Source: Acuticoccus sp. MNP-M23 (lineage in GTDB: Bacteria; Pseudomonadota; Alphaproteobacteria; Rhizobiales; Amorphaceae). From it: a DNA stretch of 64,000 bases. The DNA is taken from NCBI RefSeq assembly GCF_031195445.1, contig NZ_CP133480.1, positions 2,906,501 through 2,970,500 of the forward strand. Reading direction: 5' to 3'. The notes under the pieces are model-generated. The model searched no databases, was not told where the DNA came from, and worked only from the letters and a program-made list of their open reading frames with translations. This document shows, in pieces, positions 1 to 64,000 of the stretch. A program made the translations under genes and the position numbers. Position 1 is the first letter of the stretch. Each line of letters begins with the position of its first letter.

Positions 1-422
1 AAGGTGACGCGGTTGATGACGAAGCCGAAGCGGGGGCGGACCACCTTGTCGATGTTGCGGACCACGGGTCTGACCGTCTCCATGGCACGGTCGAGCCGCG
101 CGCGCCCGATCCGTGCACGCAAGATCCACCGGGGAAGCCAGATGGTACGCCGGCCCGAGAGATATTGCAGGCAGATCAGGATGATGATGATGGCTGCGGT
201 GGTCGGCACCCCTGGAATGCCGCTGATGGGGGTGACCACAAGCAGGCTCGGCGCCAGCAACAGGGCGCCGAACGAGCGGGTGCCGATCCGCTCCAGAATG
301 TCGTTGACCGACACCTGCGCACCGCTGCCAGAATCCGAAATCACGTCCATCAGGTCCTGGAGCCCCATGGGCTGCGGGTTGGACTCGGCGGGGGCCGTGG
401 TGTGGGGCGCGGGTCTCGTCAT
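1..422 (-). CDS. ExoD-family exopolysaccharide synthesis membrane protein (3' end outside window)
   Basis: Reading the minus strand from an ATG at 422 gives about 140 residues that run off the window edge, so the C-terminal part is missing. A charged N-terminal stretch with a motif like DILERIGTRSFG is followed by a hydrophobic segment with PSLLVVTPISGIPGVPT and a second membrane stretch (AAIIIILICLQYL), then a basic loop ending near RPVVRNIDKVVRPR. This order matches the ExoD family, small polytopic membrane proteins linked to exopolysaccharide production in rhizobia; the biochemical role of the family is unclear. It lies downstream of the pseudouridine synthase gene on the same strand, separated by about 180 bases, which contain a short GC inverted repeat at 528-547 without a T-tract. 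Confidence 0.75.
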   Translation of the reverse strand, partial: MTRPAPHTTAPAESNPQPMGLQDLMDVISDSGSGAQVSVNDILERIGTRSFGALLLAPSLLVVTPISGIPGVPTTAAIIIILICLQYLSGRRTIWLPRWILRARIGRARLDRAMETVRPVVRNIDKVVRPRFGFVINRVT

Positions 423-603
423 GGCTGTGAAACGGTGTGGCGGGAGGCATGTTCCCTCCGCGACACTATTGCATTGCGAAAAACGAGGCCCGGTTGGGGG
501 AACGGCCTGGATGCTGCCTTGCCGCCGGTCAGCCAGAGCGGGCTGACAGCCTGGGCGAAGGGCCGCGGCACGATCCGGTGCGCGACCGTCCGGTCAGGCC
601 GGT

Positions 604-3273
604 TCAGCCACGCGGGGGGCGGGGCGTGCGGGGCTTGTCGTTGCCGCCGGGCCGGTTCGGGCGCCGATCGCCGCCTGGCCGGCCACCGCCACCGCTCGGC
701 TTGAACGGGCGGGACCCGGAATCGCCGGCCCGCGCCGGACGGTCACTGCCGCCGTGCCGGCCTCCTCCGGCCGGACGATCACCACGCGGGCGATCGTCGC
801 CAGAGCGCTTGCTCCTGTCCGGCCGCGGCCCGCCGGAACCGCGATCGCTGGCGCCGCGAGGGGGGCGGGGCCCGCTGTCACGCCCGCCGCGCGGATGGTC
901 GCCCTGAGGACGGTTGCCGCCGAACGAGCCGGTGCCGCCCTTGCGGTCCGCGCTGTCGGTGCGGGGGCGATTACCGCCGAACGAGCCCGTGCCGCCCTTG
1001 CGGTCCGCGCTGTCGGCGCGGGGGCGATTGCCGCCGAACGAACCGGTGCCGCCCTTGCGGTCGGCACTGTCGGTGCGGGGACGATTGCCGCCGAACGAGC
1101 CGGTGCCGCCCTTGCGGTCCGCGCTGTCGGTGCGGGGACGGTTGCCGCCGAACGAGGCGGTACCGCCTTTGCGATCGGCGCTGTCGGTGCGAGGCCGGTT
1201 GCCGCCGAACGAGCCGGTGCCGCCCTTGCGGTCGGCACTGTCGGTGCGGGAACGGTTGCCGCCGAACGAACCGGTGCCGCCCTTGCGGTCGGCACTGTCG
1301 GAGCGGGGGCGGTCTTTCCAAGGCTCGGAGCGGCCGGTGTAATTGCCCTGCGGGGCGCGGTCGCCGCTCGGCCGGGCGCTTTCGCCACGGTCGCCGCGGG
1401 GCTTGAAGCCGCCGCGGTCGCCTTCAGGGCGCGGGCCACGGCTGAAGCTGCCGCCATCGCGTTTCTGGCCGTAGCCGCCGGGCTTGTCGCCGCCGAACGA
1501 ACGGTTGCCGCCCTTGCGGTCCGCGCTGTCGGTGCGGGGGCGGGCCTTCCATGGCTCTGAGCGGCCAGCATCATTGCCCTGCGGGGCGCGGTCGCCGCTC
1601 GGCCGGGCGCGGTCGCCCCGGTCGTCGCGGGGCTTGAAGCCACCGCGGTCGCCTTCAGGCCGGGGGCCGCGCTTGAACCCGCCTTCGCGCCTGTCGCCGG
1701 AGCCGCCATCGCGTTTCTGAAAGCCGCCGGGCTTGTCGCCATAGCTGCGGGCGGGGCGGTCGCCCTCAGGGCGGGGGCCGCGGTTGAAGCTGCCTTCGCG
1801 CTTGTCTGCGTAGCCGCCTTCGCGTTTCTGGAACCCGCCCGGTCTGTCGCCGTAGCTGCGCGGTGTCGCCCCTTCGGAGCGGGGGGGACGGCTGAAGCCG
1901 CCTTCGCGGTTGCCGGTAAAGCCACCCTCGCGCTTTTCGCCGAAACCGCCTTCGCGCTTCTGGAACCCGCCCGGCTTGTCGCCGTAGCTGCGGGGGGCGC
2001 TGCGGTCGCCGCGGTCGCTGTCGCGCGGGCCGCGATTGAACGCGGGGCGATCGCCTGACGGCCGGTCGAAACTGCCGCGCTTGTCGCCCTGGGCGGGGCG
2101 AGACGGGCGGGCGCCCCTGTCATCGTTGCGGGGGGCGGCGGGGCGTGCGTGGGTGACGGATGTCAGCGGGCTGTCGAAATCGGCACCGGCATCGGCCGAA
2201 AGGCGGGGGCCGAGCTGGTCCTTCAGAAGCCGCGTCGGGATCTCCTTGACCTCGCCGCGGGCGAGCTCGCCGAGCTGGAACGGGCCGAACGAGATGCGGA
2301 TCAGGCGGGTGACGGAGAGGCCCAGCGAGCCCAGAACGATCTTGATCTCGCGGTTCTTGCCTTCCGCCAGCGCAACAGTCAGCCACGAATTGTCGCCGGC
2401 ACGGTCGACGGTGACCTCGACAGGGCCGTAAAGCACGCCGTCGATGGCGGTGCCTTCGCGCAACGCATTCAGCGCGTCCTGGTCCACCGCGCCGTGAACG
2501 CGGACCCGGTATTTGCGGGTCCAGCCGGTGGCCGGCAGCTCCAGTACGCGCGCAAGCCCGCCATCGTTGGTGAGGATCAGCAGACCCTCGGTGTTGATGT
2601 CGAGCCGGCCGACGGTGACCACGCGCGGCAGGCCGCCGGGCAGGGCATCGAAGATGGTGGCACGGCCTTCGGGGTCGCGGTTGGTGGTGACGAGGCCCTT
2701 GGGCTTGTTGAACAGCCACGCGCGGGTGCGCAGGCGGCGCGGAATTTCCTTGCCGTCGACCTCGATCTTGTCGGTGTCGTTGACGATGGTGGCCGGCGTA
2801 TCGAGCTTGCGGCCATTGAGGCGGACGCGGCCATCCTCAATCAGCGCCTCGGACTCTCGGCGGGACGCAACGCCGGCGCGTGCCATCACCTTGGCAATGC
2901 GCTCGCCTTCGGGCCGTTCTTCGCGCAGGTCGGCGGTTTTGGCCGGCGCATCGGGCTTCGGTGCGGGGCGGGCGGGCGCGACGTCATTGTCCGATGCCGC
3001 GGCCGGTTCGCTGTCCGCGTCGTCCTCGCCGGTGGCGGGCGCCGGGGTCCAGGTTGCGGCCGGCTCGGCTGCAGCGGTTTCCACAAGCACGGCGGGGTCG
3101 CTTTGCGGCTCAGGAGCGGCGGCGGCGGGTGCCTCCGGCGTTTCGGCGGGCGCAGATTCCGGCGCAGATGCGGCATTTGCCTCATCAAGCGGCTTGGCGC
3201 CGGGCGTGCCTTCTGGCTTTGTGCCGGTCGGCGTTTCGCCCTCGGGCGCGTCGGAATTGGTTTGGTCGGTCAT
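604..3273 (-). CDS. rluB: 23S rRNA pseudouridine synthase, RluB/RsuA type, with long disordered N- and C-terminal extensions
   Basis: The 889-residue product is far longer than usual for RluB/RsuA enzymes (roughly 250-300 residues). Residues 1-120 are Pro/Ala/Glu-rich. An S4 RNA-binding domain starts near 123 (ERIAKVMARAGVASRRE), and the catalytic domain carries GRLDINTEGLL with the predicted catalytic Asp at about 225. The enzyme core ends near 375. Everything after that is Arg/Gly/Asp-rich low complexity: KREGG-type repeats, then seven tandem 19-residue units (about 655-787), then an RGG-like tail. The enzyme should isomerise a uridine in 23S rRNA during 50S assembly. I chose the ATG at 3273; another in-frame ATG lies at 3300. 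Its start faces tadA only 25 bases away. Confidence 0.88.
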   Translation of the reverse strand: MTDQTNSDAPEGETPTGTKPEGTPGAKPLDEANAASAPESAPAETPEAPAAAAPEPQSDPAVLVETAAAEPAATWTPAPATGEDDADSEPAAASDNDVAPARPAPKPDAPAKTADLREERPEGERIAKVMARAGVASRRESEALIEDGRVRLNGRKLDTPATIVNDTDKIEVDGKEIPRRLRTRAWLFNKPKGLVTTNRDPEGRATIFDALPGGLPRVVTVGRLDINTEGLLILTNDGGLARVLELPATGWTRKYRVRVHGAVDQDALNALREGTAIDGVLYGPVEVTVDRAGDNSWLTVALAEGKNREIKIVLGSLGLSVTRLIRISFGPFQLGELARGEVKEIPTRLLKDQLGPRLSADAGADFDSPLTSVTHARPAAPRNDDRGARPSRPAQGDKRGSFDRPSGDRPAFNRGPRDSDRGDRSAPRSYGDKPGGFQKREGGFGEKREGGFTGNREGGFSRPPRSEGATPRSYGDRPGGFQKREGGYADKREGSFNRGPRPEGDRPARSYGDKPGGFQKRDGGSGDRREGGFKRGPRPEGDRGGFKPRDDRGDRARPSGDRAPQGNDAGRSEPWKARPRTDSADRKGGNRSFGGDKPGGYGQKRDGGSFSRGPRPEGDRGGFKPRGDRGESARPSGDRAPQGNYTGRSEPWKDRPRSDSADRKGGTGSFGGNRSRTDSADRKGGTGSFGGNRPRTDSADRKGGTASFGGNRPRTDSADRKGGTGSFGGNRPRTDSADRKGGTGSFGGNRPRADSADRKGGTGSFGGNRPRTDSADRKGGTGSFGGNRPQGDHPRGGRDSGPRPPRGASDRGSGGPRPDRSKRSGDDRPRGDRPAGGGRHGGSDRPARAGDSGSRPFKPSGGGGRPGGDRRPNRPGGNDKPRTPRPPRG
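913..1311 (-). repeat. Seven tandem 57-bp in-frame repeats in the pseudouridine synthase gene
   Basis: Seven consecutive 57-bp units encode a 19-residue motif of the form RPRTDSADRKGGTGSFGGN with few substitutions (S/T/A at one position, GTG/GTA at another). An eighth degenerate copy lies separately near 1490-1540. The unit length is a multiple of three, so gain or loss of a unit keeps the frame. The same repeats produce spurious Pro/Arg-rich and Ala-rich open frames on the opposite strand. Confidence 0.93.
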
Positions 3274-3298
3274 CGGGGGCCTGGTGGTCAACACATTC

Positions 3299-3733
3299 AT
3301 GGAGCGCGCCCTTGCCGAAGCAAGGCTCGCGGCGGCGCACGGCGAGGTGCCGGTGGGCGCGGTGGTGGTCGCGGACGGCGAGGTTGTGGCGGCGGCCGGC
3401 AACCGGACGCTGTCTTTAAACGACCCCACCGCACATGCAGAAATCCTCGCCCTGCGCGCTGCTGGCCGTGTGCTTGGCACGGCGCAACTCGTCGGATGCG
3501 ATCTTCATGTTACGTTGGAGCCCTGCGCTATGTGCGCCGGCGCGATCGCGATGGCAAGGATAAGACGGTTATATTTCGGCGCGTCCGATGAAAAGGGCGG
3601 CGCCGTGGAAGCCGGTCCGCGCCTGTTCGGGCAGCCGACCATCCACCACCGCCCTGAAATCTATGGCGGCTTTTGTGAGCAGGAGTGCGCCGGCCTTCTG
3701 CGGGACTTCTTTGCGGCGCGGCGGGAGATCTGA
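3299..3733 (+). CDS. tadA: tRNA-specific adenosine deaminase TadA
   Basis: The 144-residue protein has the cytidine/deoxycytidylate deaminase fold signature: HAEI for the zinc-binding His and the proton-shuttling Glu, and PCAMCAGA for the two zinc-binding Cys. In bacteria TadA converts adenosine 34 of tRNA-Arg(ACG) to inosine. The length fits the family. The ATG at 3299 overlaps the region between the divergent starts, so its promoter must lie inside or very near the start of the pseudouridine synthase gene. Its TGA at 3731-3733 overlaps the rsmD start codon by one base, indicating a two-gene transcript for RNA modification. Confidence 0.93.
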   Translation: MERALAEARLAAAHGEVPVGAVVVADGEVVAAAGNRTLSLNDPTAHAEILALRAAGRVLGTAQLVGCDLHVTLEPCAMCAGAIAMARIRRLYFGASDEKGGAVEAGPRLFGQPTIHHRPEIYGGFCEQECAGLLRDFFAARREI

Positions 3734-4290
3734 TGCGAATTGTGGGCGGAGACCGGCGCGGGACGGCAATTGTCGCGCCGAAGGGGGATGCAACACGCCC
3801 GACGACGGACCGGATGCGCGAAACCATCTTCAATATCGTGGCCCACCGCTACGGCGATCGGCTGGTGGAGGGCCGCGTGCTGGATCTCTTTGCCGGGAGC
3901 GGCGCGATGGGGCTTGAGGCACTGTCCCGCGGTGCCGCGTTCGCCCTGTTCGTCGAGAACGCCACCGGCGCGCGCGGTGCGCTGCGCACCAATATTGACG
4001 CGCTTGGCGCCGCCGGCCGCACCAGGGTGTGGAAGCGCGATGCCACACGGCTTGGCACCGCGACCCTGCCGCCGTTCAGCCTCGTCTTCTGCGATCCGCC
4101 CTATGCGCAGGGGCTCGGCGCGGTGGCGCTGACGGGCGCCGCGTCCGGTGGCTGGCTCACGGCGGACGGGATTGCCGTGCTGGAGGAAAAACGCGGCGCG
4201 CTGCCAGAAGAAGTGCCCGGCCTCACCCGTCTCGACGTGCGGGAGGTGGGCGACAGCGCAGTCGGCTTCTTCGCGCTGGACGCTGCCTGA
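3733..4290 (+). CDS. rsmD: 16S rRNA (guanine966-N2)-methyltransferase RsmD
   Basis: A 185-residue class I SAM-dependent methyltransferase. The SAM-binding motif I is visible as LDLFAGSGAMGLEALSRGA, and the catalytic motif IV as CDPPY (the family's D/N-PPY). The N-terminal MRIVGG and the TRPTTDRMRETIFNI block are typical of RsmD, which methylates G966 of 16S rRNA. The start overlaps the tadA stop by one base, so translation is probably coupled. A minus-strand operon ends five bases beyond the stop; no clear hairpin separates them. Confidence 0.93.
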   Translation: MRIVGGDRRGTAIVAPKGDATRPTTDRMRETIFNIVAHRYGDRLVEGRVLDLFAGSGAMGLEALSRGAAFALFVENATGARGALRTNIDALGAAGRTRVWKRDATRLGTATLPPFSLVFCDPPYAQGLGAVALTGAASGGWLTADGIAVLEEKRGALPEEVPGLTRLDVREVGDSAVGFFALDAA

Positions 4291-4295
4291 GGCGG

Positions 4296-4697
4296 CTACT
4301 CTCCTTCGGAGCCGGGAAGGTCCGGTGCAATCAGCGCCCAGGGGACGGCCGAGCGCGTCCAGCTTTGCGATGTGGCGACGATGCCGGCCGGGTCGTCGAA
4401 CAGCCCCGCCTTCACATAGAACCTCTCGGGGCGAAGATCTGACCCGGTGAACACCGGCGAGCCGCAATCGCCGCAGAAATAGCGGGTGATCGTGGTGCCG
4501 CCGTCCGACGTCACGGCATACGACCTGGGCGGCGTGCCGGTGAGGGTGAGGTCGTCACGCGGGACGCGGACGGAAATGTTGAATGCGCTGCCCGTGCAGC
4601 GGCGGCAATCCTCGCAGTGGCAGTAGGTCGCGGGCTCCAGCGGCGTGGGGACGGAGAAGCGGACGTTGCCGCAAAGGCAGTGGCCGGTGGCGCTCAT
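4296..4697 (-). CDS. GFA-family zinc protein in the nitrile hydratase operon
   Basis: A 133-residue protein of the GFA/CENP-V fold (named after glutathione-dependent formaldehyde-activating enzyme). Zinc-binding cysteines are visible in GHCLCGNVRF, YCHCEDCRRCTG and YFCGDCGSPVF. The family assignment is secure, but the biochemical function of most members is not. It is the last gene of the nitrile hydratase operon: its ATG overlaps the stop of the activator gene by four bases. A role in metal handling or in dealing with an aldehyde product of nitrile metabolism is conceivable but is inference only. A second, unlinked GFA protein lies at 51737. Confidence 0.85.
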   Translation of the reverse strand: MSATGHCLCGNVRFSVPTPLEPATYCHCEDCRRCTGSAFNISVRVPRDDLTLTGTPPRSYAVTSDGGTTITRYFCGDCGSPVFTGSDLRPERFYVKAGLFDDPAGIVATSQSWTRSAVPWALIAPDLPGSEGE

Positions 4698-5017
4698 CGG
4701 GCGGTGGCTTTCTGCGGAAGTTCGATGGGTTCGCCGTGCGGCGTTGCGGCGGCGGCGCTGTGCCAGGCGTCGATCTCCGCGGCCAGCGCATCCGCCGGGG
4801 CCAGCGGGGCAATGGCCCGCTCCAGCGCCGTGACGAACGCGACGAAATAGGCGGTGCCGTCGTCCGCCGGCGCCGGGTTCTCGCGAAGCGCTGCGCCGAG
4901 GTGGGCGGCGAAGTCGCCGGCATCCAGCTTGCCTGTCTCCACCAGGTGCGCCTTCAGCGCGAAGGCCGTTGCCTCCCAAGGGGCCGCAAAGGTGGGCTCG
5001 TCCGCTTCAGACGGCAT
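4694..5017 (-). CDS. Nitrile hydratase accessory (activator) protein
   Basis: A 107-residue protein that resembles the N-terminal helical part of the nitrile hydratase beta subunit (compare EPTFAAPWEATAFAL here with [15 protein letters not shown] in the beta subunit). This is the known pattern for P14K/NhlE-type accessory proteins, which help insert cobalt into the alpha subunit through subunit exchange. The ATG at 5017 lies inside the end of the beta-subunit gene (11-base overlap). Its stop overlaps the GFA gene start by four bases. Confidence 0.87.
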   Translation of the reverse strand: MPSEADEPTFAAPWEATAFALKAHLVETGKLDAGDFAAHLGAALRENPAPADDGTAYFVAFVTALERAIAPLAPADALAAEIDAWHSAAAATPHGEPIELPQKATAR

Positions 5018-5630
5018 CGAGATAGGGCTCGAAAAGGTCGAGGTGGACGTTGGCGGCGGTGGTGTCGGGGCCCCAGAGGTCGGCAGCGGCGAAAGCCACA
5101 TTGTAAAGCGGCTGCGGGTTTTCGCCCTCATTGTGGGCGCTGGTATCGGGAAAGACGTGGACGCCGTGCACGCGGGTGATGCGGCCGACCTTGCCGCGGC
5201 AGTAGCGCGGCGCACGGGTGTGGTGCGCCGGGTTCATGGGTTTGACGCGCACCGCGTCGCCCACGGCGAAGCGGGGGGCGGGGCCGGTTCGCTCGGCCGA
5301 AAAGCCCTTGTCCATTGCGGGGCGCACGTCTTCGGCGCGAAGGACGCGGCGGGGCGGGGTCGCGGTGCCTTCGGCAATGCCGGCCTCGGCGACCAGCTGT
5401 TCGAGCCCTGCGGTCCAGATTTCGTAGTAGGAGAAGGTGTAATAGTCGGCGGCAGGCAGGCTTTCGCGGGCGAAGCGCGAGCGGTCGAGCGACCACAGCC
5501 CTGCCGGCCCCATCAGCACCGACAGCGCCATCGCCGAACGCTCCCATGCGGCGTGGAAGACCGGCTCGTCCGTTTCCGGCACCACCGGGCCGAAGCCGTG
5601 GGCGCCGCCAAGGTCCTGCGGACCGTTCAT
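5007..5630 (-). CDS. nthB: Nitrile hydratase beta subunit
   Basis: The 207-residue protein starts [16 protein letters not shown], the characteristic N-terminus of nitrile hydratase beta subunits. The C-terminal half contains the SH3-like barrel expected of the family ([23 protein letters not shown] and [14 protein letters not shown]). With the alpha subunit it hydrates nitriles to amides in the cytoplasm. The ATG at 5630 overlaps the alpha-subunit stop by four bases. The order alpha-beta-activator is that of known cobalt-type operons. Confidence 0.93.
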
Positions 5631-6235
5631 CGTGCCGGCGCCTTGGGGGCGGGCAAGCCGGTCCCGATCATGGCATCGCGGCTGACGATGCGGGCAAGCG
5701 CCGCCTCGTCCCAGCTTTCGGTGCCTTCGGGCCGCATCGGGATCACCAGATAGCGAACCTCGGCAGTGGAATCCCACACCGCAATCTCGGTCGTGTCGGA
5801 TAGCTGGACGCCGAAGTCGGCGAGCACGCCGCGCGGGTCCGCCACTGCCTTGGCCCGGTAGGGGGCGGACTTGTACCAGACCGGCGGCAGGCCAAGCACC
5901 GACCACGGGTAGCAGGAGCACAGCGTGCACACGACCATGTTGTGCACCTCGGGCGTGTTGCGCAGCGCGACCATGTGTTCGCCGGCCCGGCCGCCGAACC
6001 CGAGTTCGGCAATGGCGGCGGTGGCGTCTTCGAACAGGTGCTCGGCGTAGGCGGGGTCGGTCCATGCGCGGGCGACGACCTTTGCGCCGTTTTGCGGGCC
6101 GACCTCGTGCTCGTAGTAGGTCACCAGCGCGTCGATGGCGCCGGGGTCGACGTAGCCCTTGCCGGTGAGGAGCGACTGGAGGGCGCGCACCCGTGCTTCC
6201 ATGTCCGACAGGTGAGAGTGGTCGTGCCCGCTCAT
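5627..6235 (-). CDS. nthA: Nitrile hydratase alpha subunit, cobalt type
   Basis: A 202-residue metal-binding subunit. The metal-claw motif is [10 protein letters not shown], with Cys103, Cys106 and Cys108. Threonine after the first Cys (CTLCSC) is the mark of cobalt-type enzymes; iron-type enzymes have serine (CSLCSC). The ATG at 6235 overlaps the TGA of the upstream amidotransferase gene by four bases. The enzyme converts R-CN to R-CONH2. No dedicated amidase gene is seen in the operon, so the fate of the amide is open. Confidence 0.95.
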
Positions 6236-6990
6236 GCCGCCCGCGCCTTCGACTGGTTGGCGTAGGCAACGACGGCTTGCGCAAACGCTTCGAACACGGC
6301 GCGGGAGGGGCCATCGCTTTTCACGAAATGCTCCGGGTGCCACTGGACGCCGAGGGCAAACGCCGCCGCACCCCTGATGGAGATGGCCTCGATCGTGCCA
6401 TCGGGCGCCACGGCTTCCACGTGGGCACGTTCGGCCAGACGGTCGATCCCCTGGTGATGGACGGAGTTGACGCGCACGCGTTCGCCGAGGATCGGGCGCA
6501 GGAGGCCGCCATCCCTGATCTCGATGTCGTGGCGGAGGCCGAACCATGCGTCGACGTCCGGCTGCTGCGGGGAGCGGTGGTCGTCTCGTCCGGGCAGGGC
6601 ATGGACGGAGTGGTGCAGCGAGCCGCCGAACGCGACATTCATTTCCTGAATGCCGCGGCAGATGCAGAACAGCGGGATGCCGCGGGCGACGGCTTCGCGG
6701 ATCAGCGGCAAGGTGGTGCGGTCGCGGGCGGGATCGAACGGTGCGGCGGCCTCGCTCTCCTCAGCGCCGTAGTGGGAGGGGTGCACGTTGGCGCGGGCGC
6801 CGGTGATCAGCACGCCGGCGCAGACATCCAGAAGGGGCGCGGGGTCGATCGGCTCGGAAATTGTCGGCAGCTGTACGGGCAGGAGACCGACGACGGCTGC
6901 CGCCTCCAGATAGGATGCCGGCCCGCCGGACCAGACGAGATCGTTACGCTCAAACCGGTCGCACGAAACCAGAACCATCGGCGGCGCCAT
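6232..6990 (-). CDS. Class I glutamine amidotransferase, gamma-glutamyl-GABA hydrolase (PuuD) family
   Basis: A 252-residue protein of the peptidase C26/PuuD family. The nucleophile elbow is [10 protein letters not shown] and the His/Glu of the triad lie in WHPEHF. Known members hydrolyse gamma-glutamyl-GABA or related gamma-glutamyl amides. The ATG at 6990 has a good ribosome site (GGGAGAG). It is the first gene of the nitrile hydratase operon and is translationally coupled to nthA. Because no amidase is present, this hydrolase could act on an amide or gamma-glutamylated product of the pathway; that is inference. The substrate cannot be read from the sequence. Confidence 0.85.
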
Positions 6991-7147
6991 CACACTCTCC
7001 CGGCAAACATACCGCCAGAGATTACAGCCTTGGCAGGGCAGGGCAAGAGGTCGCACTGCTCTTGCACCTACTTCAAATTAAAAGCGTATTTTGTTTCGAA
7101 GTCTACTCTTGTTTGGCAGGTGAACGTCTGTTTAAACCGGGAAACAA

Positions 7148-7166
7148 TTCCGAACGTAGATCGGAA
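7148..7166. promoter_or_regulatory. Inverted repeat in the leader of the TRAP operon
   Basis: TTCCGA-N7-TCGGAA is a perfect 6-bp inverted repeat 25 bases before the takP ATG, in the 200-base divergent region shared with the amidotransferase gene. It could be an operator or a leader hairpin. A separate 8-bp palindrome GTTTAAAC lies at 7130-7137. No regulator gene is adjacent. Confidence 0.4.
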
Positions 7167-7191
7167 CAAGTGGACTCATAGGGAGGATATC

Positions 7192-8289
7192 ATGGATCGT
7201 CGTTCATTCTTGAAGACATCGGCTTTGGGGGCGGCTGCGGTTGGTGCCACTGCTCTTGCGGCGCCTGCAATTGCGCAAGGGCGGCAAGAGTGGAAGATGG
7301 TCACCACGTGGCCGAAGAACTTCCCGGGGCTTGGGACCGGCGCTCAGCGTTGTGCCGACCGCATCACCAAGATGACCGATGGTCGAATCACCGTCAAACT
7401 CTATGGTGCCGGTGAACTGGTTCCGGCGTTCGAGAGCTTCGATGCTGTCTCCAACGGCACCGCCGAGATGTATCACGGCGTGGATTATTACTGGCAGGGC
7501 AAACACCCGGCGTTCAACTTCTTTGCGACCGTGCCCATGGGCCTCACCGCGCCGGAACAGAATGCGTGGCTGATGTTTGGCGGCGGCCAGCAGCTGTGGG
7601 ACGAGCTTTCGGCCGGCTTCGGCGTGAAGCCCTTCCCGTGCGGTAACACGGGCGTCCAGATGGGCGGCTGGTTCCGCGAGCCGATCGAATCGCTGGAAGA
7701 CCTCAAGGGTCTGAAAATGCGCATGCCGGGCCTTGGCGGCGAAGCGCTGCGCAAGCTGGGCGTCAACGTGATCGCGCTGCCGGGCGGCGAGATCTTCGCG
7801 GCCCTCCAGTCGGGTGCGATCGACGCAACCGAGTGGGTTGGCCCGTGGAACGACCTCGCGTTCGGCTTCTACCGCATTGCAAAGAACTACTACTACCCGG
7901 GCTTCCATGAGCCGGGTCCCACGCTGTCCGCCGGTGTGAACCTCGATAAGTACAACGCCCTGTCCGAGACCGACAAGGCAATCGTCGAGAATGCCTGCAT
8001 CGCGGAAAACGGCGCCATGTACGCCGAGTTCGTGGCCAAGAACGGTCAGGCGCTGACGACGCTGGTCAACCAGCATGGCGTGACGCTGCGGAAGTTCCCG
8101 GACGAAGTGTTCCAGGGCTTTGCCGATGCGTCCGAGGAAGTTGTGGCCGAAGCTGCCAAGCACGACGACCTCGCCAAGCGCACCTACGAGAGCTTCATGA
8201 AGGCCCGCAAGGAGTATGCGGCCTGGACCGACATTTCGATCCAGGGCTACGCCAACGAGCGCTCGCGCACGCTGAAGCTCGGCGAATAA
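7192..8289 (+). CDS. takP: TRAP transporter solute-binding protein, TakP type
   Basis: A 365-residue periplasmic binding protein of the DctP superfamily. It begins with a twin-arginine signal (DRRSFLKTSALGAAAVGATA, predicted cleavage after APAIAQ), so it is probably exported folded. The block EWVGPWNDLAFGFYRIAKNYYY matches the TakP subgroup, which binds 2-oxo acids such as pyruvate. The ATG at 7192 has a strong ribosome site (GGGAGGAT). It heads a three-gene TRAP operon with small and large membrane subunits. A strong stem-loop follows it. Ligand assignment is by family only. Confidence 0.88.
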   Translation: MDRRSFLKTSALGAAAVGATALAAPAIAQGRQEWKMVTTWPKNFPGLGTGAQRCADRITKMTDGRITVKLYGAGELVPAFESFDAVSNGTAEMYHGVDYYWQGKHPAFNFFATVPMGLTAPEQNAWLMFGGGQQLWDELSAGFGVKPFPCGNTGVQMGGWFREPIESLEDLKGLKMRMPGLGGEALRKLGVNVIALPGGEIFAALQSGAIDATEWVGPWNDLAFGFYRIAKNYYYPGFHEPGPTLSAGVNLDKYNALSETDKAIVENACIAENGAMYAEFVAKNGQALTTLVNQHGVTLRKFPDEVFQGFADASEEVVAEAAKHDDLAKRTYESFMKARKEYAAWTDISIQGYANERSRTLKLGE

Positions 8290-8311
8290 GCCGGACCGGG
8301 GCAACACCCGA

Positions 8312-8339
8312 GACCGCGGCGAGGCTCGCCGCGGTCTTT
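8312..8339 (+). terminator. Stem-loop between takP and dctQ (attenuator or mRNA stabiliser)
   Basis: GACCGCGGCG at 8312-8321 pairs perfectly with CGCCGCGGTC at 8327-8336 around a five-base loop and is followed by TTT and an AT-rich stretch. In an operon this would be expected to end some transcripts or protect the 3' end of the binding-protein message. Confidence 0.65.
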
Positions 8340-8389
8340 GCATTTCAGATTTTTTGCGCGGCATTTCCGCAAGCCAACCGAGCGCGCCG

Positions 8390-8914
8390 ATGAATTTTCT
8401 GGCCGACACGATCGACAACACCAACCGGTTCATCGGCAAGGTCGTCGCCTGGCTGGCGCTGGTCATGGTCGTCGTGCAGTTCGGCGTGGTGGTCGCGCGA
8501 TACGTCTTCGGCGTCGGCGATCTCTGGGCGCAGGAATCGGTCGTCTACATGCATGCGACCCTGTTCATGATGGCCGCCGCCTACACCCTGTCCGAAGACG
8601 GGCACGTGCGGGTCGACATTTTCTACCGCTCGGTCACGCCGCGCGCGCGGGCGCTGGTGAACCTCATCGGCAGCATCTTCCTGCTCATCCCGGTGGCGCT
8701 GATGATCACCTATTCGAGCTGGACCTATGTGGCCAACTCGTGGCGCATCTTCGAAGGATCAATCGAAACCTCGGGCATTCCCGGCGTTTTCCTCCTGAAA
8801 ACGGCCATTCCGGTCTTCGGCATCCTCATTGCCGCGCAGGGTCTCGTGATGGTGCTGCGCTCCATTCTTTATCTGTCCGGCCGCGGCGAACCGCCCGGCC
8901 TCTCGGAGCATTGA
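8390..8914 (+). CDS. dctQ: TRAP transporter small membrane subunit (DctQ family)
   Basis: A 174-residue protein with about four hydrophobic segments (for example VVAWLALVMVVVQFGVVVARYV near the N-terminus and VNLIGSIFLLIPVALMIT in the middle), matching the DctQ family in length and in the EDGHVRVDIFY motif after the second segment. It partners DctM in the inner membrane. I start it at the ATG at 8390; an in-frame TTG at 8354 would add 12 residues but has no better ribosome site. The gene follows the takP stem-loop and ends 10 bases before dctM. Confidence 0.87.
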   Translation: MNFLADTIDNTNRFIGKVVAWLALVMVVVQFGVVVARYVFGVGDLWAQESVVYMHATLFMMAAAYTLSEDGHVRVDIFYRSVTPRARALVNLIGSIFLLIPVALMITYSSWTYVANSWRIFEGSIETSGIPGVFLLKTAIPVFGILIAAQGLVMVLRSILYLSGRGEPPGLSEH

Positions 8915-8924
8915 CGCTGATCCC

Positions 8925-10544
8925 ATGGGCCACCTTGCGGAATTCCTCGACATCCTGATGTTCGCAGTGGCCATCGTGCTGCTGCTGACGGGCTTTCCCG
9001 TCGCCTTCACGCTGGCCGGCACGGGGCTTCTGTTCGCCGTCGTCGGCCACACGTTCGGCGTGTTCGATTTCGCGTTCGTCAACGCGCTGCCGCAGCGGAT
9101 CTACGGCACCATGACCAACGAGGTGCTGATTGCGGTGCCCCTGTTCGTGTTCATGGGGGTCTTGCTGGAGCGCAGCCGGGTGGCCGAGGAGCTGCTGGAG
9201 ACCATGGGCCAGCTGTTCGGCCCCATGCGCGGCGGCCTCGGCATTGCGGTCTGCATTGTCGGCGCGCTCCTGGCGGCCTCTACCGGCATTGTGGGCGCCA
9301 CCGTGGTCACGATGGGCCTCCTCTCGCTGCCCACCATGCTGCGCTATGGCTATGCGCCGTCGCTGGCGGCCGGCACCATCGCAGCGTCCGGAACGCTGGG
9401 GCAGATCATACCGCCGTCCATCGTGCTGGTGATCCTGGGCGACCAGATTTCCAACTCCTACCAAGAGGCGCAGCGGGTTCTGCAGGAAAAGGCGTGGGCG
9501 GAGGGTGATTTCTCGTTCGTGCCCGGCCCGCCGGTGTCGGTGGGGGACCTGTTTGCCGGCGCGCTCATTCCGGGGCTTCTTCTGGTCGGCGCCTACATCC
9601 TTTACATGGGGTTCATTGCGTTCTTCCGGCCGTCCGTTGCGCCGCCGGTGCCGCGCGACCCGGAAAACCCCGTCACGCTGTTCCGTATCCTTCACGCGCT
9701 GGTGCCGCCGATCGTCCTGATCCTTGCGGTGCTCGGTTCCATTCTGGCCGGTGCAGCGACGCCCACCGAGGCCGCGGCCGTGGGCGGGATCGGCGCAATC
9801 CTGCTCGCCGGCTACCGCCTCAACGAATCCAAGCCGCTTTTCGTCTACCTTGCCACACTGGCGCTGGTCGCCGTGATCACGCTGACGGTGATGATGGACC
9901 TGCGCATCTCGCGCACCGATATCTCGCAGAACGACCAGATCGGCATCTATGCCGCCGCCGTGCTGGTGGGCGTGGTGATCCTGGGGCTCGCCGTTTCGCT
10001 CTGGCGCGTGGCGCAGGCCGGCGTTCTGACCAGCGTCGTGCAGTCCACCGCCAAGATCACTTGCATGGTGTTCGTCATCCTTATCGGTGCAGCGCTGTTC
10101 AGCCTCGTCTTTCGCGGGCTGGGCGGGGAAGAGCTTGTCGAGGAGCTTTTGTCCGGAATGCCGGGCGGGGCGCTGGGCGCCATCATTGCGGTCATGCTGA
10201 TGATGTTCGTCCTCGGCTTCTTCCTCGACTTTCTGGAGATCGTGTTCGTCGTGGTGCCGCTGGTGGCGCCGTTCCTCCTGATGCTGGAGATGCCGGACGG
10301 CTCCACCATGAGCCCGGTCTGGCTCGGCATCATGATGGCGGTGAACCTTCAGACCTCGTTCCTGACACCGCCGTTCGGCTTTGCGCTGTTCTACCTGCGC
10401 GGTGTGGCGCCGCCCGAGGTGAAGACCATGGCCATCTACCGCGGCATCATCCCGTTCGTGCTGATCCAGATCGGGATGCTGGTTGCGCTGTGGTACCTGC
10501 CGAGCCTTGCCACCTGGCTTCCGGTTCAGATCTACGGCGAGTGA
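8925..10544 (+). CDS. dctM: TRAP transporter large permease subunit (DctM family)
   Basis: A 539-residue polytopic protein. Family landmarks include PLFVFMGVLLERS, the ASTGIVGATVVTMGLLSLP block, SGTLGQIIPPSIVLVILG, and near the end NLQTSFLTPPFGFALFYLRG. It should carry the substrate across the inner membrane by ion symport. It is longer than many DctM proteins (about 430 residues) because of a large central loop and extra helices (around residues 185-380), as in the TakM/mannitol-chloroaromatic subgroup. It is the last gene of the TRAP operon, convergent with the next gene. Confidence 0.92.
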   Translation: MGHLAEFLDILMFAVAIVLLLTGFPVAFTLAGTGLLFAVVGHTFGVFDFAFVNALPQRIYGTMTNEVLIAVPLFVFMGVLLERSRVAEELLETMGQLFGPMRGGLGIAVCIVGALLAASTGIVGATVVTMGLLSLPTMLRYGYAPSLAAGTIAASGTLGQIIPPSIVLVILGDQISNSYQEAQRVLQEKAWAEGDFSFVPGPPVSVGDLFAGALIPGLLLVGAYILYMGFIAFFRPSVAPPVPRDPENPVTLFRILHALVPPIVLILAVLGSILAGAATPTEAAAVGGIGAILLAGYRLNESKPLFVYLATLALVAVITLTVMMDLRISRTDISQNDQIGIYAAAVLVGVVILGLAVSLWRVAQAGVLTSVVQSTAKITCMVFVILIGAALFSLVFRGLGGEELVEELLSGMPGGALGAIIAVMLMMFVLGFFLDFLEIVFVVVPLVAPFLLMLEMPDGSTMSPVWLGIMMAVNLQTSFLTPPFGFALFYLRGVAPPEVKTMAIYRGIIPFVLIQIGMLVALWYLPSLATWLPVQIYGE

Positions 10545-10569
10545 CCCCTGCCTTGACCGCGTGAGCCGG

Positions 10570-10947
10570 TCAGGCGTGCTCCCAATCGGCATCGACTACG
10601 CGGTCATCGGCGGCGCTGGCCGCGGCGCAGCGGGCATCGCACCCGGTTTTGCGGCTGACAGGGGCGACGGGGCAGGCTTCAGCCGCAACGCAGCGCGGCG
10701 CGTGCGGCACCACAGCGGCGGGGATGATCTCATCGCGGATGAGGGCCCGGATCTCGCGCGGCGTAGGCTCCGGGGCGGGCACTGCGCTCCGCCTGGCCAT
10801 CGCCGGCGTGTGGCTGGCTGAACCACCCGCAGCCGGCACAGGCGCGATGCGGCGGGTGCCGGTCACGATGTCCAGCAGCAGCCGCACCGCATCCGTGTGC
10901 GGGATGGAACGTGCCGCCGTACGGTCGGTATCTGCATGAAGAGACAT
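10570..10947 (-). CDS. Hypothetical 125-residue Cys-containing protein
   Basis: No family is recognised. The ATG at 10947 has a good ribosome site (GGGGGAAA), which is the main support for translation. The product is Ala/Pro/Arg-rich with four cysteines clustered in the C-terminal third (CVAAEAC ... TGCDARC), a charged middle (EPTPREIRALIRDEIIP), no signal peptide and no clear membrane segment. It ends inside a convergent inverted repeat with the TRAP operon (10554-10572). Codon use agrees with neighbours, but it may be lineage-specific. Confidence 0.5.
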   Translation of the reverse strand: MSLHADTDRTAARSIPHTDAVRLLLDIVTGTRRIAPVPAAGGSASHTPAMARRSAVPAPEPTPREIRALIRDEIIPAAVVPHAPRCVAAEACPVAPVSRKTGCDARCAAASAADDRVVDADWEHA

Positions 10948-11065
10948 CGGCTTTCCCCCATGCGCCGCCTTTATTGGGCAGCGCGTAATATGAGGGTGCC
11001 GTTAAAGTTCCGCCCCGGCAATGAATGGCCGTTATAATGGAACCATCGTGTTAAGCGACGCGCGC

Positions 11066-11548
11066 CTAGTCCTCGGGGCCGGGCAGGGGGGGCAGCCGCC
11101 TGCTTACGGGGGTCGATTGCACGATCGACGTATGGGTCTGCGCGTGACCGCCCAGCCTGTCGACCAGATCCTCAAGGTGCGCCATGGAGCGCAGGTGGGC
11201 CTTGGCGATATAGCTGTCGTCGCCGGTAACACGGTCGCATTCCACGATTTCGGGGCTTTCGCGCACGATATCGGCGACCGTGTCAAAGGCGCCGGGCAAT
11301 GGCGTGATTCGCACGTACGCCGAGATGGGCAGCCCGATTGCCGCAGGCATGACGACCGCGCGGTAGGCGCTGATCACTTTTATCTCTTCAAGCCGACGGA
11401 TCCGGTCGCCGACGCTGGGGGCCGAAAGTCCGATGCGGCGGGCCAGCTCCGAGGTTGCAATCCGCGCATCGGATGCAAGCTCGCGTAGAATTCTTGCATC
11501 TGTGACGTCCAGTGCAATGGTACCGTTTCGCAAGCGTCTTGCTGTCAT
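11066..11548 (-). CDS. Lrp/AsnC-family transcriptional regulator
   Basis: A 160-residue protein with the standard layout: an N-terminal winged helix-turn-helix (residues about 10-60, containing ILRELASDARIATSELARR and LSAPSVGDRIRRLEE) and a C-terminal RAM/AsnC ligand-binding domain (about 70-150, with VTGDDSYIAKAHLRSM). Such regulators usually sense amino acids and act on nearby or their own promoters. I start it at the ATG at 11548; a TTG at 11557 is also possible. It is divergent from the sugar-type ABC operon, across 417 bases, but whether it controls that operon is unknown. Confidence 0.9.
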   Translation of the reverse strand: MTARRLRNGTIALDVTDARILRELASDARIATSELARRIGLSAPSVGDRIRRLEEIKVISAYRAVVMPAAIGLPISAYVRITPLPGAFDTVADIVRESPEIVECDRVTGDDSYIAKAHLRSMAHLEDLVDRLGGHAQTHTSIVQSTPVSRRLPPLPGPED

Positions 11549-11965
11549 CTTTGCCAAATCAGAGCCTGCCGGCCCGTTGCTTTCTTCATTCGGGTTCTCC
11601 TATCTTCAAGGTGTCGCTGAATTTGTAGAAGCAAGTAAGTAGTTGCCAAAATTCGCGATATTCGAATTCGTGCGCGTTGCCTGACTGCCAATCCAGCAGA
11701 TGCCGCGACACCGGAATTCTTATTTTTTTCTCCCTGCTAGACGATAGCGTTTCCAATTCCATGGGAATTTAGACCGATTGTGTACACGTTTAATGTGCTG
11801 TGGCAATCATTAAGGTTGGGCATGGTCAACGAATTTGCACAAATCATGGTGCGGGGGTGGACAAGTGCGGGTTCGGGTGTCCAGAAATATCCTTAAATGG
11901 GAAGGCTGATCGCCCGCGTGGCCTTCCCTTGTTCAAAACAGATGCGGGCGACAGGGAGCGACCTC
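11549..11965. promoter_or_regulatory. 417-base divergent intergenic region with several inverted repeats
   Basis: No gene is seen. It is markedly more AT-rich than the surroundings. It holds AATTCC-ATG-GGAATT (11755-11769), the 8-bp palindrome GTGTACAC (11780-11787) and a leader hairpin GGGAAGGC...GCCTTCCC (11899-11928) that ends 37 bases before the binding-protein ATG. These are likely operator and leader elements of the ABC operon. The ribosome site AGGGAG lies at about 11953. Confidence 0.5.
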
Positions 11966-12949
11966 ATGAAGACCATTGCCAGCCTTGCTGTGCTCGCGTT
12001 GGGCACCGCAGCTTTGTCCGGTGGCGCCATCGCCCAGGACAAGACCTACAAGATTCCGACCGTGGTGAAGATCTCCGGCATCCAGTGGTTCAACCGCATG
12101 GAAGAGGGCGTTGACGAGTTCGCTGCGGAAACCGGCAACAACGCCTATCAGGTCGGCCCGGCCAGCGCCGACGCGCAGCTCCAGGTGCAGCTGATCGAAG
12201 ACATGATCGCCCAGGGCGCGGACGCCATCACCGTGGTCCCGTTCTCGCCGGAAGCCGTGGAACCGGTGCTGAAACGCGCAATGGATGCCGGCATCACCGT
12301 CGTCACCCACGAAGCGTCCGACATCGAGAATGCGCAGTGGGACCTCGAAGCGTTCCGCAACTTCGACTTTGGCGGTACCATCATGCAGGGCCTTGCCGAG
12401 TGCATGGGCGAAGAGGGCGAGTACACCGTCTTCGTTGGCTCGCTGACCTCCAAGACCCACAATGAGTGGGTGGACGGCGCGATCGCCTACCAGAAGGAAA
12501 ACTATCCCAACATGACGCTGGTGGGCGACAAGAACGAGACCTACGACGACCAGCAGCAGGCCTACCAGAAGGCCCAGGAAATCCTGCGCACCTACCCCGA
12601 CATCAAGGGGATGCAGGGGTCCGCTTCGACCGACGTGGCGGGCATCGGCCTTGCCATCGAGGAGCGCGGCCTTGAAGACGACGTGTGCGTCTTCGGCCTC
12701 TCGCTGCCCTCCATCGCCGGCCAGTACATGGAAACCGGTGCGGTCGACGGGATCTACTTCTGGGATCCGAAGCTGGCCGGCAAGGCGATGAACAAGCTCG
12801 CCGTCATGCTCCTCAACGGCGAGGAGGTCGGCGATGGCATGGACCTTGGCATTCCGGGCTACGAGAAGCTGCAGCAGGACGGCAAGGTCCTCTACGGCGA
12901 AGCCTCGGTGAAGGTGACCAAGGACAACATGGCGGACTATCCGCTCTGA
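11966..12949 (+). CDS. Sugar-type ABC transporter substrate-binding protein
   Basis: A 327-residue periplasmic binding protein of the ribose/AI-2/rhamnose class (type I fold). It has a Sec signal peptide (residues 1-23, ending GGAIAQ). Body motifs include [39 protein letters not shown] and a hinge-region [17 protein letters not shown]. It precedes a two-domain ATPase and two permeases, as expected for a CUT2-type importer. The ligand cannot be fixed; annotated relatives are often called autoinducer-2 or rhamnose binding proteins, which I would not take literally. A perfect 11-bp stem-loop follows the stop. Confidence 0.87.
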
Positions 12950-12959
12950 TATTGTGCGG

Positions 12960-12987
12960 ACGGGGCGCGGTTCATCCCGCGCCCCGT
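12960..12987 (+). repeat. Perfect GC stem-loop between binding protein and ATPase genes
   Basis: ACGGGGCGCGG (12960-12970) pairs with CCGCGCCCCGT (12977-12987) around a six-base loop. No T-tract follows, so an mRNA-stabilising or processing element is more likely than a terminator. It ends 13 bases before the ATPase start. Confidence 0.65.
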
Positions 12988-13000
12988 GACCGGAGCTGCC

Positions 13001-14506
13001 ATGAACGATCAGAACGATAGCGGCCCCATGGTCGTGGAAATGCGCGGCGTCTCCAAGGCGTTTGTCGGCGTCAAGGCGCTGGAAGGCGTGGACTTCGAGA
13101 TTGCGGCGGGCGAGATCGTGTGTCTTGCGGGCGAAAACGGCTCGGGCAAGTCCACGCTCATCAAGTCCCTCGCCGGGGCGCAGGACATCGACACCGGGAC
13201 CATCGCCTACGGCGGCACCGTGGAGCCGCGCCCGACGCCGGTGAAGGCGTCGCGCGCCGGCATCCAGATCATCTACCAGGACTTCTCGCTGTTCGGGAAT
13301 CTGTCGGTGGCGGAGAACATTGCGTTCAACCGCCGGCTGGCGCTCGGGCGGCGGTTCATGAACTGGGGCGAGGCGCGGCAGATCGCCCGCGACGCGCTGA
13401 AGGAGCTGGGCGTCGACATTCCGCTCGGCGTTGCGGCCGAAACGCTGCCGGTTGCACAAAAGCAGCTGGTTGCCATCGCGCGGGCCATCGTCAACGACGC
13501 CAAACTCATCGTGATGGACGAGCCCACCACCGCGCTCACCGAAAAGGAAGTGCGCCAGCTTCTCACCATCATCCGTGGGCTGAAGGCGCGGGGCATCGCC
13601 ATTCTCTTCGTCAGCCACAAGCTGGCCGAAGTGTTTGCGGTGTGCGAGCGTGTGATGGTGCTGCGCAACGGCCAGATGGTCGCCAAGGGCCCTGTTGCCG
13701 AGTTCGACCTTGCCTCGCTCACCTACCACATGACCGGCCGCCGCCTTGCCGACGAATCAACGGTCTCCGCCGATACGATCCGCCCGCAGGAGCGCCTGCG
13801 CGTCCACCGCCTCTCGCGCGGCAGCGCCTTCACGGACATTTCGCTGACCCTGCACGCCGGCGAGGTGCTCGGCGTCGTCGGTCTCCTCGGCTCGGGGCGG
13901 ACGGAGCTTGCCAAAGCCCTCTTCGGGATTGCTCCGGCTCTCAGCGGCCGGATCGAGCTGGATGGCCGCGAGGTGGTTCTGCGCACCATTGCGGACGCCA
14001 TCGGTCACGGCATCGGCTATGTGCCGGAGGATCGGTTGACCGAGGGCCTGTTCCTCTCCCAGAGCATCGGCCGCAACATCGCGGTGGGGAGTGTGGACCG
14101 CATCGCGTCCGGCCCCTTCATCGACGCCGCGACGGTCAATGCCGAAGGCGACCGGTGGGTCAAGAAGCTCGCCATCGCCACCCCCTCCGCGGCGCTGCCG
14201 GTGCAGAGCTTGTCCGGCGGCAACCAGCAGCGGGTGGTGCTCGCCCGCTGGCTCGCCACCAACCCATCGATCCTCATCCTCAACGGTCCGACGGTGGGCG
14301 TCGACGTTGGCTCCAAGGCCGACATCCACGCCGCCATCGGCGAGCTTGCCCGTTCCGGCCTCGGCGTCATCGTCATCTCCGACGACATCCCCGAGGTCCT
14401 GACCGCCTGCCACCGCATCCTCGTCATGAAGGCTGGCCGCATCGTCGACGAGGTCGCCCGCGGCGAAATCGGCGAAGACGAACTCACCCACAAGCTCGCC
14501 GCATGA
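13001..14506 (+). CDS. Sugar-type ABC transporter ATP-binding protein, two nucleotide-binding domains
   Basis: A 501-residue protein with duplicated ABC domains, as in RbsA/MglA. Domain 1 has Walker A GENGSGKST, a signature region LPVAQKQLVAIARAI and Walker B LIVMDEPTTAL. Domain 2 has the degenerate Walker A GLLGSGRTE usual in this family, signature LSGGNQQRVVLARWL and Walker B-like SILILNGPTVGVDVG. The ATG at 13001 with ribosome site CCGGAG is preferred to the GTG at 12986. It powers import through the two permeases encoded next. The stop lies 10 bases before the TTG of the first permease. Confidence 0.93.
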   Translation: MNDQNDSGPMVVEMRGVSKAFVGVKALEGVDFEIAAGEIVCLAGENGSGKSTLIKSLAGAQDIDTGTIAYGGTVEPRPTPVKASRAGIQIIYQDFSLFGNLSVAENIAFNRRLALGRRFMNWGEARQIARDALKELGVDIPLGVAAETLPVAQKQLVAIARAIVNDAKLIVMDEPTTALTEKEVRQLLTIIRGLKARGIAILFVSHKLAEVFAVCERVMVLRNGQMVAKGPVAEFDLASLTYHMTGRRLADESTVSADTIRPQERLRVHRLSRGSAFTDISLTLHAGEVLGVVGLLGSGRTELAKALFGIAPALSGRIELDGREVVLRTIADAIGHGIGYVPEDRLTEGLFLSQSIGRNIAVGSVDRIASGPFIDAATVNAEGDRWVKKLAIATPSAALPVQSLSGGNQQRVVLARWLATNPSILILNGPTVGVDVGSKADIHAAIGELARSGLGVIVISDDIPEVLTACHRILVMKAGRIVDEVARGEIGEDELTHKLAA

Positions 14507-14516
14507 GGGCCATCCG

Positions 14517-15497
14517 TTGAAGTTCTGGACCCGCAACGAGACGCTGGTCGCTCTGATCCTGATCGCGTTCATCGCGCTGACGGCCATTGTCGAGCCATCG
14601 TCATTCTCTGTCGGCACCTTTGCCGACCTTCTGCGCAACGGGCTCGTCCTCGGCATCTTTGCCATCGGCGTGCTGCTGGTGCTGATCTCGGGCGGGATTG
14701 ACGTGTCGTTCACCGCGCTCTCTGCCTTTGCGATGTACGCCACCACAAAGGCGCTGATGGCGGCGGGCTTTACCGACTCCATGGCGCTCGCCTTCGTTCT
14801 GGCGGGCGGGATCGGCATCATGCTGGGCTGCGTCAACGGCTTCTTCGTCGCCACGCTCAAGCTGCCGACATTGATCGTGACGCTGGGGACGCTGTCGGTG
14901 TTCCGCGGCTTCGTGCTGACCTTCATCGGCAGCCAGCTGATTTCCAACGTGCCCTCCGGCATGAAGGATTTTTCGCGCTCCATGCTGGCGCGGGGTGATG
15001 CGTTCGACGGCTCGTTCTACCGCCTGCCCACCGCCCTCCTGGTCCTGCTGGTGGCGGTGGTGGTGACGTGGTTCATCCTTTACCGCACCACGCTGGGGCG
15101 CTCGATCTTTGCCATCGGCGGAAGCAAGGAAGCGGCAACGCGGATCGGCATCCCGGTCGTGCGCACGCAATATTTCATCTACGCCTATGTTGGGATGCTG
15201 TCGGGCATTGCCGGCATCGTCCACGCCTCCATGGCGCGGGTCGCCAACCCGTTCGACCTCGTGGGGCTCGAACTTTCGGTGATTGCCGCAGTGGTCCTCG
15301 GCGGCGCGCGTCTTTCGGGCGGCACCGGCACCATCTCGGGCACGCTGCTCGGCGTTGCGCTGATTGTCGTCATCAACAATTCGCTGATCACGCTCGGCAT
15401 TCCGTCGACCTGGCAAAATGTGGTGATCGGTGTCCTCATCCTGTTCGGCACGGGGATTCCGGCCTGGCAGGCCAAGCGGCAGGAGCGGCAGGCATGA
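14517..15497 (+). CDS. Sugar-type ABC transporter permease 1
   Basis: A 326-residue inner-membrane permease of the RbsC/LsrC family with about eight to ten hydrophobic segments. Family landmarks are LVLISGGIDVSFTALSAFAMY, KLPTLIVTLGTLSVFRGFVL and the late LGGARLSGGTGTISGTLLGV. It begins with a TTG codon supported by a ribosome site (GAGGG) just upstream and by the lack of an ATG at the expected N-terminus. Its TGA overlaps the ATG of the second permease, so the two subunits are translationally coupled and probably form a heterodimer. Confidence 0.92.
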   Translation: MKFWTRNETLVALILIAFIALTAIVEPSSFSVGTFADLLRNGLVLGIFAIGVLLVLISGGIDVSFTALSAFAMYATTKALMAAGFTDSMALAFVLAGGIGIMLGCVNGFFVATLKLPTLIVTLGTLSVFRGFVLTFIGSQLISNVPSGMKDFSRSMLARGDAFDGSFYRLPTALLVLLVAVVVTWFILYRTTLGRSIFAIGGSKEAATRIGIPVVRTQYFIYAYVGMLSGIAGIVHASMARVANPFDLVGLELSVIAAVVLGGARLSGGTGTISGTLLGVALIVVINNSLITLGIPSTWQNVVIGVLILFGTGIPAWQAKRQERQA

Positions 15498-16528
15498 GTT
15501 CGGGTGTCGGGCGCGGTAGCGGGGCGGCGGAACGCAAGCACCTCATTCGCCTCGGGATCATTGCGGTGGCGATCTTCACCGTCATGAGCCTGGTGCGGCC
15601 GGAGCTGTTCTTCACCTCGGCCAACTTCCAGTCGATGGCTTTCCAGTTTCCCGAATACGGCATTCTGGCGCTGGCGGTGATGCTTGCCATGCTCACCGGC
15701 GGCATCGACCTTTCAATCATCGGCACGGCCAACCTGTCAGGCATTCTGGCAGCGCTCCTCATGGGCGCTCTGGTGCCGGACGCGGCGGGCACGGGGCCTG
15801 AGGTGATTGGCGCCATTGCGCTTGCCATTGCGCTGTCGCTTGCCGTGGGTGCGCTGTGCGGCGCGATCAACGGCATTGCCATAGCCGGGGTCGGCATTCC
15901 GGCCATTCTGGCGACGCTGGGCACGGGGCTGGTGTTCACCGGCATTGCCATCGTCATCACCGAAGGGCGGGCGGTGCTGAACTTTCCCGATGCGTTCGCT
16001 TACATCGGCAATGGCCGGGTGGGGCCCGTGCCGGTGCCTGTGGTGATCTTCGCAGTCCTGGCGATCGGACTCGCCTTTGTCCTGTCGCGCACCAAGTTTG
16101 GCCTGCGCATCTACCTCATGGGCACCAACCCGCTGGCGGCGCGTTTTGCGGGCATCGACAACACCTGGATCACCATGCGCACCTACATCGCGTGCGGGAT
16201 GTTGTCGTCATGCGCCGGGCTGGTGCTGATGAGCCGCGCCAACTCGGCCAAGGCCGACTACGGCACGTCTTATCTGCTGCTGGCTGTGCTGATTGCGGTT
16301 CTCGGCGGCACCAACCCCTATGGCGGGTTCGGCAGGGTGCTGGGGATCGTGCTTGCGGTATTTTCGCTGCAATGCCTGTCGTCCGGCTTCAACATGCTGC
16401 AATTCTCCAACTTCGCCAAAGAGCTAGTGTGGGGGCTGACGCTCCTCACGGTGATGGGGCTCAGCGAAGTCTCGCTGTCGCGCCGCCGCCCCGCAGCGAA
16501 AACCGGCGGCACCAAACCCGCCGGCTAG
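15494..16528 (+). CDS. Sugar-type ABC transporter permease 2
   Basis: A 344-residue permease paralogous to the previous one, with MLTGGIDLSIIGTANLSGIL, GVGIPAILATLGTGLVFTGIA and AVLIAVLGGTNPYGGFG as family landmarks. The start ATG overlaps the upstream stop by four bases. It ends with a basic cytoplasmic tail (SRRRPAAKTGG). A gap of about 160 bases without a clear terminator separates it from the SDR dehydrogenase, which may belong to the same transcript. Confidence 0.92.
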   Translation: MSSGVGRGSGAAERKHLIRLGIIAVAIFTVMSLVRPELFFTSANFQSMAFQFPEYGILALAVMLAMLTGGIDLSIIGTANLSGILAALLMGALVPDAAGTGPEVIGAIALAIALSLAVGALCGAINGIAIAGVGIPAILATLGTGLVFTGIAIVITEGRAVLNFPDAFAYIGNGRVGPVPVPVVIFAVLAIGLAFVLSRTKFGLRIYLMGTNPLAARFAGIDNTWITMRTYIACGMLSSCAGLVLMSRANSAKADYGTSYLLLAVLIAVLGGTNPYGGFGRVLGIVLAVFSLQCLSSGFNMLQFSNFAKELVWGLTLLTVMGLSEVSLSRRRPAAKTGGTKPAG

Positions 16529-16687
16529 GCAAATCAACGCACCGGCGGACGCTGTTCCGGGTGACAGCGCTCGCCGTCTCGGTCGCGGTGCCGGTGGCGT
16601 GGCGCAGGGGCCGGCCGCCGCCTCCCGCTTGACCTCCGGCGCTGGCACCCCCAATCGTCCGGCGCACACAACAAAAAGGACGCACCT

Positions 16688-17455
16688 GTGGGGGACACCA
16701 ACCTATTTGCACTCGACGGGCGAACCGCGCTCATCACCGGCTCCTCGCAGGGGATCGGGTTTGCGCTGGCCGAGGGGCTCGCCAAGGCAGGCGCCAGGAT
16801 CATCCTCAACGGGCGCGACGAGGCGAAGCTGACCAGCGCCGCGACGCGCATCGCCCACGGCGAACCGGCCCATGCGCTTGCGTTCGATGCCACCGACCAT
16901 GCCGCGGTGCGCGCAGCGGTGGACGGTTACGAAGACGATCACGGGCCGATCCACATTCTCATCAACAATGCCGGGATGCAGCACCGCGGCCCGCTGGAAG
17001 AATTTCCCGCCGATGCGTTCGAGCGCCTGATGCGCACGAATGTATCCAGCGTCTTCAATGTGGGGCAGGCGTGCGCGCGCCACATGATCGGCCGCAAGTC
17101 CGGCAAGATCATCAACATCGCTTCGGTGCAGAGCGCGCTGGCCCGGCCGGGGATCGCGCCCTACACGGCGTCCAAGGGCGCGGTCTCGAACCTTACCAAG
17201 GGAATGGCGACGGACTGGGCGCGCCATGGCCTCAACGTCAACGCCATTGCGCCCGGCTACTTCGACACGCCGCTCAACGCCGCGCTTGTGGCCGATCCGG
17301 ACTTTACCGAGTGGTTGTCCAAGCGCACGCCGCAAGGGCGCTGGGGGCAGTTGCCCGAGCTGGTGGGCGCTGCGGTGTTCCTGTCGTCGGATGCGGCGAG
17401 CTTCGTCAACGGGCACACGCTGTTCGTCGATGGCGGGATCACGTCCTCGCTCTGA
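16688..17455 (+). CDS. SDR-family oxidoreductase, gluconate 5-dehydrogenase-like
   Basis: A 255-residue classical short-chain dehydrogenase. The cofactor loop is TGSSQGIG, the NNAG motif is present, and the catalytic Tyr/Lys are in YTASKGAV with Ser in IASVQSAL. The overall pattern (NGRDEAKL after the second strand) resembles gluconate 5-dehydrogenase/IdnO. The start is a GTG at 16688 with ribosome site AAAAGGA. It directly follows the sugar-type ABC operon, so it probably oxidises or reduces the imported polyol or sugar acid. NADP versus NAD preference is not certain. Confidence 0.87.
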   Translation: MGDTNLFALDGRTALITGSSQGIGFALAEGLAKAGARIILNGRDEAKLTSAATRIAHGEPAHALAFDATDHAAVRAAVDGYEDDHGPIHILINNAGMQHRGPLEEFPADAFERLMRTNVSSVFNVGQACARHMIGRKSGKIINIASVQSALARPGIAPYTASKGAVSNLTKGMATDWARHGLNVNAIAPGYFDTPLNAALVADPDFTEWLSKRTPQGRWGQLPELVGAAVFLSSDAASFVNGHTLFVDGGITSSL

Positions 17456-17470
17456 CGGCACCCGCCCCCC

Positions 17471-17500
17471 AAAAAAAAAGCCCGCTGCTGCGGGCCTTCT
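17471..17500 (-). terminator. Rho-independent terminator, mainly for the minus-strand DUF3775 operon
   Basis: GCCCGC-TGCT-GCGGGC (17480-17495) is flanked by nine A residues on the plus strand at 17471-17479, which form a T-run when read on the minus strand. The plus-strand side continues CTTCTT, so it may also serve the SDR gene. Convergent genes end on both sides. Confidence 0.8.
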
Positions 17501-17522
17501 TACCGACTGATGGGCGAGGGGG

Positions 17523-17975
17523 TCAGACCGCCTGCTTGCTGCGCCAGATTTCCCAGGCATCCAGTCCGTTGCCGAGGTGGCTGGGGAAGAGCTCGATATC
17601 GAACAGCCGGTGGCTTGCCGGCCCGTTGGCGTCGACCTTCACGGCGCTGACCGCGCTGTCGAGGTCCGCCGCCTCGTAGTCGCCTCGGCCGATGAGCACC
17701 AGCGCGACCAACTCGGCCTGCTCGTCCACGTTGAGGCTGTCGATCATCGCCGCGGTTTCGGTGCGGAAGAGGCGCGGGGCGTTCTCGTCCGACAGGCTCT
17801 CTTCATTGTCCCTGCGGAGCGTTGTGGCCGGGTCGATTTCCATCTCCATCTCCGGCATGTCGTCTTCGGCGTCCGGCATGGGGAACATGGCGGCGCGACC
17901 CTTGGCTACAATCATGCGCACAAGCTCGGGGTCGACGCTGAGCTCGCGCACGCCGTCTGTGTCGGTGCTGCTCAT
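17523..17975 (-). CDS. DUF3775-domain protein
   Basis: A 150-residue cytoplasmic protein. The C-terminal part (from about residue 75) shows the DUF3775 pattern, including LNVDEQAELVALVLIGRGD. The first 70 residues are acidic and Met-rich (DDMPEMEMEIDPATTL). The function of the family is not known. The ATG at 17975 has ribosome site GGAGACG and overlaps the stop of the upstream small gene by four bases. Confidence 0.8.
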   Translation of the reverse strand: MSSTDTDGVRELSVDPELVRMIVAKGRAAMFPMPDAEDDMPEMEMEIDPATTLRRDNEESLSDENAPRLFRTETAAMIDSLNVDEQAELVALVLIGRGDYEAADLDSAVSAVKVDANGPASHRLFDIELFPSHLGNGLDAWEIWRSKQAV

Positions 17976-18229
17976 TTGTCGTCTCCTGTGCCGCCATCGC
18001 GGTTGCCCTTGCCGAGCTCCGCCTTCGCGCGAACATCCTTGTCCAGCATCTTTGCGCTTTCCACCGGGCCGGAATCGGCGTCCTGCTTGACGTTGGGCAC
18101 AGCGTGCCGCTGGTTGTGGACGCTTGCCTGATCGTCGCCCTGCAACTGGTTGTTGCCCATGATGTCGCTGGCGAGGTCGCTCTGGCTGAGGCTCGCGTCC
18201 CTGTCGCTCTTGCTGTCAGGGTTGGCCAT
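17972..18229 (-). CDS. Small hydrophilic hypothetical protein (85 residues)
   Basis: The product is highly charged and rich in Asp, Lys, Asn and Ser, with no hydrophobic segment, so it is likely intrinsically disordered. The ATG at 18229 follows a good ribosome site (AGGAGACC). Its TGA overlaps the DUF3775 start by four bases, which together with normal codon use supports a real two-gene operon. No family is recognised. Confidence 0.6.
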   Translation of the reverse strand: MANPDSKSDRDASLSQSDLASDIMGNNQLQGDDQASVHNQRHAVPNVKQDADSGPVESAKMLDKDVRAKAELGKGNRDGGTGDDK

Positions 18230-18310
18230 GGTGGTCTCCTTCTCGTTGGGATGCTAATTCGGACCTCCCGGCTTGCGTTCCAGCGCGCCGTTCCCGTGGC
18301 GCGCGGTTGC

Positions 18311-18339
18311 TTGACGCGGGGGCGGGAAGGGCGTATCTG
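18311..18339 (+). promoter_or_regulatory. Sigma-70-type promoter upstream of ffh
   Basis: TTGACG (18311-18316) and TATCTG (18334-18339) are separated by 17 bases, the ideal spacing. The predicted transcription start is near 18346. It is about 110 bases before the ffh ATG. Confidence 0.5.
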
Positions 18340-18370
18340 CCGGGACATTCGAATTCGCCCGTCAGCGCGT

Positions 18371-18390
18371 TGCGCCCACGGGCGCATTTT
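18371..18390 (+). terminator. Terminator-like hairpin in the ffh leader
   Basis: TGCGCC-CACG-GGCGCA followed by TTTT. It lies about 25 bases after the predicted transcription start and about 60 bases before ffh. It could attenuate ffh or end a very short RNA. The stem is only six pairs and the T-run four bases, so this is tentative. Confidence 0.4.
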
Positions 18391-18451
18391 GCGTTGACTT
18401 GAAGCTCTGCCCGGCGGCGGGACGACCCACCCTTAATTCAAGGACCGGCCC

Positions 18452-20026
18452 ATGTTCGACAGCCTTTCAGATCGCCTCTCAGGCATTTTCGACAAGCTCA
18501 CCAAGCGTGGCGCTCTGTCGGCGGCCGACGTGGATCTGGCGCTGCGCGAAGTTCGCCGGGCGCTGCTGGAGGCCGACGTCGCGCTTCCCGTCGTGCGCGA
18601 CTTTGTGGAGCGCGTGCGCGAGAAGTCGGTCGGCGTCGAGGTGGTGAAGTCCGTCACCCCCGGCCAGATGGTCGTCAAGATCGTGCACGACGAGCTGATC
18701 GCGATGCTGGGCGAGACGGCGGTCTCGATCAGCCTGAGCGCCGCAGCGCCCGTCGCGATCATGATGGTCGGCCTGCAGGGCTCGGGCAAGACGACCACCT
18801 CCGCCAAGATCGGCCGCCGCCTCCAGAACCGCGACAAGAAGCGCGTCCTGATGGCCTCGCTCGACACGCGCCGCCCTGCCGCGCAGGAGCAGCTCCGCGT
18901 CCTCGGCGAAGAGAATTCCATCGAGACGCTGAAGATCGTGCCCGGCCAGAGCCCGACGCAGATTGCCGAGCGTGCGATGACCGCGGCCCGCCTCGGCGGC
19001 TTCGACGTCGTCATCCTCGACACGGCCGGCCGGCTCCACATCGACGAGCCACTGATGCACGAGATGGCGGACATCAAGCGCGCCACCAACCCGCACGAAA
19101 TCCTGCTGGTGGTGGATTCGCTGACCGGCCAGGACGCCGTCAACGTCGCAAAAAGCTTCGACGAGCGCGTCGGCGTGACTGGCACCGTCCTCACCCGTGT
19201 TGATGGCGACGGGCGCGGCGGTGCGGCACTCTCCATGCGCGCCGTCACCGGCAAGCCGATCAAGCTGATCGGCGTCGGCGAAAAGGCCGATGCGCTGGAA
19301 GACTTCCACCCGCAGCGGATTGCCGACCGTATCCTCGGCATGGGCGACATCGTCTCGCTGGTGGAAAAGGCGGCGGAGCACGTCGACGCGGAAAAGGCCG
19401 CGGCGATGGCCCAGAAGATGGCCAAGGGCGGCTTCGACCTTGACGATCTGAAGGACCAGCTCGGCCAGATGGAGAAGATGGGCGGCCTTGGCGGCCTGAT
19501 GGGCATGATGCCCGGCATCGGCAAGGCCAAGAAGCAGATGGACGCCGCCGGCATCGACGACCGCGTCATCAAGCGCCAGGTCGCGATCATCAACTCCATG
19601 ACGCGGACCGAGCGCAAGAAGCCCGACCTTCTCAAGGCGAGCCGCAAGAAGCGCATTGCGGCGGGCTCCGGCACCAAGGTGGAGGAGGTCAACAAGCTCC
19701 TCAAGATGCACCGCCAGATGGCCGACGTTATGAAGATGATGGGCAAGAAGAAGGGCGGCCTGATGGGCGCGCTCGGCGGCATGATGGGGATGGGCGGCGG
19801 CGGCGGCATGCCGCAGATGCCGGCAGGAGCCATGCCCGGCGGCGGCCAGATGCCGAAGATGGACCCGGCCGACATGGAAAAGATGGCGCGCCAGATGGGC
19901 GGCGGCATGCCGGGCCTTGGCGGCCCTGGCGGAATGCCGGGCGGCCTTCCGGGTCTTGGCGGCGGCATGCCTGCGCTTGGCGGCGGCCACGGCAAGGGCA
20001 AGCGCCAGAAAGCCAAGCGGAAGTGA
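18452..20026 (+). CDS. ffh: Signal recognition particle protein Ffh
   Basis: A 524-residue SRP54 homologue. The order is the N-domain helical bundle, then the G domain with Walker A GLQGSGKTTT, DTRRPAAQEQL, DTAGRLHID and the base-specificity motif TRVDGD, then the M domain with a Met/Gly-rich C-terminus (MMGMGGGGGMPQMP and similar) and a basic end. It binds signal sequences and 4.5S RNA and delivers ribosomes to FtsY. The ATG at 18452 has ribosome site AAGGA. The M-domain tail is a long Gly/Met-rich extension, common in alphaproteobacteria. Its stop overlaps the next gene's GTG start. Confidence 0.96.
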   Translation: MFDSLSDRLSGIFDKLTKRGALSAADVDLALREVRRALLEADVALPVVRDFVERVREKSVGVEVVKSVTPGQMVVKIVHDELIAMLGETAVSISLSAAAPVAIMMVGLQGSGKTTTSAKIGRRLQNRDKKRVLMASLDTRRPAAQEQLRVLGEENSIETLKIVPGQSPTQIAERAMTAARLGGFDVVILDTAGRLHIDEPLMHEMADIKRATNPHEILLVVDSLTGQDAVNVAKSFDERVGVTGTVLTRVDGDGRGGAALSMRAVTGKPIKLIGVGEKADALEDFHPQRIADRILGMGDIVSLVEKAAEHVDAEKAAAMAQKMAKGGFDLDDLKDQLGQMEKMGGLGGLMGMMPGIGKAKKQMDAAGIDDRVIKRQVAIINSMTRTERKKPDLLKASRKKRIAAGSGTKVEEVNKLLKMHRQMADVMKMMGKKKGGLMGALGGMMGMGGGGGMPQMPAGAMPGGGQMPKMDPADMEKMARQMGGGMPGLGGPGGMPGGLPGLGGGMPALGGGHGKGKRQKAKRK

Positions 20027-21192
20027 GCCTGTCGCCCGCCATCTTCGCGACCGACGACGACGCAGCGCGCCGTGCTGCAGCGGAGGCCGTCGCACGCGGC
20101 CCGTTCATGATGCCGCAGTTCATCCGCACCCGGCGGCTGACGCTGACGCTGTTTGCGCGCCATCATCTGGAGCCGTTCTCCCGCCTCGTCTCGGATCCCG
20201 AGACCGGCCGTTTCCTCGGTGGCCAGACGGACCGCGCGGGCGTGTTCGACCGGATGGCACGCATGTCCGGCGCATGGCGGATCTACGGCTTCGGCATCTA
20301 TGCGCTGACCGATGCCGAGGGCGTGTTCGTCGGCTATGCCGGCCTCTGGTTCCCGCACGACCGCCCCGAAATCGAGATCGCCTACGGCCTGATGCCCGAA
20401 GCGCGCGGGATGGGCCTTGCAATCGAGGCGGTGTCGGCAATCTGCGCCACGGCAGAAGCGTGCGGCGTCAATGCTCTGGTCAGCTACGTTGCGCCGGACA
20501 ATGAAGCATCGCGCCGCGTGGCCGAAGCGGCCGGCGCCACCCGCGACGGCACGCTGCCTCATGTGAACGGCCTTGCCGAAGTGTGGCGTTACCCCGTTGC
20601 CGCGCGGCCTGCGCCTGCCAACGATGACGGCGTGTTCGTGGACGCCAGCGTCATGCCTCTGCGGATCCGGACCCGCCGGCTGATGCTGTGCCCCTGGCAG
20701 CCCGACCACTTCGACCGTTTTGCCGCGCATCTGGCCGACGAGCGGACCACCCGCTTTCTGGCCGGGCCGCAAAGCTACGGCGATGCCACCCGCGCGTTCT
20801 TCGCGCTGGCGGGCCAGTGGCTCCTGCGCGGCTATGGCATGTATGCGGTGGAGGCGGACGGCCGCTTTGTCGGCACCGTCGGCCTGTACCATCCGCAAAA
20901 TTCGCGCGAGCGGGAGCTGGTCTACTCCATCACCGCAGACGCGCGCCGGCTGGGTTATGCCGCCGAGGCCGCCAAGGCCGTGCGCGACGTTGCCGCCGCG
21001 CAGGGGCTCGACCGGCTGGTCAGCTACATCGACCCCGCCAACGCCGGCTCCATCGCCATCGCCGAAAAGCTCGGTGCGGTGCATGAGGGCGACGTCAATT
21101 TCACCGGCCTGACCGACATGGTGTGGGCCTATCCCGTTCCGGGCGCTGGCAGCGAGCTGCCGGCCGCCATCAAGGAAATAGAACCGGCGTGA
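20023..21192 (+). CDS. Tandem double GNAT-domain acetyltransferase
   Basis: The 389-residue protein contains two RimJ/RimL-like GNAT domains. The first is at about 30-180 (FIRTRRLTLTLFARHHLEPF, then IAYGLMPEARGMGLAIEAV). The second is at about 215-375 (RIRTRRLMLCPWQPDHFDRF, then LVYSITADARRLGYAAEAAK). Both keep the acetyl-CoA-binding R/G-x-x-G/A region in altered form. The GTG at 20023 overlaps the ffh TGA, implying coupled translation; an ATG at 20107 or 20110 would drop 28-29 residues without losing a domain. The substrate is unknown. Its position between ffh and rpsP hints at a ribosome-linked target, which is inference. Confidence 0.85.
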   Translation: MSLSPAIFATDDDAARRAAAEAVARGPFMMPQFIRTRRLTLTLFARHHLEPFSRLVSDPETGRFLGGQTDRAGVFDRMARMSGAWRIYGFGIYALTDAEGVFVGYAGLWFPHDRPEIEIAYGLMPEARGMGLAIEAVSAICATAEACGVNALVSYVAPDNEASRRVAEAAGATRDGTLPHVNGLAEVWRYPVAARPAPANDDGVFVDASVMPLRIRTRRLMLCPWQPDHFDRFAAHLADERTTRFLAGPQSYGDATRAFFALAGQWLLRGYGMYAVEADGRFVGTVGLYHPQNSRERELVYSITADARRLGYAAEAAKAVRDVAAAQGLDRLVSYIDPANAGSIAIAEKLGAVHEGDVNFTGLTDMVWAYPVPGAGSELPAAIKEIEPA

Positions 21193-21253
21193 TCCACGCC
21201 CGGTTTCGGCGCTGCCGAAGCCGTTTCAGCTCAGAAATCCCTAAGGAGAAGCA

Positions 21254-21625
21254 ATGTCCACGAAAATTCGTCTCGCCCGCGGTGGCTCCAAGAAGCGTCC
21301 GTATTACCGCATCGTCGTTGCCGATGTGCGCGCCCCGCGCGACGGCCGCTTCATCGAGAAGGTCGGCAGCTACAACCCGATGCTCGCCAAGGACCACCCC
21401 GAGCGCGTGACGCTGATCGAAGAGCGTGTGAAGCATTGGCTCGGTCTCGGCGCCCAGCCGACCGACCGCGTGCTGCGCTTCCTCGACCAGGCTGGTATCG
21501 CCAACCGCGCTGCCCGCAACAACCCCAACAAGGCGACCCCCGGCAAGAAGGCCCAGGAGCGCACCAAGCGTGACGCCGATGCCGCCGCTGCTGCTGCGGC
21601 CGAAGGCGAAAACGCCGAGGCGTAA
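21254..21625 (+). CDS. rpsP: 30S ribosomal protein S16
   Basis: A 123-residue S16 protein (core about 80 residues). The N-terminus [20 protein letters not shown] and the [10 protein letters not shown] motif are diagnostic. The C-terminal extension from about residue 85 is Ala/Lys/Glu-rich, as in other alphaproteobacteria. The ribosome site AAGGAG is strong. It starts the rpsP-rimM-trmD unit; three bases separate it from rimM. Confidence 0.97.
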
Positions 21626-21628
21626 GCC

Positions 21629-22207
21629 ATGGCAGGGGACCCTCGCGGGACCGCCGGCGAACCGACCGTGGTCATGGCCACGATCGGCGCCGCCCACGGC
21701 GTGCGCGGTGCGGTCAAGCTGACCGTTCATGCCGAAGACCCGGCGACGCTGAAGCGGTACAACCCGTTTCAGACCGCGGACGGGCGCACCTTCAAGGTGA
21801 AAAGCGTCAAGCCGATCGGCAAGGCGCTGGTGGCGGAACTGGAAGGCGTTCCGGACCGCAATGCGGCCGAATTGTTGCGCGGGACCGACCTTCTCGTTCC
21901 GCGCAGGCGCCTGCCGCGTCCCGACGAGGAAGAGTTCTACCACATCGATCTCATCGGCCTTCAGGCGCGTCTGGTCTCCGGCGAGATCCTGGGTGTCGTC
22001 CGCGCCGTCAACGATTTCGGGGCCGGCGACATTCTGGAGATTGTCGGGCCGCGCACGGTGATGGTGCCGTTTACGCAGGTTTGCGTGCCGGCCGTCGATC
22101 TGGAAGCCGGCACACTCACGGTCGACCCGATCCCCGGCCTTCTCGATGAGCCGGGCGAACCGCCGGCCGATGCCGAAATCAGCGACACGAACGACGGCGG
22201 CGCATGA
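21629..22207 (+). CDS. rimM: Ribosome maturation factor RimM
   Basis: A 192-residue protein with the RimM N-terminal barrel ([15 protein letters not shown]) and a C-terminal PRC barrel ([23 protein letters not shown]). It assists late 16S rRNA processing and binds S19. It overlaps trmD by four bases (ATGA). The acidic C-terminal tail is variable in the family. Confidence 0.95.
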
Positions 22208-22902
22208 GCTTTCACGCCACCGTCCTGACCCTTTACCGCGACATGTTCCCCGGCCCCCTCGGCCATGCCCTGGCCGGACGGGCGCTTTCGGAGGGGCGCT
22301 GGGCGCTGGATGCGGTCGACATTCGCAGCTTTGCCACCGACCGGCACCGCACGGTGGACGGCACCCCGGCCGGCGGCGGCCCCGGCATGGTGATGCGGCC
22401 CGACGTTCTGGCCGCTGCCATCGACGGGTCCGGCGGCGCCGGGCCGCGCCTCCTGATGAGCCCGCGCGGTGTCCCGTTCGATCAGGCGATGGCAACGCGC
22501 CTTGCAGAAGGGCCGGGCGTGACGCTGGTGTGCGGCCGCTTCGAGGGGGTCGACCAGCGGGTGATCGAGGCGCGAGGCCTCACCGAGGTTTCCATCGGCG
22601 ACTATGTGCTTGCGGGCGGCGAGGTGGCGGCGTTCGCCATCCTGGACGCAATCGTCCGGCTCCTGCCCGGCGTGATGGGCAACAACCAGTCGGCCGCTGA
22701 GGAGAGCTTTTCGGACGGGCTTCTGGAGCATCCCCAGTATACGCGGCCTGCGCTTTTCGAAGGGCGGGAGATCCCCGCGGTCCTGACCAGCGGAGACCAT
22801 GGCCGCGTCGCCGCCTGGCGCGCCGCCGAGCGCGAGGCGCTGACCGCAGCCCGCCGACCGGACCTTCTGGCGCCAGTCCGCCGCGGGCGTGCGGCGGACT
22901 GA
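22204..22902 (+). CDS. trmD: tRNA (guanine37-N1)-methyltransferase TrmD
   Basis: A 232-residue SPOUT methyltransferase. The trefoil-knot SAM site is visible as [15 protein letters not shown] and the following [15 protein letters not shown]. It makes m1G37 in tRNAs and prevents frameshifting. It ends the rpsP-rimM-trmD unit. rplS, which commonly follows trmD, is absent here: a minus-strand gene ends three bases beyond the stop. Confidence 0.96.
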
Positions 22903-22905
22903 GGA

Positions 22906-23499
22906 TCAGTTCGCGGGTTCGGTGTTGGACCACAGGACGGTGTCGGCGCCGTCTTCGTAGGCCATGCCGTTCGGGAACGAGATGGCCTCCATCTGAAGGC
23001 CCCAGGGCGTGTAGAAATACAGGATCGTCTGCCCGGCAGCGGGGCCTTCGTTCACGGGGAGGGGACCCAGCAGCGTCCGCAACCCCTTCGACTTCAGATA
23101 ATCCGCCGCAGCGTCGATATCGTCCACATAGATGGCGATGTGATAGCCGCCGACGTCGCTGTTGCGGGGGAACACGGTGTCCTGATCTGGCGCGTCGTAA
23201 TCGAACAACTCGATGTTGGAGCCGTTGCCGCAGCGGATGAGGGTGATTTCGTTGACCACGGCACGCGGGTCGACGTTGAGAAGGTCCTGCATGAAGGTGC
23301 CCTCATCGTCCCGGAACGGTCCGAAGCTGGTTGCCTTTGCGCACCCCAGCACATCGGTGAAGAACGTTGTGGCCTCTGCAAGGTCCGGCACTGTCAGCCC
23401 GATGTGGTTGACCCCGCGCATGCCGGGAAGTGTGTCGGCGGCCGCCGGCAGCGCAAGCAAGGCGCACGCACCAGCAAGAATGCTTTTCAGGCCTGTCAT
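22906..23499 (-). CDS. Exported VOC (glyoxalase-like) family protein
   Basis: A 197-residue protein with an N-terminal Sec signal peptide (about 22 residues, ending LPAAADT), followed by a vicinal-oxygen-chelate fold: VNHIGLTVPDLAEATTFFTD in the first module and YHIAIYVDDIDAAADYLKSK in the second. His and Glu positions fit metal ligands (NHIGLTV, ELFDYD, YHIAIYV, MEAISF). Most VOC enzymes are cytoplasmic, so the export signal is notable. The ATG at 23499 has ribosome site GAGAGGA. The substrate is unknown. Confidence 0.8.
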   Translation of the reverse strand: MTGLKSILAGACALLALPAAADTLPGMRGVNHIGLTVPDLAEATTFFTDVLGCAKATSFGPFRDDEGTFMQDLLNVDPRAVVNEITLIRCGNGSNIELFDYDAPDQDTVFPRNSDVGGYHIAIYVDDIDAAADYLKSKGLRTLLGPLPVNEGPAAGQTILYFYTPWGLQMEAISFPNGMAYEDGADTVLWSNTEPAN

Positions 23500-23794
23500 T
23501 GATCTGGTCCTCTCTGGAGACTGAAGCGCTTGAACTGACGTGGTGTCGCCCCGGCGATCCACGCACCCGACGGGCTTCTGATTGTGACTGCGATGTTTGC
23601 TGTGGCGGCATTTTATTTCAAGAGTGAAATGGATTGATGCTGGAGGCATCGCGGCGAGGGGATCGCGGCGCCCGATCCTGTTTCCTGACCGGCGCGGACC
23701 TTGTTCCAGGCTGGTCAGAGTACAATATGGGGGTGAGCGGAGGATGCCGGTTCGGGTCCCCCGCCACGGTCGCTTGGATCAAGGATCGCCTTAG

Positions 23795-24223
23795 ATGAGC
23801 CGAATAACACAACTTTCGAGCCCGCTTCTGCTGGGCTTCGAGGAAATCGAGCGAGTGCTCGACCGGGTTACCAAGAGCGGAAGCGATGGCTACCCGCCCT
23901 ACAATATCGAGCGGATCGCCGCGGCTGACGGAGACCGGTTGCGGATCACGCTGGCGGTTGCCGGCTTCAGCCGTGAGCAGCTTTCCGTCACCGTCGAGGA
24001 CAACCAGCTCGTGATCCGCGGGCAGCAGACGATGGATGCCGAGGAAGGCCGCCACTTTCTGCACCGCGGTATCGCCGCCCGGCAGTTCCAGCGGGCGTTC
24101 GTCCTGGCCGAAGGGATTGAGATCCTGACAGCCGGGCTGGCGGATGGTCTCTTGTCCATCGACCTGGTGCGGCCGGAGCCGGAGCGCACGGTCCGAACCA
24201 TCGAAATTGCAGCCGAACGATAA
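23795..24223 (+). CDS. Small heat-shock protein, Hsp20/IbpA family
   Basis: A 142-residue alpha-crystallin-domain protein. The PPYNIERI block starts the domain at about residue 34. Strand motifs RLRITLAVAGFSREQLSVTVEDNQ (read as two pieces) and the C-terminal GLLSIDLVR support the fold. It is an ATP-independent holdase for unfolding proteins. The roughly 295 bases upstream hold no gene. I looked there for a ROSE-type RNA thermometer (anti-Shine-Dalgarno TYGCT pairing) and did not find a convincing one. DUF1150 follows, as is common in alphaproteobacteria. Confidence 0.9.
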   Translation: MSRITQLSSPLLLGFEEIERVLDRVTKSGSDGYPPYNIERIAAADGDRLRITLAVAGFSREQLSVTVEDNQLVIRGQQTMDAEEGRHFLHRGIAARQFQRAFVLAEGIEILTAGLADGLLSIDLVRPEPERTVRTIEIAAER

Positions 24224-24378
24224 AAATCATCGGATTGGCAGCGGCATTGCACCGGACAGGCTTGCCGACAGCTTCGGTGAAGCGTGTCAAGCCGCCGGGC
24301 AGCTTGGTATCAATACAGTGAGATCGGGCGCGCCTGGTGTTGGCACCTTGGCAGCGCACTTAGTAAGGAGTGAGTGGG

Positions 24379-24654
24379 ATGATCGAGAGCGGTAAGGTGT
24401 CGGGGCGCACGTCCGCCCCTCTCATTAGCGAGCACCAGCTTGCTGCGCTGGGCGAAGGGCACGTTGCATACGTGCGACAGCTCCGCTCGGAGGATGTGCA
24501 CGACGTCTTCCCCGAAGCGCCGGAAATGGAGCCGGGTCAGGCGGTGTGGGCCTTGTTGTCGGCCGCTGGCGCGCCCATCGTGCTTGCGGATACGGCTCAG
24601 GCGATCCTCGAGAATGCGATGGAAAACAACCTCGTGACCGTCAGCGTTCACTAA
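24379..24654 (+). CDS. DUF1150-family protein
   Basis: A 91-residue protein matching DUF1150, a small alphaproteobacterial family often encoded beside Hsp20. Visible landmarks are HVAYVRQLRSEDV and WALLSAAGAPIVLADT. The ATG at 24379 has a well-placed AAGGAG; the in-frame GTG at 24370 would overlap that site and is rejected. Function is unknown; the link to heat-shock proteins is contextual. Confidence 0.85.
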   Translation: MIESGKVSGRTSAPLISEHQLAALGEGHVAYVRQLRSEDVHDVFPEAPEMEPGQAVWALLSAAGAPIVLADTAQAILENAMENNLVTVSVH

Positions 24655-24688
24655 GCGCCGGGTTGAGATACCGGCAGCCGGTGCGACT

Positions 24689-25213
24689 TCAGTAGTCGAA
24701 CCGGCTGTTGCCGCTGCCAAGCGGATTGGGCGTTGCCGTCCGGTGCGTCCAGAAAAAAGCCGCGGCGACGAGACCTGCTGCCGCGATCACCACCGATAGT
24801 GCCGTGTCGGCGTCCATCGCCAGCGGCGCATCGAGGAGGAAGGCGCTGGCCGCCGCCTCCACCAACGAGACCATCAGCAGCGTGCTGGCCCCGAACACCC
24901 TTGACGGCACCGAGCCGCGGTGGGTGATGAAGCCGACCACGGATGCCGCGCCGAACAGGCTGGCGAGCAGAACCACGGTCGTGATGTCGGCGCCGGGCAG
25001 AGCTTCCTTCGGCGTCAGCACCGCAAGCACGGCCAGAATGGCGTAGCGCACCCCCAAAAGCACGAACAGCAGCGATGACAGCCCAACGTCGAGCGCCCGG
25101 CTTCTGGTGAAGGGCCGGCGGCGGCGCAGCATTCCGACAGTGGCCACAATGGCCGCCACGGTGAGGAGCGCACCGGCGTCAACCTGCGCATAAAGGTATG
25201 CCAGCATTGCCAT
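24689..25213 (-). CDS. Hypothetical membrane protein, about five transmembrane segments
   Basis: The 174-residue product has hydrophobic stretches near residues 12-28, 43-65, 78-95, 105-128 and 138-155, with a basic loop (RRRRPFTRSRA) after the first. That suggests an integral inner-membrane protein. No family is recognised. The start at 25213 is an ATG; MLAYLY two codons later is also possible. It is not clearly part of an operon. Confidence 0.6.
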   Translation of the reverse strand: MAMLAYLYAQVDAGALLTVAAIVATVGMLRRRRPFTRSRALDVGLSSLLFVLLGVRYAILAVLAVLTPKEALPGADITTVVLLASLFGAASVVGFITHRGSVPSRVFGASTLLMVSLVEAAASAFLLDAPLAMDADTALSVVIAAAGLVAAAFFWTHRTATPNPLGSGNSRFDY

Positions 25214-25426
25214 CGTTGTCCGCTCTCCCCTGTTTTGAGCCTGCCTCGGCCGTTTTTTGTATGATGGCTAAATGTCGCCCACCACGCTGAAAGGCAACTG
25301 CGAATTTTGTGTCGCCACCAACCCGCTGCGACACTAGGCGCTTGCGGATCGGTCTGTACCATTTGGCATCTTGCCGGTCAGTTGGCTAGGCTTGGCCGAA
25401 CGACGTTCCAGCTGGGCGATAGTCCC

Positions 25427-26437
25427 ATGAAATTCTGCTCAACCCAAATAGTCGCGGGCGCTGCCCTGGCGCTGGTTGCCGGGGGGGTCCCCCAGGCAGC
25501 ACACGCGGCGTGCCCGATCGACGATACGATCATGTTCGGCGGCCTCGATTACGGGTCCGCTGCCTTCCACACCGCGCTGGCGCGCACGGTGCTCGAAAAG
25601 GGGTATGACTGCAAAACCGACGTGATCCCCGGTACCACGCTCATTCTCAACCAGGGCCTGGCACGCGGCGACGTGGACCTTCTGATGGAAGTGTGGACCG
25701 CCAACACCGCGCAGTCCTTTCTGGATGCAGAGGCCGACGGCAAGGTCACGCGCCTTGGTGCGACATTCCCCGATGCCATCGAAGGATGGTTTGTGCCGCG
25801 CTACATGGTGGAGGGTGAAAATGCGCCTGCGCCGGATCTCACATCGGTCGACCAGCTGCCGGAATACAAGGCGCTGTTCGAGGACCCAGAGGAGCCGGAC
25901 AAGGGCCGCTTCTACAATTGTGTGATCGGCTGGCAGTGCGAGGTGGTCAATTCCAAGAAGCTGACCGCCTACGGGCTGGACGATGATTTCACGAACATCC
26001 GCCCCGGCGCCGGGGCGGCGCTCGAGGCCGCCGTGGAAGCCGCGTACCTGCGCGAAAAGCCGGTCCTCTTCTACCACTGGGCACCGACGTGGCTGATCGG
26101 CAAATATGATTTCGTCATGCTGGACGAGCCGGACTACGACAAGGCCGTCTGGGATGAGATGATGGCTGCCGATACGCCAACGGAAGCAACGGCTTATCCG
26201 CAAACCCGCGTCGTGATCGGCGCCAATGTCGACTTCACCAGCAAGTCGGATGCGCTGACGGATTTCCTGACCGCGTACTCCACCACCAGTGCCCAGACCA
26301 GCAGTGCGCTAGCCTACATGCGGGAGAACGACGCATCCCCTGAGGAGGCGGCCGAGGATTTCCTGCGCAACAGCGAGGACGTCTGGTCAACCTGGGTGCC
26401 GGACGATGTTGCAGCGAAGATATCCGGGTCGCTCTAG
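25427..26437 (+). CDS. Glycine betaine/proline-type ABC transporter binding protein, copy 1
   Basis: A 336-residue periplasmic protein of the OpuAC/ProX family. It has a signal peptide (about 1-28, ending QAAHA). Landmarks are MFGGLDYGSAAFHTALAR, the ligand-side VDLLMEVWTAN and FYHWAPTWLIGK, whose aromatic residues suit a quaternary-amine cage. A conserved pair of Cys lies in NCVIGWQC. It is clearly homologous to the protein encoded at 26859. The pair shares one permease and one ATPase downstream, and a perfect 15-bp stem-loop follows its stop, so it may be made independently. Confidence 0.88.
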   Translation: MKFCSTQIVAGAALALVAGGVPQAAHAACPIDDTIMFGGLDYGSAAFHTALARTVLEKGYDCKTDVIPGTTLILNQGLARGDVDLLMEVWTANTAQSFLDAEADGKVTRLGATFPDAIEGWFVPRYMVEGENAPAPDLTSVDQLPEYKALFEDPEEPDKGRFYNCVIGWQCEVVNSKKLTAYGLDDDFTNIRPGAGAALEAAVEAAYLREKPVLFYHWAPTWLIGKYDFVMLDEPDYDKAVWDEMMAADTPTEATAYPQTRVVIGANVDFTSKSDALTDFLTAYSTTSAQTSSALAYMRENDASPEEAAEDFLRNSEDVWSTWVPDDVAAKISGSL

Positions 26438-26460
26438 GTAATTTTTGTAACGCTGACTGG

Positions 26461-26495
26461 AAACTGCGCATAAAACACCATTTTATGCGCAGTTT
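26461..26495 (+). terminator. Perfect 15-bp stem-loop after binding protein copy 1
   Basis: AAACTGCGCATAAAA (26461-26475) pairs perfectly with TTTTATGCGCAGTTT (26481-26495) around CACCA. The right arm is followed by GTTGTTGTG. It is the longest perfect inverted repeat I see in the window. It probably terminates or stabilises the copy 1 transcript. Confidence 0.75.
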
Positions 26496-26858
26496 GTTGT
26501 TGTGAGAAGTATTCACTGCTGAAGCGTGCCAGTTTCGGTAGGTGATCTACTTTATGAAAATCCCGGATATTGCGCGTTTCGCCCTTTTTGACGAGCCGCT
26601 GGGTGCGGCCGAAGAGGGCGAGCGCTTTACTTTAATCTCAAGTCCGTTATATATCCGATAACTGGATGAAATCGCTTGTCCAACGCTGGCGGAAATTCCG
26701 GTGCTGCACCGCTTGAGCCCATGTGCTCTTGCATAGATGCGCTCCCGAGATTCCTGCCGCTCAGGCCAGCCTGATGGTGAACCGCTTCGGTGGTTCTTGA
26801 TCGTTAGGCCGCCTCTGCAAACAGCTATCGGCGATTTCACGAAATAAGGAGACTACGC
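26496..26858 (+). promoter_or_regulatory. 363-base gene-free region upstream of binding protein copy 2
   Basis: No supported gene in either strand. It is AT-rich near 26626-26660, where TTTACT (26626-26631) and TATATA (26648-26653) are 16 bases apart, a plausible sigma-70 promoter for copy 2 and the permease-ATPase genes. The end carries AAGGAG before the TTG start at 26859. Confidence 0.35.
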
Positions 26859-27896
26859 TTGAAACGACTCATGTTCGCGGCCACCCTCGCAGCGTCCCCC
26901 CTTCTTGCCGTCACTGCGGCACAGGCACAGGCCGATTGCGCTGGCCTCGACCGTCCTGTGGTTCTCGCCGGGCTCGATTGGGACTCCAACTCGTTCCACA
27001 ACGGCGTGGCCGGTTTCATTCTCGAAAATGGTTATGGCTGTAACGTCGAATCCATTCCCGGCTCCACCATTCCGCTGATGAACGGCATGATCCGCGGTGA
27101 TATCGACATCACCATGGAAATGTGGATCCCGAACGTGAAGGACGCGTGGGAAAAGGCCGTCGCCGATGGCGATGTGGCGGAAGTCGGCGTGTCCTATCCG
27201 GACGCCACGCAGGCCTGGTTCGTGCCCAAATATCTCGTCGAAGGTGACGATGCGCCGGCACCGGGCCTCAAGTCCGTGTCCGACCTGCCGAAGTACAAGG
27301 ATCTGTTCGCAGACCCCGAAGAGCCCGGCAAGGGCCGGTTCTACAACTGTATTCTCGGCTGGGGCTGCGAGCAGTTCAACACCAAGAAGCTGAAGGCCTA
27401 CGACCTTCTGAACGACTACACCAACTTCCGCCCCGGCACCGGCGGCGCACTGTCCGGCGCCATCGAGTCGTCGATCCTGCGCGAAAAGCCGATCGTGTTC
27501 TACTACTGGGGTCCGACCTGGGTGCTCGGTAAGGTTGGCGATCAGATCGTCCAGCTGGAAGAGCCGGAGCACGACGAAGCGATCTGGGAAAAGCTGGCGA
27601 GCACCCCCGAGGATCAGGTGGACGCAAGCTTCGACGCGACCGCCTATCCGCTGGTGAAGGTCAGCATCGCGGCCAACACCGAGTTCGCCAAGGAAGCCGG
27701 CACGCTGGTCGAGTTCCTCGGCAAGTACGGGCTCGACGCGGCGACCGTCTCCAAGGCGCTGGCGTACATGCAGGACGAGTCCGCATCGGCTGACGAGGCT
27801 GGTGAGTGGTGGCTCGCCAACAACATGGACGTCTGGAAGGCCTGGGTGCCGGCCGACGTTGCAGAGCGCGTCGAAGCTGCGCTCCAGTCGAGCTGA
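26859..27896 (+). CDS. Glycine betaine/proline-type ABC transporter binding protein, copy 2
   Basis: A 345-residue OpuAC/ProX-type periplasmic protein with a signal peptide (about 1-24, ending AAQAQA). Landmarks parallel copy 1: VLAGLDWDSNSFHNGVAG, IDITMEMWIPN, NCILGWGC and FYYWGPTWVLGK. The start is a TTG at 26859, supported by AAGGAG seven bases upstream; an ATG at 26871 lies further from it. A stem-loop at 27927-27954 separates it from the permease gene. Copies 1 and 2 may differ in ligand or in expression. Confidence 0.9.
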   Translation: MKRLMFAATLAASPLLAVTAAQAQADCAGLDRPVVLAGLDWDSNSFHNGVAGFILENGYGCNVESIPGSTIPLMNGMIRGDIDITMEMWIPNVKDAWEKAVADGDVAEVGVSYPDATQAWFVPKYLVEGDDAPAPGLKSVSDLPKYKDLFADPEEPGKGRFYNCILGWGCEQFNTKKLKAYDLLNDYTNFRPGTGGALSGAIESSILREKPIVFYYWGPTWVLGKVGDQIVQLEEPEHDEAIWEKLASTPEDQVDASFDATAYPLVKVSIAANTEFAKEAGTLVEFLGKYGLDAATVSKALAYMQDESASADEAGEWWLANNMDVWKAWVPADVAERVEAALQSS

Positions 27897-27926
27897 ACAG
27901 CGGAAGTTCCGCAAAGGTAGCAATCG

Positions 27927-27954
27927 CGGCGGCGTCACCAAGGGGGCGCCGCCG
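27927..27954 (+). repeat. GC stem-loop between binding protein copy 2 and permease
   Basis: CGGCGGCG (27927-27934) pairs with CGCCGCCG (27947-27954) around a 12-base loop, followed by TATTTG. It sits 31 bases before the permease ATG. An attenuator or 3'-end stabiliser is likely. Confidence 0.55.
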
Positions 27955-27985
27955 TATTTGTATGGTGGGATGAAGGAAACACCCC

Positions 27986-28903
27986 ATGGAAGAACAACCC
28001 AGCTTTTTTGAACGTATCACGGACAACTTCCAGGAATGGTTGTTCTTCGACGGCGCGGTCGGCGATGCGATCCGCAAATCGACCAACGAATTCGTCCGCT
28101 TCCTCGTCATCAACTATGGTGACGGCTTCGAGGCATTCTCCAATTTTCTGCTGCAGGCGCTGGTCTGGCTGGAGCGGCTGCTGGATGCGACGCCTGTGCT
28201 CGTCATCCTCGCTTTTGTCGGCCTGCTCGCCTATGCCGCCTCGCGCCGCGTGCTCCTCTCGGTCGGGATGATGGTGGCGCTCTGGTTCGTGGGCACCCTC
28301 GGCCTCTGGGACAAGGCGATGCAGACCATCGCCATCATGATCGTCGCAGTGCTGATGTCCGTCATCATCGGCATCCCGACCGGCGTGCTCACCGCAAAGT
28401 CCAACCGGGCGCGCTCGATCATCAACCCGATCCTCGACCTGATGCAGACCATCCCGAGCTTCGTCTATCTCATTCCGGCGGTGATGCTGTTCGGCCTTGG
28501 CAAGATCCCGGCGATCCTCGCCACGGTCATCTACGCCACCCCGCCGCTCATCCGCCTGACCGACCTTGGCATCCGCTACGTGGACGCCGAAGTGGTGGAG
28601 GCGAGCCGTGCCTTCGGCGCCAACCGCTGGCAGATGCTGTCGGGCGTCCAGATCCCGCTGGCGCTGCCCTCCATCATGCAGGGCATCAACCAGACGATGA
28701 TGATGGCGCTCGCCATGGTGGTCATCGCCTCCATGATCGGCGCGCGCGGCGTCGGCGAAACCGTGCTCCTCGGCCTTCAGCGCAACGACGCGGGGCAGGG
28801 CCTGATCGGCGGCATTGCCATTGTGGTGCTGGCCATCATCTTCGACCGGATCAGTCAGGCGGCGGGCCAACGTGCCCAGAAGCATCGCCAAGTCGCGCAC
28901 TAA
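27986..28903 (+). CDS. proW: Glycine betaine/proline ABC transporter permease (ProW/OpuAB family)
   Basis: A 305-residue inner-membrane protein with six or more hydrophobic segments. The permease loop that contacts the ATPase is EASRAFGANRWQMLSGVQIP. DLMQTIPSFVYLIPAVMLFG and MIGARGVGETVLLGLQ are typical of ProW. The ATG at 27986 follows GAAGGAAA. It is followed by the ATPase gene 14 bases on. Confidence 0.92.
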   Translation: MEEQPSFFERITDNFQEWLFFDGAVGDAIRKSTNEFVRFLVINYGDGFEAFSNFLLQALVWLERLLDATPVLVILAFVGLLAYAASRRVLLSVGMMVALWFVGTLGLWDKAMQTIAIMIVAVLMSVIIGIPTGVLTAKSNRARSIINPILDLMQTIPSFVYLIPAVMLFGLGKIPAILATVIYATPPLIRLTDLGIRYVDAEVVEASRAFGANRWQMLSGVQIPLALPSIMQGINQTMMMALAMVVIASMIGARGVGETVLLGLQRNDAGQGLIGGIAIVVLAIIFDRISQAAGQRAQKHRQVAH

Positions 28904-28917
28904 GGATCGTCTGACAC

Positions 28918-30189
28918 ATGTCACTCATCGAAGTTCAGAACGTCACCAAGATCTTTGGCCCGCGCCCCAAGCAGGCGCTGGCGCGGTACCGCGAGGGCCT
29001 GTCCAAGGAAGAGCTTCTGGCCGAAACCGGCCACACGCTCGGCCTGTCGGACGTCAGCCTCTCCATCGCCAAGGGCGAGATCTTCGTGGTCATGGGCCTG
29101 TCGGGTTCCGGCAAGTCCACCCTCATCCGCCACTTCAACCGGCTGATCGAGCCGACGGACGGGCAGATCCTCGTCCACGGCAACGATGTGCTGAAGCTGT
29201 CCGCCGGGCAGCTCCAGGAGTTCCGGCGCACCACCATGAGCATGGTGTTCCAGCGCTTCGGACTGATGCCGCACCGCACGGTCCTGCAGAACGTCGCCTA
29301 CGGCCTTGCCGTGCGCGGTGTCCCCAAGCGGGACCGCGAAGAGCAGGCCATGGGCTGGGTCCAGACGGTGGGACTTTCAGGCTACGAACACCAGTACCCG
29401 ACGCAGCTTTCGGGCGGCATGCAGCAGCGTGTGGGTCTTGCCCGTGCGCTGGCGACCGATGCCGAGATCCTGTTGATGGACGAGGCGTTCTCCGCACTCG
29501 ACCCGTTGATCCGCAGCCAGATGCAGGACCAGCTGATCGAACTGCAGGCCGAGCTTGGCAAGACCATCGTCTTCATCACCCACGATCTTGATGAAGCGCT
29601 GCGCATCGGTGACCAGATCGCCATCCTGAAGGACGGCAGGCTCAGTCAGGTGGGCAAGCCGGCCGAGATCCTGCTGCACCCTGCGGACGACTATGTGGCC
29701 TCCTTCGTGCGCGACGTGAACCGCGCCCGTGTTCTCACCGTGGACACGGTGATGAAACCGCCGATTGCGCGGCTCACCTCAGGCAATCTGGAGCGGGCAC
29801 TGGCCGAGATGCGCCGCGTCAACTCGCCGTTCGGCTATGTGGAAGACAGCGACGGCTACCGCGGCATCGCCCGGCAGGACCGTGTGGAGGAAGCCATCAG
29901 CGCCAAGGGCGAGGGTGACCTTTACAGCCTGGCTGAAGCCGGACCGACGCTGACAGCGGACGACGCGCTGGAATCGGCGCTGCCCACAGCACTCGATACG
30001 GACTACCCGCTCCCGGTGGTGGACGACAGCGGCGCGCTGATGGGTGTCGTGTCCAGCCGCGAGATGTCGAGCGTGCTCAGCCCGCCCAAGGCGGTGGAGC
30101 ACCCCGCCAACGAGGACGAGCCGGCAACGCCGACCGTGCCGGCCGCTGCCGCCGACGATGGCGAACCGCCCAAGGCCGCCGCAGGCTGA
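28918..30189 (+). CDS. proV: Glycine betaine/proline ABC transporter ATPase (ProV/OpuAA family)
   Basis: A 423-residue ATPase. It has the ProV-specific N-terminal insert (ALARYREGLSKEELLAETG), Walker A GLSGSGKST, signature LSGGMQQRVGLARAL and Walker B ILLMDEAFSALDP. A C-terminal CBS-like regulatory region runs from about 265 to 385, ending PLPVVDDSGALMGVVSSREM; such domains sense ionic strength in osmoregulated transporters. The last 35 residues are a Pro/Ala/Glu-rich tail. It is the last gene of the betaine transporter operon. Confidence 0.92.
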   Translation: MSLIEVQNVTKIFGPRPKQALARYREGLSKEELLAETGHTLGLSDVSLSIAKGEIFVVMGLSGSGKSTLIRHFNRLIEPTDGQILVHGNDVLKLSAGQLQEFRRTTMSMVFQRFGLMPHRTVLQNVAYGLAVRGVPKRDREEQAMGWVQTVGLSGYEHQYPTQLSGGMQQRVGLARALATDAEILLMDEAFSALDPLIRSQMQDQLIELQAELGKTIVFITHDLDEALRIGDQIAILKDGRLSQVGKPAEILLHPADDYVASFVRDVNRARVLTVDTVMKPPIARLTSGNLERALAEMRRVNSPFGYVEDSDGYRGIARQDRVEEAISAKGEGDLYSLAEAGPTLTADDALESALPTALDTDYPLPVVDDSGALMGVVSSREMSSVLSPPKAVEHPANEDEPATPTVPAAAADDGEPPKAAAG

Positions 30190-30287
30190 CGCCTGACGGA
30201 TTGCGGCGCCGGCCTTCTTCCCCCGGCGCCGCAAATCGGCAATTGTTGCCGCGTGCGCGCAGGATGCGCGGCAGTGAACGAGCCAGC

Positions 30288-31859
30288 ATGATCCGCCTGT
30301 CCGACTTTGCCTCCTACGAGGATGCACGCGCCAACTTCCGCTGGTCCGTGCCGGCCCGCTGCAACATTGCCGAGATCTGTTGTGGCCATTGGGCGCGCAC
30401 CGACCCGGAGCGGCCCGCCCTTATCCTGCCGGACGAGACGGGCGCCCCGCGTTCACTCACCTACGGTGCCCTTGAGGCCGACGTGAACCGCTGCGCCAAC
30501 GCGTTGGTATCGCTCGGCGTCGGCCGCGGCACCGCCGTTGCCATCCATCTCGGCCAATCCCTCGAAACCGTTGCGGTCCATCTTGCGGTGTACAAGCTTG
30601 GCGCCGTTGCAGTGCCGCTCGCCGCGGTGTTCGGCCCGGAGGCGATCAGTTTTCGCATGGAGGCCTCGGGCGCCGCGCTTCTGGTCACCGGAGATGCCGG
30701 CAACCGGATGCCAGACCTTGCCGCAACGGTCCTTCCGGTGACCGGCCCCGGCCGCAACCTGCGCGATATGATGGCAGCAGCATCAAGCACGGCGGAGACC
30801 GCGCCCACGGGGCCGGACGATCCTGCGATGATGATCTTCACCTCCGGCACCACGGGCCTGCCCAAGGGGGCGCTCCACGGCCACCGTGTGCTTTTGGGGC
30901 ACATTCCGGGGGTGCAGATGCACCACGACCTGATGCCCCACAGAGGCGATCGACTGTGGACCCCGGCGGACTGGGCGTGGGCCGGCGGCCTTCTCAATGT
31001 GCTGTTGCCGGGGCTTGCCATGGGGGTGCCCGTGGTGGCGCAGCGTCAGCGCCGGTTCGATCCCGAAGAGGCGCTCGACTGGGCGCGCGTTGCGGGCGTG
31101 CGGAACGCTTTCATCCCGCCAACGGCGCTGCGGATGATGCGCGATACGCGGCCGAAGCTCGATTTGCGCTCCGTCGGCTCGGGCGGCGAGCAGCTCGGTG
31201 CTGCCACGTTCGACTGGGGCCGGCAGCATCTGGGACTGACCATCAACGAGTTTTACGGGCAGACCGAGGCCAATCTGGTCCTGTCGAGCTGCGCGGCGTG
31301 GGGCATTGCAACGCCCGGCATCATCGGCCGCCCCGTGCCGGGGCACGACGTTGCCGTGATCGACGAGGCGGGCACGCCGGTGCCGGACGGTGCGCAGGGC
31401 ACCATCGGCATTCGCGCGCCGGATCCGGTGATGTTTCTCGGCTACCACGGCAACGAGGCGGCCACTGCCGAGAAGTTTGCGGGCGATTACATGACCACCG
31501 GCGACCAGGGGGTTGCGGGGCCGGATGGCATCCGCTTCGTGGGCCGTGACGACGATGTGATCTCGTCGGCCGGCTACCGGATCGGCCCCGGCGAAATCGA
31601 GAGCTGTCTTGCCGGCCATCCGGCCATTGCGCTGGCGGCGGTGGTGGGGCGGCCCGATGCCGTCCGCGGCGAGATCGTGGCCGCCTTCATCAGGCTTGTC
31701 CCTGGCGCTGCGCCCGTGGACGCGCTGAAGGCCGACATCCAGACCTATGTTCGCGAACGGCTTTCCGCGCACGAATACCCGCGACAGATCGAATTTGTGG
31801 ACGACATCCCGCTCACATCCACAGGCAAGGTGATCCGCCGGATGTTCCGCCAGGGCTGA
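30288..31859 (+). CDS. AMP-dependent acyl-CoA synthetase
   Basis: A 523-residue adenylate-forming enzyme. The P-loop-like motif is MIFTSGTTGLPKGALHGH, the A5 motif EFYGQTEANL, then TGDQG and GRDDDVISSAGYRIGPGEIE, and the C-terminal catalytic Lys region PLTSTGKVIRR. It activates a carboxylic acid to its CoA ester through an acyl-adenylate. The pattern is closest to acetyl/medium-chain ACSM-type synthetases. I chose the ATG at 30288 for its family-like N-terminus; an ATG at 30264 is possible. It is convergent with the hydrolase-phaZ operon, one base between stops, which fits a shared role in short-chain acid metabolism. Confidence 0.88.
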   Translation: MIRLSDFASYEDARANFRWSVPARCNIAEICCGHWARTDPERPALILPDETGAPRSLTYGALEADVNRCANALVSLGVGRGTAVAIHLGQSLETVAVHLAVYKLGAVAVPLAAVFGPEAISFRMEASGAALLVTGDAGNRMPDLAATVLPVTGPGRNLRDMMAAASSTAETAPTGPDDPAMMIFTSGTTGLPKGALHGHRVLLGHIPGVQMHHDLMPHRGDRLWTPADWAWAGGLLNVLLPGLAMGVPVVAQRQRRFDPEEALDWARVAGVRNAFIPPTALRMMRDTRPKLDLRSVGSGGEQLGAATFDWGRQHLGLTINEFYGQTEANLVLSSCAAWGIATPGIIGRPVPGHDVAVIDEAGTPVPDGAQGTIGIRAPDPVMFLGYHGNEAATAEKFAGDYMTTGDQGVAGPDGIRFVGRDDDVISSAGYRIGPGEIESCLAGHPAIALAAVVGRPDAVRGEIVAAFIRLVPGAAPVDALKADIQTYVRERLSAHEYPRQIEFVDDIPLTSTGKVIRRMFRQG

Positions 31860-31860
31860 T

Positions 31861-32735
31861 TCAGCTCAGGAAGCCGAGGATCGCGGCGGCCGTCTCGGCC
31901 GGCGCTTCGCGCTGCGGAAAATGGCCGACCGAAGGCAGCACGGTGCGTGCGTAGAGGCCCGAAAACATCGCCTCGCGCCCTTCCGACGTTGCGGGGCCGT
32001 TGCAGGGGTCCGCGCCGCCGTGGATGACGAGGGTGGGGACGTGGATGGTGGGATCGGCGGCCTGTGCGCTGCGCAGCGCATCGTAGTGCGGGTCCGCGGT
32101 GGTGAAGCCCCAGCGCACGCGGTAGCTGTGCAGGACGATGGCGGCCCAGTCCGGGTTGTGGAACGCCTTGGCGGCTTGCGCGAAGGCGGCTTCGTCGTGC
32201 GGCACGTCCGGCATCCAGCTTTGCCAGAGATAGCGCGTGAAGGTCTCGCGGTCTTCGCGCACCAGCGCATCGCCGCGGGGCGTCGCCATCAGCCAGTGGT
32301 ACCAATAATTCTGCATCTGCGGCAGCGACATGGCCTGCCCGGGCGCATTGGTGCCCCAGCCCACCGACAGGGCGATGGCATGGCTGAAAAGGTCCGGCCG
32401 CGCGTGGGAAGCGACGTAGACCGCGCGGGCTCCCCAGTCGTGTCCCACGGCAATTGCGGGGCCGTGGCCGAGCGCCTCCACGAGGTCGATCAGATCCTGG
32501 CCCAGAGCCTCCAGGTCTCCGGCGCGCGGCGTGTCGTTCGACAGGAAGCGCGTGTCACCAAAACCCCGCAGCGCGGGGCACAGCGTCCGGTATCCGGCCT
32601 GATGGAGGTGCGGCAGGACCCTGTTCCAGGTGGCTGGCGCGTCCGGCCAGCCGTGGAGGAGGAATATCGGCGTTCCATCCTCCGGACCGGCGCACTCGAC
32701 CGCAATGTCGAGCCGCGGTGTGCGGACGGTGAGCC

Positions 32736-32739
<4 letters not shown>
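31861..32739 (-). CDS. Alpha/beta hydrolase, epoxide hydrolase/haloalkane dehalogenase type
   Basis: A 292-residue alpha/beta-fold hydrolase. The oxyanion motif is HGWPDAPATW, and the nucleophile elbow GHDWGARA has Asp at about residue 101 in place of Ser, which marks the epoxide hydrolase/dehalogenase branch. The catalytic His is in SVGHFPQRE. Translation starts at a TTG at 32739 that overlaps the TGA of phaZ (TTGA), so the two are coupled. The substrate is unknown; being coupled to a PHB depolymerase is unusual for an epoxide hydrolase-like enzyme. Confidence 0.85.
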
Positions 32740-34460
<1,721 letters not shown>

Positions 34461-34615
34461 GAGACCTCTGGCGTGACACGTGGACGGATTTTATCGATGT
34501 GCTGCACCGCAACATATCGCGCTGTTGGTGCACAAAGGCAAGTGCAGCGCGTTTCCAATTCTAGGTTGCGCCCGTCGAATACCGGCATTCGTAATCGTTC
34601 AATGCGCAAGGAAGC
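34461..34615. promoter_or_regulatory. Divergent phaZ/regB promoter region
   Basis: A 155-base region without a gene. CTGC-ACC-GCAA at 34502-34512, about 40 bases from the phaZ start, is one base off the CTGC-N3-GCAG form reported for alphaproteobacterial PhaR (a PHB-responsive repressor). A ribosome site AAGGA precedes regB. Assignment as a PhaR site is tentative. Confidence 0.35.
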
Positions 34616-35911
34616 ATGCCAATGCCATTGAGCCAGACGCACCTCATCCAGCTGGAAACGCGCGTTGTGCGGGTGCGCACACTGCTCTTCCTGCGCTGGA
34701 TCGCCATTCTGGGCCAGCTGGGCGCCATCCTCTTCGTCTCGTTCGTGCTGGGGTTCGAGCTGCCGACAGCGCCGTGCCTCGGGCTGGTCGCGCTGTCGGC
34801 GTGGTCAAACGTCTTTCTGCGGGTCAAGTTCGCCGACGATCGCCGCATGCCGGAAGAGTGGACCAACGGCGTCATGACGTTCGACGTTCTGCAGCTCGGC
34901 GCCCAGCTGATGCTCACCGGCGGGCTCACCAACCCGTTTGCCTTCCTCATCATTGCGCCGGTGATGGTGTCGGCAACCACGCTGTCGGCCAACCGCACGC
35001 TGACCTTGTGGGCGATCGTCTTTCTCGTCTCGACCATGCTTGCGGTGGTCTACATGCCGCTCCCCTGGTACGCCGGCGAAGCGTTCAACCCGCCGTTCCT
35101 TTTTGTGGGCGGGGTGTGGCTGGCGCTGGTGTGCAGCCTCTCGTTCATGGGCTTTTACGCGTACCGGGTGGCAGAAGAGCGCCGCCAGCTCGTGAACGCG
35201 CTGACCGCAACGGAGCTGGTCCTCAACCGCGAGCAGAATCTGCAGGCGCTGGACGGGCTGGCAGCGGCCGCTGCCCACGAACTGGGCACCCCGCTTGCCA
35301 CAATATCGGTGGTGACGCGGGAGCTGGAGCGCGAGCTGGAACCGGACTCCCCCATCGGCGACGACATCCGCCTTCTGCGCTCGCAATCGGAGCGGTGCCG
35401 CAACATTCTGGGCAAACTCAAGAATCTGCGCGAGGATGGTGAGAGCCCGCTGGTGCGCCACAGCGTCCACACGCTGCTGGAAGAGGTGGTCGGCCCGCAC
35501 CGCGACAAGGGCATTGCTGTCCGTCTCGACGTGCTGGGCCTCGACGAAGACGAGAACAAGCCGATCATCTGGCGCAATCCGGCCATCCACTACGGGCTCG
35601 GCAACCTCGTTGAAAACGCGGTGGAATTTGCCCGCAGCGCCGTTTCGGTCACGGCGGACTGGAACCAAGACGCGGTTCAGATCGTTATTGCCGACGATGG
35701 GCCGGGTTTCCCCGATGATGTCCTCGACCGGATCGGCGACCCGTTCGTCAGCCGTCGGCGCACCCAGGACAAGGCCGGCGGTCTCGGGCTTGGCATCTTC
35801 ATTGCCAAGACGCTCCTGGAGCGCACAGGCGCATCAGTGGTGTTCGAGAATGACGAAGGCGCCATCACCAGCGTGACGTGGCCGCGGGATGCTCTCTCGC
35901 GCGAGCGGTAG
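34616..35911 (+). CDS. regB: Redox-sensing histidine kinase RegB/PrrB/ActS
   Basis: A 431-residue membrane sensor kinase with about six N-terminal transmembrane segments. The quinone-site motif GGLTNPF is intact. The H-box is AAAAHELGTPLATI with His221, and the redox-active Cys in SERCRNIL lies at about 261, matching Cys265 of Rhodobacter RegB. N and G boxes are NLVENAVEFA, DDGPGFP and GGLGLGIFIAKTLL. It phosphorylates RegA under reducing conditions. ATGs at 34616 and 34622 are both possible. Confidence 0.94.
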   Translation: MPMPLSQTHLIQLETRVVRVRTLLFLRWIAILGQLGAILFVSFVLGFELPTAPCLGLVALSAWSNVFLRVKFADDRRMPEEWTNGVMTFDVLQLGAQLMLTGGLTNPFAFLIIAPVMVSATTLSANRTLTLWAIVFLVSTMLAVVYMPLPWYAGEAFNPPFLFVGGVWLALVCSLSFMGFYAYRVAEERRQLVNALTATELVLNREQNLQALDGLAAAAAHELGTPLATISVVTRELERELEPDSPIGDDIRLLRSQSERCRNILGKLKNLREDGESPLVRHSVHTLLEEVVGPHRDKGIAVRLDVLGLDEDENKPIIWRNPAIHYGLGNLVENAVEFARSAVSVTADWNQDAVQIVIADDGPGFPDDVLDRIGDPFVSRRRTQDKAGGLGLGIFIAKTLLERTGASVVFENDEGAITSVTWPRDALSRER

Positions 35912-36003
35912 ATTGTGCGCGACCTAACATTACAAGTTGGCAATAACGCGCGACGCTGGCGCGAACACCCCTATATGATTTCTAAACAGATTGAGGGGGC
36001 GTT

Positions 36004-36576
36004 ATGATGAGTATTGCAGAACAGGCTCAGCCCGCAGAGACCATGCCGATGGGTTCCGGCAGGCTGCTGATCGTCGATGACGACGCTGCTTTCGGCCAGC
36101 GCCTCGCAAGGGCAATGGAAAAGCGCGGGTTCGAGACCGAGGTGGCCGACAGCGCTGCGTCTGCAGCCGCCGAGGTCGACCGCAATCCGCCGGACTTTGC
36201 CGTGGTCGACATGCGCCTTGGCGACGGGAACGGCATTGAAGTGGTCGAGCGGCTGCGCAAGCGCAAACCCGAAGCGCGCGCCATCATCCTCACGGGCTAC
36301 GGCAACATTGCGACTGCCGTCACCGCGGTGAAGATCGGCGCGGTGGACTATCTCGCCAAGCCCGCCGATGCGGACGATGTGTTCGCCGCGCTCACCCGCG
36401 AAGCTGACGATCACCCCGCACCGCCGGAAAACCCCATGTCGGCCGACCGGGTCCGCTGGGAGCATATTCAGCGCGTTTACGAAATGTGCGACCGCAACGT
36501 GTCGGAGACCGCGCGGCGCCTCAACATGCACCGCCGGACGCTCCAGCGCATTCTGGCCAAGCGCGCCCCGCGCTGA
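36004..36576 (+). CDS. regA: Redox response regulator RegA/PrrA/ActR
   Basis: A 190-residue response regulator. The receiver domain has LLIVDDDAAF, the phospho-acceptor Asp in VVDMRLGDG, the conserved Thr in ILTGYG and the Lys in YLAKPADADD. The C-terminal Fis-type helix-turn-helix is NVSETARRLNMHRRTLQRIL, very close to RegA. It controls carbon and nitrogen fixation, respiration and energy genes in relatives. It lies about 90 bases after regB. Here it is next to phaZ and near transport operons. Starts at 36004 or 36007 are equivalent. Confidence 0.95.
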   Translation: MMSIAEQAQPAETMPMGSGRLLIVDDDAAFGQRLARAMEKRGFETEVADSAASAAAEVDRNPPDFAVVDMRLGDGNGIEVVERLRKRKPEARAIILTGYGNIATAVTAVKIGAVDYLAKPADADDVFAALTREADDHPAPPENPMSADRVRWEHIQRVYEMCDRNVSETARRLNMHRRTLQRILAKRAPR

Positions 36577-36618
36577 CCGGCCGCGCGCTCGCCGCGCTGC
36601 CACCCTGAGACACAAAAG

Positions 36619-36655
36619 CCGGGCTGGCCCATCGGGGCCGGTCCGGTTTTTTTTT
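36619..36655 (+). terminator. Rho-independent terminator after regA
   Basis: A GC-rich hairpin (CCGGGCTGGCCC / GGGGCCGGTCCGG with one bulge) is followed by nine T residues at 36647-36655. It ends the regB-regA transcript before chrA. Confidence 0.88.
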
Positions 36656-36733
36656 GTTCGGTGACGCGGGTGCGCCTGAATGACATGTGAAGCGCGTTCG
36701 TCATCTTGCCGTCATGTTGCTTGGGGAAGAGCG

Positions 36734-37951
36734 ATGCGGGGGCACATGATGGACAGGCAGACCAGCGGCATGCGGACAAGGGAAGGCACGGCGCGCGAGG
36801 TCTTCTTCGCGTTTTTGCCGCTGGGCTTCACGGCGTTTGGCGGGCCGGTGGCGCATCTGGGCTTTTTTCGCACGGCGTTCGTTGCGCGGCTTGGATGGCT
36901 GAGCGATGCCGCCTACGCCGATCTTGTCGCGCTTTGCCAGTTTTTGCCGGGGCCTGCCTCCAGCCAGGTGGGCATGGCGCTGGGTCTGCGCCGTGCCGGG
37001 CTGCCCGGCCTGTTGTGTGCGTGGCTTGCCTTCACGCTGCCGTCGGCCCTGGCGCTTGGGGCCTTCGGGCTCTTCTTGTCCCGCAGCGGGCTTGATCTTG
37101 CGGGTGCGGGGTGGATTGCCGGCCTCAAGGCCGCGGCGGTGGCAGTGGTGGCCAATGCGCTTCTCGGCATGGCGGGCACGCTGGCGGCCACGCGGGCGCG
37201 CGCGACCATTGCCGCTTTGGCCGCCATTGCGGTTCTGCTGACGCCCTGGCCGGCCGCAACGCAGCTCGCCGTCATCCTCGCCGGGGGTGTGGCCGGGCTG
37301 CTTCTCGGCGGCGTTGCGGCGCCGGCGGATGCCGAGGCTGTGCCGCCGCGGACCGTGAGCCGACCCATCGGCATCGGTGCGCTGGTTCTGTTCGTGCTGC
37401 TGCTTGCGGCATTGCCGGTTCTCCAGTCATTCGGCGGCGGGGCGGACCTGTTTGCGCGGGTGGCGCGGGCCGGAGCGCTGGTATTCGGCGGCGGCCACGT
37501 CGTCCTCCCCCTCCTCGAAGGGGAGCTTCACGCCATGGTGGGTGAGGGGGCCTTCCTCGCCGGATATGGGGCAGCGCAGGCTGTGCCCGGGCCACTTTTC
37601 ACGTTTGCCGCTTATCTGGGCGCCGTTGCCTCACCTTTTGGCGGTGCGGCCGGGGCGGCGGTGGCGCTGGTTGCCATCTTCCTGCCCGGCGCGCTGCTGG
37701 TGGTCGGCGTCATGCCGTTCTGGGAGGATCTGCGGCGCAGTGCGTTGGCCCTTCGCGCGCTGGCGGGGGTCAACGCTGCCGTTGTCGGCCTTCTCGCGGC
37801 AGTCTTCTACGATCCTGTATTTTTGCGCGGTGTGCCGGATCAGACGTCCCTTGTGGTCGCCATTGCCGCGTTCTGCGCACTTCGCTTCTGGGCAGTGGCG
37901 CCATGGGCTGTGGTGCTGTGCGCCGGTGCTGCCGGCTGGGCAATTCTCTAG
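36734..37951 (+). CDS. chrA: Chromate transporter ChrA-family permease
   Basis: A 405-residue long-chain CHR protein. The first half has FGGPVAHLGFFRTAFV and ALCQFLPGPASSQVGMALG; the second half repeats the pattern with FGGGHVVLPLLEGEL and AAQAVPGPLFTFAAYLG. The family exports chromate with about 10-13 membrane segments. I chose the ATG at 36734 for its GGGGAAGA ribosome site; 36746 or 36749 are possible. No chrB regulator is adjacent, so a different substrate or constitutive expression is possible. Confidence 0.9.
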   Translation: MRGHMMDRQTSGMRTREGTAREVFFAFLPLGFTAFGGPVAHLGFFRTAFVARLGWLSDAAYADLVALCQFLPGPASSQVGMALGLRRAGLPGLLCAWLAFTLPSALALGAFGLFLSRSGLDLAGAGWIAGLKAAAVAVVANALLGMAGTLAATRARATIAALAAIAVLLTPWPAATQLAVILAGGVAGLLLGGVAAPADAEAVPPRTVSRPIGIGALVLFVLLLAALPVLQSFGGGADLFARVARAGALVFGGGHVVLPLLEGELHAMVGEGAFLAGYGAAQAVPGPLFTFAAYLGAVASPFGGAAGAAVALVAIFLPGALLVVGVMPFWEDLRRSALALRALAGVNAAVVGLLAAVFYDPVFLRGVPDQTSLVVAIAAFCALRFWAVAPWAVVLCAGAAGWAIL

Positions 37952-37968
37952 GCTTTCTGCGGCAAGAA

Positions 37969-37993
37969 TTGTAAAAAACATCAGCGTTTACAA
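37969..37993. promoter_or_regulatory. Inverted repeat upstream of the sigma-54 promoter (candidate enhancer site)
   Basis: TTGTAAA-N11-TTTACAA is a perfect 7-bp inverted repeat, centred about 87 bases before the predicted transcription start. That spacing is usual for an enhancer-binding-protein site. A second repeat CGTAA-N15-TTACG lies at 38011-38035. The sequence is not a canonical NtrC site. Confidence 0.5.
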
Positions 37994-38040
37994 GGCTACG
38001 CGAAAAAAGACGTAACCACCACAATTGGCATTACGACTAT

Positions 38041-38056
38041 TGGCACGAACGTTGCT
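38041..38056 (+). promoter_or_regulatory. Sigma-54 (RpoN) promoter for the branched-chain-type ABC operon
   Basis: TGGCACGAACGTTGCT matches the RpoN consensus TGGCACG-N4-TTGCW at every defined base, with the GG and GC dinucleotides exactly 10 bases apart. It lies in a gene-free 204-base region, 100 bases before the binding-protein ATG. The predicted start is near 38068. Confidence 0.85.
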
Positions 38057-38155
38057 GCCGAAATCCAGCAACCGGCCGTGGCGCGGGTGACTGACATCAC
38101 CTGCGAAGCGGTCTCTTTCACGGACTCAAGACCCGTGCCAACGGAAGGGAGCCAC

Positions 38156-39376
38156 ATGACCTCGATTGCAATTGCCAAAGTTGCCCGCCGCGCCGCTCTC
38201 GGCGCTCTCCTTGCTGCCACCAGCCTCACCCCCGCGCTTGCGCAGGACGAAGACGGCGTCCTGAAGATCGGCGCTCCGCTCGCGCTCACCGGCGGCCTCG
38301 CCGACGAGGGCAAGAAGCAGGAAGACGTCTGGAACCTGTGGGCCGAGAAGGCCAACGCCGCAGGCGGCGTCGAGGTCGGCGGCCAGACGCTGCCTGTCGA
38401 GTTCGTGGAGTACGACTACCAGACCGAAGGCAACCGCGCCGGCCAGCTCGCCGAGCGCCTCATCACCGAGGACAATGTCGACGTCCTGATGGCCCCCTTC
38501 GGCTCGGGCCACACCAAGATCATCGCCGCCGTCGCCGAGCGCTACCAGGTGCCGCTGATCGCCTGCGTCGCGTCCTCCACCTCGGTCTACGACCAGGGCT
38601 TCCAGTACCTTTTCGGAACGCTCGCCCCCAACACCGGCATGACCGAGTCGATGGTCGCCTACTTCAAGGAGAAGATGCCGGACATCTCCAAGGTCGCGAT
38701 CCTCGGCCGTGACGACGTGTTCCCCAAATCCATGGCAACCGCCCTTGCCGCATCCGCTGAATCGGCCGGCCTCGACGTCGTCTACAACGAGCTCTACGCC
38801 GTCGGCACGCTCGACCATGCCACCGCCATCTCCGCCATCAAGGGCGCAGAGCCGGACTGGATCTACATGACCGGCTACACGCAGGACCTGATCCTCGGCC
38901 GCAAGCAGATGCAGGACCTTGGCGTCACCGCACCGATCATCACCATGGTGACGGGCCCCGCCTACAAGGAGTTCACCGAAGGCCTCGGCGAGCTGGCCGA
39001 CGGCGTGACCAGCTCCACCTGGTGGCACCACGCGACCGCCTACGAGGACGCCACCGGCGTGTGGCCGACCACGGCAAGCTTCTATGAAGACTTCACCGCC
39101 AAGTTCGATACCGACCCGGACTATGTGCATGCCTCGTGCGCCGCAGCGGCCGACGTTCTCGTCAACGCCGTCAAGGAAGCCGGCTCCACCGACAAGCAGG
39201 CCGTCCGTGACGCACTCGCCGCCACCGACATCCTGACCTTCTACGGTCCGATCGACTTTGGCGACAACGGCATGAACCAGGGCCGCGAGATGCCGATCAT
39301 CCAGGTGCAGGGCGAGGGCATCAAGGTTCTCTACCCCGCCAACATCGCCGACGCCGACCTCACCGCGGTCGAGTAA
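38156..39376 (+). CDS. Branched-chain amino acid/amide-type ABC transporter binding protein
   Basis: A 406-residue type I periplasmic binding protein (LivK/UrtA/AmiC superfamily). It has a signal peptide of about 29 residues ending TPALAQ, then IGAPLALTGGLADEGKKQ, the loop VDVLMAPFGSGHTKIIAAVAE, and YMTGYTQDLILGRKQM. It begins the sigma-54-controlled operon. The ligand is likely an amino acid, amide or nitrogen heterocycle; the sequence does not distinguish these. The ATG at 38156 has ribosome site GGAAGGGA. A stem-loop follows the stop. Confidence 0.87.
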   Translation: MTSIAIAKVARRAALGALLAATSLTPALAQDEDGVLKIGAPLALTGGLADEGKKQEDVWNLWAEKANAAGGVEVGGQTLPVEFVEYDYQTEGNRAGQLAERLITEDNVDVLMAPFGSGHTKIIAAVAERYQVPLIACVASSTSVYDQGFQYLFGTLAPNTGMTESMVAYFKEKMPDISKVAILGRDDVFPKSMATALAASAESAGLDVVYNELYAVGTLDHATAISAIKGAEPDWIYMTGYTQDLILGRKQMQDLGVTAPIITMVTGPAYKEFTEGLGELADGVTSSTWWHHATAYEDATGVWPTTASFYEDFTAKFDTDPDYVHASCAAAADVLVNAVKEAGSTDKQAVRDALAATDILTFYGPIDFGDNGMNQGREMPIIQVQGEGIKVLYPANIADADLTAVE

Positions 39377-39383
39377 TTCCGCA

Positions 39384-39410
39384 CCGGGGCGCGCCTCAGG
39401 TGCGTCCCGG
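39384..39410 (+). repeat. GC stem-loop after the HAAT-type binding protein gene
   Basis: CCGGGGCGC (39384-39392) pairs with GCGTCCCGG (39402-39410), with one G-U pair, around a nine-base loop. It lies between the binding-protein stop and the AhpD-like gene. No T-tract follows. Confidence 0.5.
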
Positions 39411-39429
39411 CCCCCAAACGGAGGTCGCC

Positions 39430-39978
39430 ATGCCGCATTTCCCGTCCATGCCCGACGATGCGCTCGTCAAGGACATTTACCCCTTCAAGCCGGCCCTTTT
39501 CCGCGACTGGTGCAAGGTCGAGGAAGCGATCATGCGCGGCCCTTCCGCGTTTTCGCCCGGCGAGCGCGAGATGATGGGCGCCTACTGCTCCCGCCTCAAC
39601 GACTGCACCTACTGCTACTCCTCGCACTCTGAAACGGCGATCCTCTTCGGCATCGACCCGCCGGTGTTCGAGGCGCTGATGGAAGGGGTCGACACCGCCC
39701 CCATCGACGAGAAGCTGAAGCCCGTCTTCCGCTACCTCAAGGTGCTCACGCTGGAGCCCTACAAGATCACGCAGACGCTCGCGAACGCCGTGTTCGATGC
39801 TGGCTGGAGTGAAGACGCGCTGCAGGAGGCGATCCTCGTCTGCTGCGCCTACGCCTTCATGAACCGCCTCGTCGACGGCCACGGCCTGCCGTCCGACCCC
39901 ACTCTCTTCAAGGCCCGCGCCAAGCGGCACTTCGAGGAGGGCTACGTCGCCCAGTACGCCACAGAAACCACGGACTGA
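39430..39978 (+). CDS. AhpD-like/carboxymuconolactone decarboxylase-family protein in the ABC operon
   Basis: A 182-residue all-helical protein of the AhpD/CMD superfamily. The redox motif is CTYCYSSH, with Cys59, Cys62 and His66 spaced as in AhpD-type peroxidase-related proteins. The length fits the uncharacterised peroxidase-related group. It sits between the binding-protein and permease genes, an unusual place for a redox enzyme. Its ATG has a good GGAGG ribosome site. It could protect the pathway from peroxide or reduce a substrate-derived species; the function is not established. Confidence 0.85.
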   Translation: MPHFPSMPDDALVKDIYPFKPALFRDWCKVEEAIMRGPSAFSPGEREMMGAYCSRLNDCTYCYSSHSETAILFGIDPPVFEALMEGVDTAPIDEKLKPVFRYLKVLTLEPYKITQTLANAVFDAGWSEDALQEAILVCCAYAFMNRLVDGHGLPSDPTLFKARAKRHFEEGYVAQYATETTD

Positions 39979-39986
39979 TCCACCCC

Positions 39987-40847
39987 ATGGATATTGCCCA
40001 GATTGTCGTCAACGGCGTCGTCCTCGGCGCCCTCTACGCCTGCATCGCGATCGGCTTTTCGCTGGTGTGGGGCGTTCTCAACATCATCAACATGCTGCAC
40101 GGCAGCTTCATCATTCTGGGCGGGTACCTCACCTGGTTCGCCTACCAGTACATGGGCGTGAACCCGATCATCGTCCTGCCGTTCGTCGCCATCGCGCTCT
40201 ACGGGCTCGGCTACGCGATCCAGTACATCTTCATCAACAAGGTGGTGACGGCGCCGGTCCTGACCACGCTGACGCTCACCTTCGGCCTCGACATGATCCT
40301 CTACAACCTGATGACGGTGACCTTCACCGCCACCCCGCGCCGCGTGACGCTGGACCTTGGCACGGTGGACCTCTTCGGCATCTTCATGCCGGTCGATCGC
40401 ATCCTCGGCATGGCGCTGGCGCTTCTCCTCACCGGGCTCCTCTACGTGGTGATGCGCGGCTCCAAGATCGGCCGCGCCATTGTCGCCGTGCGCATGGACC
40501 GGCAGGCGGCGGCGCTGATGGGCATCCGCGTCAACCGCATCTACGCCATCACCTTCGGCATCGGCGCGTTGATGGCAGGTGCCGCGGGCGCGGTGTTCGC
40601 GATGGTGTTCCCCGTCACCACCAACCTGACCGGCGCGTTTCTCGGCAAGGCGTTTGTCGTTTGCGTGATCGGCGGGCTTGGCAGTGTGCCGGGTGCTCTG
40701 GTGGGCGGCATGGCGCTCGGCCTGATCGAGAGCTTTGCGGGCTACTTCTTCGGGCCGCAGCACGCCATCACGCTCGGCTTTGTCGTGATGCTGGTCCTCC
40801 TCCTCGTCCGTCCCACCGGCCTTGTCGGCGTGAAGGGGTACGAATGA
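39987..40847 (+). CDS. livH: Branched-chain-type ABC transporter permease LivH family
   Basis: A 286-residue inner-membrane permease. Landmarks are VVLGALYACIAIGFSLVWGV, NIINMLHGSFIILGGYLTW and VCVIGGLGSVPGALVGGMAL. It forms the channel with the LivM-type subunit. Its stop overlaps the start of the next permease by four bases (ATGA). Confidence 0.92.
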   Translation: MDIAQIVVNGVVLGALYACIAIGFSLVWGVLNIINMLHGSFIILGGYLTWFAYQYMGVNPIIVLPFVAIALYGLGYAIQYIFINKVVTAPVLTTLTLTFGLDMILYNLMTVTFTATPRRVTLDLGTVDLFGIFMPVDRILGMALALLLTGLLYVVMRGSKIGRAIVAVRMDRQAAALMGIRVNRIYAITFGIGALMAGAAGAVFAMVFPVTTNLTGAFLGKAFVVCVIGGLGSVPGALVGGMALGLIESFAGYFFGPQHAITLGFVVMLVLLLVRPTGLVGVKGYE

Positions 40848-41815
40848 TGCCGGGTTCTCTCAAATACGTCATCTTTGCGGCCTGGGTCGCGCTGCTACTG
40901 GCCTCGCCCTTCCTCGGCGGCAACTACATCGTGCGTATCGCGATCTCCATCGCCATGTTCTCCGCACTCGCCCTGTCGTGGAATTTCATCGGCGGCTTCA
41001 CCGGCTACCCCTCGTTTGCCACCGCCGCCTTCTACGGCCTCGGCTGTTACGCGGGCGCTCTGGTGCAGCGGGCGGGGATGCCGGCGGCCGTCGCATGGGT
41101 GTTTGCGGGGCTGTTCGTTGCCCTCTTCGCGCTGGCGCTGGGCGCGATCATCCTGCGCCTCAAGGGGCACTACTTTGCCATCGGCTCCATCGCCATCGTG
41201 GAGGTGACGCGGCTCGTCGTCTCGTCCTGGGGCAGCCTCACCGGCGGCGGCAACGGGCTCAACGTGCCGCTCCTTCAGGGCGGGCCGCAGTACGTGTCCA
41301 TGCTGGTGCTTTACGTGATGGTCGGCGTGATGCTTCTCGCCTTCGCCGCCACCGTGCTGGTCGACCGCGGACGGCTCGGCTTCGGCCTCCGCTGCATCAA
41401 CCAGAACGAGGACGCCGCCGACATGGTCGGCATCGACGTCACCCGCTACAAGATCGCAGCCTTCGGCCTCTCGGCGCTTTTCTGCGGCATTGTCGGCGCG
41501 GTTTACGCCTCCTGGGTCGGCTACATCGACCCGACGGATTCCTTCTCCATCCTGCTGACGGTGAAAGTGCCGGTGATTGCGATGTTGGGCGGGGCGGGCA
41601 CTGTTCTCGGCCCCGTGCTCGGCGCCGGTGTGTTCGTGATTTTGGAGGAATATTTCTGGGCGAACTTCCTTGACTGGAACCGCGCGATCCTTGGCGGGAT
41701 CATCGTGTTCCTGATCTTCTTCCTGCCCGGCGGCATCCTGCGGCTCGACTATCGCAAGACGCTGAAGCGCCTTTCCGGCAGCCGCAACATCGCGCCAAAG
41801 GAGACGCGGGCATGA
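40844..41815 (+). CDS. livM: Branched-chain-type ABC transporter permease LivM family
   Basis: A 323-residue permease with LSWNFIGGFTGYPSFATAAF, ILRLKGHYFAIGSIAIVE and MLGGAGTVLGPVLGAGVFVI as landmarks. Two in-frame ATGs (40844, 40847) overlap the livH stop. The last four bases overlap livG. Confidence 0.92.
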   Translation: MMPGSLKYVIFAAWVALLLASPFLGGNYIVRIAISIAMFSALALSWNFIGGFTGYPSFATAAFYGLGCYAGALVQRAGMPAAVAWVFAGLFVALFALALGAIILRLKGHYFAIGSIAIVEVTRLVVSSWGSLTGGGNGLNVPLLQGGPQYVSMLVLYVMVGVMLLAFAATVLVDRGRLGFGLRCINQNEDAADMVGIDVTRYKIAAFGLSALFCGIVGAVYASWVGYIDPTDSFSILLTVKVPVIAMLGGAGTVLGPVLGAGVFVILEEYFWANFLDWNRAILGGIIVFLIFFLPGGILRLDYRKTLKRLSGSRNIAPKETRA

Positions 41816-42558
41816 GCATTCTGGAACTCGAGCACGTCTCCAAGGCGTTCGGCGGCATTCAGGCCACCAACGACGTCTCGTTCGGGCTGGAGGAGGGCGA
41901 GATCGTCGGCCTCATCGGTCCGAACGGGGCCGGCAAGACGACGCTCGTTAACCTCATCACCGGCGTTCACACCCCGTCGGCCGGCTCGATCCGCTTCGCT
42001 GGCGAGGACGTGACGCGCCAGCACCCCTTCCAGGCCGCCCGCCGGGGCCTTGCCCGCACGTTCCAGATCGTGCAGCCGTTTCCTGAAATGACGGTGGTGG
42101 AGAACGTCGCCGCCGGTGCCCTGTTCGGCGGCGGTGCGGCATCCAAGCGCGCCGCGATGGATCTGGCGCGCAAGGAGCTGGAGTTCGTCGGCCTTGGTGC
42201 GGTGGCGGACGAGCCCGCCTCGGCGCTGACGCTCCCCAACCGCAAGCGGCTGGAGCTCGCCAAGAGCCTTGCCATGAAGCCCAAGGTGCTGCTGCTGGAC
42301 GAGGTCAATGCCGGCCTCAACGCCGCCGAGATCGACGGTGCGCTCGACCTCATCCGCGCCATCGCGGGGCGGGGCGTGACGATCCTCCTCATCGAGCATC
42401 TGATGAAGGTGGTCCTCTCCATCTCCCAGCGCATTCTGGTGCTCCACCATGGCGAGCTGATCGCATCCGGCGCGCCAAAGGCCGTGGTGGAAGACCCGGC
42501 CGTGATCGAAGCCTATCTCGGCGCCAAGTTCGCCGCCCGCTACAAGATGGAGGCCTGA
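41812..42558 (+). CDS. livG: Branched-chain-type ABC transporter ATPase LivG family
   Basis: A 248-residue ATPase. Walker A is GPNGAGKTT. The signature region is degenerate ([16 protein letters not shown] instead of LSGGQ), a feature of several LivG-type proteins. Walker B is [12 protein letters not shown] and the H-loop is LLIEHLM. Together with LivF it powers uptake. It starts inside the livM stop. Confidence 0.92.
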
Positions 42559-42559
42559 C

Positions 42560-43270
42560 GTGTCGCTTCTCGAAGTCAAGAATCTCGAGGCCGGTTACGG
42601 CGACGTGCAGGTGCTGTGGGACGTCTCGATCAGTGTCAAGCGTGGCGAGATCGCCTGCATCGTCGGGTCCAACGGCGCCGGCAAGACGACGCTCCTGCGC
42701 ACCATCTCGGGTCTCGTTCAGCCCAAGGGCGGCAGCATCAGCTTCGATGGTGAGGACATCGGCGGCAAGACGCCCGACCATGTGCTCGGCCGCGGCATCG
42801 CCCACGTTCCGGAGGGCCGGCGCCTCTTCAAGGGCCTGTCCGTGCGCGACAACCTGATGCTCGGCGCCTATCTGCGCTCCGATCAGGACGGCATCGCCAA
42901 GGATCTGGAGCACGTCATGGACGTCTTCCCGATCCTGCGCGAGCGCCAGCACCAGGACGCCAGCACCCTGTCGGGCGGCGAGCAGCAGATGTGCGCCATC
43001 GGCCGGGGCATCCTCTCCCGCCCCGCGCTCCTGATGATCGACGAGCTTTCGCTCGGCCTCGCGCCGCGGCTGGTGGACCGCCTTGGCGAGGCGCTGATCG
43101 AGATCAACAAGGCGGGGCTCACCATCCTTCTCGTGGAGCAGGACGTGATGACCGCGTTCGAGATCGCAACCGAGGCCTTCGTGATCGAGACCGGCCGCAC
43201 CACCATGTCCGGCACCACGGCGGATCTGGGGGACGACCCGAAGATCCGCGAAGCCTACATGGGGCTGTGA
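42560..43270 (+). CDS. livF: Branched-chain-type ABC transporter ATPase LivF family
   Basis: A 236-residue ATPase with Walker A GSNGAGKTT, the Q-loop area IAHVPEGRRLF, signature LSGGEQQMCAIGRGI and Walker B LLMIDELSLGLAP. The start is a GTG at 42560 behind GGAGG. Its last 16 bases overlap the convergent phosphoribosyltransferase gene, so both messages share an antisense end. Confidence 0.92.
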   Translation: MSLLEVKNLEAGYGDVQVLWDVSISVKRGEIACIVGSNGAGKTTLLRTISGLVQPKGGSISFDGEDIGGKTPDHVLGRGIAHVPEGRRLFKGLSVRDNLMLGAYLRSDQDGIAKDLEHVMDVFPILRERQHQDASTLSGGEQQMCAIGRGILSRPALLMIDELSLGLAPRLVDRLGEALIEINKAGLTILLVEQDVMTAFEIATEAFVIETGRTTMSGTTADLGDDPKIREAYMGL

Positions 43271-43977
43271 TCGAGGCTGCCGGGGATCGGCGTCCAGCCG
43301 GTCTCCACGCGGGTGAAGATGGGCGAGGCGAAGGCGCTCTTCACCCGGTCCGGCATGGCGGGGTCGACTGTGGCCAGCGCATCGCGCCACGCCGTCCCCT
43401 GCCGCATCGCCACCACAATGCGCTCCGGCGCACAGCCGAGCTTGCCCAGAAGGTGCAGCACGGAGACCATCGTGCCGCCGGTGGAGATTGCGTCGTCCAC
43501 CAGCACCACGCGCTTGCCTTCCAGCCGCGGCAGCGCGTTGGGATCGATGTAGACGCGCTTGCCGGCGCCGGGCGTGGTGATGGAGCGGACGGGCTCGGAC
43601 AGCGCCTCGTCGTACCAGAACTTGCGCGAGTAGCCGAGCGGCACGTAGTTGGTGTGCCCGAGGCGGCGGGCCATCTCGGGCGCGAACACCAGCCCGAGGG
43701 TCGGCATCCCGACCACCACGTCGGCGCCGTCCGCATGGCCGGCCATGATGTCCGACAGCGCATCGTTGACGGCGAACGAGGCGTGGTTGGCAATCAGCGA
43801 GGCGACGGCGCGCTCCCCGTCCGGCACCATGCGGATGGGAAGAACGAGGATGCGACCGTCGGTCAGCCGTGCGGGGTAGCCGTACTGGAACGGCGGCTCG
43901 GCGTTTCCGGCGGGATCGTCGGCAGGGAGGATCTGTTGCCAGAAATCAGTGGTGGGGCGGGTGAAATGACCTGTCAT
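43255..43977 (-). CDS. Phosphoribosyltransferase-domain protein
   Basis: A 240-residue protein with the type I phosphoribosyltransferase signature RVVLVDDAISTGGTM (PRPP-binding loop). Its N-terminal part contains VVVGMPTLGLVFAPEMARR, as in purine/adenine-type enzymes. The exact base substrate is not clear. It may salvage a base linked to the neighbouring pathway, which is inference. I prefer the ATG at 43977 to a TTG at 44016. Its start is only eight bases from the divergent Rieske gene, and its end overlaps livF. Confidence 0.8.
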   Translation of the reverse strand: MTGHFTRPTTDFWQQILPADDPAGNAEPPFQYGYPARLTDGRILVLPIRMVPDGERAVASLIANHASFAVNDALSDIMAGHADGADVVVGMPTLGLVFAPEMARRLGHTNYVPLGYSRKFWYDEALSEPVRSITTPGAGKRVYIDPNALPRLEGKRVVLVDDAISTGGTMVSVLHLLGKLGCAPERIVVAMRQGTAWRDALATVDPAMPDRVKSAFASPIFTRVETGWTPIPGSLDHSPM

Positions 43978-43985
43978 GGGCGGCC

Positions 43986-44327
43986 GTGACGGCTCCTCTT
44001 TGGCAACAAGTGGCAACGCTGGACGCGTTCGGCACCGGCAATCTGGCCGATGTGGTCGTCGGACGCGAGCTTGTCGTGCTGGTGCGCCGCAAATCGGGCG
44101 TTGCCGCCTACCAGGGTCTTTGTCCGCACGAATATGCGCGCCTGTCCGAAGGCCGCTTCGAGACTGATGATGAAGGCGAGTGGCTGACCTGCTCGCGCCA
44201 TCTCGCCCGCTTCCGGCTTTCGGATGGCGTTTGCCCGCGCGGCTGGCGCCTGCCGCCGCTGCGCCGCTACGCCGTCCGCGTGGAGGGCGAGGCGGTCTAT
44301 CTCGCCGACCCGCTCACGCCGCTCTGA
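43986..44327 (+). CDS. Rieske [2Fe-2S] ferredoxin-like protein
   Basis: A 113-residue protein with a Rieske cluster-binding pair: Cys46/His48 in CPHEY and Cys69/His72 in CSRH. The short length and lack of a membrane anchor fit a soluble ferredoxin component of a mono- or dioxygenase. No oxygenase partner lies beside it. Translation starts at a GTG at 43986. It is divergent from the phosphoribosyltransferase (eight bases) and convergent with the DUF1116 gene (seven bases). Confidence 0.88.
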   Translation: MTAPLWQQVATLDAFGTGNLADVVVGRELVVLVRRKSGVAAYQGLCPHEYARLSEGRFETDDEGEWLTCSRHLARFRLSDGVCPRGWRLPPLRRYAVRVEGEAVYLADPLTPL

Positions 44328-44334
44328 GCGCCGC

Positions 44335-45441
44335 TCACGGCCATGGCGCGACGCCGCGGCCGATGAGGCCGTGCGTGCCGGTCTCCTCCACCATCCCCAG
44401 CATGATGCCGAGCGTTTTGCGCGGGCGCGTCAGGTCGAGACCCAGGGCCACGTCGTCCGGGAACGACGGGTGGCGGCCGATATAGGCCTCGTGCGCGGCG
44501 GGGGAGAGGAAGGCGGCGGGAAGGTCGGGAAGGTTGGCACGCAGCGCCGGTGCGAAGCGGAGAGCGGCAGCGCCAAAGCCGAGCGCGTCGATGACAGCAC
44601 TATCGCCGATTGCGGGAAGGGGCGCGGTGCCCGCCGCATGGGGGCCTTCGGGTCGCTGTGCCGGCGCTGTCTGCCAACCGTCGCCGCTTGCGAGCTTCCA
44701 ACCCACCTCGCGGCCATTGCCGCCGCACGCAACCACCATGTCGCTGTCCGCCACACCGTCGCCTGCGGCCAGCATCAGCGCGGATGCGGCCATCACGATG
44801 TTGAGTGCGAACTGGCCGGCGGCATCGAGGTAGGCTTCGCTTTCTGACGACAGGCCGGTGAAGTGCTGGCGGATCGCGGCCTGCATGGCGGCGACGTTGC
44901 CGTGGAGGTCGTCGCCATTGACGAGGGCATCGGCCATCAGCGGCAAAAGCGGAACGGGCGCCTGGAGGCCGTGTGCAAGATCGGCGCCGATCCCGTCGGT
45001 GACGCTTTTCACCAGCGCCAGACCGTCCGCGCTGTCTCTGCCGAAGCGCAGCGCGATGGCGGGCGGGCCATCGTTGAGCGGCGAGACCTTTGCCGGTGCC
45101 TTGCCGTCAGCGTCCGTCACTTCCACGGCGAACATCGAGGGGCCGGCGACAAAGGCCAGCGGCGTCACGATGCCGAAATCCTGCGCCGGGGCGAAGTGGA
45201 TCTCCTGCGCGGCGATGGCGGCCCATCCGGCCTCGCTCCACCCCTCGTGAGCGAGTGCTGCAGCGGCGGCATTGCGCACCGGCTGCGGCACATCGCCAAG
45301 CGACGCGAACGGCGGGCCTGCATGAAAGAGCGTGCGCGGCGGCAGGTGGGCAACGAGTTCGCCGATTGGTGCGATGCGGGCCAGCTGCGGGCGGGCCGCG
45401 CACAGCGCCGCATGGGATGCGCGGGTGGCGGTGCTGCTCAT
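44335..45441 (-). CDS. DUF1116-family protein (AllG/YlbE-like)
   Basis: A 368-residue protein matching DUF1116: TLFHAGPPFASL near the N-terminus, GREVGWKLASGDGWQTAPAQ and AIGDSAVIDALGFG in the C-terminal half. E. coli YlbE, of this family, has been assigned as AllG, part of the oxamate carbamoyltransferase that ends allantoin breakdown. Its usual FdrA and YlbF partners are not in this window, so the role is open. It is the last gene of a coupled operon (ATG at 45441, four-base overlap). The homology was recognised from recalled family sequence and needs a search. Confidence 0.75.
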   Translation of the reverse strand: MSSTATRASHAALCAARPQLARIAPIGELVAHLPPRTLFHAGPPFASLGDVPQPVRNAAAAALAHEGWSEAGWAAIAAQEIHFAPAQDFGIVTPLAFVAGPSMFAVEVTDADGKAPAKVSPLNDGPPAIALRFGRDSADGLALVKSVTDGIGADLAHGLQAPVPLLPLMADALVNGDDLHGNVAAMQAAIRQHFTGLSSESEAYLDAAGQFALNIVMAASALMLAAGDGVADSDMVVACGGNGREVGWKLASGDGWQTAPAQRPEGPHAAGTAPLPAIGDSAVIDALGFGAAALRFAPALRANLPDLPAAFLSPAAHEAYIGRHPSFPDDVALGLDLTRPRKTLGIMLGMVEETGTHGLIGRGVAPWP

Positions 45442-46574
45442 GCCTTGCGCCCGAACAGCCGCGCGAAAATGATGCGCAGGAATGAAAGGCCGCTGGCGGC
45501 GCGTTGCGGGGCCGGTGCGCTCTCGCCCCTGGCTCTGGCAGCGAGGGCATCGGCGGTATCGGCCAGAATGCTGTCGGCCAGCGCCTCCACCAGCGCCGGA
45601 CGGCTGAACTGCGCCAGCGGCCCTTTGACGAGGTAGGTCATGTCGAGGTCGAGCCGGGTCGTGTCGCCGTCTGCGGCGGCGGCAAAGGCGAGTTCGCCTG
45701 ACAGGCGCGTGCCGCTGAGCGGGTCCCGCCCGCGGCCGACAACCTTGCCGGTATGGTCCGCAGCGTCTGCGCAAAACAGTCCCGCCCCGCGGAAGGTTGC
45801 AGTGACCGGCCCGAGCGCCACCTTGTAGGCGCCGGCAAACGGCTCGCCTTTGCCGGCGCTTCCTTCGGGCGGCGTGCCGAGTTTTGCGCCGGGAATGCAG
45901 TCGGCGATGGCATCAAGGTCGGTCAGCACCGCCCAGACCTTTGCAAGCGGTGCCTCCACGGCAAGCGAGCGTGTGAGGCGCGTTCCGCCGGTGAGCGGCT
46001 CCATTTCTTCCAGCTGCGCGGCGGGTACTGCGGTGTCGGCCTTTGCCGTGCCCGTCGCCGCGAGGCTCGGTTTGGCGCGGCGCTGGCGGGGGAGGGGCTG
46101 GACCGCAGCAGGCGGCGGGCTCTCCGCCAGCACCGCCTCGATGGCCGCGACGATCCCGGCATAGCCGGTGCAGCGGCACAGGTTGCCGGAGAGTTCGCGG
46201 CGGATGGTGGCGGTGTCGGCATCCGGCAGGCGGCGCACGATGTCGTAGGCCGTCACCAGCATGCCGGGCGTGCAGTAGCCGCACTGGAGCGCATGGTGGG
46301 CGGAGAAGGATTGGCGCAGCTGCGCCATCAGCGCGTCGTCTTCGAAGCCCTCGATGGTGTGGACGGCGGCGCCTTCGCAGGCGGCGGCCAGCGTGATGCA
46401 GGAGCGCACCGGGCGGCCATCCACAAACACCGTGCAGGCGCCGCACACCCCCTGTTCGCAGCCAACGTGGGTGCCGGTCTTGTGGCACGTCTCGCGTACG
46501 AAGTCGGCAAGGTTGGTGCGCGGCTCGGCGGCCTCGGATACGGCATCGCCGTTGAGGGAGAGGGCGAGTTTCAT
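45438..46574 (-). CDS. Fused CoxS-type [2Fe-2S] subunit and CoxG-like SRPBCC domain
   Basis: A 378-residue fusion. Residues 1-155 form the iron-sulfur subunit of a molybdenum hydroxylase: the plant-type cluster uses Cys39, Cys44, Cys47, Cys59, and the second cluster uses CGYC (98, 101) and CRC (133, 135). A Pro/Ala linker leads to a CoxG/SRPBCC domain at about 190-350 (KVWAVLTDLDAIADCIPGAKL). The end is a hydrophobic/basic helix (FLRIIFARLFGRKA) that may bind the membrane. CoxS and CoxG are normally separate. It sits between CoxM and DUF1116 genes, with four-base overlaps both sides. Confidence 0.88.
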   Translation of the reverse strand: MKLALSLNGDAVSEAAEPRTNLADFVRETCHKTGTHVGCEQGVCGACTVFVDGRPVRSCITLAAACEGAAVHTIEGFEDDALMAQLRQSFSAHHALQCGYCTPGMLVTAYDIVRRLPDADTATIRRELSGNLCRCTGYAGIVAAIEAVLAESPPPAAVQPLPRQRRAKPSLAATGTAKADTAVPAAQLEEMEPLTGGTRLTRSLAVEAPLAKVWAVLTDLDAIADCIPGAKLGTPPEGSAGKGEPFAGAYKVALGPVTATFRGAGLFCADAADHTGKVVGRGRDPLSGTRLSGELAFAAAADGDTTRLDLDMTYLVKGPLAQFSRPALVEALADSILADTADALAARARGESAPAPQRAASGLSFLRIIFARLFGRKA

Positions 46575-47368
46575 CGTTGGTCCATCAGAGCGAGCGCGCG
46601 GGTGAGGGCGGTGACGTGGAGGGTCGGCACCTTGAGGTCCGGCACTGTGGCGGCGACGGCCTCTTCCGGCGACAGCGTGCCTTCGATGAGAGCGTCCACG
46701 TCTTCGATGAGCCGGGGCGCGCCGCCCAGCGCACCCAGCGCGGCACGGCGGCGGTTGTTGGCGGGATCGTCCAGCACGACCGCGCTGGCCTTGGCAAACT
46801 CGCCCACCTGCCGCGTGTACTTGTTGTAGCCGAAGCGGGCGTTTTCGCCGGGGCGGGGGATTTCCACCGCCACGATCAGTTCGCCCGGCGCCAGCGCCGT
46901 GGTGAACGGGCCGGTGAGAAAATCCTCCACCGGCAGCGTGCGGGCACCTGCGGGGCCGTCGATGTGAATGGTGGCGCCAAGGCCGGTGGTGACGATCGCC
47001 CAGTCCGCCGCGGGGTCGGCGTGGGCAAGGCTGCCGCCGATGGTGCCGCGGTTGCGCACGGCGCGGTGGGCGATGTTGCCGGCGGCGGCGCGCATCCAGC
47101 CGGGCGTCGGGTCGATGGCTTCGCCGTCCTCGATCTCGGCGTGGGTGATGGCGGCGCCAATCAGCACGGAGGTTGCGGTCTCGCGCACCTCGCGCAGCGC
47201 CGGAAGGTCGGCGATATCGACCAGCGCGCCGGGGCGCACGAGGCGCAGGTTCATCATCGGGCCGAGGGACTGGGTGCCCGCGGCGGGCTTTACGCCCTCG
47301 CCGGCGAGGGCGGCCTTGGCGGCGGCGAGGTCTTCGGCGCCGCCATAGTCGAACGGGGCGGGCTTCAT
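46571..47368 (-). CDS. Molybdenum hydroxylase FAD subunit (CoxM type)
   Basis: A 265-residue FAD-binding subunit of the xanthine dehydrogenase/CODH family. FAD-binding landmarks are AAGTQSLGPMMNLRLVRPG and TIGGSLAHADPAADW. It passes electrons from the iron-sulfur clusters to the external acceptor. Overlaps of four bases with CoxL-type and CoxS-G genes show tight stoichiometric translation. Confidence 0.9.
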   Translation of the reverse strand: MKPAPFDYGGAEDLAAAKAALAGEGVKPAAGTQSLGPMMNLRLVRPGALVDIADLPALREVRETATSVLIGAAITHAEIEDGEAIDPTPGWMRAAAGNIAHRAVRNRGTIGGSLAHADPAADWAIVTTGLGATIHIDGPAGARTLPVEDFLTGPFTTALAPGELIVAVEIPRPGENARFGYNKYTRQVGEFAKASAVVLDDPANNRRRAALGALGGAPRLIEDVDALIEGTLSPEEAVAATVPDLKVPTLHVTALTRALALMDQR

Positions 47369-49710
47369 GCGGCCACCTTCGGGCGGGCGGTGGCGATGGC
47401 CTCCAGCACGCGCTCCGGTGTCAGCGGCACGGATGCGACCTCGGCACCGATGCCGGAGAGGGCATCGTTGACGGCGTTGGCGATGGCCGCAGGGGAGCCG
47501 ATGGCGCCGCTCTCGCCGATCCCCTTCTGGCCGTAGCGGCTGAGCGGAGATGGCGTCTCCATGTGGATGATGCGGATCGGCGGCACGTCGGCGGCGACGG
47601 GCAGGTGATAGTCGGCAAGCGTTGAGGCGAGGGGCTGGCCCGAACCGTCGTAATTCATTTCCTCGAAGAGGGCCGTGCCGATCCCCTGCACCGCGCCGCC
47701 ATAGACCTGGCCGTCGACGATCATCGGGTTGATCATGGTGCCGGCGTCCTCGACGATCACGTAGTCATCGAGCCGGATGTCGCCGGTGTCGAGGTCCACC
47801 GTGGTGGTGACGGCGTGGCAGGCGTAGGAGAACGTGCCGGTGTCCTTCACCGTCTTGTAGCCCTCGGTGGCTTCGAGGCCGCGCGGGTCGACCCCGTCCG
47901 GCAACAGCTGCGGCGCGCGGTAGAAGGTGTGCGCAACCTCTTTCAGCGTCACTTCGGCATTGCCGGCACGGGCTACACCGTCCGAGACGATCACGTCCGC
48001 CACATCGGCCTGGAGGAGGTGCGCGGCGATGGCGGCAACCCGGTCGCGCAAGGCAGCGCATACGGTGGCGACGGCGCCGCCAGCCATAACGGCGCAGCGC
48101 GAGCCCCATGTGCCGGTGGAGTAGGGCGTCATCGCGGTGTCGCCGTGGACGAGGCGGACGCGGTCCGGCTCGATGCCCAGCTCCTGCCAAGCGATCTGCG
48201 ACAGCGTGGTTTCCAGCCCCTGGCCGTGGCTGTGGACGCCGACGCGCAGCTCCAGCCCGCCATCGGGCGTGAAGCGGGCGGTGGCCTGCTCGAAGCCCGG
48301 CACCATCGGGATGCCCCAGCCGTGGTAGACGGAGGTGCCGTGCGCCCCCTGCTCGCAGAACACCGCAAGGCCGACGCCGGTTCGGGTGCGGCCGGTCTCT
48401 GCCTTCTGGCGGGCGCGGATGGCGGGGAGGTCGATGGCCTCCACCGCGCGCTTCAGGGCTTCGGGATAGTCGCCGCTGTCGAAGAACTTGTTGGTGATGT
48501 TGGTGAAGGGCATCTCGTCGGCGCGCACCAGGTTGCGGGCGCGGATCGCCTCCTGGCTCATGCCCAGCTCGCGCGCCAGCGCATCCAGCGTCAGCTCCAT
48601 GGCGAAGCACACGCCGGTGCGGGCAACGCCGCGGAACGGCAGGATCGGCGGCTTGTTGGTGGCAACCGAAAACGTGCGGCAGCGATAGTGGGAGAGCTTG
48701 TAGGGGCCTGGGAGGATGCTCCCCACCTGCGCCGCCTCAAGGCAGGCCGAGAACGGGTAGCTGGAGTATGCGCCCGAATCGACGATGGCCTCGCATTCGA
48801 GGCTGAGAAGTTCGCCGTCGGCGGCTGCGGTGGCGGTGATCTCGTAATGGTGCTCGCGGCAGTTGGCGCCCGCGATGAGGTGTTCGCGGCGGTCTTCCAG
48901 CCAGCGGATCGGGCGGTCCAGCTTGATGGCGAGGTAGGCGGCGCAGACTTCTTCGGGGAGCAGGATACCCTTGTAGCCGAAGCCGCCGCCAACGTCGGGC
49001 GCGATCACGCGGATGCGCTCCTGCGGCATCCCGAGGCATTCGGCCAGCCCGTTGCGCACGATGTGCGGCATCTGGGTCGCTGAATAGAGCGTCAGCATTT
49101 CAAGGTTGCGATCCCACACCGCCAGACAGCCGCGGCCCTCGATGGGGGCCATGCACTGGCGCGCGGTGCGGTAGGTGCGCGTGACGGTGACGCTGCCCTC
49201 CGGGGCCGCCGGCCGCTCGCCGGTGTCGACCACGGATTCCAGAAACGCGTTTTCCTCCCAGCCTTCGTGGAGGAGGGGAGCGTCCTTGTCGCGGGCGCGC
49301 GTCATTTCGTGAACGGCGGGGAGTTCCTCGAAATCGATATCCACCTGTTCGGCAAGGTCTTCGGCCTCCGCTCTGGTGGGGGCGAGGCAGGCCGCCACGG
49401 TCTCGCCGACGTGGCGCACCTTGTCGAAGGCGAGGATCGGCTGGACGGAGGAGCGGAAGCCCGGCAGGCCCGAATCGGCGCGGATCCCGGTGACGCCCTC
49501 AAGATCGGCCGCGACGAAGGCGAGGCCCTCGGGCTTTTGCGCGCCGCGGATGCGGCCGTGCGCCAGCGGGCTGCGCACGAACGCCATTTCCAGCATGTCG
49601 GCCATCCGCATGTCGCCGATATACCTGCCACGACCGCGCAAAAAGCGGTCGTCTTCCTTGCGCAGGAGCGAGGCGCCGACACCGCGGCCGGCGTGAGGCT
49701 TCGTCGTCAC
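47365..49710 (-). CDS. Molybdenum hydroxylase large subunit (CoxL/XdhB-like), atypical active-site loop
   Basis: A 781-residue molybdopterin subunit. N-terminal RKEDDRFLRGRGRYIGD opens the aldehyde oxidase/xanthine dehydrogenase a/b hammerhead domain. Molybdopterin-binding landmarks are VGGGFGYKG and GVHSHGQGLETT. The catalytic Glu is in GIGESGAIG near the C-terminus. The loop that is AYRGAGR in many form II proteins (CSFR in true CODH) is PFRGVAR here, so a CO dehydrogenase role is unlikely. It starts at a GTG at 49710, overlapping the amidohydrolase stop. The substrate is likely an N-heterocycle or aldehyde. Confidence 0.9.
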   Translation of the reverse strand: MTTKPHAGRGVGASLLRKEDDRFLRGRGRYIGDMRMADMLEMAFVRSPLAHGRIRGAQKPEGLAFVAADLEGVTGIRADSGLPGFRSSVQPILAFDKVRHVGETVAACLAPTRAEAEDLAEQVDIDFEELPAVHEMTRARDKDAPLLHEGWEENAFLESVVDTGERPAAPEGSVTVTRTYRTARQCMAPIEGRGCLAVWDRNLEMLTLYSATQMPHIVRNGLAECLGMPQERIRVIAPDVGGGFGYKGILLPEEVCAAYLAIKLDRPIRWLEDRREHLIAGANCREHHYEITATAAADGELLSLECEAIVDSGAYSSYPFSACLEAAQVGSILPGPYKLSHYRCRTFSVATNKPPILPFRGVARTGVCFAMELTLDALARELGMSQEAIRARNLVRADEMPFTNITNKFFDSGDYPEALKRAVEAIDLPAIRARQKAETGRTRTGVGLAVFCEQGAHGTSVYHGWGIPMVPGFEQATARFTPDGGLELRVGVHSHGQGLETTLSQIAWQELGIEPDRVRLVHGDTAMTPYSTGTWGSRCAVMAGGAVATVCAALRDRVAAIAAHLLQADVADVIVSDGVARAGNAEVTLKEVAHTFYRAPQLLPDGVDPRGLEATEGYKTVKDTGTFSYACHAVTTTVDLDTGDIRLDDYVIVEDAGTMINPMIVDGQVYGGAVQGIGTALFEEMNYDGSGQPLASTLADYHLPVAADVPPIRIIHMETPSPLSRYGQKGIGESGAIGSPAAIANAVNDALSGIGAEVASVPLTPERVLEAIATARPKVAA

Positions 49711-50960
49711 GCTGCGATGGCGTCCGGCACGAGGGGGCTGTCGACGTCGAACCGCTCGCCGTCCTTCAGGCACAGGATCGGGCGGACGAGCAGGTCGCTG
49801 ACGACCTCCTCGCCGGAGTTGTCCATCAGCTTGAACTTGCCTTCCTCGATCTTGAGGAGGCTGATGTCCGCAACGCGGCCCACTTCCAGCGAGCCGATCT
49901 CGTCCGACATGCCAATGAGTTCGGCGGGGTTTTTCGTGACCATCGCGACCACCGTTTCCAGCGGGATACCGAGATAAAGAAGCTCGGTCATCGCGATGGT
50001 GAGGTTGAACGGGGCAACGCCGAAGAACGGGCTTTCGGCGCGGGAGCCGTCCTCGCTCGCCTCGGGCACTTTCACGTTGTAGCCGTGCATGTCGGCGCCG
50101 AGCGTGTAGGGGATAATCCCCGCGCCAATCACCTTGCGCGCCACTGCGAACGAGAAGTGCGAGCCATGGCCGACGTCGGTGCGCACGCCCTTCTGCTTGA
50201 CCGCTTCCAGAATGATGGGGTGGATTTCGCCGGCATCGTTCACGTATCCGCCGGGGTGACGGGTGAACGGGTGGGCCATCACGTCGCCGGCATCCATGAT
50301 CGGCACCAGCTCGCGGATCAGCTCGTCGGCGTCAGGGATCTCGGCGCTGTCGGCGGTGGGCCAGAGCTGGCCGAGGTGGATGTAGAGCGGCACGCCCACT
50401 TCGTTGGCGATCTTCTTGCCGATCTTGATGACATCCATGCCCCAGCGGGACTGGCCGCCGATCTCGGCATGCGCCTTGATGCCGCGCACGATGTCGCGGT
50501 TTTCCTTGGCGACGCGGATGGTGTGCTCGGCGTTGACGCCGATGGGGCCGTAAAGGTCCGGGTAGAGGTGGCCTTCGAGACCGCCGACCAGATAGGCGGA
50601 GATGAAGCACAGGACGCGGGTCTTGGCCGGCTCGCTGACATAGTGGCGGAAGCCGCCGATGGTCATGCAGCTGGGGCCGCCCTGGTCGATGATGGTGGTG
50701 ACGGCGGAGCGCACGCCCACCATGTCCGCGTCGAGGCCGAACTTGCCCGTGACGTACTGGTAGACGTGGCCGTGGGTGTCGATCATGCCGGGGGTGACGA
50801 TGTGGCCCGTCGCGTCGATGATTTCCCTGGCCTCGACGGTGGAGAGGTTGGGCGCGATGTCGGCGATCTTGCCGTCTTTTACGGCAACGTCGAAGCGGCC
50901 GTTGCGGCCGGCTGCGGGGTCGATCAGCGTCCCGCCGCGGATCAGAGTGTCAACCTGCAC
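49707..50960 (-). CDS. Amidohydrolase/deacetylase-family metallohydrolase
   Basis: A 417-residue TIM-barrel metal-dependent hydrolase. It starts with the small beta-sandwich (LIRGGTLIDPAAGRNGRFD) and has the first metal motif DTHGHVYQY, a likely metal His in LYIHLGQLW, HPFTRHPGG, and a late Asp in the LGADMHG area. It resembles the EF_0837/AHA_3915 deacetylase group, related to dihydroorotases, which open cyclic amides. The start is a GTG at 50960 with AAGGAG eight bases before. It begins the hydroxylase operon. A cyclic amide hydrolysis step after hydroxylation would fit, but is inference. Confidence 0.88.
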   Translation of the reverse strand: MQVDTLIRGGTLIDPAAGRNGRFDVAVKDGKIADIAPNLSTVEAREIIDATGHIVTPGMIDTHGHVYQYVTGKFGLDADMVGVRSAVTTIIDQGGPSCMTIGGFRHYVSEPAKTRVLCFISAYLVGGLEGHLYPDLYGPIGVNAEHTIRVAKENRDIVRGIKAHAEIGGQSRWGMDVIKIGKKIANEVGVPLYIHLGQLWPTADSAEIPDADELIRELVPIMDAGDVMAHPFTRHPGGYVNDAGEIHPIILEAVKQKGVRTDVGHGSHFSFAVARKVIGAGIIPYTLGADMHGYNVKVPEASEDGSRAESPFFGVAPFNLTIAMTELLYLGIPLETVVAMVTKNPAELIGMSDEIGSLEVGRVADISLLKIEEGKFKLMDNSGEEVVSDLLVRPILCLKDGERFDVDSPLVPDAIAA

Positions 50961-51052
50961 GCCATGCTCCTTCGTGTGTTCGTCGCCGCCAACCCGCTGC
51001 TTTCGCGTGTTGCCCTGCGGCTGATCCGAAATGGTCGTAATGCCAATAGTGA

Positions 51053-51064
51053 TATGTACACATA
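51053..51064. promoter_or_regulatory. Palindrome in the MarR/amidohydrolase divergent region
   Basis: TATGT-AC-ACATA is a perfect 12-bp inverted repeat, in the 214-base region between the divergent starts, about 90 bases from the amidohydrolase GTG. Its AT-rich surroundings suggest a promoter. MarR-family regulators bind such palindromes, so it is a candidate operator. Confidence 0.5.
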
Positions 51065-51174
51065 ATAGTTTGAAGTGTGAGGCGGCGGACTGTCAAGTCC
51101 GCCCCGGCGCTTGCGAAACCTGCTCCGGGTCGCGCATAGAGGAATAGTGCTGACGTGATGCAAGGAGCGGGCCG

Positions 51175-51672
51175 ATGGACGCCGTCGTGCCAAGGACAGA
51201 ACCGACCGACCCGTGGCGCGGCAACGCGCTGCAGGAACGGCCGGGCTTTCTCATCCGCCGCCTGCACCAGATCCATACCGCCATTTTCGCCCGCGAGATC
51301 GGCGGCCATCACCTGACGCCGATCATGTACTCCGTGCTTTCCGCCCTGTCGCAGATCGGCCCGTCCGACCAGACCACGCTGGCGGCCGCCGTGGAGATCG
51401 ACAAGACCAATATGGCCGATGTGCTGGAGCGCCTGAGGAAGCGCGGCCTGGTGCGCCGCCGCACCTCCACCAGGGACCGCCGGGTGCGCATGGCAACCCT
51501 GACGGACGAGGGCCGCGCCACACTGGAAGCGGTGGATGCCGCCGCGGAGCGGGCGCACCACGCAACGCTGGACGGGCTCAGCGAGGAGGAGCGGGCGCTG
51601 TTTCTCGCGATGATGAAACGGATCGTGGCGCACAATGCGCCGACGGAGGCAGCGCGCGAGGACGCGGCCTGA
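51175..51672 (+). CDS. MarR-family transcriptional regulator
   Basis: A 165-residue winged-helix protein. The DNA-binding part includes SDQTTLAAAVEIDKTNMADV and LRKRGLVRRRTSTRDRRVRM with the typical basic wing (TSTRDRR). It is divergent from the hydroxylase operon and probably controls it by sensing a substrate or intermediate. Its GFA-family neighbour follows 64 bases on the same strand. Confidence 0.92.
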   Translation: MDAVVPRTEPTDPWRGNALQERPGFLIRRLHQIHTAIFAREIGGHHLTPIMYSVLSALSQIGPSDQTTLAAAVEIDKTNMADVLERLRKRGLVRRRTSTRDRRVRMATLTDEGRATLEAVDAAAERAHHATLDGLSEEERALFLAMMKRIVAHNAPTEAAREDAA

Positions 51673-51736
51673 CCCGGCCTCGCACCGCGGCGCCCGCTGG
51701 CCTATCATAGACGCTGCAAAGTCTCCTGGAGGGGCC

Positions 51737-52156
51737 ATGACGGGTCAATGTCTGTGCGGCGCGGTTCGCGTCACGATCGAATCGAAGCCTGAATTCATCC
51801 ACGACTGCAATTGCAACCTGTGCCGCAAGTCCGGCGGTGCCTGGGGCTACTTCGCCACGGGCATGGTGGCGGTCGCCGGAAATACCGCCTCCTTCCTGCG
51901 CCGCGACAAGGCAAACGCCGCAGCGGAGGTCCACTCCTGCACCACCTGCGGATCGACGACGCACTGGTCGTTCTCCGATGCTTTCAGGGCTGAAAATGCG
52001 TCCGTCGACCTGATGGGCGTCAACATGCGGATCTTCGACCCGCAAGAGCTGGCGGGCGTCGAGGTCCGTTATCCCGACGGCAACGCGTGGGCCGGCGCAG
52101 GCCCGTTCGAGTACCGGCGCGAGGCGATGACCATCGGTGAGGGTTCGCCCTGGTAA
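51737..52156 (+). CDS. GFA-family zinc protein
   Basis: A 139-residue GFA-fold protein with Cys motifs in GQCLCGAVRV, CNCNLCRKSGG and SCTTCGS. It is a distant paralogue of the protein at 4296. Its ATG has ribosome site GGAGGGG. It may be transcribed with the marR gene and ends at a strong terminator. The specific function is unknown. Confidence 0.85.
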   Translation: MTGQCLCGAVRVTIESKPEFIHDCNCNLCRKSGGAWGYFATGMVAVAGNTASFLRRDKANAAAEVHSCTTCGSTTHWSFSDAFRAENASVDLMGVNMRIFDPQELAGVEVRYPDGNAWAGAGPFEYRREAMTIGEGSPW

Positions 52157-52180
52157 CAGGGCACCGGCCCGCGCAAAGAA

Positions 52181-52214
52181 AAAGGGCGCCGCGATCAACG
52201 CGGCGCCCTTTTTT
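52181..52214. terminator. Bidirectional rho-independent terminator
   Basis: AAAGGGCGCCGCG (52181-52193) pairs perfectly with CGCGGCGCCCTTT (52199-52211) around ATCAA. A T-run follows on the plus strand and an A-run precedes it, so it serves both the GFA gene and the convergent large-subunit gene. Confidence 0.92.
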
Positions 52215-52232
52215 GTTGCGTGAGGCCGAAGC

Positions 52233-54536
52233 CTACTCGGCGGCCTGCCGGCGTGCGTCGTTGATCGCCTTCCAGAGCACGCCCGGCGTGGCGGGCATGT
52301 TGATGTCGGACACGCCGACATTGCGCCACATGGCGTCGATCACCGCATTCATGATTGCGGGGCAGGAGCCGATGGAGCCCGCCTCGCCAGCGCCCTTGAT
52401 CCCCATCGCGTTGTGCTTGGAGGGGATGTTGCGCGTCTCGAAATAGAGCGACGGCACGTCGTCGGCACGGGCGACGCAATAGTCGAGCAGGGAGGCGGTG
52501 ATGAGCTGGCCGTCCTCGTCGTAGACGGTGTTTTCGAGCAGCGCCTGACCGATGCCCTGCACCACGCCGCCGTGAACCTGGCCGGCGAGCAGGTTGGGGT
52601 TCACCGTCACGCCGAAGTCGTCGACTATGGTGTAGCGCAGCACTTCGGTGATGCCGGTGGCGGGGTCGATCTCCACCTCGGCAATGTGGGTGCCGTTGGG
52701 GAAGGTCGGTTCGGCGTGGGACACGTCGCCCGAACCGGAGGTGCCGGGGGCCTTCGCCGCAAGCTCCGAAAAGCTCACCGCCTTGTCGGTGCCGACGACG
52801 CGGATGGAGCCGGCGTCGAACTCGAGGTCGGCGGCTGCGGCTTCGAGGTGGTCGCTGGCGAGGTCCTTCATCTTCTGGGACAGCTCGTCGGTCGCCGCGG
52901 CGACCGAAGGCATGCCGAGCGGGATCGAGCGGGAGCCGCCGGTGCCGCCGCCGGTCTTCACGATGTCGGTGTCACCCTGGATCATGTCGACTTCGGAAAT
53001 GTCGACGCCGAGCTTTTCGGCGATCACCTGCGCATAGGCGGTGGCGTGGCCCTGACCGTTGGACTGGGTGCCGATGAGGAGCTGGAACTTGCCATCGTCC
53101 TTGAGGATGACTTCGGCCTTTTCCGAGCCCGGGAAGGCGCACGCCTCGATGTAGGTCGCAACGCCGATCCCGCGGAACTTGCCGCTGGCCGCGCTTTCCT
53201 CGTCGCGGGTGCGAAAAGTGTCGTATTCGGCAACTTCGAGGGCGCGGGTCATGTGGCCGTTGAAGTCGCCGGTGTCGTAGGTGCGGTCGGCGGCGGTCAG
53301 GAACGGCATCTGCTCCTGGGTGATGAAGTTGCGGCGGCGCAGCTCCAGCCGGTCGATGCCGGTGACGCGGGCCGCTTCGTCCACCAGCCGCTCGATGGTG
53401 TAGGCGGCCTCGGGGCGGCCGGCGCCGCGGTAGGCATCCACCGGCACGGTGTTGGTGAAAACGCCCTTGATGGCAACATACATCACGGGGATGGCGTAGA
53501 CGCCGGGCGCCATGGTGGTGCCGACCCACGGGATGAACGGGCCGAACTGGGCCAGATAGCCGCCCATGTTGGCCTTGAGGTCCACGCGCAGGGCGGTGAA
53601 CTTGCCGTTGTCGTCCATCGCAACTTCGGCAACGGTGACGTTGTCGCGGCCCTGGCTGTCGCACATGAAGGATTCGGAGCGCCCGCAGACCCATTTGACC
53701 GGGCGGCCAAGGTCCTTCGCGGCCTTCATCACCATCGGATATTCGTTGTAGACGAAGATCTTGGTGCCGAAGCCGCCGCCGACGTCGGGCGTGACGACGT
53801 GGATGTTCTCTTCCTTCTCCTGAAGGATCTCGGCCAGAACGTCGATCATGCCGTGGCCGCCCTGGGTGCCGGCGGTCAGGCGGTAGCGGCCGTTCTCATA
53901 TTCAGCGAGGCAGGTGCGCGTTTCCATGTAGTTGGCGACGACGCGGTTGTTGATGAGTTCGACCTTGGCGGTCTTCGCAGCCTTGGCGAAGGCTTCTTCC
54001 GTCGCGTCCTTGTTGCCCTGGGCGTAGAGGAAGGCGAGGTTGGAGCCGTGGTCCGGCCACACCAGCGGGGCGCCGTCTTCCAGCGCCTCTGCCGTGCCGG
54101 CGACGGCAGGCTCGCTGTCCCAGTCCACCTCGATCAGCTCGGCGGCATCGTTCGCCTGCTCGACGGTTTCGGCAACGACCATAGCAACCGGCACACCCAC
54201 ATGGTGGACGCGGCCGTTGGCGAGCGCGGGGCGCGGCGGCACGTTGGTGGCGGACCCGTCGGCCTGTTCCAGCGCGGCGCGGCAGGGCAGCGGCTTCAGG
54301 TCGGCAAGGTCGTCATGGGTGAAAACGGCGTGGACGCCGGGGGCGCCCTTTGCAGCGGCAGTGTCGTTGATGGTGAACGTGCCGGCCGCAATCGGAGAGC
54401 GCAGGAATACGGCGACCAGACAACCCTCGGGCTGGAAGTCGTCGCTGTATTTGCCGTGGCCGGTGATGAATTTCTTGTCCTCGACGCGAAGGGCGCGTGC
54501 CCCCACGCCGAACTTGGCCATGGTCATGTCGTTCAT
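52233..54536 (-). CDS. Orphan molybdenum hydroxylase large subunit (CoxL/XdhB-like)
   Basis: A 767-residue molybdopterin subunit with RVEDKKFITGHGKYSDD at the N-terminus, VGGGFGTKIF, the form II loop AYRGAGRPEAAY, GTQSNGQGHAT and the catalytic Glu in GAGEAGSIG. It is different from the protein at 47365 and has the more usual loop. No FAD or iron-sulfur subunit gene is adjacent, so it must share subunits or use ones encoded elsewhere. The ATG at 54536 has ribosome site GGGGGACGG. The substrate is not predictable. Confidence 0.9.
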   Translation of the reverse strand: MNDMTMAKFGVGARALRVEDKKFITGHGKYSDDFQPEGCLVAVFLRSPIAAGTFTINDTAAAKGAPGVHAVFTHDDLADLKPLPCRAALEQADGSATNVPPRPALANGRVHHVGVPVAMVVAETVEQANDAAELIEVDWDSEPAVAGTAEALEDGAPLVWPDHGSNLAFLYAQGNKDATEEAFAKAAKTAKVELINNRVVANYMETRTCLAEYENGRYRLTAGTQGGHGMIDVLAEILQEKEENIHVVTPDVGGGFGTKIFVYNEYPMVMKAAKDLGRPVKWVCGRSESFMCDSQGRDNVTVAEVAMDDNGKFTALRVDLKANMGGYLAQFGPFIPWVGTTMAPGVYAIPVMYVAIKGVFTNTVPVDAYRGAGRPEAAYTIERLVDEAARVTGIDRLELRRRNFITQEQMPFLTAADRTYDTGDFNGHMTRALEVAEYDTFRTRDEESAASGKFRGIGVATYIEACAFPGSEKAEVILKDDGKFQLLIGTQSNGQGHATAYAQVIAEKLGVDISEVDMIQGDTDIVKTGGGTGGSRSIPLGMPSVAAATDELSQKMKDLASDHLEAAAADLEFDAGSIRVVGTDKAVSFSELAAKAPGTSGSGDVSHAEPTFPNGTHIAEVEIDPATGITEVLRYTIVDDFGVTVNPNLLAGQVHGGVVQGIGQALLENTVYDEDGQLITASLLDYCVARADDVPSLYFETRNIPSKHNAMGIKGAGEAGSIGSCPAIMNAVIDAMWRNVGVSDINMPATPGVLWKAINDARRQAAE

Positions 54537-54660
54537 TCAGCCGTCCCCCGGGGTCGTTTTATCGATTGCCACTGACTTAGCGCGCGCAGCGCCTCTGCGC
54601 TAGCGTGTGCCGTACCACTCGTTCGCGCAAGTTGGCGCGGTGCGGCGAAATGAGCGCCGG

Positions 54661-56277
54661 TCAGAAACTCTTGAGGTGGGTCAGAATGCTGGCCGTGGAG
54701 GCATCGAGCGCCGCTTCGCCCTCGCCCTTCACCGCAGGCAGCAGCACGCCGGCCAGCTCCTTGCCCAGCTCCACGCCCCACTGGTCGAACGAGTTGATGT
54801 CCCAGATGATGCCTTCGACGAACACCTTCAGCTCATAAAAGGCGAGGAGCTTGCCCAGCGTGAACGGGTCGAGCGTCCGATAGGCGATGGTGTTGGACGG
54901 GCGGTTGCCGGGGAAGACGCGGTGGGGCGCCAGCCGGTCGGCCTCCGCATCGCTCTCACCCTTGTCGATGAGCTGTGCGCGCGCCTCCTCCAGCGTGCGC
55001 CCGCGCATCAGCGCCTGCGTCTGCGCAAGGGCGTTGGCCACCAGCTTGGCATGGTGATCGCTGACTTTCTCGTGCGGGACGGCAGCCACCAGAATATCGC
55101 ACGGAATGGGCTCGGTGCCCTGATGGAGAAGCTGGTAGAAGGCGTGCTGGCCGTTGGTGCCGGGTTCGCCGAAGATCACCGGTCCGGTCGGCCCGTCCAC
55201 CGGTGCCCCCTCGCGGGTGACGCGCTTGCCGTTGCTCTCCATGTCCACCTGCTGGAGGTGGGCGGCAAATTCGATGAGGCGCTGGTCGTATGGCAGAACG
55301 GCATGGGCGCCAAAGTTGAAGAAGGTGCGGTACCAGTCGCCCAGAAGCGCCATCACGACGGGAATGTTCTCGCCCAGAGGCTTCTCGCGAAAGTGCGTGT
55401 CTGCGGCAGCACCGCCGGCAAGGAAGGCGCGGAAATTGTCCGAGCCGATGGCGATGGCAACCGCAAGGCCGATGGCGGACCAGACCGAGTAGCGCCCGCC
55501 GACCCAGTCCCAGAAGCCGAACATCCGGTCTTCGCCAATTCCGAACGCGGACACCTTGTCGGCTGCGGTGGAAATGGCGGCAAAATGGTCCGCGACGGCA
55601 TCTTCGCCCGGGCCATCGACAATCCACGCCCGCGCCGTGGCGGCGTTGGTCATTGTCTCCTGCGTGGTGAAGGTTTTGGAGGCAACCAGCACGAGGGTGC
55701 GCGCGGGGTCCAGTCCCGCCAGCGTATCGGAAATGTCTGCCCCGTCGACATTGGCAACGAAATGCACGTTCGGGCCGTCGCCGCGGTAGGGGGTCAGCGC
55801 CCGCACGGCCATGCGCGGGCCGAGATCGGAGCCGCCGATACCGATGTTGACGACGTCGGTGAACCGCCCGCCGTCGGCAGCGGCGATGGCGCCGGAGCGC
55901 ACGCCGTCCGCAAAGGCCAGAAAGCGGTCACGCACCAGAGCCACATCGTCGCTGACGTCCGCGCCATCCACGAAGAACGGGCCGGGGCTGCGCAGGGCCG
56001 CGTGCAGGACCGCGCGGCCCTCGGTGAGGTTGATGGGTTCGCCGCCGTACATTCTGGCGCGCCAGCCTTCCACGTCGGCTGCGGCAGCACGGGCGATGAG
56101 AAGCTCCATCGTCTCTTCGGTGACGATGTTCTTGGAATAGTCGAGCAGCAGGTCGCCGTCGGTCAATGTGAAGCGGGCCGCACGGCCGGGGTCGTCGGCA
56201 AAGGCCTGTCGCAGATGAAAATCTCGCAGCGTTTCCCGGTGTTTCACGAGTGCGGCGGCAGCGTCTGCGCGGTCCAT
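54661..56277 (-). CDS. pgi: Glucose-6-phosphate isomerase
   Basis: A 538-residue phosphoglucose isomerase. Signatures are VVNIGIGGSDLGPRM, SKTFTTQETMTNA and the GEPGTNGQHAFYQLLHQG block with the catalytic His. KVFVEGIIWDINSFDQWGVE near the end is the second family signature. It interconverts glucose-6-phosphate and fructose-6-phosphate. It is the third gene of a minus-strand unit with the phosphatase and glycosyltransferase, nine bases after the latter. Confidence 0.96.
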   Translation of the reverse strand: MDRADAAAALVKHRETLRDFHLRQAFADDPGRAARFTLTDGDLLLDYSKNIVTEETMELLIARAAAADVEGWRARMYGGEPINLTEGRAVLHAALRSPGPFFVDGADVSDDVALVRDRFLAFADGVRSGAIAAADGGRFTDVVNIGIGGSDLGPRMAVRALTPYRGDGPNVHFVANVDGADISDTLAGLDPARTLVLVASKTFTTQETMTNAATARAWIVDGPGEDAVADHFAAISTAADKVSAFGIGEDRMFGFWDWVGGRYSVWSAIGLAVAIAIGSDNFRAFLAGGAAADTHFREKPLGENIPVVMALLGDWYRTFFNFGAHAVLPYDQRLIEFAAHLQQVDMESNGKRVTREGAPVDGPTGPVIFGEPGTNGQHAFYQLLHQGTEPIPCDILVAAVPHEKVSDHHAKLVANALAQTQALMRGRTLEEARAQLIDKGESDAEADRLAPHRVFPGNRPSNTIAYRTLDPFTLGKLLAFYELKVFVEGIIWDINSFDQWGVELGKELAGVLLPAVKGEGEAALDASTASILTHLKSF

Positions 56278-56286
56278 GGTGTTTCC

Positions 56287-57312
56287 TCAGGTCGCCGTCG
56301 AATACCGGCTGTTTGCATCTTGTAGGTTCGCCCAGAATTGCTGGACGCTGGCTTCCCAGGAGAATTGTTCCGCATAGGAGCGGCATTTGTCACGCGGGAT
56401 ATCGAGCGCGGCGAGGCAGGCTTCCTTGAGATCCCACGACAGGACACCGCTTCCCGAATCGCCGATCACGTCGATCGGCCCCATGATCGGGAACGCGGCG
56501 ACCGGCACGCCGCACGCCAGCGCTTCCATCTGGACAAGGCCCCACGTGTCGGTGAGGGAGGGGAACACGAACACGTCTGCCGCGGTATATTGTGCGGTGA
56601 GCGCCTCGCCGGTCTTCGCGCCCATGAACACCGCGTCCTTGTACTTGGCCTTCAAGGTGCCAAGGGCAGGGCCATCGCCCACCACAACCTTGGTGCCCGG
56701 CAGGTCGAGGTCCAGAAAGGCTTCCATGTTCTTTTCGACCGAGACGCGGCCGACATAAAGGAAGATGGGCCGCGGCAGATCGGTGTACGCGGGCGGCACG
56801 TCCGGATTGAAAAGCTCGGTGTCGACGCCGCGCACCCAGCGCACCAGCCGCTTGAAGCCCCAGTCCGACAGTTCCTTGCCGAGCGTGTTGTTGGAAATCA
56901 TGCAGCCGACACCGCCGTTGTGGAACCGGCGGACCATGGCATACGTCCACGGCAGCGGCACCGGAACGCGCGCCCGGACATATTCGGGAAAGCGGGTGTG
57001 GTAGCTGGTGGTGTAGTTGATCTTGTTGCGGCGGCACCATGTGCGCGCCATCATGCCTAGTGGCCCTTCGGTGGCAATGTGCACATAGTCCGGCGCGGCA
57101 TCGCTGATGGCGCGGTGGATGGTGCTCGGCCGCGCGATGGTGAGGCGGATTTCGCGGTATGTGGGCAGCGGAATTGTCTTGTACGGCTCCGGCGTGATCA
57201 TCGCCACGTTGATGCCGAGCCTGGTGAGTTCTTCGCGGGTTTTATCCAGCGTGCGGACGACACCGTTGACCTGGGGGTGCCAGGCGTCGGTCACGAGGGC
57301 GAGGGTCGTCAT
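56287..57312 (-). CDS. GT4-family glycosyltransferase
   Basis: A 341-residue GT-B glycosyltransferase. The acceptor domain begins DAWHPQVNGVVRTLDKTREE. The nucleotide-sugar domain has IFLYVGRVSVEKN and VFPSLTDTWGLVQMEALACG with the E-x7-E-like pattern. The first domain's TEGPLGMMAR resembles glycolipid-forming enzymes. It lies directly downstream of the LpxH-like gene (22 bases), a pairing common in this order of bacteria, suggesting envelope lipid glycosylation. The acceptor is unknown. Confidence 0.88.
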   Translation of the reverse strand: MTTLALVTDAWHPQVNGVVRTLDKTREELTRLGINVAMITPEPYKTIPLPTYREIRLTIARPSTIHRAISDAAPDYVHIATEGPLGMMARTWCRRNKINYTTSYHTRFPEYVRARVPVPLPWTYAMVRRFHNGGVGCMISNNTLGKELSDWGFKRLVRWVRGVDTELFNPDVPPAYTDLPRPIFLYVGRVSVEKNMEAFLDLDLPGTKVVVGDGPALGTLKAKYKDAVFMGAKTGEALTAQYTAADVFVFPSLTDTWGLVQMEALACGVPVAAFPIMGPIDVIGDSGSGVLSWDLKEACLAALDIPRDKCRSYAEQFSWEASVQQFWANLQDANSRYSTAT

Positions 57313-57334
57313 CGGATCAGGTGTTCTGCACGCG

Positions 57335-58150
57335 TCATGCGGCGCGGACGCTGGACGGTGATAGCTCCATCACGTCTTCGCTGCGGCGCATTTTCGTCCA
57401 CTTGATGAGAATGAGTTCGCCCTTTTCGTTCTCGGCCACCGCGGAGCAGCTCTCCACCCAGTCGCCGGTATTGATGTACTCCACGCCCAGCATGTCCCGG
57501 ATCACCGGGTGGTGGATGTGCCCGCAGACCACGCCGTCTGCGCCGCGGCGCTTGGCTTCGCTGGCAAGCGCGGTCTCGAACTGGCCGATGAAGGACACCG
57601 CGTTCTTCACCTTCAGTTTCGCCCATGCCGACAGCGACCAGTAGGTGAGGCCGAGGCGGCGGCGGAAGCGGTTGACCCAGGTGTTGGCGGCAAGCGTGGT
57701 CACGTAGGCCCAGTCGCCCAGGAAGGCGAGCCAGCGGGCATGGCGGACCACAACGTCGAACTGGTCGCCGTGGATGACGAGGAGCTTCTTGCCCGCAGCG
57801 GTTTCGTGGATGATCGAATCGGTCACCTCGACGCCGCCGAAATGCGTGCCGAGATATTCGCGCAGGAATTCGTCGTGATTGCCGGGGAGGTAGACGATTC
57901 GGGCGCCCTTGCGGCCCTGGCGCAGGATTTTCTGCACCACGTCATTGTGGGACTGCGGCCAGTACCAGTTCTTTTTCAGGCGCCATCCGTCGATGATGTC
58001 GCCCACGAGGTAGATCGTTTCGGCCTCGTGATAGCGCAGGAAATCCAGGAGGAGTTCCGCCTGACAGCCTTTGCTGCCGAGGTGAATGTCGGAGATGAAG
58101 AGGGTGCGATACTTGCGGACGTCGCCGCCGCCTGATTGGGATCTCGCCAT
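57335..58150 (-). CDS. UDP-2,3-diacylglucosamine diphosphatase-like metallophosphoesterase
   Basis: A 271-residue calcineurin-like phosphoesterase. Metal-binding motifs are in order: SDIHLGS, GDIIDGW, GNHDEFL, VIHGDQFD and GHIHHP. This matches LpxH-type enzymes of lipid A synthesis. Alphaproteobacteria often use LpxI for that step, so this paralogue may act on another UDP-sugar lipid. I chose the ATG at 58150 for its GGAAGAGG ribosome site; 58165 lacks one. Confidence 0.85.
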   Translation of the reverse strand: MARSQSGGGDVRKYRTLFISDIHLGSKGCQAELLLDFLRYHEAETIYLVGDIIDGWRLKKNWYWPQSHNDVVQKILRQGRKGARIVYLPGNHDEFLREYLGTHFGGVEVTDSIIHETAAGKKLLVIHGDQFDVVVRHARWLAFLGDWAYVTTLAANTWVNRFRRRLGLTYWSLSAWAKLKVKNAVSFIGQFETALASEAKRRGADGVVCGHIHHPVIRDMLGVEYINTGDWVESCSAVAENEKGELILIKWTKMRRSEDVMELSPSSVRAA

Positions 58151-58316
58151 GCCTCTTCCGCCCATGTCATTGTCGGCAGGGTTCGCGCTAGCACACCCTA
58201 CTGTTTGTTCAAACGGGGTGGAAGCTCGCAGGCTCGAAATGAGGCATTCAGCTCCACTTCACTGGGGAGAACGCGCAACGCTTCTCCCCAGCTCCGGCTT
58301 ATCGAAGGAATAGAGT

Positions 58317-59315
58317 TTGCAGCGGCGCGTCATCCTCCACATCGGCCTTGAGAAAGCGGCGAGCACATCCCTCCAGGGGGCGCTCGTGGACCACCGTGCC
58401 GCACTGGCGGCAAACGGCGTGGCGTTTCCGGCCATCGGCGGCGGCGGCGCCAAGGATCAGCGGGACCTTCGGCTGGGTCTGGAAGGCCATGCGGAGCCGC
58501 GCGAACGGGCCGTTGCGAGGCTGAAATCGGCTGCCGCGAGTGATGCGCACACGCTGCTTCTGGCCGGCGAAACCTTCTACCGGATCGGCGTTGCGCCGGT
58601 GCTTGAGGTGCTGGCCGATGGCGGGTGGGGCGGCGTGCCGGTGGCGGCATTTGCGGTGATTCGCGATGCGCCGGGGTGGCTGAATTCCCGTTATGCGTTT
58701 GGCGCAATACAGTTCCGCTATCGCGACGGGTTCGCCAGCTACGCCCGCAAGGCAGTGCGGCGCGGCGATGTGGACTGGCATCGCCAGTTCGCGCCGTGGA
58801 TGGAGGCGCCCGGTGTGGCCTTCCACGCCGTGCCGCTGGCCGATCGCCGGGACCAGCGCTCGGTGGTGGTGCGCACGCTGGAGGCCATGGCGCTCAGCTT
58901 CGTGCCGGAGGGGCCGCGCCGCAACGAGGCGGTGGACCCGCGAACGGCAGAAGCGGCCCGCCGGCTTGCCGCCTTCGGGCTGGCCAGGGGAGGCGATGCG
59001 GCCGTGCGTCCGGCGCGCCGGGTCCTTCTGGAAAGTGCGGCACGGGAAAAATTCGACGGGCGCTTCCAGGGGCTGGATGCGGCGCTGACGGAGACCATCG
59101 AGACCGGGGTGCGCGACAGCCAGAACCGCTTTGCCCGCGCCGCCTGGGGGGCGGACTGGGCTGAAATCTATGCTGGCGCACCGGCCGGCCCGAAGACCAG
59201 CAACGAGTGGCGGCGCGGTTCGCGGCCAAACGGGGAGCGCGCGGCCATTGACCGTGTGGTACGCGATGTGGTGGACGCGCGCGGACTGAAAAAGCCATGG
59301 TGGGCGTTCCGCTGA
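58317..59315 (+). CDS. Sulfotransferase-like P-loop protein
   Basis: A 332-residue protein. The N-terminus VILHIGLEKAASTSLQ resembles the 5'-phosphosulfate loop of sulfotransferases (HIG-x-x-KTGTTSLQ). It also shares the AVIRDAPGWLNSRY area with the 3'-phosphate binding segment. The key Lys of the P-loop is retained. The start is a TTG at 58317 with AAGGAAT. It is followed by the biotin carboxylase gene on the same strand. The acceptor is unknown, and the family match is moderate. Confidence 0.7.
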   Translation: MQRRVILHIGLEKAASTSLQGALVDHRAALAANGVAFPAIGGGGAKDQRDLRLGLEGHAEPRERAVARLKSAAASDAHTLLLAGETFYRIGVAPVLEVLADGGWGGVPVAAFAVIRDAPGWLNSRYAFGAIQFRYRDGFASYARKAVRRGDVDWHRQFAPWMEAPGVAFHAVPLADRRDQRSVVVRTLEAMALSFVPEGPRRNEAVDPRTAEAARRLAAFGLARGGDAAVRPARRVLLESAAREKFDGRFQGLDAALTETIETGVRDSQNRFARAAWGADWAEIYAGAPAGPKTSNEWRRGSRPNGERAAIDRVVRDVVDARGLKKPWWAFR

Positions 59316-59341
59316 GTGGCGCGGATGGCGAGGGGTACGGT

Positions 59342-61552
59342 GTGTTCAAGACGCTGCTGATTGCAAACCGCGGTGAAATTGCGGTGCGCATCATGAAGAC
59401 GGCGAAGCGGCTCGGGATCGAGACCGTCGCTGTCTATTCGGAAGCCGACCGGGGCGCGATGCACACGCGCGTTGCCGACCGGGCGGTGCTGATCGGCCCG
59501 GCCGACGCTGCCCGCTCCTATCTCGACAAGAACCGGATCCTGCTGGCGGCGCGCGAGGCCGGTGCGGACGCAATCCACCCCGGATACGGCTTTCTGTCCG
59601 AAAATGCGGCTTTTGCGGAGGCATGCGCTGCGGCGCGGATTGCTTTTGTGGGACCGCCGGCTGCCGCCATCTCCGCCATGGGCTCCAAGGCGGACGCGAA
59701 AACGCTGATGGAACGCGCCGGCGTGCCCGTGGTGCGCGGCTATCACGGCGAGATGCAGTCGGCCGAGTTCCTCAAGCGCAAGGCCTACGAGATCGGATAT
59801 CCGGTGCTCATCAAGGCCATTGCCGGGGGCGGCGGCAAGGGGATGCGCCGCGTCGACAAGGCGATCGACTTCGACGATGCGCTGGCCGAGGCACGGCGCG
59901 AGGCAAAGAATGCGTTCGGCGACGACCGCGTGCTGGTGGAGCGCTTCATCAAGCAGCCCCGCCACATCGAGATTCAGGTGTTTGCCGACACGCGCGGTCG
60001 CACCGTCTCGCTGCATGAGCGGGACTGCTCGGTCCAGCGGCGCCATCAGAAAATAATGGAGGAGAGCCCCGCGCCGGGGATGACGCCGGAGCTGCGCGCC
60101 TCCATGGGCCGCGCTGCGGTGATGGCGGCCGAGGCGGTGGGCTATGTCGGGGCCGGCACGGTGGAGTTCATCGTCGAAGGGGGCGGGGAGCTCACCGAGG
60201 ACGGATTCTTCTTCATGGAGATGAACACCCGCCTTCAGGTGGAGCATCCTGTCACCGAGATGGTGACGGGCTTCGACCTGGTGGAGTGGCAGCTTCGCGT
60301 TGCGGCCGGCGAGCCGCTGCCATCGGGCGAGCCGCGTCCGCCGAAAGGCCATGCGCTGGAGGTGCGCCTTTACGCCGAGGACCCGGACAACGGCTTCCTG
60401 CCGTCCACCGGCCGTCTTGCCGCGCTGTCCTTTCCGGAGGGCGTGCGCGTGGACACCGGCGCCGAGACCGGCGACCGCGTGAGCCCGTTCTACGACCCGA
60501 TGATTGCCAAAATGATCGTTCACGCCGACAGCCGCGACGCCGCATTTGCGGCAATGCGCGATGCGCTTGACCGGACCGTGGCCATCGGCCCGCGCACCAA
60601 CCTGCCGTTTCTGGCAAAGCTCGTCACCCATCCGGACATTTTGGCCGCCAACCACGACACCGGCTTTGTGGGCCATGCGCTCGATGACCTGACAGGCGGC
60701 ACCGTCAGCGCGGAGGCGGTTGCCGATGCGGCGGCGTCGCTTGTGGCGGCGGCCGAGGTGCCGGCGCCGGTGGAGAGCGGCTTTCAGAACCCGTGGCTTG
60801 CGCGCGACGGCTACCGTCTCACCGGCCATGCGGCGAGCGACGTTTCGCTGCTGGTGGATGGCGAGCCCCGTTTTGCGCGGCTGGACAGCGGACCCGAGGG
60901 CCAGACCGTCAGCATCGACGGCATTGTCGGCACGGTGGGCGGGCCGCGCGTGATTTATGCCGACGGCGATGCCTTTGCCGTGGAGGCCGGGCGTGCCGTG
61001 CGCGTTTCGCTGGTGGAGCAGCTGTCGCGGGAGATTGCGCCGGATGCGGCCGGTGGCGCGCTGGCGCCGATGCACGGGCGGATTGTGGCGGTCCACGTTT
61101 CACCCGGCATGACCGTGGCGCCGGGCGACAAGCTGTTCGCCATCGAAGCGATGAAGATGGAGCATACCGTCAAGGCGGTCGCCGAGGGCGTGGTGCTGGA
61201 AGTGCATGCCGCGGCTGGCGATCAGGTCGCCGAACGGGCCGAGGTGATTGTGCTTGGCCCGCCGGGGTCCGTGCCGGCAGCGCCCGAGCCAGCCGAAGAG
61301 CTGCCTTTGGCCGTGCCGGTCGAAACTGAACCAACTGCCGAGGCGTCGTATGACGCGGGGGAGACTGCGCCCGTACCGGAGGCGGACGGTCAGGCAGAAA
61401 CCGCGGCACTGGGCATTGACGATGACGCCAATAATGCTGCCGACGCCGAGGCCGCCAACGGGGACGGGGCTGTCGGTGCGGCGCTGGAGAACGAAGGCCC
61501 CGACGGTGATGGCGCGGACGATACGGCGGCGCCGAGCCCGCGCGAATATTAG
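59342..61552 (+). CDS. Biotin carboxylase/carrier subunit of an acyl-CoA carboxylase, with acidic tail
   Basis: A 736-residue alpha subunit of the methylcrotonyl-/propionyl-CoA carboxylase type. The start is a GTG at 59342 behind GAGGGG, giving the family N-terminus FKTLLIANRGEIAVRI. Biotin carboxylase motifs are AIAGGGGKGMRRV and FFMEMNTRLQVEHPVTEM. The biotinyl Lys605 is in AMKMEHT. Residues from about 645 are an acidic Glu/Ala/Asp-rich tail absent from known enzymes. No carboxyltransferase subunit gene is adjacent. It converges with the adenylate cyclase gene, one base between stops. Confidence 0.9.
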   Translation: MFKTLLIANRGEIAVRIMKTAKRLGIETVAVYSEADRGAMHTRVADRAVLIGPADAARSYLDKNRILLAAREAGADAIHPGYGFLSENAAFAEACAAARIAFVGPPAAAISAMGSKADAKTLMERAGVPVVRGYHGEMQSAEFLKRKAYEIGYPVLIKAIAGGGGKGMRRVDKAIDFDDALAEARREAKNAFGDDRVLVERFIKQPRHIEIQVFADTRGRTVSLHERDCSVQRRHQKIMEESPAPGMTPELRASMGRAAVMAAEAVGYVGAGTVEFIVEGGGELTEDGFFFMEMNTRLQVEHPVTEMVTGFDLVEWQLRVAAGEPLPSGEPRPPKGHALEVRLYAEDPDNGFLPSTGRLAALSFPEGVRVDTGAETGDRVSPFYDPMIAKMIVHADSRDAAFAAMRDALDRTVAIGPRTNLPFLAKLVTHPDILAANHDTGFVGHALDDLTGGTVSAEAVADAAASLVAAAEVPAPVESGFQNPWLARDGYRLTGHAASDVSLLVDGEPRFARLDSGPEGQTVSIDGIVGTVGGPRVIYADGDAFAVEAGRAVRVSLVEQLSREIAPDAAGGALAPMHGRIVAVHVSPGMTVAPGDKLFAIEAMKMEHTVKAVAEGVVLEVHAAAGDQVAERAEVIVLGPPGSVPAAPEPAEELPLAVPVETEPTAEASYDAGETAPVPEADGQAETAALGIDDDANNAADAEAANGDGAVGAALENEGPDGDGADDTAAPSPREY

Positions 61553-61553
61553 G

Positions 61554-63815
61554 TCAGCTGCCAGCCGCCACCGGCTCGGGGGCGGGGGTGAGCATGGTCA
61601 GCGCGGCGAGCCGCTCGGCGTAAAGGGCGACGACGAGCCGGAGTTCCGGCACGTTTGCCGCCTCCAGCGCGGCAATGGCGGCTGCCATGGCCGGAAGGTC
61701 GCCGCTGCGGTAGGCGCGGGTCATCTCGTTCATGTGGCCTTCGGCCCCGGCAACACGGGTTGGCACCGGGTGGTTGGGGCCGCCCAGCAGCGCGAAGATC
61801 TCGATGGCGATCTCCTTGCCCTTTACCTTGATGTTGTCGAACGACAGGCAGTAGTAGCCGGCCTCCATCAGCGCCACGGCCGTTTCGGGGCCGACGAGGA
61901 TGGGCACGCCGTAGGTCTTGGTCTGCCCTTCGAGGCGGGAGGCGATGTTCACCGCATCGCCGATGACCGAATAGTCAAACCGCTGGCTGGAGCCGAGATT
62001 GCCGACACAGCACTCGCCGGTGTTGATGCCGATGCCGATGGCAACCGGCTTGTAGATGCCCGCGTGTTCGGCGTTGAAGCGGTCCAGCGCCTGCATCATG
62101 TCGAGCGCGGCTTCGGCGGAGTGGGGGGCATGGGCCGGATCGTCGAGCGGCGCATTCCAGAACGCCATGATGGCGTCGCCCATATATTTGTCCACCGTGC
62201 CGCGGTGGGAGAGGATCACGTTGGTGAGGGGCGTCAGGAAGGCGTTGATGAAGGTGGTGAGGCCCTGCGCGTCCATTCCTTCCGAGATGGTGGTGAAGCC
62301 GCGAATATCGGTGAACAGGAGCGTCATCGACTTGGTCTCGCCGCCAAGGGTCAGCCGCTCGTGGTTGGTGGCAATGTCTTCCACCAGGTCCGAAGCCACG
62401 TAGCGGCCGAAGGCGGACCGCACCCACCGCTTTTCCGAGCCTTCGCGGATGGCAACCCAGCTCGTTGTGGCGAGCAGCACCAGCGCCCCGCCCAGCACCG
62501 GAAAGGACGGGTCGACCAGGAGCCGCTCGGTGCGAAACAGCGCGTAGCTTGCCCCGACGACGGCGGTGAGAAGGACAATGCCGACGCCGAAGCTCAGCAT
62601 CGGCGAAAGGGCCGACGCTGCCACCGCAAAAAGGATGGTGAGGGCGATGAACACCACAATTTCGAGCCCGAGCGACCAGTCCGGCCGCTCAAGGCTGGTG
62701 CCGAACACCATATGGTCGATGAGCTGGGCGTGCAGCTCGACCCCCGGCACGGCCTCTTCCAGCGGCGTCGCCTGAATGTCCAGAAGGCCGGGGGCAGTGG
62801 CGCCGATCAGGATGATCCGTCCGGCAATCTCGTCCGGGTCCACCGTGCCGCGCACCACGGTCCACGCCGGGATCTGCCGGGCCTCGTCATTTCTGGAAAA
62901 ATGCAGCCGGACCGCGCCGTCCGCAGTCGTCGGCACGTCCAGTCCGCCGATGCGCACGGCATTGATGCCGGTTTTCTCGCCGAACGCACTCTGGCCCGAC
63001 GCATTGGACGCGCGCACCACCATGGTGCTGGCGCCTTGCGCAATGCGCAGGGTTTCGCCCGCAAGGCCCGGGATCAAGGTGCCGTCGCCGCCCTGGAACA
63101 GAACCTGGATCTGGCGGACGATCCGGTCCCGGTCCGGCAACCAGTTGAGTGCGGCAAGGCCGGCGCTGGCGCGCTCCAGCGCGGGCAGCGGCAAGGTGGC
63201 GCTCGAAAAGGCGGGGATGAAGGCGCGCGGGTCGTCCCCGGCAAAGGCAAATCCGGTCTTGGCCACCAGAGGCGGCGCGCCGTTTGTCTCGCGCGGGGCC
63301 TTGTCCAGTGAAACGCCCAGCACGGAAGGGGATGCGCCAAGCGCGGCGGCCAGCAGCGTATCGTTGTCGGGCGCGCCATCCAGCGCAGTCAGAAGTGCGT
63401 TGCGCCTGTCTCCCTCTGGCATCAGTTCGGCAATGCTTTCGGGCGACATGCGGTCCGGTTCTGCAAGGATCATGTCGAGGCCGATGGCGGCAGCCCCCAT
63501 GCCGGTCAGCGTGTTGATGATGTCGGCCAACACGGCGCGCGGCCACGGCCATTGCCCAAGCTCGGCGAGGGAGGCTTCGTCGATGGTGACGATGCGCACG
63601 GGGGAGGCGGGATCGTAGGGGCGGGGGTCCAGCCGCTGGTATTCATCGAACACCAGATTGCGCAGGGCGCCGACCGCGGTGCCGTCGTTGACGCGCACCG
63701 TAAGCCCGGCAAACAGCAAGCCGAGCGCAATCAACGCCAGCGGCAGGGCACGGGCGAGCCTGCGCCGCCAGCGCCCGCGAGGTGATTTGCGCTGCGTTGC
63801 GCTCCGATCGAGCAT
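61554..63815 (-). CDS. CHASE2-domain adenylate/guanylate cyclase
   Basis: A 753-residue membrane cyclase. One membrane segment near the N-terminus (about 22-40) is followed by a periplasmic CHASE2 sensor (about 45-330), then three segments (about 350-460), then a class III cyclase domain. Metal-binding Asp are in FTDIRGF (Asp503) and MGDAIMAF (Asp547); DYSVIGDAVNIASRLE is the dimer-side motif. It makes cAMP (or cGMP) in response to an external signal. The ATG at 63815 has ribosome site GGAGG. The 185 bases to the window end hold no supported gene. Confidence 0.93.
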   Translation of the reverse strand: MLDRSATQRKSPRGRWRRRLARALPLALIALGLLFAGLTVRVNDGTAVGALRNLVFDEYQRLDPRPYDPASPVRIVTIDEASLAELGQWPWPRAVLADIINTLTGMGAAAIGLDMILAEPDRMSPESIAELMPEGDRRNALLTALDGAPDNDTLLAAALGASPSVLGVSLDKAPRETNGAPPLVAKTGFAFAGDDPRAFIPAFSSATLPLPALERASAGLAALNWLPDRDRIVRQIQVLFQGGDGTLIPGLAGETLRIAQGASTMVVRASNASGQSAFGEKTGINAVRIGGLDVPTTADGAVRLHFSRNDEARQIPAWTVVRGTVDPDEIAGRIILIGATAPGLLDIQATPLEEAVPGVELHAQLIDHMVFGTSLERPDWSLGLEIVVFIALTILFAVAASALSPMLSFGVGIVLLTAVVGASYALFRTERLLVDPSFPVLGGALVLLATTSWVAIREGSEKRWVRSAFGRYVASDLVEDIATNHERLTLGGETKSMTLLFTDIRGFTTISEGMDAQGLTTFINAFLTPLTNVILSHRGTVDKYMGDAIMAFWNAPLDDPAHAPHSAEAALDMMQALDRFNAEHAGIYKPVAIGIGINTGECCVGNLGSSQRFDYSVIGDAVNIASRLEGQTKTYGVPILVGPETAVALMEAGYYCLSFDNIKVKGKEIAIEIFALLGGPNHPVPTRVAGAEGHMNEMTRAYRSGDLPAMAAAIAALEAANVPELRLVVALYAERLAALTMLTPAPEPVAAGS

Positions 63816-64000
63816 GAATGCCTCCGGTGCGGTCCGCGCCGGCGCGGCGGCACTTTCGCCAATGGTGGCTTTCGCCGGGCGGCGTGTCCAGAGCGCGAGG
63901 ATTGCGGCGGGCCATGTGTTCGCAGGGCAACAGGCGAGCCGAAAGCACACTGCCGGTACGCATCAAGGTTGCAGCGAAGCAACCTCCGTTCCTTAATGCA

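Follow-up and report, generated by a model that had tools for sequence, protein, structure and literature searches.

The five genes for AH, CoxL, CoxM, CoxS-CoxG and DUF1116 of Acuticoccus sp. MNP-M23 probably serve to open the ring of a nitrogen heterocycle. Read directly from the sequence, they are transcribed in this order on the minus strand of the window (the whole stretch of 64,000 nucleotides that was analysed), with a 4-nt overlap at all four operon junctions (GTGA, ATGA, ATGA and ATGA, in transcription order). This arrangement is real. The preliminary description had reported four-base overlaps at every junction, a single five-gene operon and a divergent MarR gene; the overlaps were borne out and support the operon, and the MarR gene indeed lies on the plus strand, opposite to AH. 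We infer the substrate class, the order of the steps and the reaction of DUF1116. A catabolic operon for an N-heterocycle, in which hydroxylation and hydrolytic ring opening would be followed by DUF1116 cleaving an oxalurate-like acylurea or amide, is a tentative reading that comes close to an even balance of belief without reaching it. The features concerned are the following.

38078-39376, plus strand: branched-chain-type ABC substrate-binding protein (start possibly closer to 38150), in 11/16 window-type loci
39400-39978, plus strand: carboxymuconolactone-decarboxylase-like (peroxidase-related) protein inside the transporter operon (PF02627)
39987-40847, plus strand: LivH-type permease, in 12/16 window-type loci
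40850-41815, plus strand: LivM-type permease (start approximate), from locus comparison
41812-42558, plus strand: LivG-type ATPase, in 13/16 window-type loci
42560-43270, plus strand: LivF-type ATPase, from locus comparison
43255-44016, minus strand: type I phosphoribosyltransferase (PRT), 253 aa (Pribosyltran; PRK06031, 305 bits versus a cut-off of 175; PRPP motif)
43986-44327, plus strand: Rieske [2Fe-2S] ferredoxin, 113 aa (PF00355, 43 bits; CxH...CxxH)
44335-45441, minus strand: DUF1116 (AllG-family) protein of an FdrA-free clade, 368 aa (PF06545, tree, fold)
45438-46574, minus strand: CoxS [2Fe-2S] subunit fused to a CoxG (SRPBCC) domain, 378 aa (Fer2, Fer2_2 and COXG, Pfam)
46571-47368, minus strand: CoxM-type FAD subunit, 265 aa (FAD_binding_5, 149 bits, Pfam)
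47365-49710, minus strand: CoxL-type Mo hydroxylase large subunit, 781 aa, GTG start (Ald_Xan_dh_C and MoCoBD_1/2, Pfam)
49707-50960, minus strand: amidohydrolase/deacetylase-family metallohydrolase (AH), operon gene 1, 417 aa (PRK09237, metal-ligand motifs)
51052-51063, no strand: near-palindrome between AH and MarR, putative operator, from sequence inspection
51175-51672, plus strand: MarR-family regulator, divergent from AH (PF01047)

The large, FAD and 2x[2Fe-2S] subunits of a xanthine-oxidase-family molybdenum hydroxylase are all encoded, as indicated by Pfam domains and motifs. Among solved structures, CoxL comes closest to quinoline 2-oxidoreductase (PDB 1t3q, 491 bits), which supports the earlier assignment to the molybdenum hydroxylases of N-heterocycle type. 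GESG, the catalytic Glu motif of xanthine-oxidase-family enzymes, is found in CoxL at position 733 (782-residue reading), and the CoxS-CoxG protein carries both Cys motifs. Quinoline 2-oxidoreductase and other three-subunit molybdenum hydroxylases share the three subunit types and the catalytic Glu motif, whereas in the window CoxG is fused to CoxS and the enzyme is coupled to AH and DUF1116. The AH passes the PRK09237 family cut-off (392 versus 371 bits) and contains Amidohydro_1/3 domains (Pfam). Aligned with PDB 2ogj, it displays the metal-ligand motifs DTHGH, GIKAH, YIHLG, MAHPF and GADMHG, the HxH, Lys, His, His and Asp motifs of metal-dependent amidohydrolases being present; the score and the motifs support a metal amidohydrolase, in line with the amidohydrolase proposed beforehand.

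In the proposed pathway, the Liv ABC transporter would import the N-heterocycle or a precursor, CoxL-CoxM-CoxS, aided by the fused CoxG, would place a water-derived hydroxyl onto a ring carbon adjoining nitrogen, and the metal-dependent AH would hydrolyse the resulting cyclic amide. What this yields, a linear compound and most probably an oxalurate-like acylurea or N-acyl amide, would be cleaved by DUF1116 alone, without carbamoyl phosphate or FdrA. MarR would control the operon, the PRT may salvage a base-like intermediate and the Rieske ferredoxin may carry electrons.

Relatives were gathered by scanning genome contigs with DUF1116, 80 of 130 being kept; neighbour counts are conditional on DUF1116 because it was itself the scan query. 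AH, DUF1116, MarR and the Rieske ferredoxin are found in 16/16 window-type loci (the Rieske count takes in two matches just under 38%, the MarR count four fused frames), CoxL/M/SG in 15/16 and the PRT in 14/16. The Liv transporter genes (38078-43270, plus strand), just beyond the range of the preliminary description, are part of the same conserved set, and among window-type relatives the carboxymuconolactone-decarboxylase-like gene occurs only in L034/L061. Since the set is retained at the 16 loci although its order and orientation vary, the association goes beyond chance; a lack of co-conservation in relatives, which would have refuted the preliminary description, was tested for and did not show. 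Among 397 genomes of the host's order, the four with an AH of at least 72% identity are the same four that possess a window-type DUF1116, and none of the 19 genomes with an AH at 51-57% identity has DUF1116.

A conserved MarR operator was rejected, as the pattern drawn from the window palindrome has no site between AH and MarR in any of the 16 relatives (0/16), the site in L054 standing elsewhere. No riboswitch was matched by Rfam at gathering thresholds in the window at 38000-57000, nor in 27 related loci, where one tRNA was the only match. The transporter and the PRT were also set aside as ligand clues, the substrate-binding protein being weakly similar to urea-binding proteins and the PRT giving weak adenine-PRT-like matches only.

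The window DUF1116 scores 107 bits against PF06545 (AllG/DUF1116, cut-off 27), so the domain is present. In a tree of 96 rows, left after removal of 18 Bradyrhizobium rows, it belongs to a clade apart from the AllG clade (support 100/100). Both clades were compared over 39 loci each, plasmid loci being left out, after L059, L061, L068, L085 and L088 had been dropped as near copies or short on the FdrA-free side, and L042, L091, L096, L109, L122, L125, L127 plus nine more from Bradyrhizobium on the AllG side. FdrA (AllF) is nearby in 0/39 loci of the window clade versus 27/39 of the AllG clade. A Mo hydroxylase or a Rieske oxygenase lies near 35/39 FdrA-free loci: the window-type Mo hydroxylase is found in 20/39 versus 0/39 AllG-clade loci, and the Rieske oxygenase in 17/39 versus 2/39. 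The order holds 40 DUF1116 places, 20 viewed at about 20 kb and 31 at 3.3-3.7 kb, and no FdrA match was found within about 1.5 kb at 17 of these 31. The initial description of DUF1116 without FdrA as unusual is therefore not supported, and the missing FdrA is no local oddity because the window protein comes from a separate FdrA-free clade.

The slot of DUF1116 may be filled otherwise. A kynurenine-formamidase-like alpha/beta hydrolase adjoins AH in L137, L141, L143, L146 and L147, all without DUF1116, which fits a hydrolase in this slot; it occurs in 0/39 DUF1116-clade loci. The L137 operon, from Methylobacterium radiotolerans pMRAD01, has AH, CoxL, CoxM, CoxS-G, Liv, Rieske and MarR in common with the window, whereas this hydrolase replaces DUF1116. 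Of the 19 genomes in the order with AH only, seven were examined at locus level, and three of the seven loci (L142, L144, L145) include neither protein. Within the DUF1116 clade, 12/39 loci showed neither the window-type AH nor the probed amidases, although an amidase ORF is visible in five of them (L037, L066, L072, L073, L082). Both observations tell against the catabolic reading.

The E. coli AllFGH oxamic transcarbamylase, in which AllG is the DUF1116 protein, has in common with the window the family and the core residues H40, E66, R132, D177, H180, N242, W256, D280 and S281. The window system differs by its separate clade, by a genome in which neither AllF nor AllH was found and by the replacement of the AllG-clade residues C92, H93, K238, R258 and D298 with A86, Q87, A221, G241 and A277; AllG's last 18 residues and some loops are missing as well. 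An AllF search in the genome gave one match only, with 26% identity across residues 117-293 of the query; it lies in an ORF of 302 aa that we take to be a succinyl-CoA ligase alpha, and an FdrA encoded elsewhere in the genome was rejected on this ground. AllH (DUF2877) gave 0 matches in the genome (98.29% complete), the control search being positive in E. coli. As neither AllF nor AllH was found, carbamoyl transfer of the E. coli kind is improbable, and the idea that the operon passes on a carbamoyl group is not supported in that sense; transfer or release of an amide group may still apply. The AF2 model of DUF1116 (pLDDT 95.9) has 3clq as its only confident fold match (TM 0.90), and fold was discarded as a source of function. 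3clq is an uncharacterised DUF1116-family structure. A structure search with the roughly 210-aa neighbour U13 gave no match.

HpxZ, tied to oxalurate catabolism by the model name NF033625, lies near DUF1116 in L056, L067, L083, L134, L135 and L160, and in the HPX oxalurate test HpxZ and its amidase were both found at these loci. It is fused to DUF1116 in L069 and L068. Against the catabolic reading, it lies near only 4/39 FdrA-free clade loci (p 0.12), and there is none at the window operon: the single HpxZ found in the genome stands some 1.55 Mb off, next to a different amidase, and no PRK08310 amidase exceeded the cut-off in this genome. In Azospirillum brasilense, a GGT-type gene of the same cluster has 5hft, presumably HpxW, as best PDB match. 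Clusters of some relatives resemble the Klebsiella HPX genes (hpxDE, hpxWXYZ) through HpxZ, the amidase and the 5hft-like GGT, and some carry a Rieske oxygenase in place of the Mo hydroxylase, whereas the window cluster has no HpxZ or HpxW gene alongside and HPX is not known to include DUF1116. HpxW is an oxamate amidohydrolase (PMC5270733) and AllG is tied to oxalurate (PMC11326118). Both hypoxanthine and xanthine are oxidised by the Rieske-type HpxDE of Klebsiella (PMC7373994), so that the Mo hydroxylase or Rieske module could each do one hydroxylation step. The atzG-atzE-atzH clusters (PMC6219798) are similar by their transporter and amidase neighbours and by the AtzH/HpxZ domain, which two Pseudomonas species carry as a fusion with DUF1116; the window differs by its oxidation module and has no AtzH at the locus. 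As previously asserted, no described pathway with exactly this gene set appears among the literature matches listed, and subscription journals may hold one. The riboflavin pathway (PMC12746152) does not match the set.

Oxidation of a substrate outside the N-heterocycles, such as an aldehyde or an acyclic amide/ester, with AH as a deacetylase or esterase, would suit the amidohydrolase/deacetylase family of AH and the resemblance of CoxL to the glyceraldehyde dehydrogenase alpha model, under cut-off (517 versus 790 bits). It is unlikely, given that the solved structure nearest to CoxL belongs to an N-heterocycle hydroxylase and that the conserved type I PRT and the HpxZ/HpxW-like links in relatives point to purine-like chemistry. 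An aerobic carbon monoxide dehydrogenase (CODH) or xanthine dehydrogenase (XDH) operon was ruled out as hardly credible. Models of both are among the best NCBIfam matches of CoxL, but all stay under cut-off (XdhA 389 versus 780 bits, xdhB 195 versus 849.5 bits); AYRCSFR, the motif of form I CODH, is absent from CoxL, and elsewhere the genome encodes another large subunit that does pass the XDH cut-off (1120 bits).

As to DUF1116, it could still be a carbamoyltransferase yielding carbamoyl phosphate by acylurea phosphorolysis, other partners replacing AllF and AllH. Indeed, the nine AllG core residues are kept, the fold is that of the DUF1116 protein 3clq and E. coli allGH without allF brings oxamate back to 16% of wild type (PMC11326118). 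In the same study AllG alone yielded no oxamate, which tells against DUF1116 acting by itself in the catabolic reading. A carbamoyltransferase is nevertheless quite improbable in view of the replaced AllG-conserved residues, the failure to find AllF or AllH in the genome and the presence of AllF, AllH or AllK near 0/39 clade loci, the absence of AllH weighing less because it lies near only 4/39 AllG-clade loci. A non-catalytic helper, either a hydroxylase assembly factor or a ligand-sensing partner of MarR, would agree with the close linkage to CoxS-CoxG in the window and with MarR standing directly upstream of DUF1116 at many loci. At 4/16 window-type loci, of Sneathiella type (L057, L058, L060, L078), both are in one reading frame, which may mean a sensing rather than purely enzymatic role; this fusion gives weight to the helper and takes some from the catabolic reading. 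Such a helper is rather improbable all the same, as 15/39 clade loci pair DUF1116 with a Rieske oxygenase without this Mo hydroxylase, L136, L137, L142-L144, L146 and L147 have this type of Mo hydroxylase but no DUF1116, and the AllG core residues are retained.

Extending the catabolic reading to the whole FdrA-free clade is possible, though doubtful. The clade would be a new class of stand-alone acylurea/amide hydrolases, with a fold seen only in 3clq, providing a third step common to a family of so far undescribed aerobic N-heterocycle pathways with interchangeable modules for oxidation (Mo hydroxylase or Rieske oxygenase) and ring opening (AH or amidase), and the bifunctional MarR-enzyme fusion in Sneathiella could couple turnover to gene control. 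If true, this would assign a role to a large part of a family whose present name derives solely from the carbamoyltransferase of E. coli, caution against annotating FdrA-free DUF1116 as oxamate carbamoyltransferase, Pfam's present family name, and point to an as yet uncharacterised way for bacteria of soil and sea to gain nitrogen and carbon from ring compounds. The same or a close version of the cluster is carried by the cultured taxa Tistlia, Sneathiella, Hwanghaeella and Azospirillum brasilense, which makes the pathway directly testable.

The five-gene operon and its neighbours very probably constitute a conserved catabolic unit, laid out in the window as follows.

Genes in the window (families assigned with Pfam and NCBIfam)
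49707-50960, minus strand: amidohydrolase (AH), first of the five genes
47365-49710, minus strand: CoxL-type molybdenum hydroxylase large subunit
46571-47368, minus strand: CoxM-type FAD subunit
45438-46574, minus strand: iron-sulfur subunit CoxS with a fused CoxG domain (CoxSG)
44335-45441, minus strand: DUF1116 protein
51175-51672, divergent from AH: MarR gene
43986-44327, plus strand: Rieske ferredoxin
43255-44016, minus strand: type I phosphoribosyltransferase (PRT)
38078-43270, plus strand: five-gene branched-chain-type (Liv) ABC transporter and one carboxymuconolactone-decarboxylase-like gene, adjoining the Rieske and PRT genes

Start and stop overlap by four bases at 4/4 operon junctions, as the preliminary description had claimed. 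A near-palindrome lies between AH and MarR (51052-51063); the same pattern was searched for in relatives and not seen at the AH-MarR gap.

Contigs of genomes were scanned with a DUF1116 alignment, and 80 loci, of 130 relatives, were kept. Scan loci, loci from the window's order (Rhizobiales) and one plasmid, with the window itself excluded, yielded 16 window-type loci. All 16 include AH, DUF1116, MarR and Rieske genes, 15 include CoxL, CoxM and CoxSG, and PRT, LivG, LivH and the binding protein are found in 14, 13, 12 and 11, respectively, some contigs ending early. Co-conservation, which the preliminary description had left to database searches, is thus borne out. Gene order and orientation vary among these loci, which suggests that the set is held by selection rather than being one recently inherited block. 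Among 397 genomes of the order, 23 carry AH: the four with 72-100% identity are the same four that have a window-type DUF1116, and 0/19 of those with 51-57% identity give a PF06545 match. The set is an accessory trait, as only 3/8 listed genomes of the genus possess it.

The closest solved protein to CoxL is quinoline 2-oxidoreductase (491 bits). CoxL carries the GESG motif and lacks AYRCSFR, the CO dehydrogenase motif. All named NCBIfam models score under their own cut-offs against CoxL, and a separate xanthine dehydrogenase large subunit is encoded elsewhere in the genome, over cut-off (1120 bits); therefore, CoxL is another hydroxylase. AH passes the PRK09237 cut-off, and its alignment with PDB 2ogj reveals the motifs expected for metal amidohydrolases (HxH, Lys, His, His, Asp). 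After hydroxylation, the natural next step would be to open the ring of a cyclic amide; we infer this role for AH rather than assign it, because its family includes deacetylases too. Another CoxL-type large subunit, which carries the motifs AYRGAGR and GEAG, is located at 52233-54536 (minus strand); no adjoining CoxM or CoxS gene was noticed in the window ORF list.

The E. coli DUF1116 protein is AllG, described as forming with AllF and AllH the three subunits of oxamic transcarbamylase; in the same source, single genes yield no oxamate and allGH without allF gives 16% of the wild-type level (PMC11326118). In the window genome (98.29% complete), a search for AllH found none, and the sole AllF match was short, in a succinyl-CoA ligase alpha-like gene. 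A tree built from 96 DUF1116 proteins puts the window's protein among 45 rows that form one side (support 100/100) and all lack FdrA at their loci; E. coli AllG sits with the other 51 rows, as does every one of the 34 rows that have FdrA. Neighbours were counted at 39 dereplicated loci of the window's clade versus 39 of the AllG side: FdrA (0/39 versus 27/39), AllK (0/39 versus 22/39) and AllH (0/39 versus 4/39) were found on the AllG side, whereas AH (22/39 versus 0/39), window-like molybdenum hydroxylase (20/39 versus 0/39), Rieske oxygenase (17/39 versus 2/39), Rieske ferredoxin (15/39 versus 0/39) and PRT (14/39 versus 0/39) accompany the clade. Since FdrA is found at no counted clade locus and in no row on the clade's side of the tree, its absence is the rule for the clade, and 17/31 DUF1116 loci of the order have no FdrA match within about 1.5 kb. 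DUF1116 without FdrA is thus not unusual, contrary to the preliminary description.

Both tree sides conserve H40, E66, R132, D177, H180, N242, W256, D280 and S281, whereas the AllG-conserved C92, H93, K238, R258 and D298 are replaced in the window protein and mostly also in its clade; the final 18 residues of E. coli AllG are missing from it. Its AlphaFold2 model (pLDDT 95.9) has one confident fold match, the uncharacterised 3clq (TM 0.90). Residues and fold fit a binding site shared with AllG and a changed reaction. As neither the partners nor the AllG-conserved residues tested were found in place, the window DUF1116 was not classed as an oxamic transcarbamylase.

A molybdenum hydroxylase or Rieske oxygenase occurs in 35/39 clade loci, both being found in two (L034 and L079, handles of this kind denoting related loci in other genomes) and neither in L064, L084, L102 and L111, the L102 contig beginning inside CoxL. 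Of the 17/39 clade loci with a Rieske oxygenase, 15 have no window-like molybdenum hydroxylase, one of several clues to the DUF1116 reaction. Hypoxanthine and xanthine oxidation is performed elsewhere by a molybdenum hydroxylase. In Klebsiella, the Rieske-type HpxDE is described as oxidising both (PMC7373994).

HpxZ, an AtzH-like protein that NCBI labels as one of oxalurate catabolism (185 bits against a cut-off of 135), lies near DUF1116 in L056, L067 and L083 and on Azospirillum and Caballeronia plasmids. In Pseudomonas flavescens (L069 9971-11512; PF11533) and P. dryadis (L068 9956-11512), DUF1116 and an AtzH/HpxZ domain are fused into one protein. AtzH may convert 1,3-dicarboxyurea into allophanate (PMC6219798). 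As a clue to the DUF1116 reaction, the link with HpxZ is no more than suggestive, HpxZ being present in only 4/39 counted clade loci. A single Azospirillum brasilense cluster comprises AH, a GGT-type gene, a transporter, molybdenum hydroxylase, CoxG, an amidase, HpxZ, MarR and DUF1116, and the best PDB match of the GGT-type gene is 5hft, presumably Klebsiella HpxW. HpxW is described as an oxamate amidohydrolase (PMC5270733). In the window's own genome, HpxZ adjoins an AtzE-type amidase (C1:1359272-1360867), about 1.55 Mb from the operon.

A kynurenine-formamidase-like alpha/beta hydrolase (nearest NCBIfam model hormone-sensitive lipase, under cut-off) adjoins AH in M. radiotolerans (L137 11138-12007), without DUF1116. 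It lies beside AH in 4/7 AH-only loci read (L141, L143, L146, L147), 3/7 having neither it nor DUF1116, and occurs in 0/39 clade loci, as if DUF1116 and this hydrolase occupied one slot. In four Sneathiella-type loci, MarR and DUF1116 share a single open reading frame of 556-574 aa (L057 9458-11125; L058 9470-11137; L060 9404-11125; L078 9470-11137). Such a frame may encode an enzyme fused to a regulator, or a regulator whose sensing domain is DUF1116, and it cuts against the other clues to a DUF1116 reaction.

The whole route most likely leads from uptake through hydroxylation and ring opening to cleavage by DUF1116. The compound, base-like as PRT suggests and probably an N-heterocycle, would be taken up and hydroxylated at a ring carbon adjoining nitrogen, and the cyclic amide would be opened by hydrolysis. 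DUF1116 alone would then cleave an oxalurate-like acylurea or N-acyl amide, and the products would enter urease, which is present in the genome, or general metabolism; its function as a hydrolase of the acylurea-like product is proposed tentatively. Every enzyme family in the set is already known, no paper on this gene set was among the literature matches listed, and the operon is filed as a new version of a known kind, molybdenum hydroxylase plus ring-opening hydrolase.

Other neighbours recur in relatives. In 11/39 clade loci (L066 5888-6517 and 10 others), one or two copies of U13, a protein family of about 210 aa, adjoin the Rieske oxygenase and DUF1116; the scanned member had no Pfam or NCBIfam match, and its AlphaFold2 model (pLDDT 90.6) no fold match. 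On a Rhodococcus ruber plasmid (L138 429-11170), a formate dehydrogenase operon stands between two DUF1116 genes; malate synthase and Rieske oxygenase genes lie close by, and the arrangement hints that formate and glyoxylate may be the products. L055, L058, L060, L078, L083, L102 and L135 each have a PhyH-type 2-oxoglutarate dioxygenase gene next to the cluster.
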